Assembly (NCBI RefSeq): GCF_002005105.1
Contig: NZ_MSCV01000045.1
Coordinates: 1-45,801 of the forward strand
Direction of reading: 5' to 3'
Length of the DNA: 45,801 nucleotides
From: Methylocaldum sp. 14B
GTDB taxonomy: Bacteria; Pseudomonadota; Gammaproteobacteria; Methylococcales; Methylococcaceae
This document shows positions 1 to 45,801 of this stretch, one piece after another. Position numbers and translations under genes: made by a program. A model generated the notes under the pieces. That model had not been told where the DNA came from. It was given only the letters and a program-made list of their open reading frames with translations, and did no database searches. Numbering within the stretch: the first letter of the stretch is position 1; each line of letters opens with the position of its first letter.

Positions 1-444
1 TTAAGTTAAGCCGTCATTCCCTGCCGGGGTGATCTTAGTCATCTTCACTAACCGGCATCGCGTGGTATCGGCCGCCTGCGCCGAACCCAGTCGAGGTCAC
101 GGCTCAAGTGGGACGAGTACGTTTCTCCGCCGATCCGATATCGCGTCGCCCGGATTGCCGGGCAACGCCGCTTTTCATCCTTCGCCGATAAAAGACCTAT
201 GGCACGACCATAGAGGGTCCGGCATGCAACGACTCTTACCGCACTTGGTCAAATCAATGAAAAAACTCGGACCAACTGTCGCCGAGCAAGCCGAAAACGG
301 CTGGGATTTCGCCCAAGGATATCGGCAAACCGATTGTTATTGGCGATTTAGTGTAATATTCCCTTCGATTTCTGCTGAGAAATTAAATATTTCGGTTCCG
401 ATCCGGCACTTTTAGATCTTTTTAGGTCTAAGGCGCTTTGCTTT
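1..444. other. Intergenic region upstream of gspE, no supported gene
   Basis: No reading frame here resembles a protein family I recognise. An open frame at 29-415 has an unstructured composition (mixed Arg, Ser, Pro, His) and no visible ribosome binding site. The last 100 bases before gspE are AT-richer and probably carry the promoter of the secretion operon, but I cannot fix -35/-10 elements. A 7-bp stem (TTAGATC at 412-418 with GGTCTAA at 425-431, one G-T pair, loop of six mostly T) lies only 13 bases upstream of the gspE ATG and could affect translation or be chance. Confidence 0.5.
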
Positions 445-2205
445 ATGCGAGAAAAGACTTTGGCCATTGCACCGCAACAGCTAAATCCGCCGGCAACCTA
501 CGCGGAATCCATTGAGGAACACCCGTACGAGCGTTTTGCCGATGAACTCGTCAGGCGCGGGAAGGTGCGCGAGGCGGAGATCCACCGCGCAAAACGCTTG
601 GCGGCGCAAGCCGACGAGCAGAAGCTGCCCGCGCTTCTGGCCAGGCTCGGCATCGTGTCCGAGCGCGATACCGCGGAAATATTGGCCGAGGTCGGGTCAT
701 TGCCCCTGGTGTCGCCCGCGGACTATCCCGATACCTCGCCGCTTCCCGATACCGTAGCCATCCGTTTTCTCAAGGAAAATCACGTAGTCGGCATAGCCGC
801 CCAAGATAATGAATTCATCGTTGCGGTGGCGGATCCGTTCGATCGCGATCTATTGGCCGCCCTCGCCCTGGCCTGCGAAAAACCCGTGCGGCCGTATGTG
901 GGACTGCCGTCCGAAATCGACCGAGCGCTCGAACAGCAACTCGGTTCCGGAAAGACCCTGATGGGCCAGATTGTCGAGGACCTCGGCAGCGACGAGGAAA
1001 TCGACGAGGCCGATGTGGAGCACCTCAAGGACCTGGCCTCCGAAGCGCCGGTAATCCGCATGGTCAATCTGATCATGCAGCGGGCGGTGGAGTCGCGCGC
1101 CTCCGATATTCACGTCGAACCGTTCGAACAGCGGCTCAAGGTCCGCTTCCGGGTCGACGGCGTGCTGCGCGAGGTGGAAGCTCCGCCGGTCAGATCCACC
1201 GCGGCCGTAATTTCGCGCATCAAGATCATGGCCAAACTCAACATCGCCGAGCGCCGCCTGCCCCAGGACGGACGCATCAAGCTCCAGGTGCAGGGCAAGG
1301 AGCTGGATTTGCGCGTCTCCACCGTACCGACCATGTACGGTGAAAGCGTCGTCATTCGTCTCCTGCACAAGGAAAGCATCGTCTTCGATTTTTCGTCCCT
1401 CGGCTTCGAGGGAGCCATGCTCGAGCGATTCCTGAACGTGCTGGCGCTTCCCCACGGCATCATCCTGATAACGGGCCCCACCGGCAGCGGCAAAAGCACC
1501 ACGCTGTACACGGCGCTGCACAAGCTCAATACGCCCGAGCGCAAGATCATCACGGTCGAAGATCCGGTGGAGTATCAGCTGGAGGGCGTCAACCAAATCC
1601 AGACCAAGCCCCAGATCGGACTGACTTTCGCCAACGCCCTGCGCTCGATCGTCCGGCAAGACCCGGATGTCATCATGATCGGCGAAATGCGCGATTTGGA
1701 AACGGCTCGCATCGCCGTGCAATCGGCGCTTACCGGCCATTTGGTGTTGTCGACGCTGCATACCAACGACGCCGCGGGCGGCGTAACCCGCCTCATGGAC
1801 ATGGGCTTGGAGGACTATCTCATCACCTCCACCGTGAACGGCATCCTGGGTCAACGCCTGGTGCGCCGCCTCTGCCCGAATTGTCGCGAGCCCTATCCCG
1901 CCATGGCCGAGATGGTGGAAGAAATGAGGCTGGCGAGGTTCGCCGATGGTCCGGTGGTCCTCCATCACCCCAAAGGCTGCGAGCAGTGCGACGGAACCGG
2001 CTATCGCGGACGCCTTGCAATCCAGGAATTCTTGGTCATGAGCGACGGTATCCGCCGTCTGGTGATGAGCCATGCCCAGTCGCGGCAGATCGAGGAACTT
2101 GCCCTGCAGGAGGGTATGTACACCATGTACGAAGACGGCTTGCGCAAGGCCGTCATGGGCCTGACCACGATCGAGGAAGTTTTGCGCGTCACTTCGGATA
2201 GCTGA
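445..2205 (+). CDS. gspE: Type II secretion system ATPase GspE
   Basis: GspE is the cytoplasmic hexameric ATPase that drives pseudopilus assembly in type II secretion. The 586-residue product has the N1E/N2E region (about 1-160), which docks on GspL, then the catalytic region: Walker A GPTGSGKST at about 344-352, an Asp box/Walker B ending in GEMRD at about 413, and the His box STLHTNDA. The zinc-binding CM domain is intact (Cys 477, 480, 512, 515). Length fits the longer GspE/XpsE forms; PilB is the alternative, but the immediate gspF-gspG-pseudopilin context decides for GspE. It opens the cluster, and gspF begins 5 bases after its stop. Start at ATG 445, the first in frame. Confidence 0.96.
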   Translation: MREKTLAIAPQQLNPPATYAESIEEHPYERFADELVRRGKVREAEIHRAKRLAAQADEQKLPALLARLGIVSERDTAEILAEVGSLPLVSPADYPDTSPLPDTVAIRFLKENHVVGIAAQDNEFIVAVADPFDRDLLAALALACEKPVRPYVGLPSEIDRALEQQLGSGKTLMGQIVEDLGSDEEIDEADVEHLKDLASEAPVIRMVNLIMQRAVESRASDIHVEPFEQRLKVRFRVDGVLREVEAPPVRSTAAVISRIKIMAKLNIAERRLPQDGRIKLQVQGKELDLRVSTVPTMYGESVVIRLLHKESIVFDFSSLGFEGAMLERFLNVLALPHGIILITGPTGSGKSTTLYTALHKLNTPERKIITVEDPVEYQLEGVNQIQTKPQIGLTFANALRSIVRQDPDVIMIGEMRDLETARIAVQSALTGHLVLSTLHTNDAAGGVTRLMDMGLEDYLITSTVNGILGQRLVRRLCPNCREPYPAMAEMVEEMRLARFADGPVVLHHPKGCEQCDGTGYRGRLAIQEFLVMSDGIRRLVMSHAQSRQIEELALQEGMYTMYEDGLRKAVMGLTTIEEVLRVTSDS

Positions 2206-2210
2206 GGATT

Positions 2211-3428
2211 ATGGCTCTTTACGTCTACAAGGCCGTGGATCGGGATGGAGAAACGGTGGAAGCGGAGCGCGAAGCCGCCGACGAAGCCACCTTGATCCTG
2301 GCCCTGCAAAACGAAGGATTCTTGCCGATTCGGGTAGCGCCGGCGAAATCGCGGCCGTTCGCCTGGTTGAGCCTCAAGCGCAGCAAGAACCGGATTTCCC
2401 AGAAACAGATCGCCTTGTTCACGCGCGAACTGCTGACCCTGCTGCACGCCGGGCTGCCGCTCGATCGTGCGCTGACCGTGCTGCTCGAACTGACCGCGAA
2501 CGAACCGGCCTTGAACGGTCTGATCGCCAAAGTGCTGGATTCGGTCAAGGGCGGCGCGCAGCTGTCCGACGCTCTGGAAGCACAGGGCGGCGTTTTCTCG
2601 CGGTTCTATATCAATTTGATCCGTGCCGGCGAAGCGGGCGGCGCGCTGGAACTGGTGTTGGAGCGCTTGTCGGATTATCTGGAACGATCCAAGGAGCTCC
2701 GCGATACGGTCACCACCGCGCTGATTTATCCCGCCATCCTGGTCACCATGGCGGTTTTGTCGTTGTTGCTCCTGTTGACCTTCGTGGTTCCGCAGTTCAC
2801 CGAAATGTTCGAATCCGCCGGCAAGGAACTTCCGGTGCCGACTCAAATCGTAATCGGCGTGGCAGAGGGACTGCAATCCTACTGGTGGGTGCTTCTGATG
2901 CTGATCGCGGGCATCGCCAGCTATTTTCGGTATCAGTTCGCGGACCAGGAGCGTCGCCAGGTGTGGGATGCCCGGTTGTTGAACCTGCCTTTGGTAGGAG
3001 ACCTGATCCGCAAACTGGAAGTCGCCAGTTTCAGCCGCACTTTGGCGACCTTGCTCGCCAACGGTGTCTCCATGCTGGCGGCCCTGACCATCGTCAGGGA
3101 GACGCTCGGAAATCGAGTGATCGTCGACGGAGTCGGAGTAGCCGTGGAAAGCCTCAAAAGAGGCGGAAGCCTGTCGGCGCCCCTGATCGAGAGCGGTCTG
3201 TTTCCGACCTTGGCCATGCAGATGATCAAGCTGGGCGAGGAATCCGGCCATTTGGCCGAGATGCTGGAACGGGTCGCGGTCACTTACGACAAGGAGATCA
3301 AGATTTCCGTACAGCGTATGCTGGCTCTGCTGGAACCCGTGTTAATCGTTGGCCTAGGTCTCATGATCGCCGGAATCATCATCTCGATTTTGATGGCGAT
3401 CCTGAGCGTCAATGACCTCGCTTTTTAA
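2211..3428 (+). CDS. gspF: Type II secretion system inner-membrane platform protein GspF
   Basis: GspF is the polytopic inner-membrane core of the assembly platform, contacting GspE and GspL. The 405-residue sequence begins with the family's MALYVYKAVDRDG signature and contains two tandem T2SSF repeats (about 68-190 and 270-395). Hydrophobic segments lie near residues 171-194, 224-240 and 372-398, the usual three-helix topology. Length matches the family (about 400). It is translationally close to gspE (5-base gap) and runs up to gspG. Confidence 0.95.
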   Translation: MALYVYKAVDRDGETVEAEREAADEATLILALQNEGFLPIRVAPAKSRPFAWLSLKRSKNRISQKQIALFTRELLTLLHAGLPLDRALTVLLELTANEPALNGLIAKVLDSVKGGAQLSDALEAQGGVFSRFYINLIRAGEAGGALELVLERLSDYLERSKELRDTVTTALIYPAILVTMAVLSLLLLLTFVVPQFTEMFESAGKELPVPTQIVIGVAEGLQSYWWVLLMLIAGIASYFRYQFADQERRQVWDARLLNLPLVGDLIRKLEVASFSRTLATLLANGVSMLAALTIVRETLGNRVIVDGVGVAVESLKRGGSLSAPLIESGLFPTLAMQMIKLGEESGHLAEMLERVAVTYDKEIKISVQRMLALLEPVLIVGLGLMIAGIIISILMAILSVNDLAF

Positions 3429-3474
3429 CACGGTTTTTATACCATCCACCCGTTTACCTGATTCCGTTTTACTT

Positions 3475-3927
3475 ATGATTCGTACTCTTATGCAAAAACA
3501 TCGACATCATCATGGCCGCGCTCAGCGCGGTTTTACCCTGATCGAACTCTTGGTCGTACTGGCCATCATCGGCATGCTGGCCGGCTTGGTCGGGCCTCAG
3601 GTCGTCAAGCACCTGGGAGAATCCAAGACCAAAACCGCCAAGCTGCAAATCGAGGAACTCTCTTCCGCGCTCGACATGTACCGGTTGGATGTGGGCCGCT
3701 ACCCGGCCACCGACGAGGGACTCGCAGCGCTCATCGAGCAACCGAGCAACGCCAAAATCTGGAACGGCCCTTACCTCCGCAAGAAAAGGGTCCCGGTCGA
3801 TCCCTGGAACAATCCTTATCATTACGCTTCGCCCGGCCAGCACGGAAAATTCGATCTTTTCACCCTGGGGGCCGACAACGCCGAGGGCGGCGAAGGCGAG
3901 GACCAGGATATCGTAAGCTGGGAATAG
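3475..3927 (+). CDS. gspG: Type II secretion major pseudopilin GspG
   Basis: GspG is the major pseudopilin polymerised under the inner membrane by GspE/F. It shows a class III leader with the prepilin-peptidase site RG^FTLIELLVVLAIIG and Glu at +5, then the GspG signature DVGRYPATDEGLAAL, the GPYL and DPW motifs, and an acidic C-terminal loop (GADNAEGGEGEDQD) matching the calcium-binding loop of the family. The start is uncertain: ATG 3412 would overlap gspF by 17 bases and give a 40-residue leader, while ATG 3475 or 3490 gives leaders of 19 or 14 residues, nearer the family norm. None has a clear Shine-Dalgarno. Confidence 0.93.
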   Translation: MIRTLMQKHRHHHGRAQRGFTLIELLVVLAIIGMLAGLVGPQVVKHLGESKTKTAKLQIEELSSALDMYRLDVGRYPATDEGLAALIEQPSNAKIWNGPYLRKKRVPVDPWNNPYHYASPGQHGKFDLFTLGADNAEGGEGEDQDIVSWE

Positions 3928-3933
3928 AAAGGC

Positions 3934-4533
3934 GTGTTCTTCGAATGCCTCGGGCTTGAAAAAAAGACGCTGCAGCAGGCGAGAAATCCATTTGCGCACC
4001 GAAAACTCGATAGCCTGAGGTACCCCGTTCGCGCGGTCAAACACAAGGTTCGGCGTCCGCACGCAAGGTTCCGAGCCGAAGCCCGCGGCCCCTCACGGTC
4101 GGGCGGATTCACGTTGCTGGAGATGCTGTTGGCGCTGGCTATAGCCGCCGCACTGACGGCGGTGGCGGTACCGAACGTCACGCCGCTTCTGAACCGTGCC
4201 CAGCTGACGGCTGCCACGCGGGATATCGCGTCCGGCCTGCGCTATGCACGCGGACAGGCGCTCAGCGGAGCGCGCGAGGCAACATTCGAGCTCGACGTGA
4301 ACCGCAAAGCCTACCGGGTCAGCGGTCGCCGAAAACATTTTTCACTGCCCGACAGCGTCCGCCTCAGCCTTTACACCGCCGAGAGGGAAGCCGGAGACGA
4401 AGGAATCGGCAATATCCGTTTCTTCCCGGACGGCTCCTCGACCGGCGGGCGGGTGACCTTGGAGGCGGCCGGGAAAAAGCGCCTGGTGGACGTGAATTGG
4501 CTCACCGGGGAGGTCGTAATCCGTGAAGACTAA
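3934..4533 (+). CDS. gspH: Type II secretion minor pseudopilin GspH
   Basis: A minor pseudopilin. The cleavage site SGG^FTLLEMLLALAIAAAL is followed by the GspH pattern: a short alpha-C region (RAQLTAATRDIASGLRYARGQAL) and a C-terminal beta region with FFPDGSSTGG, the GspH/FimT hallmark. With the only available start (GTG 3934) the leader is 58 residues, Arg/His-rich and much longer than usual. No ATG, GTG or TTG occurs in frame between 3934 and the cleavage site, so either the leader is long or a CTG codon initiates. The 3' end overlaps gspI by 11 bases, which supports coupled translation. Confidence 0.9.
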   Translation: MFFECLGLEKKTLQQARNPFAHRKLDSLRYPVRAVKHKVRRPHARFRAEARGPSRSGGFTLLEMLLALAIAAALTAVAVPNVTPLLNRAQLTAATRDIASGLRYARGQALSGAREATFELDVNRKAYRVSGRRKHFSLPDSVRLSLYTAEREAGDEGIGNIRFFPDGSSTGGRVTLEAAGKKRLVDVNWLTGEVVIRED

Positions 4534-4939
4534 ACAACGCGGATTCTCCTTGCTCGAAATCCTGGTCGCTTTCGCCATCCTGGCTCTGGCTTTGGGCGTG
4601 CTGCTCCGTATTTTCGGCGGCGCCGGACGAATCTCGGGACTCGCCGACAAGTACGCTCGCGCGGTCGTGATCTCCGAATCGCTGCTTGCGGCTGCCGACT
4701 TGGAGACCCCTTTGCAGCCGGGCGAAACGAGCGGCGAAATCGACGCGATTTTTCGTTGGACTATGCGCGTAACCCCCTATCAAGGGGAGGAACAGATCCC
4801 GTTTGCCGAGAACTTGCCTGTCGCGCCCTATCAGGTGGATCTCAGCATAGAATGGGAGGAAGGCGATGAACCCCGCTTCTTCGAGCTTACGACACTCAGG
4901 CTGCTGCCTAACAAAGCAGCAGGAATCAGCAGTTTTTGA
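4523..4939 (+). CDS. gspI: Type II secretion minor pseudopilin GspI
   Basis: A minor pseudopilin that, with GspJ and GspK, forms the tip complex that starts pseudopilus assembly. The product is 138 residues, normal for GspI. The short leader MKTKQRG is followed by ^FSLLEILVAFAILALALGVL with Glu at +5. Start at GTG 4523 gives this seven-residue leader and overlaps gspH. The stop TGA (4937-4939) shares one base with the gspJ ATG. Confidence 0.92.
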   Translation: MKTKQRGFSLLEILVAFAILALALGVLLRIFGGAGRISGLADKYARAVVISESLLAAADLETPLQPGETSGEIDAIFRWTMRVTPYQGEEQIPFAENLPVAPYQVDLSIEWEEGDEPRFFELTTLRLLPNKAAGISSF

Positions 4940-5583
4940 TGATGACCGCGCATAAGCACCGGACCAGCGCCGGCTTCACTCTGATCGAGGTACTCATCGC
5001 CACGACTCTGCTCGGCGTCATGATGCTTTTGTTATTCGGCAGTTTGCGTATCGGGGTAACCAGTTGGGACAGCGGCGAGGACAAAATGGCGCGGGCAAGC
5101 CGGCTTTTCCTCGTGGAGAATTTTTTGCGCAACCACATCGGAAGCGCTTTGCCTCTGGTCGAGATGGAAGAGTCCGAAGGCGTCGCCATTTCCTTGAGAG
5201 GCGGAGAGGATTGGCTCGAATATGTTTCGACAATGCCGCCGCAGGTCAAGGCCGGCGGTCTATATCGATTCAGATTGTATGTCGCTAGGGACGGGCAACA
5301 TAACGATCTGAAGGTCGCCATGCGGCCGTACGTCTCGAACCCGAATTCGCGCGAAGCCACCGTAGCGGCCGAGCCGATCGAAGATGTATTGCTGCTGGAA
5401 AATCTGGATCAAATCAAATTGTCCTACCTGCCGGAAAATCTCCAGACCGCTCAAACAAGCAATTCGACTTGGCTGCCGGAATGGCAGCAGTCTCAGTTGC
5501 CGATGCTGATTCAAGTGCAAATCGAACCGGAGCATGAAGAACCCTGGCCTCCTTTAGTGATCGCGCTGCGAACTCACCGATAA
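4939..5583 (+). CDS. gspJ: Type II secretion minor pseudopilin GspJ
   Basis: GspJ of the tip complex, 214 residues. Leader MMTAHKHRTSAG^FTLIEVLIATTLLGVMMLL with Glu at +5, then the family's 'GVTSWDSGEDK..RASRLFLVENFLR' region. I chose ATG 4939, whose A is also the last base of the gspI stop codon; a TTG three bases upstream is the alternative. The stop TAA (5581-5583) overlaps the gspK ATG, so gspI-J-K form a translationally coupled run. Confidence 0.92.
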   Translation: MMTAHKHRTSAGFTLIEVLIATTLLGVMMLLLFGSLRIGVTSWDSGEDKMARASRLFLVENFLRNHIGSALPLVEMEESEGVAISLRGGEDWLEYVSTMPPQVKAGGLYRFRLYVARDGQHNDLKVAMRPYVSNPNSREATVAAEPIEDVLLLENLDQIKLSYLPENLQTAQTSNSTWLPEWQQSQLPMLIQVQIEPEHEEPWPPLVIALRTHR

Positions 5584-6503
5584 TGCCTATGGCGTTTCAC
5601 GCACGAACGGGACAGCAAGGCGTAGCCCTGATTTTGGTGCTCTGGATACTGGCTTTGATGACCATCATGGCGGGCAGTTTCGCGCTGTCGACCCAGCGGG
5701 AAACCTCATTGGTGACCAATTCCCGGGAACGCGCCAAGGCGGTTGCCTTATCCGACGGCGGCATACATTACGCCATGTTCATGCTGAGTTTGCCGAATGC
5801 GGCGCAGCGATGGCGCGCGGACGGCACTCCTTATCGACTGGCATTGGGCGGCGTTCCCATCGAAGTACGCATTTACGACGAGGCAGGAAAAATCGATCTC
5901 AACGCCGCCCGAGAATCGACACTACGGACTATATTGACCAAAGTGACCCAAGACGAAGATCAGGCGGTAAAATTGGCCGATGCCATTTTCGACTGGCGCG
6001 ACAGCGATGACCTAAAGCGTCTCAGTGGGGCCGAGTCCGCCGAATACCGCGCCGCCGGGCTGGATCAGATGCCGCAAAACCGTAATTTTCTCGTACTGGA
6101 AGAACTCCGCGGCGTTTTGGGAATTACACCGTCGCTATACCAAAAATTGGAGCCCTTTTTCACAGTCTACAATAACGTCGATGGCGTCAACCCGGCAAAG
6201 GCCTCGATAACTGTTTTACTGGCCCTGACCGACGGAAACAGCCAGGCGGTGGACAGCTTTCTCGCCGCCCGTGAGAGCGGAACCGGGAATACACCACCTC
6301 CTCCGCTTCCCGCCATTCCCGGAATTCGGTTCCACTCGACCGGGGATTCGGTTTACACGATTCTCGCCCGCCCGATATCGCGAAACCATTCCGATCCGCC
6401 GGCTATGGCCGTCATCCGACGGGAAGCGAGACGCCCTGGGGGAAGCCCTTTCGTTTTCCTGAGATGGAAACCGCAGACAGTCGGCGTAGCGCTCGACCAA
6501 TAG
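5583..6503 (+). CDS. gspK: Type II secretion minor pseudopilin GspK
   Basis: GspK caps the pseudopilus tip. The leader MPMAFHARTGQQG^VALILVLWILALMTIMAG lacks Glu at +5, a known GspK trait because it sits at the tip. It is followed by the large alpha-domain insert typical of GspK (AGKIDLNAA, AIFDWRDSDD, ELRGVLGITP), giving 306 residues. ATG 5583 overlaps the gspJ stop; an ATG two codons on (5589) is equally possible. Confidence 0.93.
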   Translation: MPMAFHARTGQQGVALILVLWILALMTIMAGSFALSTQRETSLVTNSRERAKAVALSDGGIHYAMFMLSLPNAAQRWRADGTPYRLALGGVPIEVRIYDEAGKIDLNAARESTLRTILTKVTQDEDQAVKLADAIFDWRDSDDLKRLSGAESAEYRAAGLDQMPQNRNFLVLEELRGVLGITPSLYQKLEPFFTVYNNVDGVNPAKASITVLLALTDGNSQAVDSFLAARESGTGNTPPPPLPAIPGIRFHSTGDSVYTILARPISRNHSDPPAMAVIRREARRPGGSPFVFLRWKPQTVGVALDQ

Positions 6504-6519
6504 CACACATGCAGTACAC

Positions 6520-7626
6520 ATGCTGAAACTCGATACGCCGATCAATCTCGATGCCGCAAGATTCTTCCGCTGGTGGAGCGGCGAATTGTCCTTTCTCGTG
6601 CCGGCGAAATTGAGAAAACTTCTCGGTGCATCCAGTGAATATCTGATATTGACCAAGGATGACGATGGCGTGAATGCGGTCTACCACAACGATGAAGAAG
6701 ACCGCCCGCTCGGCTATTTCAGCTTGGACGAGAGCGGCAGCCAAAAACGGGAACGCCTCATAGAAAGCATGCCGACGCTGGCCGAGGCAAAAACAATCCT
6801 GCGCTTGACGCCAGGCCAGTGCTTGCGGAAATCGTTAAAGCTTCCGTTGGCGGCCGAAGAAAACCTGAATCAGGTGGCGGCATTTGAAATGGATCGCCTG
6901 ACGCCATTCAAGAGCGATCAAGTTTATTACTCGGCGCGCCTGCTGGAGCGGTCGCCGACGAATCGGCAGATCAAGGCGGAACTGGTATTGGCGCCCCGCA
7001 ACAAATTGGATGCCTTGCTGGAAGAATTGGCGGTTTGGGGATGGCGACCGGACGTCGTCGATGCGGCGGGCGACTCCCCGATCGGGGCGTACGATTTATT
7101 GCCCGAGCAGTACCGGCCGCCACGCAATCCTTGGCCATACAGAATCAATTTGGCACTTGCCGCTTTGATCGCATCGCTCTTGATCACGCTGGGAGTTCTG
7201 CCGATCTGGACCAATCGATCGATCGCACTGGACCTGGAACAGGAAGTGAAAAAGGCCAGCAAGACCGCCAAGGAAGTCGAATCCTTGCGCCAACAAGTAG
7301 AGGATTTGGTGCACCAGACGAGATTTCTTCAGCAGAAGAAGCGTACCGAGCCGGCCATGGTGGACATGCTCAAGGAGCTGACCGACGTCATGCCCGATCA
7401 AACCTGGCTCAACGGCTTGCAGTACCGGGATCACCGGCTGGTCGTACAAGGACAGTCACCATCCGCTTCGGCCTTGATCGGGCTGATAGAAGCATCGCCG
7501 TTCTTTCAAAATACCAGTTTTGTGTCGCCGGTGACAAAAGACATGGCCAGTGGATTGGAACGTTTTCAAATCGCCAGCGAAGTCGTCAACGGGAGGTTTT
7601 CTGAAAAACCGGCTGCAACTGAGTAA
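6520..7626 (+). CDS. gspL: GspL-like type II secretion protein with PilN-type C-terminus
   Basis: GspL links the cytoplasmic ATPase GspE to the inner-membrane platform. The 368-residue product has an actin-like cytoplasmic region (about 1-205), one transmembrane helix (about 208-230, NLALAALIASLLITLGVLPIW), a periplasmic coiled coil (about 235-280) and a C-terminal ferredoxin-like PilN/GspL domain (about 290-360). It lies between gspK and gspM-like genes, the usual GspL position. Sequence divergence from enterobacterial GspL is large, so the call rests on architecture and context. Confidence 0.85.
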   Translation: MLKLDTPINLDAARFFRWWSGELSFLVPAKLRKLLGASSEYLILTKDDDGVNAVYHNDEEDRPLGYFSLDESGSQKRERLIESMPTLAEAKTILRLTPGQCLRKSLKLPLAAEENLNQVAAFEMDRLTPFKSDQVYYSARLLERSPTNRQIKAELVLAPRNKLDALLEELAVWGWRPDVVDAAGDSPIGAYDLLPEQYRPPRNPWPYRINLALAALIASLLITLGVLPIWTNRSIALDLEQEVKKASKTAKEVESLRQQVEDLVHQTRFLQQKKRTEPAMVDMLKELTDVMPDQTWLNGLQYRDHRLVVQGQSPSASALIGLIEASPFFQNTSFVSPVTKDMASGLERFQIASEVVNGRFSEKPAATE

Positions 7627-8182
7627 ACCGCAGCTCCTGGCCCTAGGAATCCTAGTCGGTGCCATCGCCCTGCTTTATGTGGTGGCGATTGCCCCGCTGG
7701 TCGATCTTGCCCGGGAGTACGGCGAAACCGTCGACGATTTACGGTTTCGTCTGCAACGCTATCAAAAAGTCGCCGCGGAAAAGGACGAGCTGCTCGCCAA
7801 GCTGGAACAGATCAAAGCCGCGGGACAGCAGGACGAGCGCTTTATTGCGCGCGATACTGCGGCCTTGGCTTCCGCCGATTTGCAGTCGATGGTCAAAGAG
7901 ATCGTAAGCCAAGCCGGCGGCGAGCTGACCAGCACCCAGGTGATCCCCGAGCGGAAGGAAGAAAATTTCACGCGAATCGCCGTCAAGATACGTGTCAACG
8001 GCAGCACTGACGTATTGCGGGATGTTCTGCACAGCATCGAGACCTCGAAGCCCATGCTGTTCGTGGAGAACATCAATATCCGGCCGATTCGGATGCCGCG
8101 CAATCCGGCGACCAAGCAGTCCCAGCCGGTCGATAAGCTGAGCGTGGACTTTGACGTTATCGGTTACATGCAGGGCAATTAA
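7550..8182 (+). CDS. gspM: GspM-like type II secretion protein
   Basis: GspM is a bitopic inner-membrane protein that binds GspL. The product shows a short cytoplasmic N-terminus (RLQLSKPQLLALG), one helix (about 33-52), a coiled-coil stretch and a periplasmic ferredoxin-like region with PilO/GspM character. The annotated start GTG 7550 overlaps gspL by 77 bases. A clear GGGAGG at about 7590-7595 stands six bases before an in-frame CTG (7601), which would give a 193-residue protein starting LKNRLQLSK, a more typical GspM N-terminus. I cannot decide between them. Confidence 0.82.
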   Translation: MDWNVFKSPAKSSTGGFLKNRLQLSKPQLLALGILVGAIALLYVVAIAPLVDLAREYGETVDDLRFRLQRYQKVAAEKDELLAKLEQIKAAGQQDERFIARDTAALASADLQSMVKEIVSQAGGELTSTQVIPERKEENFTRIAVKIRVNGSTDVLRDVLHSIETSKPMLFVENINIRPIRMPRNPATKQSQPVDKLSVDFDVIGYMQGN

Positions 8183-8185
8183 GCC

Positions 8186-8866
8186 ATGACCAAGTGGGCC
8201 CGCGACAATTTACTCAGTTTGATTTTGGCCGGCATTGCAAGTGTGCTGCTCATCGGCGTCGCCGTCGAATCGGCGGTGTTGAAAAACAAGCGATCGATCG
8301 CGGCGACACCTTCGGAAAAAGCCGCGAGTCAGGAAGCAACCGAGCCGGTCGACGCCGAAGATTTCGAACTGCCCGACATTCAGGAATACGAAACGATCGT
8401 CGAGCGCCCGTTATTCATGGAAGGCCGCCGCCCCGGAGCGGAAGGAGGGGAAACAACGGCTACGGCGACACCGGATATGCCTCTGACCGTGAAGCTGATG
8501 GGGATCGCTTTCACTCCGACCGACAAGACTGCCCTCCTGGTAGACGCCAAAGGCAAGTACAAACGCTTGAAGAAAAACGGTTCGATCGAAGGTTGGACAT
8601 TGGTCGAGTTCGCCCCGGATAAAGTAACGCTGCAACGTGACGACGAACAACGAGAGCTGATGCTGCTCAAACCCAAACCCAAGACTGCACCCGCTCAGGC
8701 GACACCAGGACAGCCTCAGCAAGTCCCGCAGCAGCCATCACCTCCGAGGCCGGCGACACGTCCGCCTGCGCCTCCGCCTCCTCCGGCGGTTGAAGAAACA
8801 GAGGAAGAACCCGAAGTCATAGAGGAAGAGGAAACGGCTGAGGAAGAAGCCGAAGGCGTAGAGTAG
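8186..8866 (+). CDS. GspC-like inner-membrane protein with homology-region domain, no PDZ
   Basis: A 226-residue bitopic protein: N-terminal helix at about 10-30, then a linker, then a small beta domain (about 60-160: ETIVERPLF, LTVKLMGIAFTP, ALLVDAKGKYKRLKKN) resembling the HR domain by which GspC contacts the secretin N0 domain. It ends in a Pro/Gln-rich stretch and a highly acidic Glu tail instead of the PDZ or coiled coil of classical GspC. It probably couples the platform (GspL/M) to GspD. Databases sometimes call such proteins GspN; classical outer-membrane-type GspN is not what is seen here. It is the last gene before a terminator. Confidence 0.75.
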   Translation: MTKWARDNLLSLILAGIASVLLIGVAVESAVLKNKRSIAATPSEKAASQEATEPVDAEDFELPDIQEYETIVERPLFMEGRRPGAEGGETTATATPDMPLTVKLMGIAFTPTDKTALLVDAKGKYKRLKKNGSIEGWTLVEFAPDKVTLQRDDEQRELMLLKPKPKTAPAQATPGQPQQVPQQPSPPRPATRPPAPPPPPAVEETEEEPEVIEEEETAEEEAEGVE

Positions 8867-8895
8867 TAACAATATCTTCAGCGATTAGGAATACC

Positions 8896-8938
8896 GAGTC
8901 TCATGAGGGCGTGAAAAATCCACTCATGAGGCTTTTTT
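8896..8938 (+). terminator. Rho-independent terminator after the gspC-like gene
   Basis: GAGTCTCATGAG (8896-8907) pairs with CTCATGAGGCTT (8923-8934) around an A-rich loop. The CTCATGAG core gives eight uninterrupted pairs, extended by G-C and A-T with wobble positions, and a run of six T follows at 8933-8938. It would end the gspE-to-gspC-like transcript and make gspD a separate unit. Confidence 0.85.
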
Positions 8939-9291
8939 GATGCAAAGAGGAAAGCTTCCCGTTCCGGTGTCACCAATGGCTGTAGCCATGATCAGATGGC
9001 GGTTCTTTCCTGGAGCGCATCCGGTATGCTCTGCTTCAGCTGCCTTCATGGAGGGCGGAGTCGTTGCAAGTGGTCGACGTGCTGCGTCTTATCCGGGGAG
9101 AGAAAGAAACCTTTGCTTTCACTTTTCTGCTCGAAAGATGCCGGAATGGCGATTTTTCGAGATTTTACCGAGTAGTCATTCGTGTTGAATCATGGTGATA
9201 AATCGTAGAATGCGGTTCGGGTATTCACCGCATCCTGCAAAACAATGCTTTAGATAGACTGACGACCAGACATCAAAAACGAAAAGAGTCC
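8939..9291. other. Intergenic region between the terminator and gspD
   Basis: About 350 bases without a supported gene. A frame at 8937-9188 starts inside the terminator T-run and has no recognisable content. The promoter of gspD should lie in the AT-richer last 100 bases, but no consensus element stands out. A GAAAAGAG purine stretch at 9281-9288 may serve as the gspD ribosome binding site. Confidence 0.5.
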
Positions 9292-11613
9292 ATGCGCAAA
9301 ACAACAAATCGATTCATAGTTGCACCGCTGGTGGTTGCCTTGGGGTTCTCCGGATGCGAATACATGGGACCTGCTGCGACAAAGCCTGAATTGCCGGCAA
9401 ATCTCGCCATCGATACCGAAAAGACCGAAGCGGAGATTACGCCTATCCAAACCGAACCCCTGGAGGCGCAGCCCGTCAGGCCTCCCGAGTACTACCCTGC
9501 CACCGGCGGTTTGATCGGCCCCGGAGCGCCTGCCGAAAGGCGGCCCGCTAAAGAGGGAAAATACACGCTTAATTTCGACGATGCCGACTTGGGCGAGGTG
9601 GCCAAGGTCATACTGGGCGATATGCTGAGAGTCAATTACGTGCTTAGCCCCAAGGTAGCAGGCAAAGTAAGCCTCCAGACAGCGCGTCCCCTTACCGATG
9701 CGGAGCTGATCCCCACGCTGGAAATGCTGCTCAAAATGAACGGCGCAGTACTGATTCGCGACCAAAACCTGTACCGCATCGAACCGGACGCCACGGCGAC
9801 GATCAACGCTCCCGGTGCCCGGCTCGGCGTACCCAGCCAGGCGCTCCCCTCCGGCTATCAGTTGCGGGTCGTACCATTGCGCTACGTGGGCGTGCAGGAA
9901 ATGCAAAAGGTCATCGAACCGATGATGCCGCCCAAGTCCATCATCCGCGCCGATGAGACCCGAAATATCCTGGTACTCGCCGGCACCGGAGAGGAATTGG
10001 AAGGCGTGCTCGATACGATCCGCCTCTTCGACGTGGATTTCATGCGCGGCATGTCGGTCGGCTTTTATCCGCTTCGAAACGTCGAACCTTCGACGATAGC
10101 GCAAGAGCTGGACAAAGTGTTGGGCGACACGGCCAAAGGACCTCTGGCCGGTGTAGTCCGCTTATTGCCCATCGAACGGCTCAACGCCATCTTGGCGGTG
10201 ACTCCCCAACCGCATTATTTGGACGAAGTGGAAACCTGGGTGGAAAGACTCGACCGCTATAGCACCACGCGAGTGGGTGGAATTCACGTTTATCGGGTGC
10301 AGAACGTGGATGCCGTGGAATTGGCCGAAACCCTCAGCGGTATTTTCGGCGAGGGAGTTGCGCAGCGGAGAGCGCCCAGACCTTCTATAAGCCCGGGAAT
10401 GACAGGTACGGAAATCGGTGCGTTCGGCGCCGGTGCGGCGGGCGGCATTGGCGATCAGGACGGATCTTCGTTCGGTACTACCGGGACATCGCAACCTACC
10501 CGTGGCTTCGGCTCCACGACCGGAAGCGATACGATCGGCGGCACAACGACGGGCGGTACTCGCCGAACCGGCGGATTGGGAACAGGCACCGGTATCGGCA
10601 CGGGCACGGGAATAAGCGGGGTCACCGGCAGGCGAGGCGCCAACGGCACCCGACAAGCACGCCGCTCCGCCGTCGCCGAGTTCGGCGAAATGCGCATCGT
10701 TGCCGATCCCTCGAACAATGCCCTGATCATCATCGCCAAAGCCCAGGAATACCAGGAGATCGAGGCAGTCATCAAAGCTTTGGACGTGACTCCTTTGCAG
10801 GTTCTGATCGATGCGTCTATCGTCGAGGTGACTCTGGATGACGAGTTACGGTACGGACTCAGATGGTTCATCCAGCACGGCTCGGGAGCGGCCGTACTCC
10901 GCAATCCACTCGCCGAAGTGCTGCAGGAGGCGGCATTGGCAGGGGGATTTACTTATTCCTTGGTAGCCGCCTCCAGAGATATCCGGGTCATGCTCGATCT
11001 CTTGGCGAGAGATCGCAAACTGAACGTCCTGTCCTCGCCTTCGTTGATGGTTCTCAACAATCAAGAAGCAACCATCAAGGTGGGCACCCAGGTACCGATC
11101 CTGACCGCCTCATCCGTCCCGACTACTGCCGGCGCCGCGACCAACCCCATCGTCACGAGCCAAATTCAGTATCGCGACACGGGCGTCAACTTGAACATCA
11201 GGCCTCGGGTCAACGCGGGCGGACTGGTCACTCTGGACGTCGAGCAGAGTGTGGATGACGTAGGTGAAGCCTCATTCGGAGACACCCGATCGCCCTCGTT
11301 CTTCCAAAGGCAGATCAAGAGCAGCATCGCAGTCAGGAGCGAAGACACCATCGCGTTGGGAGGATTGATCAGCGAAAATGCGGAGCAGAATAGAACCGGC
11401 ATCCCGATACTGTACAAGCTTCCCTGGATTGGCCCCTTATTCGGGTCGACCAGCAAAACGAAGCGGCGCACCGAACTCGTGATACTGCTCACCCCGCGCG
11501 TCGTCGAAAACCGGGACAAGATCAGGAACATCACCAACGAGTTTCGCCGCAAACTGACCGGCTTGTACGAGGCCAAGCCTGCACCGGCAGAACCTCCTCG
11601 TCCCGCGCGCTGA
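9292..11613 (+). CDS. gspD: Type II secretion secretin GspD
   Basis: GspD forms the outer-membrane channel. The 773-residue product begins with a signal peptide ending in a lipobox-like FSGC (Cys 22), suggesting a lipoprotein secretin that may need no separate pilotin. N0 (LNFDDADLGEVAKVILGD, from about 83), N1, N2 and N3 domains follow. The C-terminal secretin domain has VPILTASSVPT, the TGVNLNIRPRV region and the terminal LFGSTSKTKRRTELVILLTPRVV motif. Between N2 and N3 lies a roughly 90-residue Gly/Thr/Arg-rich insert (about 365-460), longer than usual. It is separated from the other gsp genes by a terminator, so it is probably transcribed on its own. Confidence 0.94.
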   Translation: MRKTTNRFIVAPLVVALGFSGCEYMGPAATKPELPANLAIDTEKTEAEITPIQTEPLEAQPVRPPEYYPATGGLIGPGAPAERRPAKEGKYTLNFDDADLGEVAKVILGDMLRVNYVLSPKVAGKVSLQTARPLTDAELIPTLEMLLKMNGAVLIRDQNLYRIEPDATATINAPGARLGVPSQALPSGYQLRVVPLRYVGVQEMQKVIEPMMPPKSIIRADETRNILVLAGTGEELEGVLDTIRLFDVDFMRGMSVGFYPLRNVEPSTIAQELDKVLGDTAKGPLAGVVRLLPIERLNAILAVTPQPHYLDEVETWVERLDRYSTTRVGGIHVYRVQNVDAVELAETLSGIFGEGVAQRRAPRPSISPGMTGTEIGAFGAGAAGGIGDQDGSSFGTTGTSQPTRGFGSTTGSDTIGGTTTGGTRRTGGLGTGTGIGTGTGISGVTGRRGANGTRQARRSAVAEFGEMRIVADPSNNALIIIAKAQEYQEIEAVIKALDVTPLQVLIDASIVEVTLDDELRYGLRWFIQHGSGAAVLRNPLAEVLQEAALAGGFTYSLVAASRDIRVMLDLLARDRKLNVLSSPSLMVLNNQEATIKVGTQVPILTASSVPTTAGAATNPIVTSQIQYRDTGVNLNIRPRVNAGGLVTLDVEQSVDDVGEASFGDTRSPSFFQRQIKSSIAVRSEDTIALGGLISENAEQNRTGIPILYKLPWIGPLFGSTSKTKRRTELVILLTPRVVENRDKIRNITNEFRRKLTGLYEAKPAPAEPPRPAR

Positions 11614-11616
11614 TCG

Positions 11617-11665
11617 GAGTAATCGGCGGCGGTAAACGCTCCGGCGCGGTTACGCCGCCTTACTC
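11617..11665. terminator. Bidirectional terminator-like inverted repeat between gspD and ctaA-ftsY
   Basis: Left arm GAGTAA..GGCGGCGGTAA (from 11617) and right arm GGTTACGCCGCCTTACTC (to 11665) form a long GC-rich hairpin between two convergent genes. The right arm includes the stop codon of the minus-strand gene. There is no long T-run on either side, so it may act partly through Rho or as an mRNA 3'-end stabiliser. Confidence 0.55.
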
Positions 11666-13672
11666 TGCAAAAAGAGCATCCACAAATTTCCGCGCATCGA
11701 AATCCTGCAAATCATTGATGCCCTCGCCGATCCCGATGAACCGGATGGGCAGCCCGAACTGCTTGGCCAAGGCGAAAATAACGCCGCCTTTGGCGGTACC
11801 GTCGAGCTTGGTGAGCGCGATGCCCGTCAGCCCGACCGCTTCGTTGAACAGCTTGGCTTGGGAAATCGCATTCTGGCCGGTGCTCGCATCGAGCACCAAG
11901 AGCACCTCATGCGGCGCGGTCTCGTCCAGCCTGCCCATGATGCGCTTGATCTTGCTGAGTTCCTCCATGAGATTCGATTTCGTGTGGAGACGTCCCGCGG
12001 TATCGGCGATGAGCACGTCGACGCCCCGCGCCTGGGCCGCCTGCACCGCGTCGTAGATGACCGAAGCCGAATCGGCCCCGGTATGTTGGGCGATCACCTG
12101 GACGTTGTTCCGCTCGCCCCAGGTCTGCAACTGCTCTACCGCCGCAGCACGGAAAGTATCGCCGGCCGCCAGCATGACGCTGTGGCCTTGGTTTTGAAGA
12201 CGTTTGGCGAGTTTGCCGATGGTCGTGGTCTTGCCCACGCCGTTCACGCCCACGACCAGGATCACGAACGGCCGAGTCTCGGCCGGAATGTTGAGCGGAA
12301 CGCTGACGGGCCGCAGGACATCGTATAAATATTCGCGGAGGCTGGCCGCCAAGGTGCCGACATCGGCTAGCTGATCCCGCTCCAGACTTTCCGTCAGATG
12401 GCGAATAATGTCCTGAGTCGCCGTCACGCCGACGTCGGCCATGAGCAATTGGGACTCGATGTCTTCCAAGACGTCGCGATCGATGGCCTTCTTGCCGAGC
12501 GCCAGCGTACCCAGAAATCCGGTCAGACCGCTGCGGGTTTTCCCGAGCTGGCTTTTGAGCCGAACGAACATGCCCTCCGGCGTGGGCCGCGCAGGCACCT
12601 TTTCGACGGGAACCGGCGGGACGACCGGCGGCAAGACCTCGGCAGGCGGCGCGACACCGATGCGCTCGACGGCTTCCTCGCGCGCGGGCTCTTCGGCTTC
12701 GACTCGGCGCGGCAGGCGGAGATAAAGATAGGCATGGAGCACATTCAGCCAAAGCAGCGCGGCCACGGCATGGTGCGCGACCGCCACGGCGACCGGCAGG
12801 CGCAGCAGCACCGCTGCGATCCCCAAGCTGATCTCCGCCAGCAGCAAAAAGCTGAGGAGCACACCGGCCTTGCTCAGGTGGGGCACCTTACGATTCGAGG
12901 TAATGCCCATGGCCAACAGGCTGAGGACCAGAAATACTGCGACGGCTCCGATACGGTGCGCCCAATGGATGGCGATGCGGGCGTCCAGCGGCAATCCGCC
13001 TCTCTGATACTCGGGACCGGTACCCCGCCAAAGCGTAAAGCCGTCGACGTAATCGGCATCCGGCCACAGCGAACCCATGCACGTGGGGAAATCGGGGCAG
13101 GACAGCGCAGCGTAATTGGACGATGTCCATCCGCCCAGAAAAATCTGCGCGAACAACAACAGCAAAGAAAAACCGCTCAAGCGGCGCAGCCAACGGGTGT
13201 CCCCGACCGGCAGAATCTGCGGACTCACCGTGCGGTATAACCAATACAACAGGGCAAGCGTCACGAACCCCGCCATCAGATGGGCCGTGACGATCGCTGG
13301 CATGACCAGGAATTTCACCGTCCACATGCCGAGTAGCGCTTGTCCGACCACCAGGGCAAGGCTTGCGTAAGTCAATGCGATCGCCTTGCCCCGGTTTTCC
13401 CGCACCCGGAATACGAGTCCCGCCAGTATCAAAACCGAAACGCCCAAGGCTCCGGCAAGATAGCGATGAATCATTTCTTTCCAGGCTTTGGCCGCGTCGA
13501 ACGGCGTCTGCCGCAACGCCTCGGCGATTTGCGGCTCTTCGACGATCATCTTTCCGTAGCAGCCGGGCCAATCCGGACACCCTAGCCCGGCATCCGAAAT
13601 GCGGACATAGGCTCCCATCGCCATGACAAAGAAGGCGAGAACCAGGGAAAAAAGCGTTAGATTTCTGAACAT
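11660..13672 (-). CDS. Fusion of heme A synthase (CtaA/COX15) and SRP receptor FtsY
   Basis: One uninterrupted 670-codon frame joins two complete proteins. Residues 1-320 are heme A synthase: eight predicted helices, Cys pairs GCPDWPGC (32/38) and SCPDFPTC (192/198), and the heme-ligand His positions (H69 in EMIHRYLAG, H131, H236/H240 in IHWAHR, H300/301). Residues 321-366 are acidic then Pro-rich, like an FtsY A domain. Residues 367-670 are FtsY NG: N domain with RLKSQLGKTRSGL, P-loop GVNGVGKTTT (475-484), DTFRAAA, DTAGR (557-561), TKLDGTAKGG (621-630) and the C-terminal GIGEGINDLQDF. CtaA makes heme A from heme O; FtsY docks ribosome-nascent chain-SRP complexes at the membrane. The fusion topology works because the CtaA C-terminus is expected in the cytoplasm. 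Neighbouring SURF1 and SCO-like genes are normal for ctaA; no other ftsY is in the window. Confidence 0.93.
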   Translation of the reverse strand: MFRNLTLFSLVLAFFVMAMGAYVRISDAGLGCPDWPGCYGKMIVEEPQIAEALRQTPFDAAKAWKEMIHRYLAGALGVSVLILAGLVFRVRENRGKAIALTYASLALVVGQALLGMWTVKFLVMPAIVTAHLMAGFVTLALLYWLYRTVSPQILPVGDTRWLRRLSGFSLLLLFAQIFLGGWTSSNYAALSCPDFPTCMGSLWPDADYVDGFTLWRGTGPEYQRGGLPLDARIAIHWAHRIGAVAVFLVLSLLAMGITSNRKVPHLSKAGVLLSFLLLAEISLGIAAVLLRLPVAVAVAHHAVAALLWLNVLHAYLYLRLPRRVEAEEPAREEAVERIGVAPPAEVLPPVVPPVPVEKVPARPTPEGMFVRLKSQLGKTRSGLTGFLGTLALGKKAIDRDVLEDIESQLLMADVGVTATQDIIRHLTESLERDQLADVGTLAASLREYLYDVLRPVSVPLNIPAETRPFVILVVGVNGVGKTTTIGKLAKRLQNQGHSVMLAAGDTFRAAAVEQLQTWGERNNVQVIAQHTGADSASVIYDAVQAAQARGVDVLIADTAGRLHTKSNLMEELSKIKRIMGRLDETAPHEVLLVLDASTGQNAISQAKLFNEAVGLTGIALTKLDGTAKGGVIFALAKQFGLPIRFIGIGEGINDLQDFDARKFVDALFAE
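12569..12580 (-). promoter_or_regulatory. Possible internal ribosome binding site and start for free FtsY NG domain
   Basis: On the minus strand the bases GGAGGGCATG place a strong GGAGG two bases before an in-frame ATG (codon 368 of the fusion). Initiation here would give a 303-residue FtsY beginning MFVRLKSQLGKT, closely aligned with the EGFFARLK start of the NG+1 form of E. coli FtsY. The spacing is shorter than ideal (5-8), so efficiency is uncertain. Confidence 0.4.
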
Positions 13673-13758
13673 AGTCCCACTTTGTTATTGTCGTTTCGAG
13701 GTTCCAGCACGACGATCCGGAACGATTAAAGGTTCTGCTTTAGAGCATTTTTCACCAC

Positions 13759-13832
13759 CGTAGGTCGGCAATCCCTTGCCGACGAAAACGGTTTGTCAAC
13801 CCGCGGCGTCGGAAAAGGATTCCCGACCTACC
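13759..13832. repeat. Interspersed palindromic repeat (TAGGTCGGCAATCC family)
   Basis: Arm CGTAGGTCGGCAATCC..GCCGAC (13759-13783) faces a related arm GTCGG..ATTCCCGACCTAC (13808-13832). Each arm is itself partly palindromic. The same family recurs at 22536-22659 and 27987-28040. A preceding GCATTTTTCACC segment is shared with the interior of the 22.6-kb copy, so the mobile unit may be longer than the arms. Confidence 0.8.
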
Positions 13833-13881
13833 AGGGCGCTAAACCGCATCGGAGAATGTTTCGAAGGCTTGGGCATCCGAT

Positions 13882-14484
13882 TCAGCCGATCTGGGATGCG
13901 CGAAGCAAATGCTTTAAATCCTTGAGCATGCCGTAAGGATCGAACCCGGAGTCGTACCATAGCGCGGCATTCCCGAACGGATCGATCAGAATCACCATGT
14001 CCTCGGTCAAAGGCTTTCCGACGACGGCGGCCAATTTCTGCGATAACGCCCCGCTCGTCACCGCCACCAGCAAGGTTTCATCGTCATTGAGCACGGGAGC
14101 GAGATCGGCGGCGGCGGAATCGTTTCCGAGCAGCAGCAAACGGCGCACCCTCGGAATTTCCTTGTTCAGCATGAGCCGGATCTGCTTGGTCTTATGAATC
14201 GTTTCCGCGCAAGGGTCGCCGCACCTATCCGGAATCACGTGGAGCATCACCCAGCGACCTTTGATCTCCGACAATAGCTCGCTTCCACGGACGGGGTGCG
14301 CGAGCAATTCGCCGTAATCGATAGGGCTCGGCGGCTGGATCAGGCTGCCGTAGTTGCTGCGCTTGGTGATCAGCTGCGGATTCTTGGCGTAGTACCAAGC
14401 CAGCCCGAAAGGAATAATGGATATTAGGGCGATAAAAATGATCAGGGCGCGATTTCGCCACAGAGAGTTCTTTGCGGTAGACAT
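13882..14484 (-). CDS. SCO-like cytochrome oxidase assembly protein
   Basis: A 200-residue protein with one N-terminal helix (about 10-32, ALIIFIALISIIPFGLAWYY) and a periplasmic thioredoxin-like domain carrying DRCGDPCAE, a C-x3-C motif like the copper site of SCO proteins. It lies between SURF1 and ctaA, the place in Pseudomonas-type cox operons of a conserved assembly protein of this kind, so a role in copper or thiol handling for cytochrome oxidase is likely. The usual distal copper-ligand His of SCO is not evident. I chose ATG 14484; an upstream ATG at 14553 would add 23 polar residues and overlap SURF1. Confidence 0.75.
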   Translation of the reverse strand: MSTAKNSLWRNRALIIFIALISIIPFGLAWYYAKNPQLITKRSNYGSLIQPPSPIDYGELLAHPVRGSELLSEIKGRWVMLHVIPDRCGDPCAETIHKTKQIRLMLNKEIPRVRRLLLLGNDSAAADLAPVLNDDETLLVAVTSGALSQKLAAVVGKPLTEDMVILIDPFGNAALWYDSGFDPYGMLKDLKHLLRASQIG

Positions 14485-14512
14485 GGGAAGAATGGGTGAA
14501 AAATTAGGGAAA

Positions 14513-15277
14513 TTATTGCCTTCGAGGCTGTAATTTGACGCCGTGGCGAACATATAACACCAGGCCGATTAACGCGAACAGAAACCATTGAAGCGCGTAT
14601 CCCAGGTTCTTTCCGGGATCGAGGTGGGTTTCCTTCCAAGCCCGGATGTAAGCTTCGTCCACCGTTTCATCCGCCAGAACCTGATAGGGAAGGACCGTGT
14701 AGCCCAACCGCTCGCCGATGCGTTCAGGATCGACGACCTGGACCACGGCCGGCCAGCCAGCCGCGGGTATTTCAGCGCCTTCGAGCCTTAAACCAACGCC
14801 CGGAAAGCGGTCCACCGAGCCGGCGATTTGTACGCTAGCCTGACGAATATCCACATCGGGCAGTTCGGCTCGGCTTGCACCCATGGGTATCCAGCCGCGG
14901 TTCACCAAGACCGCCGAGTCCGTTCCGGCAATGCGCAGAGGAGTCAATACGTGATATCCGGGGCTCTGCTGGTGGACCTGGTTATCCAATAGGAATTGAT
15001 GTTCCACGTCGTACTCCCCGGAAACGATGACTCGCCGGTATCGAACATCCTCCAAGTTCGGTTCTTCGGCACCCAAGGTCAGCGGTTCATCTTGCATCCG
15101 CTGCTGATGCAATGCGATCAAGCTTTTTTTTTCGTCGGCTCGATGCAACTGCCAAACGCCTAAGGAAATGAACAGGGGAAGGACCATGATCGCTATCAGC
15201 GAAGCAGTCAGCCCCGGTTTGAAGCTATAATCGCGCAATCGCCACCTCCGGGTGAAAACATCCGGTGCCCGCACCAC
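14513..15277 (-). CDS. SURF1-family cytochrome c oxidase assembly protein
   Basis: SURF1 proteins assist heme A insertion into cytochrome oxidase subunit I. The 254-residue product has the two terminal helices (about 22-42 and 228-246) and the conserved features GVWQLHRADEK, RYRRVIVSGEYD, PGYHVLTPL, VNRGWIP and GYALQWFLFA. It starts at GTG 15277 with GAGGTG upstream, and sits head to head with the DUF2909 gene. Downstream on the same strand come the SCO-like gene and ctaA, so this looks like one operon for heme A/oxidase maturation. Confidence 0.92.
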   Translation of the reverse strand: MVRAPDVFTRRWRLRDYSFKPGLTASLIAIMVLPLFISLGVWQLHRADEKKSLIALHQQRMQDEPLTLGAEEPNLEDVRYRRVIVSGEYDVEHQFLLDNQVHQQSPGYHVLTPLRIAGTDSAVLVNRGWIPMGASRAELPDVDIRQASVQIAGSVDRFPGVGLRLEGAEIPAAGWPAVVQVVDPERIGERLGYTVLPYQVLADETVDEAYIRAWKETHLDPGKNLGYALQWFLFALIGLVLYVRHGVKLQPRRQ

Positions 15278-15301
15278 CTCAAACTAAAAGACAATCTAGT
15301 T

Positions 15302-15550
15302 GTGAAAGTTCTCATCATTCTGCTCCTCCTGGTCATCGTCGGAAGCCTAGGCACGGCCCTGGTTTATCTCGTCAAGGACCGCACCCGTTCTCCCCGAACG
15401 GTCAAAGCCTTGACGGTGCGCATCGGCTTATCCATCGGCCTGTTCATCTTATTGCTATTGGCTTACCGCTTCGGCCTTCTGCATCCCCACGGCCTTCCTA
15501 AAGTCCAGCAGGGAAACCAAGGGCAAACCGAAGGTTTGCGGCAGCCTTAA
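15302..15550 (+). CDS. DUF2909 family twin-transmembrane protein
   Basis: An 82-residue protein with two hydrophobic segments (about 3-22, VLIILLLLVIVGSLGTALVYL, and 42-60) separated by a basic loop with a KALTVRIGLS stretch. This matches the small DUF2909 family, which in Pseudomonas-like genomes lies next to SURF1 and the cox genes. Function unknown; a cytochrome-oxidase-related role is inferred from position. GTG start at 15302; divergent from SURF1 with a 24-base gap. The oxidase subunit genes themselves are absent here. Confidence 0.75.
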   Translation: MKVLIILLLLVIVGSLGTALVYLVKDRTRSPRTVKALTVRIGLSIGLFILLLLAYRFGLLHPHGLPKVQQGNQGQTEGLRQP

Positions 15551-15678
15551 TCGCCGGAGCGGATGCGCAACGCGTGTTCGCCGCGCGCATTCTCGCATCG
15601 TCTCAACAACACTATGATACCCGGCGCAGGCATGAATTAGGGATTTCGCAGTCTATGGATTTTGGCTGGCCGTAGACT

Positions 15679-15758
15679 GTAGGGTGGATTAGCGGAGCGT
15701 AACCCACCGATTCGAGGTCGCTCGGTGGGTTACGGCCTCGCGGCCTAACCCACCCTAC
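15679..15758. repeat. Intergenic inverted repeat (GTAGGGTGG/CCACCCTAC family)
   Basis: Outer arms GTAGGGTGGATTAG and CTAACCCACCCTAC and inner arms GTAACCCACCGA/TCGGTGGGTTAC form a nested palindrome of about 80 bases between the DUF2909 gene and fbp. This form (AACCCACC / GGTGGGTT) is a familiar interspersed element in many proteobacteria. No coding content. Confidence 0.75.
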
Positions 15759-15827
15759 GCCAGAAACATGAATCGGAACCTTGTTTCTGCCACGTCCCAG
15801 AGGGAGAGATGAATGCCTACCGATAGA

Positions 15828-16826
15828 TTACAGGTGATAAGACACCACCCGCTCGACTTCCGCTTTTGATCCCAAAATCACGGGGACGCGCTGATGGATG
15901 CCGGCAGGCTCGATGTCCATGATCCGCTGGCGCCCGGTCGAACTGGCCCCTCCCGCCTGCTCGACGATGAAGCTCATCGGATTGGCCTCGTACATCAAGC
16001 GCAGCCTGCCCGGCTTGCTGGCGTCGCGGGTGTCGTAGGGATACATGAAGATGCCGCCCCGGGTCAAAATGCGGTAAACCTCCGCGACCATAGACGCCAC
16101 CCAGCGCATGTTGAAATTCTTCTCCCGGCCACCGTCCTTGCCTTTGAGACATTCCTCGATATAACGCCTGACCGGTTCTTCCCAATAGCGCTGATTGGAC
16201 ATGTTGATGGCAAACTCGGAGGTTTCCTCGGGAATCCGCATCTTGGGATGCGTCAAAACGAATTCCCCCACATCCCGGTCCAAGGTAAAGCCGTTCACGC
16301 CGTTGCCGGTCGTCAGCACCATCAGGGTGGTCGGGCCGTAGGTACAGAAACCTGCGGCGACTTGCTTGGTCCCCGGCTGGAGGAAATCCGCCTCGGTTGG
16401 GTTGTCCCGGCCTTCGGGCGCCCGAAGGATGGAAAAGATCGTACCGACCGTCAGGTTGATATCGATATTGGATGACCCATCCAGAGGATCGAAGCAAATC
16501 AGATATTTGCCCCTCGAATAACTCGGCGGAATCGGGATGATTTCGTCGTTTTCCTCCGACGCCATCGCCGCGAGATGGCCGGTCCACTCCAGCGATCGGA
16601 TAAAAAGCTCGTTGGAGATCACGTCCAGTTTCTTCTGCGCTTCGCCCTGGATGTTTTCCGAACCCGCGATACCGAGATTGCCGGCCAGACCACCGCGATT
16701 CACCTCGTGCGCAATCGCTTTGCAGGCGGTCGCGATATCGCTGAGCAGCATGGTGAACTCGCCCGTGGCGTTCGGATTTTTGCGCTGCTCGTGGATGAGA
16801 AATCGCGTCAAATAGTCGCCGTTCAT
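15828..16826 (-). CDS. fbp: Class I fructose-1,6-bisphosphatase
   Basis: Hydrolyses fructose-1,6-bisphosphate to fructose-6-phosphate in gluconeogenesis and the Calvin or RuMP regeneration phases. The 332-residue protein has metal-binding residues SEEND (90-94) and [11 protein letters not shown] (112-122), the substrate region [16 protein letters not shown], and the phosphate-binding [26 protein letters not shown]. Length is normal. It is the last gene of a minus-strand gap-pyk-fbp series, 59 bases after pyk. Start ATG 16826. Confidence 0.96.
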
Positions 16827-16885
16827 GTTTTCTCCCTCATGACGAAAAAAGCAGGAGTCGACAGCCCCGAACGGCGGCCCGCACG

Positions 16886-18322
16886 CTATACGGCGCCGAC
16901 TCGGGCAATCTTCAAGGCGTTGGTACCGCCGCGCACGCCGGTAAGATCACCTTTGGTCAGGATGACCAGGTCTCCCGGCTTGACCAGATCGCGGCTCAGG
17001 AATTCGTTGATGATCTCCCGGTTCAGCACCGCATGGTCGGATGTCGTGCTGTAAAAGCTGATGGGATAAACGCCGCGATAGAGAGTCACTTTGCGGCAGG
17101 TCTTTTCGTGCTGGGTCAATGCGTAAATCGGGATGCCGGAACTGATGCGCGACATCCACAGCGGCGTCGATCCCGATTCCGTCTGCGCGCCGATCGCCTT
17201 AACCGGCAAGTGATTGGCGATATACATGGACGCCATCGCGATGGCTTCGTCGATGTAGTCGAACGTCTCGTCGATACGATGGGTGGACTGCCGAACCCGC
17301 GGGTGCAGTTCGGCCTCCTTGCATATCCGGACCATCGCCGCGATCGCCTTGTCCGGATATTTGCCGCTGGCCGTTTCGGCGGAAAGCATGACCGCATCGG
17401 TGCCATCGATCACCGCATTGGCCACATCGAACACCTCCGCACGAGTCGGCATCGGGCTGTGGATCATGGATTCCATCATTTGCGTGGCCGTAATGACCGC
17501 ACGGTCCCGGCTTCGCGCCAGCTTGATCAGATCTTTCTGGACCCACGGCAACTGGGCATCGCCGATTTCCACCCCGAGATCGCCGCGCGCCACCATGATG
17601 GCGTCGGATGCATCGACGATGGACTCGATCACGCCCGGCTCCAGGGCCTCGGCGCGCTCGATCTTGGCCACGATCCCCGCCTCTCCCCCGGCGGCGCGCA
17701 GCAAGTCCCGCGCTTCACGGATATCCGAGGCGGATCGCGGAAAGGATACGGCGAGGTAATCGGCATCGATTTCGGCGGCCGTGTTGATGTCTTCCCTGTC
17801 CTTGTCGGTCAGCGCGGCGGCGGACAAGCCGCCGCCCTGTTTGTTGATGCCCTTGTGGTTGGACAACTCGCCCCCGACGACCACCCGGCAGACGATCCGC
17901 GAGCCTTCTATCCTGTCGATGCCCAATTCGATGCGGCCGTCGTCCAGCAACAGAACGTCGCCAGGCTTCACGTCCTTGGGAAGATCGGAATACAGGCACC
18001 CGACCTGACGTTCGTCGCCTTGGTCCGGGGGGAGAGCCGTGTCGAGATCGAAGCGCGCGCCTTCCCGAAGATGAACCTTGCCGTCCCCTTGGAAACGCGC
18101 GATCCGGATTTTGGGTCCCTGCAAATCGACCAAAATGCCGACATGCCGATTCAGCTTGCGGCTGATCGCCTTCACCGCTTCGGCGCGCTTCTTGTGAGTT
18201 TCGGCGTCGCCATGGGAAAAATTGAGCCGGACGACATCAATGCCCGCTCTTATGGCCCGTTCCAAAATGGCCGGATCGTCGGTCGCCGGTCCCAAAGTCG
18301 CTACGATCTTGGTTCGTCTCAT
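16886..18322 (-). CDS. pyk: Pyruvate kinase
   Basis: Converts phosphoenolpyruvate and ADP to pyruvate and ATP. The 478-residue sequence begins [16 protein letters not shown], and shows VRLNFSHG, the B domain (about 70-165), the catalytic [11 protein letters not shown] and [12 protein letters not shown], then [26 protein letters not shown] and the C-terminal allosteric domain. Length and motifs are those of an active bacterial enzyme (PykA/PykF type not resolved). It follows gap by 18 bases and is probably co-transcribed. Confidence 0.96.
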
Positions 18323-18340
18323 TTAATTAATCGTTCGTGT

Positions 18341-19354
18341 CTAGCTAGCTTCCATCAAAGCCACCGTGGCATCCAACATACGGTTGGAGAAGCCCCACTC
18401 GTTGTCGTACCAGGCCAGTACTTTGACCATGTTGCCCTGCATGACCTTGGTGAGGGTCGCCTCGTAAATCGAGGAGCGGGCATCGTGATTGAAATCCATG
18501 GATACCAAGGGCAGGTCGTTGTAACCGAGAATCCCCTTCAACGAGCCTTCCGAGGCCTTGCGCATGATCTCGTGGACCTCGTCCTTGCTGGTCTTGCGCG
18601 ACGCGACGAAAGTGAGATCGACCAGCGAAACGTTGATGGTCGGGACTCGAATCGCGAAACCGTCCAGCCGGCCGGCCAATTCGGGCAGTACCAATCCGAC
18701 CGCCGCCGCGGCGCCGGTCTTGGTGGGAATCATCGATTGCGTGGCGGCCCGGGCGCGACGCAGATCCTTGTGGTAAACGTCAGTCAGCACCTGATCGTTG
18801 GTGTAGGAATGGATCGTAGTCATTAGACCGTGCTGAACACCGATCGCCTCGTGCAAAGGCTTGACCAGCGGCGCCAGGCAGTTGGTCGTGCAGGAGGCGT
18901 TTGAAATCACCGTATCGGTTGCCTTCAGAGTCTGATGGTTGACGCCGTAAACGACGGTAGCGTCCACGTCTTCTCCCCCCGGTGCCGAGATGATCACTTT
19001 CTTCGCCCCCGCTTCGAGATGGACCGATGCCTTGGCCTTGGAGGTGAATATGCCGGTGCACTCGTGGACGACATCGATGCCCAGATCGCGCCAGGGCAAC
19101 TTGGCCGGATCCCGCTCGGCAAACACGCGTATCCGGTCGCCGTTGACGATCATGTAGTCGCCATCTACCGAAACTTCTCCCGGAAAGCGTCCGTGTACCG
19201 TATCGTATTTGGTCAAGTGCGCGTTGGTATTGGCGTCGCCCAGATCGTTAATCGCTACGATTTGAATTTCCCCGGTCCGTCGCGACTCGTACAACGCCCG
19301 CAGGATATTTCGCCCAATACGGCCATATCCGTTGATAGCAACTTTTATCGTCAT
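18341..19354 (-). CDS. gap: Type I glyceraldehyde-3-phosphate dehydrogenase
   Basis: Oxidises and phosphorylates glyceraldehyde-3-phosphate to 1,3-bisphosphoglycerate. The 337-residue product has the Rossmann motif [10 protein letters not shown] (8-17), the NDLGD turn (36-40, acidic residue suggesting NAD preference), the catalytic [12 protein letters not shown] with Cys 155, and [22 protein letters not shown]. Opens the gap-pyk-fbp series; no pgk or fba is present here, unlike the common gap-pgk-pyk-fba order. Confidence 0.95.
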
Positions 19355-19659
19355 AGTTTTTCTCCAAACTCAAAGGGTAACGGTGCTGATGAGATGGTCT
19401 TTTATGATTCTTGAATTGGACTGACCTCGTCCGGACGCGTTCACGCTGGCACTTGGAACGGAGAGTGAGAACTGACTCGACATGCCGGGGCTTTCCACTA
19501 AATCCATACCAGAAGTGGGACGCCAGCAGTGCTTACATCCCGGCTTTCTTGACAAGTCTGGCCTTCGAATATAGCAAACTCACACTTTGTATTCCAGATG
19601 ATTGAAACTGGCCGGGCTAAGCGTTAGCGTAAGCTGGAACCTATTGCGAGGGCGGCGAG
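19355..19659. other. Intergenic region upstream of gap and of the 136-residue gene
   Basis: A divergent intergenic region of about 300 bases that should carry promoters for the gap series (minus) and for the 19660 gene (plus). I see no convincing -35/-10 pair, riboswitch or repeat. A frame open in phase with the Lon-like gene crosses it from 19602, without coding character. Confidence 0.5.
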
Positions 19660-20070
19660 ATGTACACGAAAGAAATCTTTTATCGTACCCGAGAGCTCAA
19701 GCGGGAAAGGCGCAATCTGGCCGCCGTCGTTTACAACCGGTCGAGAACCCTGCTTTATCGAAGCGGCGAAAAGGCTTTGTTCGTCCCTATCCGCAGCATG
19801 CAGTATCTGGCCGTGATCGATCCGGAGGAAACCGTCTTTCTGGATGGCGCCGTTTCCCGCAGCAATATCGTGCTCGCCTGGCAGAATTTTCGATCTTCGG
19901 AGCGCAGCGCCCTGGACCAGCCGGTCCCTTACGACGCGGTTTATTACACCGAAGACTCACTGAAGATCATGCCGCGCATCCAAAGCGAATTTCCGCGCGC
20001 ACTACAGCAGATGGACCGGAAAATGCGGAGTGCTTCCACATCGGAAGCCAAGATCGTTCCGTTGAAATAG
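19660..20070 (+). CDS. Conserved-looking hypothetical protein, 136 residues
   Basis: I do not recognise the family. The protein is soluble, mixed alpha/beta and Arg-rich, starts MYTKEIFYRTRELKRERRN, and contains regular beta-like stretches (LYRSGEKALFVPI, QYLAVIDPEETVFLDG) that look like a real fold. No signal peptide or helix is visible. Start ATG 19660 follows GGGCGGCGAG. It lies 41 bases upstream of the Lon-like protease on the same strand and is probably co-expressed, perhaps as adaptor or substrate. That is inference from position only. Confidence 0.65.
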   Translation: MYTKEIFYRTRELKRERRNLAAVVYNRSRTLLYRSGEKALFVPIRSMQYLAVIDPEETVFLDGAVSRSNIVLAWQNFRSSERSALDQPVPYDAVYYTEDSLKIMPRIQSEFPRALQQMDRKMRSASTSEAKIVPLK

Positions 20071-20111
20071 CTTTCCGACCGCCAAAAAATACCGCTGCCA
20101 GCATATCCCCG

Positions 20112-22466
20112 ATGACGAACTCTTACGGAATGTCCGGGCTTCCTCCCGCAGCTCTCAAAGCTCGCATTCGACCGGAGGAACTGCCCTTCGCCACAACCGA
20201 GGACCTGGAATCCTTTCGCGGCATGCTGGGACAGAGCCGGGCGCAGACCGCCATCGCCTTCGGCGTCGCCATGCAAAGACCGGGCTACGACATCTACGTG
20301 ATGGGCGAAGCCGGAACCGGACGGCTTTCGCTGGTGACCCATTACCTCAAAGCGCGAGCCAAGGAGCGGCCGTCTTCGAGCGACTGGGCCTATATCAACA
20401 ATTTCGACGACCCGCGCAAGCCTTTCGCCCTGCAACTTCCGCCGGGCCAGGGAAAATCCTTGCTCGCCGATATCGAAATGCTGGTCGACAATCTGCTCGC
20501 AACCTTTCCGGCTGCCTTCGAGAATCCGGCTTATCAAAGGCGCAAAACGGCCATAGATCGGGAGGTCAAGCAACGTTACAACCAAGCGGTCGACAAAGTC
20601 GAACGGCGCGCGAAAGACCTTAAGATCGCCCTTTTCCGCGACGGCGACACCGTAGTGTTCAGTCCCTTGGTTAACGGCAAGCCCGCCGACGAAGACGACT
20701 TCGCCGCCTTGCCGGATACCGAAAAGTCCAGCTTTCACAGCCACGTCCGGGATTTGGAGGACTATCTCAACGAACTCCTCTCGGAAATGCCGCAATGGAA
20801 GCGCGAAAGCATCAACCGGCAGCGACAGCTCGATGCCTCCACCATCGACGAAGCCATAGAGCCCCTATTGGCCGGCCTGCATCAAAAGTATGCCGACCTG
20901 CCGGCGATACTCCAGTATCTGGCCGACATACGCCGCAACCTGCCTCGCGTGGTCGCGGAACACTTGGCCGAAGACCGAGGCCATGAGGCGCATGAAGAAT
21001 CAACACGACGAGCCGTTCTGATCACCCAATACGCCCCGCGGCTGCTGGTCAGCCACGGCCCCGATATCGGGGCGCCCGTGATCTACGAGGCAAATCCCAA
21101 TCACCCCAACCTGTTCGGACGCCTCGAATACATCAGCGAGCAAGGCACCCTGACCACGCATTACCGCCTGATTTATCCGGGCGCGATGCACCAGGCCAAC
21201 GGAGGCTATTTGATCATCGAGGCCGAAAAGTTGCTCGCCGAGCCCCACGTCTGGCCGACCTTGAAGCGAACGCTCAAGACCCGGCAAATCAAGATCGAGC
21301 TTCCCGCCGAAGAGCAACCCTCCGTCGCTCCGACACTCGATCCGGACGTGATCCCGCTGTCCGTCAAGCTCGTTCTGGTCGGCTCTCGCGAACTTTACTA
21401 CCTGCTCCAGTCCATGGACCCGGAGTTCAACGAACTGTTCCGGGTTCTCGCGGAGTTCGACGACGATATCCCGCTGACGTCCGCATCGGTTCTGGATTTT
21501 GCGCGGCTCATCAAAACCCATGCCGAAGCCGACGGGTTCAAGCCCATAACGGCCGATGCCGTCGCCCGGCTGATCGAGTTCAGCGCACGGGAGGCGGAAC
21601 ACCAGGAGCGCTTTTCCGCGCGCGTGCACGATGTGTTCGAACTGGTCGCCGAGGCGGAGCAATTCCGTGGGCAGGAAGGCGCAGAGACAATCGCCGAACG
21701 GCATATCCAAAAAGCCTTGGCCGCCAAGGAAGAACGGCTCGGACGCATCAGCCGGATTCTGCTGGAAGACATGATGAACGACACCATTCTGATCAACACC
21801 GACGGCGACTCGGTCGGCAGGATCAACGGCCTGACCATACTGGAAATCGGGGACGTGCGGTTCGGCATGCCGGCGCGCATCACCGCCACCATTTATCCCG
21901 GCAGCCGCGGCGTAGTGGACATCGAACGCGAAGCCGAACTGGGGCAGGCCATACATTCCAAAGGCATCATGATTCTTTCCGGGTATCTGGGCCACAAATA
22001 TGCCACGGAATTCCCCCTGGCCATCTCCGCCAACATCGCCCTGGAACAATCCTATGGCTATGTCGACGGCGACAGCGCGGCCCTCGCCGAAGTTTGCGCC
22101 TTGATTTCCGCTCTCACCGGGATACCGCTCGCACAGGCCTTCGCCGTCACCGGCTCCATCAACCAATACGGCGAGGTACAAACGGTAGGCGGCATCAACG
22201 AAAAAATCGAGGGCTTCTTTCGCCTGTGTGAAGCGCGGGGGCTTACCGGCAGACAAGGCGTCGTCATCCCGAAAGTCAACATCCGCAACTTGATGCTGAA
22301 GGATGACGTCGTCGACGCCGTCCGCCGCCGCGAGTTCGCGGTTCATGCGGTGAACTCGGTGGATCAGGCCCTGGAACTGCTGACCGGGCAAAAGGCCGAG
22401 GACATCAATCGACTCGCCGTGGCCAAGCTGCGGCAGATGGCCAGGCACGCGGAGCGGAAATTCTAA
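20112..22466 (+). CDS. Lon-type AAA+ protease of the AAA_32/LonC-like group
   Basis: An ATP-dependent serine protease related to Lon but with a different ATPase region; E. coli YcbZ and Pseudomonas AsrA are, to my knowledge, of this group. The 784-residue product has a modified Walker A GEAGTGRLS (65-73) with Arg in place of the usual Lys, a long coiled-coil insertion (about 125-270), a LIEAEKLLAEP sensor region and a C-terminal Lon protease domain. The catalytic dyad is Ser 655 in GDSAALAE and Lys 698 in GINEKIEGF; their 43-residue separation equals that of classical Lon. I chose ATG 20112 because the in-frame extension to 19602 overlaps the upstream gene and looks non-coding; ATG 20130 is also possible. 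Confidence 0.9.
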   Translation: MTNSYGMSGLPPAALKARIRPEELPFATTEDLESFRGMLGQSRAQTAIAFGVAMQRPGYDIYVMGEAGTGRLSLVTHYLKARAKERPSSSDWAYINNFDDPRKPFALQLPPGQGKSLLADIEMLVDNLLATFPAAFENPAYQRRKTAIDREVKQRYNQAVDKVERRAKDLKIALFRDGDTVVFSPLVNGKPADEDDFAALPDTEKSSFHSHVRDLEDYLNELLSEMPQWKRESINRQRQLDASTIDEAIEPLLAGLHQKYADLPAILQYLADIRRNLPRVVAEHLAEDRGHEAHEESTRRAVLITQYAPRLLVSHGPDIGAPVIYEANPNHPNLFGRLEYISEQGTLTTHYRLIYPGAMHQANGGYLIIEAEKLLAEPHVWPTLKRTLKTRQIKIELPAEEQPSVAPTLDPDVIPLSVKLVLVGSRELYYLLQSMDPEFNELFRVLAEFDDDIPLTSASVLDFARLIKTHAEADGFKPITADAVARLIEFSAREAEHQERFSARVHDVFELVAEAEQFRGQEGAETIAERHIQKALAAKEERLGRISRILLEDMMNDTILINTDGDSVGRINGLTILEIGDVRFGMPARITATIYPGSRGVVDIEREAELGQAIHSKGIMILSGYLGHKYATEFPLAISANIALEQSYGYVDGDSAALAEVCALISALTGIPLAQAFAVTGSINQYGEVQTVGGINEKIEGFFRLCEARGLTGRQGVVIPKVNIRNLMLKDDVVDAVRRREFAVHAVNSVDQALELLTGQKAEDINRLAVAKLRQMARHAERKF

Positions 22467-22535
22467 AGAGTTTCAAGTCGAGAGCCGACGACGGCTGCCG
22501 CCCCTTCGACACGACTCAGTGTAGCGGGCACATTC

Positions 22536-22659
22536 GTCGGCAAAGGATTGCCGACCTACGCTAAGTCTGATGTGGACCGGGATAAGCCGCTAGTGCATTT
22601 TTCACCGCGGTTTAGTGATGCGGATCGGGAGAGTCGTAGGTCGGCAATCCTTTGCCGAC
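22536..22659. repeat. Interspersed repeat with perfect 25-bp terminal inverted repeats
   Basis: The arm at 22536-22560 (begins GTCGGCAAAGG, ends CGACCTACG) is the exact reverse complement of 22635-22659. About 74 bases lie between them and include CATTTTTCACCGCGGTTTAG, similar to sequence beside the 13.76-kb copy. The structure resembles a small non-autonomous element (MITE-like). No reading frame of interest in the 22467-22744 gap. Confidence 0.85.
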
Positions 22660-22744
22660 AAAGACATCGAAAGGGGTTCCAGACCAACTCAATTTTGGAA
22701 CAACGGTCGGCCTTATCCGGACCTGCATCGCTTCGTGTAGCGCC

Positions 22745-24296
<1,552 letters not shown>

Positions 24297-24300
<4 letters not shown>

Positions 24301-25610
24301 TTCGCCCCGCCGCCGACCAGCACGGTCCGCATCTTGCCCGGATCGATCCGGGACCGGAAAGCGCGCTTGATATCCTCACGGGTCACCGCCTCCACCTTCT
24401 CGGTAAACGTGGCGAGGTAATCAAGAGGACGGTTGTAAAACGCGACGTTGGCCACCTGCAGGGTGAGTTTCTGATTGCTGTCCAGGCGCAAAACGAAACC
24501 GCCGATGATATTTTTCTTGGCGGCTTCCAGTTCCTTATCGGTCGGTCCGTTCGCGGCGAAATCCTTGATGGTGTCGAGAGCGACGCGCAAGGCTTCCTCG
24601 GCCTTATCGTTGCGGGTCTGGAGCCCCATCTGGAAAGGCCCGAGTTCCCGAAGCGGCATGAAATAGCTGTAGGCGCTGTAGGAAAGCCCTCGTTTTTCGC
24701 GGACTTCCGTGCTAACGCGGGAAACCAGGCCGCTGCCGCCCAGAATGTGGTTACCCACGTAAAGCGGAAAATAGTCGGGATCGGTCGCTGTCATCCCTAG
24801 AACTCCGGCACGCACATGAGTCTGCTCCGACGGGAACTGCTGTTTGATGATTTCGGCCGACTGCAGCGGCGCGGGCGCAGGCAACGCTGGCGGAGCCGAG
24901 CCTTTTTCGAGGCCCGACAGCAGTTTTTCGGCGACAGCTTCAGCCTCGGCCCGTTTCACATCGCCCACGATCACGACGATGGCATTGCTCGCCACATAGT
25001 GGCGTTTATGGAAATCGACCAGATCCTCGCGGGTCAATGGCGCCACTGTTTCGGCAAAACCCTCCTGCGGATGGGCATAAGGATGGTTACCGTACAGTAC
25101 TTGGAAAAACGCGATCTCGACGAGTTCGTCCGGTTCCTCGCCGCGCTGCTTGATCGCGAGCAGCGTCCGGTTTTTCTCCCGGTCGAAGTCTTTCTGCTCG
25201 AAACGGGGGTGAGCCAAGACTTCCCGGGCCGTATCCAAGGCGACACCGAGCTTCTCGGGATGGGTCAGGCTGCGCAGCGACAAATAGGCCGAATCGCGCG
25301 AAACACCGGTTCCCATTGATGCTCCGACGCTCTCGAGCCGCTGGGCGATGGCATCGGCATCCCATTCTCCCGCGCCGGTGTCGAGCATGCCGGACGTGAG
25401 AGCGGCAAGGCCGAATTTTTCACCGTCGCGGGCACTGCCCGCGTCGAACACGACCTGAACGTCGAGCAGCGGCAAACCTTCGGTCGGCACGAAATAGATC
25501 CGGCCGCCCTGCGGCGAGACCCAATGCTGGATTTCCGGCACGGCGTAAACCGGCGCGCTGATCAACAAGAACAGAAACACGATCCATCGGGACATGCGCT
25601 TAACGAACAT
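24297..25610 (-). CDS. M16-family peptidase-like protein lacking the zinc motif
   Basis: A 437-residue secreted protein (signal peptide to about residue 24, ending PVYA) with the two-lobed M16 fold: inverted-zincin-like N-lobe and a C-lobe with the GNHILGGSGLVSRVSTEVREKRGLSYS signature. The HxxEH position reads FGLAALTSGML, so zinc ligands and catalytic Glu are absent. In M16B pairs such a subunit partners an active one for substrate binding, here the gene just upstream. Start ATG 25610 has GGAGGTGATC directly before it; a GTG at 25616 is less likely. Overlaps the active peptidase by 11 bases. Confidence 0.9.
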
Positions 25611-26982
25611 GATCACCTCCCATCGGTGCGGCTTCTTCCGGCGCCTTCGCGCCTTCGGGCATGGGCAACGGCTCCAGATAGGCCACGCTCAGCCGATCGT
25701 CGATCAGGTATTTCCGGGCAACCTTTTGAACCTGCTCGGCCGTCACGGCGTTGACCTTGTCCACATACTCCTGGACGGTTTTCCAACCGAGCCCGACGGT
25801 TTCGGTCATGCCAAGCTGCATCGCCTGATAAAACATGGAATCCCTCTGATAAATATGATGGGCCAGAACCTGCGCCTTGACCCGCGCCAGTTCCGCGGCG
25901 GAAACCGGTTCGTCCTGAAGGCGACGGATTTCCTCGCCCAATGCTTTCTCCAGTGCCTGCAAGGTCTTGCCTTGGGCGGGCGTCCCCTCCAGGGTAAACA
26001 GATTGGACAAGCGCGAATAAAGGTTATAGCCGGCTCCGGCGGATGCCGCCACCTGCTGCCCGCGCACCAAGCGGCTGGACAGCCGCGCGCTGTTGCCGCC
26101 ATCCAGAATCCCGGCGGCGACTTCGAGCGCGTAAGCCTCCCAATCCTCTTCGCCTATCGTTCGCAAGGCGGGGGTCTTGTAGCCCATCACGAGATACGGC
26201 AGCTTGGCCGGCAGACGAACCGTCATACGCCGCGCCCCGAGTTGCTCGACTTCGCCTCGCGGCTTGATTTCCGGCAGTTTGCTGGGTTTCAACGGACCGA
26301 AGTATTTCTTGGCGAGTGCGTAAACCTCCTGCGGATTCACGTCGCCGACGATGACGAGGATGGCGTTGTTCGGCGCGTACCAAAGTCCGTACCAATGATT
26401 GAGATCGCCCACCGTCAATCTGCTGACGTCGTCCGGCCAGCCGATGACCGGATTCTTGTAAGGGCTGTTGGTGTAGGCAACCGCCTGAAAATGCTCCTCC
26501 ATTTTGGCGCGCGGCTGATCGTCGGTGCGCAGCCGCCGCTCCTCCAGGACGACTTGTTGTTCCTTCTTGAATTCCTTGTCGGACAGGAGCAGATTCCGCA
26601 TGCGGTCCGCTTCCAGTTCGAAGCTCACGGGCAGCCTGGTTTTTTCCAGGGTCTGAAAATAGGCCGTGTAATCTTGCCCGGTGAAGGCGTTTTCTCGACC
26701 TCCGTTTGCTGCGATAATACGGGAGAATTCGCCCGGCGGGTGTTTCTCGGTACCCTTGAACATCATATGCTCGAGCATGTGCGAGATGCCGGTGATACCG
26801 CCGTATTCATAGCTTGCGCCCACTTTGTACCAAACCTGCGTAACGACTGCCGGCGCACGGTGGTCTTCCTGGACCAAAAGCTTCAACCCGTTATCCAGCC
26901 GGAACTCGTGAACCGCAGGCTCAGCAGCGTGAAGCGACAACGGTAATACCAGCAAGGCCAGACGGAGTCCGCGAAACTGCAT
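25600..26982 (-). CDS. M16-family zinc metallopeptidase (active subunit)
   Basis: A 460-residue exported M16 peptidase with signal peptide (about 1-20, LPLSLHAA) and intact zinc-binding HMLEH (His 68, Glu 71, His 72) with the downstream Glu in VVLEERR (about 148). The C-lobe has SARLSSRLVRGQQVA and the conserved Arg/Tyr region. It likely acts in the periplasm on peptides or misfolded proteins with its non-catalytic partner downstream. The M16-M16-rsmD order is shared with Pseudomonas, where ftsY is the next gene on the far side; here ctaB takes that place. Confidence 0.93.
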   Translation of the reverse strand: MQFRGLRLALLVLPLSLHAAEPAVHEFRLDNGLKLLVQEDHRAPAVVTQVWYKVGASYEYGGITGISHMLEHMMFKGTEKHPPGEFSRIIAANGGRENAFTGQDYTAYFQTLEKTRLPVSFELEADRMRNLLLSDKEFKKEQQVVLEERRLRTDDQPRAKMEEHFQAVAYTNSPYKNPVIGWPDDVSRLTVGDLNHWYGLWYAPNNAILVIVGDVNPQEVYALAKKYFGPLKPSKLPEIKPRGEVEQLGARRMTVRLPAKLPYLVMGYKTPALRTIGEEDWEAYALEVAAGILDGGNSARLSSRLVRGQQVAASAGAGYNLYSRLSNLFTLEGTPAQGKTLQALEKALGEEIRRLQDEPVSAAELARVKAQVLAHHIYQRDSMFYQAMQLGMTETVGLGWKTVQEYVDKVNAVTAEQVQKVARKYLIDDRLSVAYLEPLPMPEGAKAPEEAAPMGGDHVR

Positions 26983-27065
26983 TTGACGCTCTCCTGAATG
27001 TGTTGAGGATTGAACGGCAGGTTGCCGAACCAGCCGGTATTGTAAACGAAGACCGTAGCGAAACG

Positions 27066-27980
27066 ATGAACTCGACGACTGATATCGAATCCACGAATGC
27101 CGTTTCCTGGCGAACCTATCTCGCCCTGTGCAAACTCAAGGTAGTCGGCCACATCGTGTTCACCGCCGTGATCGGCATGTTTTTGGCCGTTCCGGAACTC
27201 CCTCCTCTGGCGGTTTCGTTGTGGGCAAGCCTCGGCATCGGTCTCGCCGCCGCGTCCGCAGCCGCTCTCAACCACTTCCTGGACCGCCGTGCGGACGCCG
27301 AAATGGCGCGCACCCAGAACCGCCCCCTGCCCTCGGGGCACGTTCAGCCGAACCAGGTGGTGATCTTCGCCGCCACTCTGGGCACGCTCTCGATGGCGAT
27401 TCTGATCCTGTTCGTAAACGCGCTAACCGCGTTTTTGACCTTTCTTTCGCTGATCGGCTACGCCTTCATCTACACCGTCTATCTGAAGCGCGCGACTCCG
27501 CAGAACATCGTGATCGGCGGCGCGGCCGGCGCGGCTCCGCCGGTGCTCGGCTGGTGCGCCGTGACCGGCGGGGTGCACCCTTACGCCCTGCTGCTGTTCC
27601 TGCTGATCTTCACCTGGACCCCGCCCCATTTTTGGGCCTATGCCATCGCGAAGCGCGACGATTACGCCAAGGTGAACATCCCCATGCTGCCCGTGACCCA
27701 CGGCGTGGAGGTAACGCAGCTGCACATCCTGCTCTACACCATATTGCTGGTGATCGTAAGCCTGTTCCCGTATCTCACCGGCATGAGCGGCTTTCTTTAT
27801 CTGGGAGCGGCCGTGGGGCTCGGAATCGGATTTTTATACTACGCGATTCGCCTCAAGAAAGAGGCAGACAACAAGCTGGCCATGAAAACTTTCGGCTATT
27901 CGCTGGTCTATCTGGTCGGGATATTTTCGGCCTTGTTGATCGATCATTACGTTCCGCTCATTGCGGGCTTGACTCGGTAG
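27066..27980 (+). CDS. ctaB: Protoheme IX farnesyltransferase (heme O synthase)
   Basis: Transfers farnesyl to heme B to make heme O, the substrate of heme A synthase. The 304-residue polytopic protein (UbiA superfamily, about nine helices) shows NHFLDRRADAEMARTQNRPLPSG, the Asp-rich prenyl-diphosphate site, YTVYLKRATPQNIVIGGAAGA, and the second Asp-rich loop KRDDYAKVNIPMLP. I chose ATG 27066 (MNSTTDIE); the frame extends to 27000 without need. In related genomes ctaB follows ctaA directly, but here they are 13 kb apart. Also called cyoE. Confidence 0.95.
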   Translation: MNSTTDIESTNAVSWRTYLALCKLKVVGHIVFTAVIGMFLAVPELPPLAVSLWASLGIGLAAASAAALNHFLDRRADAEMARTQNRPLPSGHVQPNQVVIFAATLGTLSMAILILFVNALTAFLTFLSLIGYAFIYTVYLKRATPQNIVIGGAAGAAPPVLGWCAVTGGVHPYALLLFLLIFTWTPPHFWAYAIAKRDDYAKVNIPMLPVTHGVEVTQLHILLYTILLVIVSLFPYLTGMSGFLYLGAAVGLGIGFLYYAIRLKKEADNKLAMKTFGYSLVYLVGIFSALLIDHYVPLIAGLTR

Positions 27981-27986
27981 TATTGT

Positions 27987-28040
27987 GTAGGTCGGCAATC
28001 CTTTGCCGACGGCGTGTCGGAAAGGGATTTCCGACCTACG
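27987..28040. repeat. Interspersed palindromic repeat (TAGGTCGGCAATCC family), short copy
   Basis: TGTAGGTCGGCAATCC..GCCGAC (to 28010) faces GTCGGAAAGG..CCGACCTACG (28016-28040) with five bases between the arms. It occupies the ctaB-recJ gap and may act as terminator or mRNA end. Related copies at 13759-13832 and 22536-22659. Confidence 0.8.
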
Positions 28041-28070
28041 ACAGCTCTCCACAGACCCATTTGCCGCCCA

Positions 28071-29813
28071 ATGCCTTACTACCCGGTTAAAAAGAAAATC
28101 GTCCCCCGCGGATCGGATCAACTTCCCGCTCGAGCCTTTTCCCATCTCCCGCCGCTGCTGCAACGCATTTACACCGCGCGCCGGCTGATCGTCGCCGAGG
28201 AACTGGACCGCTCGCTGGCAAAACTCCCCTCGCCCTGGCTGTTGAGCGGCATGGAAGCCATGGCCGATCAACTGGCGGAGGCAATCCGGAAGAATCAGCG
28301 CATTCTCGTCATCGCCGATTACGACACCGACGGCGCCACCGGCTGCGCGGTGGCCGTCCGGGGACTGAGGTTGCTCGGCGCGGAGCGAGTCTCTTATCTC
28401 GTACCCAACCGTTTCGAATACGGCTACGGTCTGACGCCGGAGATCGTCGCGATGACCGCCCAAAGTACTCCGGACGTTCTCCTGACCGTCGACAACGGCA
28501 TCTCCAGCCTGGAAGGCACGGCGGCGGCGAAAGCCCGCGGCATGCGGGTCTTCATCACCGATCATCACCTGCCGGGGTCGGAGCTTCCCGGCGCGGACGC
28601 CATCGTCAACCCGAATCTGGCCGGCGATCCTTTCCCGAGCAAATATCTGGCCGGCGTCGGCGTGATGTTTTATGTTCTTTCCGCGGTGCGAATCCGACTT
28701 CGAGCCGCCGGCCATTTCGCTCGAACCGGTGCCGAAGAGCCGAATCTCGCGCAACTGCTGGACTTGGTGGCTCTGGGCACGGTCGCCGACGTGGTGACGC
28801 TGGATCACGTCAACCGCATCCTGGTTCATCAGGGACTTCAGCGCATCCGCTCGGGACAAGCCCACGCAGGATTGCTGGCGCTGCTGGAGGTTTCCGGGCG
28901 CAATTCACGCATCATCACGGCAGCCGACCTCGGCTTCGCCGTCGCGCCCCGGCTCAACGCCGCCGGCCGGCTCGAAGACATGACTCTCGGCATCGAGTGC
29001 CTGCTGACCGACGATGCCGATGCCGCCCGCGCCATGGCCGTCCGGCTCGACCAGCTGAACCGGGATCGGCGCGAGATCGAGGAACAGATGAAGCTCGACG
29101 CGCTCGCTCATCTCGAAGACCTCGATACCTCCTTGGCGACTAAGCCGGGACTTTGCTTGTTCGACGATTCCTGGCATCAGGGCGTGGTCGGCATACTGGC
29201 ATCCCGGATCAAGGACCGCGTGAATCGGCCGGTGATTGCTTTCGCCCGTACCGACGGCGACGAGATCAAAGGCTCCGCGCGCTCGATTCCGGGCGTGCAC
29301 ATCCGCGACGTCCTGAGCGATATCGCGACGCGCTGCCCGAACCTGCTGCGGAAATTCGGCGGACACGCGATGGCCGCGGGCCTGAGTCTCCACCGGGACG
29401 ACCTGGCGCACTTCACCGAGTTGTTCGAGGAAGAAGTGGCTCGCCATTTGGCCGACCTGGACCTCGACCACGCGATACACAGCGACGGGCCGCTCGAAGC
29501 CCACGAAATGGCGCTGGAAGTTGCCGAACTGCTGCGCCAAGCGGGCCCCTGGGGCCAAGGCTTTCCCGAACCCTTGTTCGACGGCGAATTCGACGTGGCG
29601 CAAAGCCGCATCGTCGGAGACCGCCATCTCAAATTTCTCCTCAAGATCCCGAACTCGGACAAGCTGATCGACGGTATTGCCTTTTTCGTCGACGAACCAG
29701 CCGATTGGCTGGCCTGCCGACGCCTTCGAGCCGTCTATCGGCTCGATATCAATGAATTTCGCGACGGCCGAAACGTCCAATTACGTATGGAGTACATGGA
29801 AGGTCGCGACTAA
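28071..29813 (+). CDS. recJ: Single-stranded-DNA-specific 5'-3' exonuclease RecJ
   Basis: RecJ degrades single-stranded DNA in recombination and mismatch repair. The 580-residue product has the DHH phosphoesterase motifs: DYDTDG (83-88), TVDNGISS, DHHLPG (164-169), a DHHA1 domain with the nucleic-acid-binding GSARSIPGVHI and FGGHAMAAGLS, and a C-terminal OB-like domain. I chose ATG 28071 (MPYYPVKKKIVPRG); upstream in-frame codons fall inside the palindromic repeat. Confidence 0.95.
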   Translation: MPYYPVKKKIVPRGSDQLPARAFSHLPPLLQRIYTARRLIVAEELDRSLAKLPSPWLLSGMEAMADQLAEAIRKNQRILVIADYDTDGATGCAVAVRGLRLLGAERVSYLVPNRFEYGYGLTPEIVAMTAQSTPDVLLTVDNGISSLEGTAAAKARGMRVFITDHHLPGSELPGADAIVNPNLAGDPFPSKYLAGVGVMFYVLSAVRIRLRAAGHFARTGAEEPNLAQLLDLVALGTVADVVTLDHVNRILVHQGLQRIRSGQAHAGLLALLEVSGRNSRIITAADLGFAVAPRLNAAGRLEDMTLGIECLLTDDADAARAMAVRLDQLNRDRREIEEQMKLDALAHLEDLDTSLATKPGLCLFDDSWHQGVVGILASRIKDRVNRPVIAFARTDGDEIKGSARSIPGVHIRDVLSDIATRCPNLLRKFGGHAMAAGLSLHRDDLAHFTELFEEEVARHLADLDLDHAIHSDGPLEAHEMALEVAELLRQAGPWGQGFPEPLFDGEFDVAQSRIVGDRHLKFLLKIPNSDKLIDGIAFFVDEPADWLACRRLRAVYRLDINEFRDGRNVQLRMEYMEGRD

Positions 29814-29998
29814 AGCGACGTTTGCGATTGGGAAGCGGCGAAACCTGAGTACGGCACAGCCTCTCCCACGGGTTCACCGAAACGGGAGTCTTTCAAGGGA
29901 GTTCATGAGTCGGATACGGATATCCGCGGCCGAATTCTCGGCTTCGCGTCGGCTTTCGCCATGTACGGCTTCAAGCCCGCTTTTGCGAGATTATTGTC

Positions 29999-30403
29999 AT
30001 GTCGCACGGTCCGACAACCTGGATGTGGGCGCAAGCCTGCGAACTGCTGGAACAGGCGGAGCGGCTCCATCGGCGCTTCTTTCAAGTCCATAGACTTATC
30101 GCCTCCCGGCCGACGTGGGAACCGCCCGTCGACATCATCGAAACCCGCGATGCGATCACCATCACGGTCGTATTGCCGGGTGTGCCTCCGGAAGCCATCG
30201 ATGTCGCCGTAACCGAGGACCTAGTCGTCATATCCGGCGAAAGGTCCTTGAAGATCGCCCCGGATAGCGCCGTCATCCATCGCCTGGAAATACCTTACGG
30301 CCGCTTCGAGCGGCGCATCCAATTGCCGCCTTGGCGATTGCGTCCCGGTGACCCGATTTACGCAAACGGCTGTCTGACCATTCCTCTTTTTAAGACGGAT
30401 TGA
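29999..30403 (+). CDS. Hsp20-family small heat-shock protein
   Basis: A 134-residue ATP-independent holdase chaperone. After an N-terminal arm (MSHGPTTWMWAQACELLEQAERL) comes an alpha-crystallin domain (about 40-130) with PPVDIIETRDAITITVVLPGV, VISGERS, the FERRIQLP stretch and the terminal YANGCLTIPL. It lies 8 bases upstream of lon in the same direction, so chaperone and protease are probably co-expressed in stress. No sigma-32 promoter could be assigned in 29814-29998. Confidence 0.9.
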   Translation: MSHGPTTWMWAQACELLEQAERLHRRFFQVHRLIASRPTWEPPVDIIETRDAITITVVLPGVPPEAIDVAVTEDLVVISGERSLKIAPDSAVIHRLEIPYGRFERRIQLPPWRLRPGDPIYANGCLTIPLFKTD

Positions 30404-30411
30404 TTGCCGCC

Positions 30412-32775
30412 ATGAAAACCGAACAACGATCAGACAAACACTCCGAGTCCGCTGTAATCCTACCTCCGGATACCATCGCGATCATTCCGGTGCGGAATAT
30501 CGTGCTTTTCCCGGGCGTCATCGTTCCCATCAGCGTCGGGCGGGAACCCTCCATTGCCGCGGCCCAGTATGCGCTTCGCCGGGACACCTCGGTCGGAATC
30601 CTGCTGCAGCGGGACCCCAAAGTAGACGTACCCGAGCCGGACGAACTTTATACGGTCGGCACCCAGGCCGCCATCCTGCGCTACGTGACCGGGCCGGAAG
30701 GCTCGCACAACATCGTCTGCCAGGGAGAGCAACGCTTTCGTATCCTCGAATTCCTGGACGGGTATCCGTTTCTCGCAGCCCGCATCGAGCCGATCAAGGA
30801 ACAAGAGATCGAAACGCCCGCCATCGAGGCCCGTCTGCTGCAATTGAAGAACCAAGTGGCCGAAGTACTGGCGCTGCTCCCTCAGGCCCCGCCGGAATTG
30901 TTGAACGCCGTTCAACAGGTATCCTCGGCACACACGCTGGCCGACCTGGTGGCTTCGTTCATGGATTTGGCGATCGCCGAAAAGCAGGAAATCCTTGAGA
31001 CGATGGACGCTCAGACACGGCTCGACAAAATCTCGAACCTTCTTCGCCATCGCATTCAGGTCCTCCGCATCTCCAAGGAAATCAGCGACCAGACCAAACA
31101 AACCATGGATGAGCGCCAGCGCGAATTCCTGCTTCGCGAACAGCTCAAGACGATTCAAAAGCAACTGGGCGAAACCGACGAACGCACCGAGGAAATCGGC
31201 GAACTGTACGAAGCCATTGCCAAGGCGAAAATGCCCGAAGAGGCCGAAAATCAGGCGATGAAGGAGCTGAAGCGGCTGGAACGGATGCCCGAGGCGAGCG
31301 CCGAGCACTCCATGGTGCGCAGCTATCTGGAATGGCTGGTCGAACTGCCCTGGTCGGTGGAGACCGAGGACCGCCTGGATGTCGCCGAGGCGCGGCAGGT
31401 CCTGGATGAAGATCACTACGGCCTCGAAAAGATCAAAAAGCGGATTCTCGAATATCTCGCGGTACGCAAACTGAATCCTGCGGGAAAAAGCCCGATCCTC
31501 TGTTTCGTCGGGCCGCCGGGCGTCGGCAAGACCTCACTGGGGCAAAGCATCGCCCGGGCCACCGGCCGCAAATTCGTACGGGTCAGCCTGGGCGGGGTTC
31601 ACGACGAGGCCGAAATCCGGGGACACAGGCGAACCTATATCGGCGCCTTGCCCGGCAACATCATCCAGGCCATCCGTAAGGCCGGCGCGCGCAATTGCAT
31701 CATGATGCTGGACGAAATCGACAAGCTCGGCGCCAGCTTCCACGGAGATCCCTCCGCGGCCCTGCTGGAAGTGCTCGATCCCGAGCAGAACAGCACCTTC
31801 CGCGACAACTATCTCGCGGTTCCGTTCGACCTCAGCCACGTCATGTTCATCAGCACGGCGAACATGCTCGACACGATTCCCGGTCCCTTGCGCGACCGCA
31901 TGGAAGTGATCCACCTGCCCGGCTACACGACCGAAGAAAAGCTTCAGATCGCCCGGCGTTATCTCGTTTCCAAGCAGGCCGAAGCTTGCGGCCTGGACCC
32001 CGATCAATGCGAGATCACCGACGAGGCGCTCACCGCCATCATCCGCGACTATACCCGCGAAGCCGGCGTAAGAAACCTGGAACGGGAAATCGGCGCCGTG
32101 TTCCGCCATGCCGCCGTCCGCATCGCCGAAGGCGAAATCGAGCGCCTGACGGTGACCCCCGAGCTTCTGCCGACCATTCTGGGCCCGCGGCGCTTCGAAA
32201 GCGAAGTCGCGATGCGCACCAGCGTGCCCGGCGTCGCCACCGGCCTCGCCTGGACCCCGGTGGGCGGCGACATTCTCTTCATCGAAGCCAGCCGCGCTCC
32301 CGGCACCGGCAAACTGACGCTGACCGGACAACTGGGCGATGTCATGAAGGAAAGCGCCCAGGCCGCCCTGAGTCTTGCCAAGGCCCGCTGCGCCGATCTC
32401 GGCATCCAGCCCGAAGTATTCGAAAAAAGCGACATCCACATCCACGTCCCCGCGGGAGCCACGCCCAAAGACGGCCCCAGCGCCGGGGTCGCCATCTTCG
32501 TCGCCCTGGTCTCCCTGCTCACCCAAAAGGCGGTCCGCAACGACACCGCCATGACCGGCGAAATCAGCCTGCGCGGCCTGGTCCTGCCGGTCGGCGGCAT
32601 CAAAGAAAAGGTGCTCGCCGCCCTCGCCGCCGGCATCACCCGTGTCCTCCTGCCGGCCCGCAATCAAAAGGAACTGGAGGAAATCCCCGCCGAAGCAAAG
32701 GAGAAACTGCAATTCATCTGGCTGGAACAGGTGGAGGACGCGCTGAAGGAAACACTGGGCGGGTTTAATGGCTGA
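30412..32775 (+). CDS. lon: ATP-dependent protease Lon (LonA type)
   Basis: Classical hexameric AAA+ serine protease for misfolded and regulatory proteins. The 787-residue product has the Lon N-domain (IIPVRNIVLFPGVIVPISVGR), Walker A GPPGVGKT (367-374), Walker B IMMLDEIDKLG and the protease domain with Ser 690 (KDGPSAGVAIF) and Lys 733 (GGIKEKVLAAL); the 43-residue spacing equals E. coli Lon. ATG 30412 lies just after the hsp20 stop; a TTG at 30400 is an unlikely alternative. This is the second Lon-type protease of the window and clearly a different subfamily from 20112-22466. Confidence 0.96.
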   Translation: MKTEQRSDKHSESAVILPPDTIAIIPVRNIVLFPGVIVPISVGREPSIAAAQYALRRDTSVGILLQRDPKVDVPEPDELYTVGTQAAILRYVTGPEGSHNIVCQGEQRFRILEFLDGYPFLAARIEPIKEQEIETPAIEARLLQLKNQVAEVLALLPQAPPELLNAVQQVSSAHTLADLVASFMDLAIAEKQEILETMDAQTRLDKISNLLRHRIQVLRISKEISDQTKQTMDERQREFLLREQLKTIQKQLGETDERTEEIGELYEAIAKAKMPEEAENQAMKELKRLERMPEASAEHSMVRSYLEWLVELPWSVETEDRLDVAEARQVLDEDHYGLEKIKKRILEYLAVRKLNPAGKSPILCFVGPPGVGKTSLGQSIARATGRKFVRVSLGGVHDEAEIRGHRRTYIGALPGNIIQAIRKAGARNCIMMLDEIDKLGASFHGDPSAALLEVLDPEQNSTFRDNYLAVPFDLSHVMFISTANMLDTIPGPLRDRMEVIHLPGYTTEEKLQIARRYLVSKQAEACGLDPDQCEITDEALTAIIRDYTREAGVRNLEREIGAVFRHAAVRIAEGEIERLTVTPELLPTILGPRRFESEVAMRTSVPGVATGLAWTPVGGDILFIEASRAPGTGKLTLTGQLGDVMKESAQAALSLAKARCADLGIQPEVFEKSDIHIHVPAGATPKDGPSAGVAIFVALVSLLTQKAVRNDTAMTGEISLRGLVLPVGGIKEKVLAALAAGITRVLLPARNQKELEEIPAEAKEKLQFIWLEQVEDALKETLGGFNG

Positions 32776-33422
32776 GCATACCGATCCATGCGATCGCCCA
32801 AGTAAAGGAAGCTATGAACAAGTGGATTCCGTTCATGGTTCGACAAGCTCACCACGAACGGAATCAATACGTTACCGTTCGTCCTGAGCCTGTCGAAGGA
32901 CTTAATCAGAGCTTCCTAAAGTTACTGAGCGTAGACAACGTTGGCAGCTCGTAGGATGTGCTGAACGCAGTGACAAATCGGCAGGATTGATGAAAAACAT
33001 CCTTGTTTTTCACCCTCGCGGGTGCTCCGCGTCCCAATCCTCTCCCGGAGGATTGGTGCCGATTTGCACGGTAGTCCGCCCGAGGGGTGCCGAACAGGGA
33101 TTGTCCGGCATGAGCCGCATCATTCGCGATGCCGAGACGACGATTTGTGTAGAAACCCTCTTCCCTCCGGGAGAGGGTGCCGGCAGACCAGGCGAGGACA
33201 ACTCGCCCGATAACTCAATCGAATGAGCGGACCGACATCCCATCGATATTTCAAACGCCCACCTCCCACCCCCCCCCCGCTCCAGCGTCTCGTTCCGATA
33301 CATAACGTAAGCATCCACTTACAACAATTTCAGCCTTTTCTGACATAAAGCGACTCTTACAGCATCATCTGCTGAGCCACTACCCGTGCTATAACGTTCG
33401 CGTTACACATGGGAGATGAGCG
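32776..33422. other. Intergenic region with repeats upstream of the cas operon
   Basis: About 650 bases with no supported gene. It holds an inverted repeat at 32835-32901, a segment at about 33005-33060 related to 23.17 kb, a hairpin at 33157-33180 (ACCCTCT..AGAGGGT), and a run of ten C at 33269-33278. The last 100 bases are AT-richer and should contain the cas3 promoter; TATAAC at 33390-33395 could be a -10 element but no good -35 matches it. Confidence 0.6.
32835..32901. repeat. Inverted repeat GGTTCGACAAGCTCA family
   Basis: Left arm GGTTCGACAAGCTCACCACG (from 32837) and right arm CGTCCTGAGCCTGTCGAAGG (to 32899), followed or preceded by CGTTCG, are imperfect reverse complements over about 25 bases. 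Such TTCGACAGGCTCAGGACGAAC elements are common interspersed intergenic repeats in many proteobacterial genomes. It may end lon transcription. Confidence 0.75.
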
Positions 33423-36050
33423 ATGTCTGCTGATCGCGTTTATTGGAAATATTGGGGAAAAGCGCGCAAAGAAGGCGAAACCGGAACACCTTATCACCTG
33501 TTGCCGTATCACTGTTTGGATGTTGCAGCAGTGGCCTGCGCCTGGTGGGATGCGGACACGGCGATACGGCGCACCTTCACCGCATCCTTTAGTTATCCCG
33601 GATCAAATCAAAGCCAACTTCGCGCCTGGGTAATGTTTTTCGTTGCGCTGCATGACCTCGGCAAGTTCGACCTGCGATTTCAACTAAAAGCGCCCGAAGC
33701 ACTTGCCGCCGCATGGCGGCCTCTTGGCACAGAAGACCATGGATTGGCAGCAAGAGATATTGTCGGATTCGATCACGGATGGGCTGGACTGGCATGGGCG
33801 AATCGGGAATACCGCGGCTGGCTTAACTGCGAAGATGCCGACCGGGAAACCTGGCGTCAGTGGCAGCCTTGGCTCGCTGCCGTGACCGGACATCATGGTG
33901 ACTTCTTCGTGCCCGAGATGCCCGGTTTGGTGCTCGATACGGATGAAGCGCTCGTCGAGCACGACCAGAACGCGCGCAGGACCTTTGTGTCCTTATTGGC
34001 CCACCTATTTCTGGAGCCGGCGGGTTTGAGCCTGCAACAGCTTCCGCCGAATTGCTCGCCCGCTACGCAAGCATGGCTGGCCGGTTTCTGTTCGGTGTGC
34101 GACTGGATCGGTTCCAATGAGGTTTTCGAATACCGATCCGATCCCCATGCGGACTTAGCCGAGTACCTAGCGGCACGCATCCACAAAATTCAGGACGAAA
34201 ACCTGTTACATCGCTTCGGCTTACTGGGAAAAAGCGCTGATTACCGCGGGCTGGGCGCCTTGCTCCAGATGGGCGAATCCCCGCGCGGGGTACAGGTCGA
34301 GGTGGACAAGCTGCCGACCACCCCCGGATTGACCTTGATCGAAGCGCCGACTGGCAGCGGCAAAACCGAAGCCGCTCTCGCTTACGCTTGGCGGCTGTTG
34401 GATCAAGGCGTAGTGGATTCCATCGTCTTCGCACTTCCGACCCAAGCCACTGCGAACGCCATGCTGGCAAGGGCCGAAGCCTTCGCGGACCGGATATTCG
34501 GTACGGCAAACCTGGTCCTGGCTCACGGCAAGCGCGAGTTCAACAAAACCTTCCGGCGACTCGCGGAGAGCGGTCGGCGTACGTCGGCGCAAGGCAAAAC
34601 CGAGGCCGCCGTGCAATGCGCCGCGTGGCTGGCCAGCAGCCGTAAGCGCGTGTTTCTCGGACAACTCGGCGTTTGCACGGTGGATCAGGTGCTGCTGTCC
34701 GTGCTTCCTGTGCGGCACAAATTCGTGCGCGGCTTCGGGTTGAACAAATCCGTGCTTATCGTGGACGAGGTCCATGCCTACGACGCCTACATGCATGGAC
34801 TGCTGGGGGAGGCGCTGCGCCGCCAGAAAGCCACCGGCGGCAGTGCTGTCTTGTTGTCCGCCACGTTACCTGCCGGCGTTCGCGCCAAGTTGTTGGAAGC
34901 TTGGGATTCCGATTGTGCAGAAGCCGCGCCGTATCCGGCCCTGTGGCATGTCGCCGAGGACGCCCCCATTTGTCTGACCGTACCGGACGATCAGCGTCCC
35001 GCTGAACGTGAAGTCGCCTTCGAATGCTTGAAGCTGCCCGGCGCCTTTCCAAACGAGGCACTGCTCGACCGTATCGTGGCTGCGGCTGAAGCAGGGGCAC
35101 GAGTGGTGATAGTCATGAATCTGGTGGACGACGCCCAAAGGCTTGCCCGCCAGCTACGCGACAAGACCGAGTTGGAGGTGGATGTCTTCCATGCCCGCTA
35201 CCGTTTCACCGACCGGCAACAAAAGGAGCAAGCCGTACTCCGGCACTATGGCCGCAACGCAGCGTGCGGAAAAGGACGCATCCTCGTCGCCACGCAGGTG
35301 GTGGAACAAAGCCTCGATCTGGATTTCGACTGGATGCTGACACAGATTTGCCCGGTGGATTTGCTGTTCCAGCGCTTGGGCCGTCTGCACCGCCACCAGC
35401 GCGATGATCGCCCTGCGGGATTCGAATCGCCGCGCTGCACGGTGATTTCGGTTGAAGGCGAGGACTACGGATTACACAAGCTGATTTATGGAAATGCGCG
35501 GGTTCTGTGGCGAACCGAGCAGCTATTGTCGGGAACCGACCGAATCGTCTTTCCCGAAGCTTATCGGCGTTGGATAAGAGAGGTCTATTCGGCCAACGTT
35601 TGGGACGATGAACCCGATCTTGTCTATGCTGATTATTTGGGCTGGAAGGACGACCAAGCCAGACGCGAAGCAGAGGCCAAGCGATTGACTACCATGACCG
35701 TCAGCGCCTTCCGAGATGAAGACAACATCGTCACCGGGCTTACCCGCGACGGCGAAACGAGCCTGACCGTGCTGCCTCTCCAATCGGATGGCCGCCTGCT
35801 GGATGGTCAAGCATTGAACACTCTGAACGAATGGGACCTCGCCGAAACGCTCAACCTCAACGCCGTTCCCGTACCCGCCAGTTGGGAGAAACGGCTAAAG
35901 GACTGCCGGATGGAGCAGGACGGGGACTTGGCGGGCTATCGGCAACTGGAGATGACCGCCGACAGGCAAGGCGGCTGGACGGCGATGGGTGGGAAATTCC
36001 GTTATACGGAGGATTTTGGATTGGAAAGGTGCACCGATGAATCTGCTTGA
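33423..36050 (+). CDS. cas3: Type I-E CRISPR helicase-nuclease Cas3
   Basis: Recruited by target-bound Cascade to unwind and degrade DNA. The 875-residue protein has an N-terminal HD nuclease (His 25/30, HD at 77-78 in ALHDLGK, TGHHGD at about 156-161) and an SF2 helicase: APTGSGKT (about 307-314), IVDEVHAYD (about 446-454), LLSATLP (about 476), the VVEQSLDLDFD motif and QRLGRLHRH. All key residues are present, so it looks active. First gene of the cas operon; start ATG 33423 within a GGGAGATGAGCG context. It overlaps cas8e by 14 bases. Confidence 0.95.
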   Translation: MSADRVYWKYWGKARKEGETGTPYHLLPYHCLDVAAVACAWWDADTAIRRTFTASFSYPGSNQSQLRAWVMFFVALHDLGKFDLRFQLKAPEALAAAWRPLGTEDHGLAARDIVGFDHGWAGLAWANREYRGWLNCEDADRETWRQWQPWLAAVTGHHGDFFVPEMPGLVLDTDEALVEHDQNARRTFVSLLAHLFLEPAGLSLQQLPPNCSPATQAWLAGFCSVCDWIGSNEVFEYRSDPHADLAEYLAARIHKIQDENLLHRFGLLGKSADYRGLGALLQMGESPRGVQVEVDKLPTTPGLTLIEAPTGSGKTEAALAYAWRLLDQGVVDSIVFALPTQATANAMLARAEAFADRIFGTANLVLAHGKREFNKTFRRLAESGRRTSAQGKTEAAVQCAAWLASSRKRVFLGQLGVCTVDQVLLSVLPVRHKFVRGFGLNKSVLIVDEVHAYDAYMHGLLGEALRRQKATGGSAVLLSATLPAGVRAKLLEAWDSDCAEAAPYPALWHVAEDAPICLTVPDDQRPAEREVAFECLKLPGAFPNEALLDRIVAAAEAGARVVIVMNLVDDAQRLARQLRDKTELEVDVFHARYRFTDRQQKEQAVLRHYGRNAACGKGRILVATQVVEQSLDLDFDWMLTQICPVDLLFQRLGRLHRHQRDDRPAGFESPRCTVISVEGEDYGLHKLIYGNARVLWRTEQLLSGTDRIVFPEAYRRWIREVYSANVWDDEPDLVYADYLGWKDDQARREAEAKRLTTMTVSAFRDEDNIVTGLTRDGETSLTVLPLQSDGRLLDGQALNTLNEWDLAETLNLNAVPVPASWEKRLKDCRMEQDGDLAGYRQLEMTADRQGGWTAMGGKFRYTEDFGLERCTDESA

Positions 36051-37545
36051 AGACCCTTGGATTCCCGTGCGTGCCGATGGCGGTACGGGCGCTTTCCAAC
36101 TGCTGACCTATCGGCAGCTACTTTGCGAACCCGGCAACTGGCAGGTGAGCTTGCCGCGTGACGATCTGGAGCTGGCCTGTGTGCAATTGCTGGTGTGCAT
36201 GACTCAGGTGATGTTCTTGCCGGAAAACGACGCTGTTTGGCGGAAGCGGTTGACTGAAGCTTTGACGCGTGAAGAGTTCACCGCCGGCACAGAACCGTGC
36301 CTGGATTGGTTCGATCTCGACCACCCGACCCAGCCTTTCATGCAATCACGAGGAGTGAGGGCCGCCGAGGACACGCCCATTCAGAAGCTGCTGATTGGCC
36401 TGCCGGAAGGAAACAACCACGCTTTCTTCAACGAGGCGGGCGAAGTGCGCCACCTATCGGTAACAGTGGCAGCAATTGCCCTGTTCAATCAGGCTACTAA
36501 TTGCCCCAGTTTCGGCGGCGGCTTCAAGGGCAGCCTACGTGGAGGCGCGCCAATCACCACACTGGTGAATGGCGAGAATTTGCGCGAAACCGTCTGGTGT
36601 AATGTACTCACACGCTCCCGTTTGGCTGCGCGCCAGATCGCCATGCCCGGATTGGATCGGGACCGTCCAACCTGGGTCGAGCCTATCCAGGAAAAAGCCA
36701 CCATTCCCTGGAACACCATCGGTTTGGCGCGAGGCTTGTTTTGGCAGCCGGCGCGGGTGGAACTGGTGAGGTCCATGGCCGCTGCACCTTGCGATGTGAT
36801 GGGCGGCGCGCCCACATTGGGATACGTGGGATTTCGCAAGGAGAAATTCAACTTTACCGTGGAGGGAGTGTGGCCCCACCCTCATGGCGCAATAACCATG
36901 ACCTTGAAAAAAGGCGCGCTTGAACAAAAGTTCGCCAGCTTCACGACCACCGCGCCGGCATGGACCCAGCTCTCCGAATTCGTCGTGCCCAAAGGCGTCA
37001 ATGATCCCGGAGCCAAAGAGGGCTCCATTCCCGCAGGACCGGTTACACAAGCCAGCGAGCTAGGCGAAAGCGGTTTACACCTGCTCGTTGGCGGCTATCG
37101 CACCAATCAAGCTTCCGTGTTGGAACGGCGCCACGAAATGATGAGCCTGGCCCGAGGCTGGCGGGATGACAAAAGCCGCCTGCCCAAATTGGTCGAAATG
37201 GGCAAAGAGGCAAAAAAAGCCTTGCGCGGCAAGCTCTATTTCGCCGTTCAGGGCAATAAAGACAAAGGGCTTAAAGGTATTGGCGCGGCCATCCACGAAA
37301 CCGCCGAGAAACTGTTTTACGCCCGAACCGAAAGTCTGATCCACGAAACCTTTTCCAATGAACTCACGTTCAAGCAGTGGGCCACCGCCCGCAAGGCTTT
37401 TGTCCAGGAATTGGCCGGCCATTGCCGCGCAATTTTTGAGGAGCTGACTGCACCTTATGCGATGAAACCGGAGTTGATTCCGGTTATCGCCTGGGCGCGG
37501 CGCAGCCTGAATTTCGATCTTACCAAGCTGATGGAGGATGCATGA
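36037..37545 (+). CDS. cas8e: Cascade large subunit Cas8e (Cse1/CasA)
   Basis: Recognises the PAM and recruits Cas3. The 502-residue product begins MNLLEDPWIPVRADGG, the Cse1 signature, and contains CLDWFDLDHPTQPFMQ, the NHAFFNE region, FNQATNCPSFGGGFKGSLRGG and a C-terminal four-helix bundle. ATG 36037 lies inside the end of cas3; a longer frame from 35989 would run through cas3 coding sequence. The 3' end overlaps cas11 by 4 bases. Confidence 0.95.
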   Translation: MNLLEDPWIPVRADGGTGAFQLLTYRQLLCEPGNWQVSLPRDDLELACVQLLVCMTQVMFLPENDAVWRKRLTEALTREEFTAGTEPCLDWFDLDHPTQPFMQSRGVRAAEDTPIQKLLIGLPEGNNHAFFNEAGEVRHLSVTVAAIALFNQATNCPSFGGGFKGSLRGGAPITTLVNGENLRETVWCNVLTRSRLAARQIAMPGLDRDRPTWVEPIQEKATIPWNTIGLARGLFWQPARVELVRSMAAAPCDVMGGAPTLGYVGFRKEKFNFTVEGVWPHPHGAITMTLKKGALEQKFASFTTTAPAWTQLSEFVVPKGVNDPGAKEGSIPAGPVTQASELGESGLHLLVGGYRTNQASVLERRHEMMSLARGWRDDKSRLPKLVEMGKEAKKALRGKLYFAVQGNKDKGLKGIGAAIHETAEKLFYARTESLIHETFSNELTFKQWATARKAFVQELAGHCRAIFEELTAPYAMKPELIPVIAWARRSLNFDLTKLMEDA

Positions 37546-37997
37546 CTGCCGAATTGCCGGATTTTGTCGCGCTGAAAATGCACTACGACGACGAGAGCTT
37601 TCCGACCGGCGCACGTGCCGAGCTGCGCCGTGCTGCCGAACCGGATGATGTGGCGTTGACCCCGGCGCTCTACCGCTTATTCCCCGGCGAGCGGCCGAGC
37701 GACCGCCACTTACGTGTCGCCTATCTCCTGCCCTATGCCAAACACGCGGCTAAAGCCAAGTCGTTGGGTGCGCAACTGGCGGAAGCCAAGGTGGCGGAAG
37801 CACGGGTTCTGCAAGTGGCCCGCGCTCATGAACCGCTCGATGTGGTCCAGTTACGTCGCCTCTTGATGCAGGTTGAAGCCGCAGTGGACTGGTCGGCGTT
37901 CGGCCCGATGGTGTGGTTTTGGAACGAACGAGCCAAACGTCAGCTCATCGAGGATTTCTATATCGCCCGTTTTTCCCCCGTCACAGGAGCTAAATAA
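37542..37997 (+). CDS. cse2: Cascade small subunit Cas11 (Cse2/CasB)
   Basis: Forms the Cascade belly that stabilises the R-loop. A 151-residue helical, basic protein with GARAELRRAAEPDDVALTPALYRLFP, the Cse2 signature, and a C-terminal RRLLMQVEAAVDWSAFG. ATGA overlap with cas8e upstream and one-base overlap with cas7e downstream. Confidence 0.92.
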   Translation: MTAELPDFVALKMHYDDESFPTGARAELRRAAEPDDVALTPALYRLFPGERPSDRHLRVAYLLPYAKHAAKAKSLGAQLAEAKVAEARVLQVARAHEPLDVVQLRRLLMQVEAAVDWSAFGPMVWFWNERAKRQLIEDFYIARFSPVTGAK

Positions 37998-39133
37998 TGA
38001 CCAAGAAGAACTTCATCAACTTCCATGTACTCATTTCCCACAGCCCCTCCTGTCTCAACCGGGACGATATGAACATGCAGAAAACCGCCGTATTTGGTGG
38101 CGTCAACCGGGTGCGGATTTCCAGCCAATCTCTGAAGCGGGCGATACGCAAGAGCGATTACTACCAAGCCAATTTGGGCGCACCATCGGTGCGCACCCGC
38201 GATTTGAACAAACTCAAAGCGCGTTTCACCGAACTGCTCAAAGACCGCTTTGACGCCGAATTGATTAACCGCGCGCTGGAGTGGATTTCCGGCAAGGAAG
38301 GTATCGCCGAAGGCGTAACGGCCGACGCCGTTGCGCCCTGGTCGGTGGATGAAGTAACGCACTTCTGCGAAATCATTAGCGCCGACGACCAGCAAGATAT
38401 CAAGAAACTGGAAAAGCAGATTGAAAAAGAGGCGCGTCCTTTCCGGGCGGCTATGAGCAACACCGTGGACATCGCCTTGTCCGGTCGTATGGCGACCAGT
38501 GGATTGATGAGCAACCTGCCCGTGGATGGCGCGCTCGCCGTCGCTCACGCCATTACCACCCATGCCGTCGAGCCGCAGGACGTGGACTGGTTCACCGCCG
38601 TCGACGATTTGACCCAGGACGCGGGCGATACGGGAGCGGGACATCTGGATACCCAGCAGTTTTCCTCCGGCGTGTTCTACCGTTACGCCAGTCTCAACCT
38701 GAGACAACTGCAAGTGAACCTGGGATTGATCGACCACATCAAGGCGGAGGAAACCGCCGAGTCCCGCCAACGTGCGCTGGACATCGCCCATCATGTATTC
38801 CATTTACTGGCGACGGTGGTGCCTTCGGCCAAGCAACAGTCTTTCGCCGCTCACAACTTGGCGGACTTCGCCATCGTCAGCTTCGCCGACCAGCCGATTT
38901 CGTTAGCCAATGCATTCGAAGAACCGGTCAGACGCGATTACAAACTGGCGGGATTCCTCAAACCATCCATTCAGTGTTTGGCCAATTACTGGGGACGCAT
39001 GAATCGCGCCTACGGTCTGGACGAACAGGCGCGCGCTTTCGCGGTCGATGCGAGCTTCGAGATGGGCGGCAAGCCTCCCCTGGACTCCCTGAAAGCGGTG
39101 GAAGACTGGATCGCCGAGGATGGTCAGGAATAA
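37997..39133 (+). CDS. cas7e: Cascade backbone subunit Cas7e (Cse4/CasC)
   Basis: Six copies form the crRNA-binding backbone. The 378-residue protein starts MTKKNFINFHVLISHSPSCL, typical of Cse4, and has NRDDMNMQKTAVFGGVNRVRISSQSLKRAIR, the RRM-fold core with thumb region (AMSNTVDIALSGRMATSG) and the FSSGVFYRYASLNL motif. Length is normal for the family (about 360-380). Confidence 0.95.
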   Translation: MTKKNFINFHVLISHSPSCLNRDDMNMQKTAVFGGVNRVRISSQSLKRAIRKSDYYQANLGAPSVRTRDLNKLKARFTELLKDRFDAELINRALEWISGKEGIAEGVTADAVAPWSVDEVTHFCEIISADDQQDIKKLEKQIEKEARPFRAAMSNTVDIALSGRMATSGLMSNLPVDGALAVAHAITTHAVEPQDVDWFTAVDDLTQDAGDTGAGHLDTQQFSSGVFYRYASLNLRQLQVNLGLIDHIKAEETAESRQRALDIAHHVFHLLATVVPSAKQQSFAAHNLADFAIVSFADQPISLANAFEEPVRRDYKLAGFLKPSIQCLANYWGRMNRAYGLDEQARAFAVDASFEMGGKPPLDSLKAVEDWIAEDGQE

Positions 39134-39144
39134 AGGAGGGCTCC

Positions 39145-39825
39145 ATGCCGCGTTATTTGATTCTCCTCCTGGACGGTCCCATGCAAGCGTGGGGCACGCA
39201 CACGTTCGAAGATTTTCGCCCTTGCAATGCGTTTCCGACTCGCAGCGGTTTGCTCGGACTGCTAGGTGCCTGCCTGGGGTTGGACCGGCGCGATACCGAA
39301 GCATTGGAGCAATTGGCGATGAGCGTCGAGTTCGCCGTACGCGCCGACAGAGAGGTGTTGCGGCCGGAAGCGGAAGTACCCAAGGCAAAAGCCGCTGTAA
39401 AGCTTCCCGACTTCCACACGGTGGAGGATGCTCGCAAGGTAGACGGTTCCGCCAACAAGAACCCGGTGGTTTCTCGGCGCGAATACCTGTTCGATGCCGC
39501 TTTCACCGTGGCGATCGGCGCAAAGCCCGACGGGCCGGTTACGCTGGATGCAATTGCCGAAGCTTTGCGGCGCCCGTGTTTTACGCCTGTGCTGGGACGG
39601 CGTTCCTGTCCCATCGCCCGGCCTTTGCTCGATGGCGAGGCCGTGGAGGCGAGCGATGCGAAGGCGGCACTGGCAACCATCGCACCTGTAGGTGGCATGA
39701 TCTATACCGAAGGCGAATTGATCTCCGCACAACCCTTGCGGGTCCGCGACGTACCCATACAGGGCCGGCACCGGCAATTCAGCACTCGACTGGTGTATCT
39801 CCATAAGGGGGAAACATGTTCCTGA
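39145..39825 (+). CDS. cas5e: Cascade subunit Cas5e (CasD)
   Basis: Binds the 5' handle of crRNA. The 226-residue product begins MPRYLILLLDGPMQAWGTHTF followed by FPTRSGLLGLLGACLGL, the conserved RAMP Cas5e N-terminus. Start ATG 39145 is preceded by AGGAGGG at 39134-39140; the frame is open further upstream but lies in cas7e. The 3' end overlaps cas6e by 10 bases. Confidence 0.95.
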   Translation: MPRYLILLLDGPMQAWGTHTFEDFRPCNAFPTRSGLLGLLGACLGLDRRDTEALEQLAMSVEFAVRADREVLRPEAEVPKAKAAVKLPDFHTVEDARKVDGSANKNPVVSRREYLFDAAFTVAIGAKPDGPVTLDAIAEALRRPCFTPVLGRRSCPIARPLLDGEAVEASDAKAALATIAPVGGMIYTEGELISAQPLRVRDVPIQGRHRQFSTRLVYLHKGETCS

Positions 39826-40442
39826 GCCGTGTCGAGATTCCTTGGGATGCAGTCCGCAACCCTTACGAAATTCATCGCCAGCTTTGGCGGCTGTTTCCCG
39901 GAGAGGACAAAGAACCCCGGAAGAATGCCGAGGAAGGACGCCAAGGGTTCCTGTTCAGGGTGGAAAACAATCAGCCTGGCCGCCCGCTGCGTTTGTTGAT
40001 TCAGTCTCGGCGAGCGCCAGAGCCTACGGCTGGATTGACGATTGTAGGTACGCGCGAATTCCAACCCCAGCCAGCTCACGGGCAGCGCTTGGCATTTCTA
40101 CTCACCTCAAATCCGGTCAAAACCATTATCGATGCACAGCGAGAAACCAAGTCGGGCAAAAGCTCCGAAAAGTGCCGTGTGCCGTTGATTCACGAATCCG
40201 AACAGCGCGAATGGTTAAAGCGCAAACTCATCGGTGCGGGAGAATTTGAAGGTGTCAATGTGGTGCCTCACGCCCCGGTGTTCTTTCGGAAAGGCAATCG
40301 GGGCGGCAAGATAGTCATGGTGACTTTCGAAGGCGTATTGCGTGTAAACGAGCCAGGAACGTTGATCGCCTATTTGGAAAACGGCATCGGCCCCGCCAAA
40401 GCCTTCGGTTGCGGTTTGCTGTTAGTACGGCGCTTGGGATAA
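39816..40442 (+). CDS. cas6e: crRNA-processing endoribonuclease Cas6e (CasE)
   Basis: Cleaves the precursor at the base of the repeat hairpin and remains bound to the 3' handle. The 208-residue protein has the catalytic His at position 20 (NPYEIHRQLWRLFP), like E. coli Cas6e, and the C-terminal Gly-rich loop GIGPAKAFGCGLLLVRRL. Its substrate here would be the CCCCAC/GTGGGG stem of the array. The next gene is an antitoxin rather than cas1, which is unusual. Confidence 0.95.
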   Translation: MFLSRVEIPWDAVRNPYEIHRQLWRLFPGEDKEPRKNAEEGRQGFLFRVENNQPGRPLRLLIQSRRAPEPTAGLTIVGTREFQPQPAHGQRLAFLLTSNPVKTIIDAQRETKSGKSSEKCRVPLIHESEQREWLKRKLIGAGEFEGVNVVPHAPVFFRKGNRGGKIVMVTFEGVLRVNEPGTLIAYLENGIGPAKAFGCGLLLVRRLG

Positions 40443-40481
40443 ATTGTTCCCCTACTTGTGGGCATATTTGGAGAAGACATC

Positions 40482-40820
40482 ATGCACACCTTTACGATCC
40501 GCGACTTGCGCGACCGGACCGGCGAACTGGTACGCGATGCCGAAGCGGGCAAGCTTTCCGTCGTCACCAAACATGGGCAGCCGATCTTCGTAGCCGTACC
40601 CTTCGATGACTTCCTGTTGCGCGAGGGTGTGAATGTGGCCTTGGCGGTGAAGCTGTTCGATGAGGAAGCACTGTCGCTCCGTGAGGCCGCCAAGCTGGCT
40701 GGCATGACGCTGGCCGAATTCATGGAAGAATGTTCGGCGCGTGAAATACCGGTGGTGCGTTATTCGCCGGAAGACCTGCGTCAGGAATTGGCGGACCTGG
40801 ATGACGTGTCTCGTCGCTGA
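40482..40820 (+). CDS. Antitoxin: Phd/YefM-like N-terminus with UPF0175 C-terminus
   Basis: A 112-residue protein. Residues 1-45 (TFTIRDLRDRTGELVRDAE, VVTKHGQPIFVAVPFDD) match the Phd/YefM DNA-binding antitoxin fold. Residues 50-105 (VALAVKLFDEEALSLREAAKLAG, EFMEECSAREIPVVRY, EDLRQEL) match UPF0175, which usually stands alone beside DUF3368 PIN toxins. It presumably neutralises the overlapping toxin and represses the pair. Start ATG 40482, 39 bases after cas6e; an in-frame ATG at 40458 is less likely. It overlaps the toxin by 20 bases. Confidence 0.85.
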   Translation: MHTFTIRDLRDRTGELVRDAEAGKLSVVTKHGQPIFVAVPFDDFLLREGVNVALAVKLFDEEALSLREAAKLAGMTLAEFMEECSAREIPVVRYSPEDLRQELADLDDVSRR

Positions 40821-41289
40821 TAGCGGTCCGCTCATCGCGCTCGCCAAACTCGGTCTTTTGGATTTGCCCGTTCGATTGTTCACGCGCGCGGTGTTGCCGT
40901 CCACGGTATTCGCTGAATGCCTTGCCCAAGCACGGCGGCCCGACGCACAGGCGATAAAAACATTCGTCGAGGGAGGGCAACTCGACGTGGTGGACGATGC
41001 GGCCTGGCCCGAAGGAATTGCGGTTCCGCGCCTGGATGCCGGTGAAACCGCCGCCTTGGCGCTTGCGCATCAGTTACAAGCCCACCTGCTTGTGGACGAA
41101 TTGCGTGGACGCCGTGCCGCGCGGCGGTTGGGTGTGCCGATCGTGGGGGTCTGCGGTTTGCTGCTGCTGGCGAAGCGGCAAGGGTATATCGACACCGTTG
41201 CGGTACCGATGGACGTGCTGCGCGCCCAGAGCTACTTTATCGCCCCCGATCTGCGCGCGGCCGTACTCGCCGCTGCGGGCGAAGACTGA
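40801..41289 (+). CDS. Toxin: DUF3368 PIN-like ribonuclease
   Basis: A 162-residue PIN-domain protein of the DUF3368 group, expected to be a metal-dependent RNase. Acidic active-site candidates are all present: Asp 7 (VADSGPLIALAK), Glu 39 (STVFAEC), Glu 82 (DAGETAALALA) and Asp 99 (LLVDELRGRRAARRLG). The C-terminal GVCGLLLLAKRQGYI is typical. Start ATG 40801 lies inside the antitoxin gene, as in many toxin-antitoxin pairs. Cas1 starts 12 bases after its stop, so the pair is integrated into the cas transcript. Confidence 0.87.
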   Translation: MTCLVADSGPLIALAKLGLLDLPVRLFTRAVLPSTVFAECLAQARRPDAQAIKTFVEGGQLDVVDDAAWPEGIAVPRLDAGETAALALAHQLQAHLLVDELRGRRAARRLGVPIVGVCGLLLLAKRQGYIDTVAVPMDVLRAQSYFIAPDLRAAVLAAAGED

Positions 41290-41301
41290 GGCTGATACGC
41301 C

Positions 41302-42514
<1,213 letters not shown>

Positions 42515-42605
42515 CAACCCGGATTTTTCATTTTCAAAGCGGCGAATCGCCGGTAGAATTTCGACCGGTATTTTTTGCCAGTCCTAACAATAGGTTAGAA
42601 ATGGT
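42515..42605 (+). promoter_or_regulatory. CRISPR leader
   Basis: AT-rich sequence of about 90 bases between cas2 and the first repeat; by comparison with type I-E arrays it should contain the array promoter and leader-anchoring signals. It holds CGGCGA-A-TCGCCG (42540-42552), CCGGT..ACCGG followed by TATTTTTT (42551-42577), which looks like a weak terminator for the cas transcript, and CTAAC-AATAG-GTTAG (42584-42598), seven bases before repeat 1. A clear IHF consensus is not seen. Confidence 0.7.
42551..42577 (+). terminator. Possible weak terminator in the CRISPR leader
   Basis: CCGGT pairs with ACCGG around a nine-base loop and is followed by TATTTTTT. Five base pairs is short for an intrinsic terminator, so this could equally be part of the leader promoter. 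Confidence 0.3.
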
Positions 42606-45600
42606 CTGTTCCCCACGTACGTGGGGATGAACCGACGGCGTAATGGTAATTGTTAGCCGACAAGTTCTGTTCCCCACGTACGTGGGGATGAACCGCCGCG
42701 CAATACGGCGGTTTCGCCGTGGCACTCCTGTTCCCCACGTACGTGGGGATGAACCGGCCGCGCCCGCAACCGGGCGACGCCCCCTACTCTGTTCCCCACG
42801 TACGTGGGGATGAACCGGCGGCAGATGCTCGGCCTCGCGCGGGGTAAAGCTGTTCCCCACGTACGTGGGGATGAACCGGCAGACAGGCGCATTCTCGAAA
42901 GCGAAACCCGCCTGTTCCCCACGTACGTGGGGATGAACCGTGATGGGCGCCGTCGCCCGCGAGTACGGATTCCTGTTCCCCACGTACGTGGGGATGAACC
43001 GCGCCGCCGATCGGCACGATAAATTGGATCATCCTGTTCCCCACGTACGTGGGGATGAACCGGCGCTCGCTCTCGGGCTCAGGAAAAGCGCCGAACTGTT
43101 CCCCACGTACGTGGGGATGAACCGGCAGAGCATTTCACCTGATGGAACCGGAGGATCTGTTCCCCACGTACGTGGGGATGAACCGACCTTCATGCAGATC
43201 GAGATCGCCCGGCTCGTCTGTTCCCCACGTACGTGGGGATGAACCGAACCCGGTCGAACTCGCCGCCATTCTCGGCTACTGTTCCCCACGTACGTGGGGA
43301 TGAACCGTCCTCCAGCTGGTACATCACTTCGAGGATCGTCTGTTCCCCACGTACGTGGGGATGAACCGCGCGGCCGCGCCGCAGAACGGCTCGACATAGC
43401 CTGTTCCCCACGTACGTGGGGATGAACCGCGCCCGACCTTCAACCCGATCTCTTCGGTGCGCTGTTCCCCACGTACGTGGGGATGAACCGCCTATATCGA
43501 CGCCCGACGCCCGGTCACGGCGCTGTTCCCCACGTACGTGGGGATGAACCGTCCAGGCCGCGCGCCTCCAGCTTGCGGCGGCCGCTGTTCCCCACGTACG
43601 TGGGGATGAACCGGTCTGATTGTTTTGGCATCAGACCTGAGCGGCCTGTTCCCCACGTACGTGGGGATGAACCGTGCGAAGTGGCCGGACAACTAGGCGA
43701 GAGACACTGTTCCCCACGTACGTGGGGATGAACCGCGCTCGGAATCCGGCACCGCGCCTGTTATCAACTGTTCCCCACGTACGTGGGGATGAACCGCCCT
43801 GCAATCCTGGGGCAACGAACTGCTCGAACTGTTCCCCACGTACGTGGGGATGAACCGGCTCTCCAGATCCTCGCCGCTCATCTCCCGCGCTGTTCCCCAC
43901 GTACGTGGGGATGAACCGCTTACTCTTTTATCCATGATCGAAATTTCCACCTGTTCCCCACGTACGTGGGGATGAACCGTCGGTCAAAGGCTTCACGATC
44001 GTCCGCCCAGCCTGTTCCCCACGTACGTGGGGATGAACCGCCTATGCTGAGCTGGACCGCGAGATCGCCTTGCTGTTCCCCACGTACGTGGGGATGAACC
44101 GACCAACCGCTTAAAAACCGTAGGCATGAAGGACTGTTCCCCACGTACGTGGGGATGAACCGGACTCGGCGAAGTCGAGGCACTCGCGCCGCGCCTGTTC
44201 CCCACGTACGTGGGGATGAACCGTCCGGTTACCTCCAGATCCGCGGCGAAACCAACTGTTCCCCACGTACGTGGGGATGAACCCCGGCTCCAGGAGCAGG
44301 CGTCATGAGACAGGTCCTGTTCCCCACGTACGTGGGGATGAACCGATCGCCGAGCGCCTGAACGGCAGACGATTCCCCTGTTCCCCACGTACGTGGGGAT
44401 GAACCGATCCGCGTAGAGAGCAAGGAAGAGATTTTCAACTGTTCCCCACGTACGTGGGGATGAACCGCGGAAGGAGGGTTCGAAACAGACCGGCAAAGAC
44501 TGTTCCCCACGTACGTGGGGATGAACCGATCAGCGCGGTGACCGTGACCGATTCGACCGCCTGTTCCCCACGTACGTGGGGATGAACCGTGGAGCAACTG
44601 GCCATGGACAGAGGTTGCACCCTGTTCCCCACGTACGTGGGGATGAACCGGTATCAAGGTCTGCGCCGAATGGGAAAATTCACTGTTCCCCACGTACGTG
44701 GGGATGAACCGTACCTATCGGGCAGCAAGACACATAAGTTCCTCTGTTCCCCACGTACGTGGGGATGAACCGCGACATCCTTAACAATTGCCCCGAAGCC
44801 CGACCTGTTCCCCACGTACGTGGGGATGAACCGCGTCGCCGTGATCCAGGCCGATGCGGCCATACCTGTTCCCCACGTACGTGGGGATGAACCGCGCTCT
44901 ACTGGAAGACACCAGCTCGTATGCGGCTGTTCCCCACGTACGTGGGGATGAACCGTCCGAAAGCAGCTCGCCATTGTCGACGACTGCCTGTTCCCCACGT
45001 ACGTGGGGATGAACCCGATCATGCTACGGCCGACGGCGAGCTATGCGCCTGTTCCCCACGTACGTGGGGATGAACCGCAAATTGAAATGTTCATCGAGGA
45101 AAGCCTGTTCTGTTCCCCACGTACGTGGGGATGAACCGTCGTTTGATGTTTTGTGAAACAGTTGGGCCTGCTGTTCCCCACGTACGTGGGGATGAACCGG
45201 CCGGTCTGGCGTCTCGGATCGCAACACCCGACTGTTCCCCACGTACGTGGGGATGAACCGGTGCTCCGCGCACTGGCCGCCGCCCCGAATCCCTGTTCCC
45301 CACGTACGTGGGGATGAACCGCTGACCTTGCGGCGATGGCGGACGGCTACGATCTGTTCCCCACGTACGTGGGGATGAACCGGTTGATGGTCCCCGATTC
45401 GGTTGCGGGGCCGGCTGTTCCCCACGTACGTGGGGATGAACCGGCCGAATGCCTGGACCTGCCGCGCAAAACCTTCTGTTCCCCACGTACGTGGGGATGA
45501 ACCGGGTTTTCGCGCCGGTTGACCCGCTGAGCCAGCCTGTTCCCCACGTACGTGGGGATGAACCGCCGCTGTACGACGAGATCCACAAGACCAGAAACTG

Positions 45601-45801
45601 TTCCCCACGTACGTGGGGATGAACCGACTTACCGACGCTTCTTGACTTACGGCTCCGACTGTTCCCCACGTACGTGGGGATGAACCGAGGTTGGGTCGTC
45701 GTCGGTCGGGTAGCCGAGGCTGTTCCCCACGTACGTGGGGATGAACCGGGAGTCGGAGTAGCGCCCGGCCCGCGCCACCTCTGTTCCCCACGTACGTGGG
45801 G
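42606..45801 (+). CRISPR. Type I-E CRISPR array, at least 53 repeats, cut by the window end
   Basis: 29-base repeats beginning CTGTTCCCC, with palindromic core CCCCACGTACGTGGGG and ending GATGAACCG. I counted 52 complete repeats plus a 53rd truncated at 45781-45801, giving 52 spacers: 49 of 32 bases and three of 33 (after repeats 5, 8 and 16). Repeats look invariant except for the last base, which is C instead of G in repeats 28 (44284) and 40 (45016). The orientation (leader upstream, GTTCCCC first) matches E. coli type I-E, so the newest spacers are next to cas2. No degenerate terminal repeat is seen, so the array continues. Confidence 0.98.

Follow-up and report, generated by a model that had tools for sequence, protein, structure and literature searches.

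The window, by which we mean the whole analysed stretch of 45,801 nucleotides from Methylocaldum sp. 14B, carries on its reverse strand a single open reading frame that starts with ATG and codes for 670 amino acids followed by a stop. According to the ORF listing and the translation, this frame joins heme A synthase (CtaA) and the SRP receptor FtsY with no internal stop. The fused gene, its parts and the relevant neighbours are as follows.

11660..13672, reverse strand: ctaA::ftsY fusion gene (ORF list, translation, Pfam, NCBIfam, relatives)
12719..13672, reverse strand: CtaA half, amino acids 1-318, with eight predicted transmembrane helices (Pfam PF02628; AlphaFold helices; loop charges fitting N-in/C-in)
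13226..13669, reverse strand: N bundle, amino acids 2-149, with the substrate-heme site E66, H69, H131 and Cys32/Cys38, complete in the window protein (role of the bundle according to PMC7327177 and PMC8239418)
12719..13195, reverse strand: C bundle, amino acids 160-318, with presumed heme-b ligands H239/H300 and the Cys192/Cys198 loop (residues kept in 63/63 fusions of the first genome set)
12572..12718, reverse strand: disordered Pro/Glu-rich linker, amino acids 319-367 (AlphaFold; comparison with the N-termini of sister FtsY proteins)
12500..12571, reverse strand: retained second membrane-targeting helix of FtsY, amino acids 368-391 (AlphaFold, alignment)
11663..12499, reverse strand: FtsY NG domain, amino acids 392-670 (Pfam, NCBIfam, E. 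coli FtsY match, fold comparison)
13882..14553, reverse strand: gene of the former cox cluster upstream of the fusion, 223 amino acids, without a Pfam family at 1e-5 (at the corresponding position in sister genomes)
14513..15277, reverse strand: SURF1 (Pfam PF02104, 157 bits)
24297..26982, reverse strand: two M16 peptidase genes (adjoining ftsY in sister genomes)
27000..27980, forward strand: ctaB, of the UbiA family, in divergent orientation to the M16 genes and at the place of ftsY in sister genomes (putative inversion scar)

Pfam recognizes COX15-CtaA at residues 4-311 (232 bits, cut-off 29.9), SRP54_N at 391-447 and SRP54 at 468-668 (262 bits). The original prediction of a complete FtsY NG domain is borne out by these SRP54 matches and by the NCBIfam ftsY model TIGR00064, which scores 368 bits (cut-off 260.7). 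The NG part matches E. coli FtsY with E 6e-121, and its predicted fold reaches a TM-score of 0.94 to 7o9h, normalised by the target. Columns which we take to be the P-loop and the DTAGR motif are among those invariant in an alignment of 63 fusions.

The AlphaFold model of the CtaA half contains eight long helices (2-25, 60-89, 94-120, 125-149, 160-185, 229-258, 264-289, 294-318), a number also predicted in a second model. They are followed by the disordered linker (pLDDT below 50 at 326-364), by helical residues 368-391 and by the NG fold. The linker, rich in Pro, Ala and Glu, occupies the place of the A domain and the N-terminal helix of separate FtsY. No relative of the CtaA half was among the best 50 rows of a Foldseek comparison, all of them FtsY or related SRP GTPases; by sequence, its only solved relative is heme O oxygenase 8aw5. 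The predicted helices, hydropathy and the N-in/C-in pattern of loop charges fit a transmembrane anchor with the NG domain in the cytoplasm, in agreement with the tethering proposed originally. As E. coli FtsY is reported to be predominantly membrane-bound anyway (PMC2780400), the change would be from peripheral and reversible to permanent attachment, and not one from cytosol to membrane.

Key residues of the window protein are Cys32/Cys38, Glu66, His69, His131, Cys192/Cys198, His239 and His300. Judged by motif and helix order, E66, H69 and H131 would correspond to E57, H60 and H123 of Bacillus subtilis CtaA, as numbered in Table 1 of PMC8239418. Histidines 69, 131 and 300 had been named correctly, while the position given as 236/240 is rather His239, with His236 its neighbour. 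Eight helices, two cysteine pairs, the glutamate and four histidines are shared with type 1.1/class B heme A synthase (the B. subtilis type CtaA), which differs in that the fusion bears FtsY and in that the substrate site is incomplete in 49 of 63 fusions.

Elsewhere in the window, a type II secretion cluster was noticed by eye at 445-11613, its last gene converging with the fusion and ending 46 bases from its stop. The stretch 33423-45801 holds, again as recognized by eye, type I CRISPR-Cas genes and after them a repeat array giving spurious repetitive ORFs (HPHVRGEQ...).

Distribution of the fusion

The first genome set consisted of the window genome (84 contigs totalling 5.62 Mb, with a listed completeness of 100%) and 80 relatives. 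Outside the sister families f6 and f7, the same single unbroken frame is present in 63 of 66 genomes, the window genome included and some of them complete chromosomes, so that the in-frame fusion and the expected occurrence of such chains in related genomes both hold. The three genomes left uncounted have a broken frame (G013), no match to the FtsY model (G018, 89% complete) or a gene cut by two contig ends (G032). The fusion was not seen in the 13 f6 and 2 f7 genomes of the set.

In a wider sample of the order (311 genomes), 278 of the 291 genomes outside f6/f7 match the fusion at 1e-110. Coordinates were seen for about half of the order's matches: 149 of 150 lie in open frames of 618 codons or more and start at or before query position 68, inside the CtaA half; one of these frames (G466) has an internal TGA, and the 150th match (G032) begins at a contig end. 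Of 32 doubtful genomes re-examined, ten yielded weaker matches at best, or no match at 1e-25, and FtsY was not found there; of 17 rechecked loci, 16 have one uninterrupted frame or extend past the end of their contig, and one (G606) is broken. No intact separate ftsY was seen in any genome of the fused families, as judged by coordinates for about half of the order's matches.

Beyond the order, no fusion was detected at E 1e-140 in the 397 other genomes of a phylum sample of 398, a threshold below which a strongly decayed fusion could score. In a class sample of 369 genomes, the only full-length matches among those listed (to about E 5e-118) were G000, G012 and G044, all of this order; some other FtsY rows of this sample lie within long open frames, of which a part was read. 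By crude hydropathy, all 63 fusions have 6 to 8 membrane-like windows before the NG domain. Of 27 frames with a separate FtsY that were read in other families of the class, 25 have none, and in the remaining two (L166, L170) the hydrophobic windows lie a long way upstream within the frame. An FtsY match in another family of the class (G345 C31:17235-18146) lies in a 944-codon open frame and possibly has a long N-terminal domain.

Fused matches occur in records named Methylotetracoccus oryzae, in two Methylothermaceae MAGs (family f5), in a Methylomonas MAG and in the methane-oxidising endosymbiont of Gigantopelta aegis; from such record names, we infer that the host order is that of the methanotrophic Methylococcales. 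A 91% identical fused gene in a record titled Methyloversatilis universalis (L213, DYIL01000008.1), a name out of line with the other carriers, is probably on a contig of a mislabelled MAG. A link to methane oxidation was considered and dropped: PF02461 (pMMO/AMO subunit A) is found in 57 of the 81 genomes, f6 and f7 among them, and does not distinguish fused genomes from unfused ones. Counted irrespective of heme type, oxidase subunit I (TIGR02891, E 1e-100) is matched in 74 of 81 genomes, 69 above cut-off.

The fusion is the sole FtsY of its carrier. A search for a second intact ftsY, suggested by the original prediction, gave none in the window genome: of three SRP GTPase domain matches, the fusion alone passes the FtsY cut-off, and the other two would be Ffh and FlhF, to judge by score and length. 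The cut-off is passed in 79 of the 81 genomes, in 78 of them by exactly one gene; G065 has a second, partial one.

Heme A synthase, on the other hand, is commonly present twice. The window genome has the fusion and a free-standing CtaA gene on contig C1, and another CtaA accompanies the fusion in 60 of the 63 fused genomes; of the three in which none was found, G040 and G035 keep the full substrate site. We read 43 of these additional genes from 42 genomes. All except one belong to a single type that has Asn in place of H69 and lacks the second cysteine pair; in the CtaA tree, a 100/100 branch splits it from fused, sister and other gammaproteobacterial CtaA. The exception is a paralogue of the fused half, found in G004 (C13:503800-505400, L129). 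It clusters on a long branch with the fused half of its own genome and is apparently a copy of it without FtsY. A second free-standing gene of the same Methylotetracoccus-like genus g2 lies on contig C4 of G018 (L116).

Gene order and origin

Families f6 and f7 have ftsY and ctaA as separate genes, which converge in 12 of the 12 genomes with both on one contig; in two others (G042, G049) they are on different contigs, and G080 has no CtaA match. In the three sister loci that were read (L119, L120, L121), ftsY-ftsE-ftsX-rpoH converges with ctaB-ctaA-orf-SURF1, and M16 points away from ftsY. The order of fused genomes is SURF1-orf-ctaA::ftsY-ftsE-ftsX-rpoH. It is best seen in G052 (L209), where M16, M16, ctaB, rpoH, ftsX, ftsE, ctaA::ftsY, orf, SURF1, coxC and three more genes follow each other; the one of the three with a 532-aa product is oxidase subunit I, and size and place suggest ctaG and coxB for the other two. 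G058 likewise has ctaB and M16 at the end of the series, and f8 genomes keep the run from SURF1 to rpoH intact. Parts of the ancestral order are missing in other genomes, most of all in the window's own family f1. At the four loci measured (L201, L202, L206, L209), 6 to 63 bases separate the stop of the fusion from the longest ftsE frame downstream of it.

One inversion of the ftsY-to-ctaB stretch in the sister order would yield the fused order as found in G052, placing ctaA directly before ftsY and ctaB beside M16. The window would thus keep two scars of this event, SURF1-orf-ctaA::ftsY and ctaB divergent from M16. In a quick FtsY tree, which included 14 of 27 fetched outgroup loci, the fused halves form one side of a branch (SH-aLRT 94), with f7 next. 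The fused CtaA halves, 24 of 63 being used, form no single clade and are unresolved in the CtaA tree, which we therefore do not use as proof of a single origin.

Fate of the CtaA half

In sister CtaA, all residues named above (N site, heme-b histidines, both cysteine pairs) are kept in 14 of 14 sequences. The two bundles of the fused half have fared differently. Among the 63 fusions, E66 is present in 17, H69 in 44 and H131 in 48, all three together in only 14, the window's genus among them. C32 is present in 62 and C38 in 61, while H239, H300, C192 and C198 are kept in every one. The seven invariant columns of the CtaA half (G180, C192, P196, C198, P204, H239, H300) all belong to the C bundle. 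Parsimony on the FtsY tree gives 11 changes for E66, nine each for H69 and H131, and none for H239, H300, C192 or C198. As H239, H300 and the second cysteine pair occur in all 14 sister CtaA, this conservation is inherited and not new.

H69 and/or H131 are lost in 22 of the 63 fusions, both of them in 12. Oxidase subunit I is matched in each of the 12 double losers, above cut-off in 11 and just below in G051, and 11 have another CtaA, the exception again being G051 (85% complete). Since single substitutions at such sites occur also in CtaA types of Table 1 in PMC8239418, a single missing residue is by itself no proof of lost activity.

A further 50 fusions were chosen with their residues unseen: 40 from the order-wide matches, the second 20 of them purposely more diverged, and ten from the rechecked genomes. 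In their C bundle, H239 and H300 are kept in 49 each, C192 and C198 in 48 each; P196 (45) and P204 (44) proved less constant than in the first 63. In their N bundle, C32 and C38 are kept in 37 each, H69 in 33, H131 in 30 and E66 in 26, with the full substrate site in 21. The only fusion read that has lost all four C-bundle residues, L356, keeps E66 and H69 and comes from a MAG with 7% contamination (G611). L296 (G641) has lost both C-bundle cysteines and has histidine at both aligned places; the first lacks the usual following Arg, and the alignment is less sure there. In one genus (G650, G658; L304/L305), the frame is reduced to 565 amino acids with six predicted helices, two N-bundle helices, an even number, being gone and the C-bundle motifs kept; it should be borne in mind that simple-threshold hydropathy undercounts, giving eight windows in 42, seven in 18 and six in 3 of the 63 full-length fusions.

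Wherever dN/dS could be computed for the CtaA half, it is below 1, the linker exceeding 1 in one pair. As dS is saturated in some pairs, the bundles were compared by dN alone, with 18 of 22 fused pairs (four reuse a genome), 6 of 8 second-CtaA pairs and 5 of 5 sister pairs. The median ratio of N-bundle to C-bundle dN is 1.66 in fusions with incomplete site (13 pairs) against 0.70 in free CtaA (11 pairs; p = 3e-5). Fusions with complete site have a median of 0.99 (5 pairs), which does not differ significantly from the incomplete ones (p = 0.06). In three pairs of the window's genus, dN/dS of the N bundle is 0.06-0.09, below that of the C bundle (0.12-0.15). With its complete site and this lower N-bundle dN/dS, the CtaA half of the window's genus may well be an active enzyme.

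The fused protein as probable SRP receptor

FtsY needs contact with the membrane (PMC5533587, PMC2780400). In E. coli FtsY, lipids are bound by an N-terminal helix and by another between the A and N domains (PMC2780400). A transmembrane segment or an unrelated membrane protein can stand in for the first lipid-binding motif (PMC5533587, PMC2780400), to which MFGFG at the N-termini of sister FtsY presumably corresponds. FtsY tethered by an unrelated membrane protein is functional in E. coli (PMC2780400, PMC5533587), which makes anchoring by CtaA plausible.

We propose, with a probability of roughly 0.7, that the sole SRP receptor of these bacteria is held permanently in the inner membrane by what was once a heme A synthase and still carries heme b. 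A single inversion in the common ancestor of these families would have set ctaA directly upstream of ftsY, and the reading frames would have joined; eight membrane helices and a flexible linker would then have replaced the N-terminal lipid-binding helix. The receptor would be at the membrane before contact with SRP, the retained second targeting helix serving lipid-dependent activation. Another CtaA of different type would have made heme A synthesis by the fused half redundant and so allowed the substrate-heme half to decay many times, while the half with heme b and the second cysteine pair would have stayed under selection as anchor. The simplest reason for keeping the latter may be that heme stabilises the anchor, and the boldest may be a regulatory role. 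Under a more speculative extension, which we consider unlikely, the receptor is a b-type cytochrome whose C bundle needs heme b, perhaps also a periplasmic disulfide, to fold; heme supply or the redox state of the envelope would then license the sole SRP receptor and, through it, co-translational targeting of membrane proteins. Because isolated heme A synthase is a trimer with the C bundle as its core (PMC7327177), the receptor might also work as fixed trimers.

The original prediction went further in having both halves functional, with heme A synthesis and SRP targeting sharing one polypeptide. Such a protein would make heme A with its CtaA half and couple oxidase assembly to membrane protein insertion. 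The full N site of the window protein and of the 14 fusions speaks for this, as do the purifying selection on the N bundle in the window's genus, the position of the fusion within the cox operon in several families, the wide occurrence of oxidase subunit I and the two genomes (G040, G035) that combine a full site with no other CtaA found. Set against it are the 22 fusions without H69 and/or H131 and the second CtaA of 60 fused genomes; moreover, the double losers retain an oxidase match and, in 11 of 12 cases, another CtaA, so that coupling is possible for some genera only. The claim may stand for the window's genus and fails as a general rule; as an explanation we hold it to be possible, if tentative. 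We judge it unlikely that the CtaA half is an anchor of which any membrane block would do, its histidines and cysteines being structural leftovers without heme. It is true that unrelated membrane segments suffice for tethering in E. coli (PMC2780400, PMC5533587), that the N bundle is dispensable, that the C bundle as trimer core (PMC7327177) may be kept for structure alone, and that L356 does without all four of its residues. However, such an anchor needs neither axial histidine, yet each is kept in 112 of 113 fusions, and even L296 has histidines at both aligned places (the first being aligned less surely).

The two remaining alternatives concern the frame itself. FtsY might be freed by an internal start or by proteolysis, the fusion being mere translational coupling; codon 368 of the window gene is indeed ATG, and GGAGG precedes it at a distance of two bases. 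Across 62 fusions, however, this codon is ATG six times, TTG nine times and CTG 30 times, and G003 of the same genus has the ATG without any GGAG-like site. As the 62 fusions compared (of 63; G061, whose row was unmatched, is omitted) show neither a conserved start codon nor a conserved ribosome-binding site at the junction, the internal start was rejected, and two separate products appear improbable. An assembly or frameshift artefact, to which the broken frames of G013 and G606 might point, is practically inconceivable with the same frame in 63 genomes, among them the single-contig G003, G060 and G069; we take this reading as refuted.

A search of open-licence papers, mostly by titles and abstracts, yielded no description of a CtaA-FtsY fusion; ftsY and ctaA are named as separate genes in PMC3403918. 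Several known systems share some of its traits. With E. coli FtsY, it has in common the NG domain and the second membrane-targeting helix, CtaA and the linker standing in place of the first lipid helix. The natural FtsY of the actinobacterium Streptomyces lividans has likewise been proposed to be membrane-integral (PMC6022935). There it is a hydrophobic N-terminal segment, in contrast to the eight-helix enzyme domain with heme ligands of the fusion. Bibi 2001 and Maeda 2008 are reportedly further sources for membrane-integral or tethered FtsY, being cited for it by others. A laboratory NG construct, also permanently tethered, is functional in vivo, but the fusion is natural, is the sole FtsY and occurs in most families of an order. 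CtaA is joined to another protein in the CtaA-CtaB fusions of other bacteria too, where the partner acts one step earlier in the same pathway (PMC9145763, PMC8239418). Finally, the GTPase SR alpha of the eukaryotic SRP receptor is permanently held at the membrane by the integral SR beta (PMC2780400), in that case by two chains and an unrelated anchor.

Across most of an order, the fusion would offer a natural test of whether FtsY has to alternate between membrane-bound and free states, as the sole receptor appears never to leave the membrane. It would also present a stepwise conversion of an enzyme into an anchor, the stages of which (complete site, lost site, lost helices) are present in different genera. 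Lastly, aerobic methanotrophs might have coupled protein targeting to the binding of heme, a possibility that is open to experiment.
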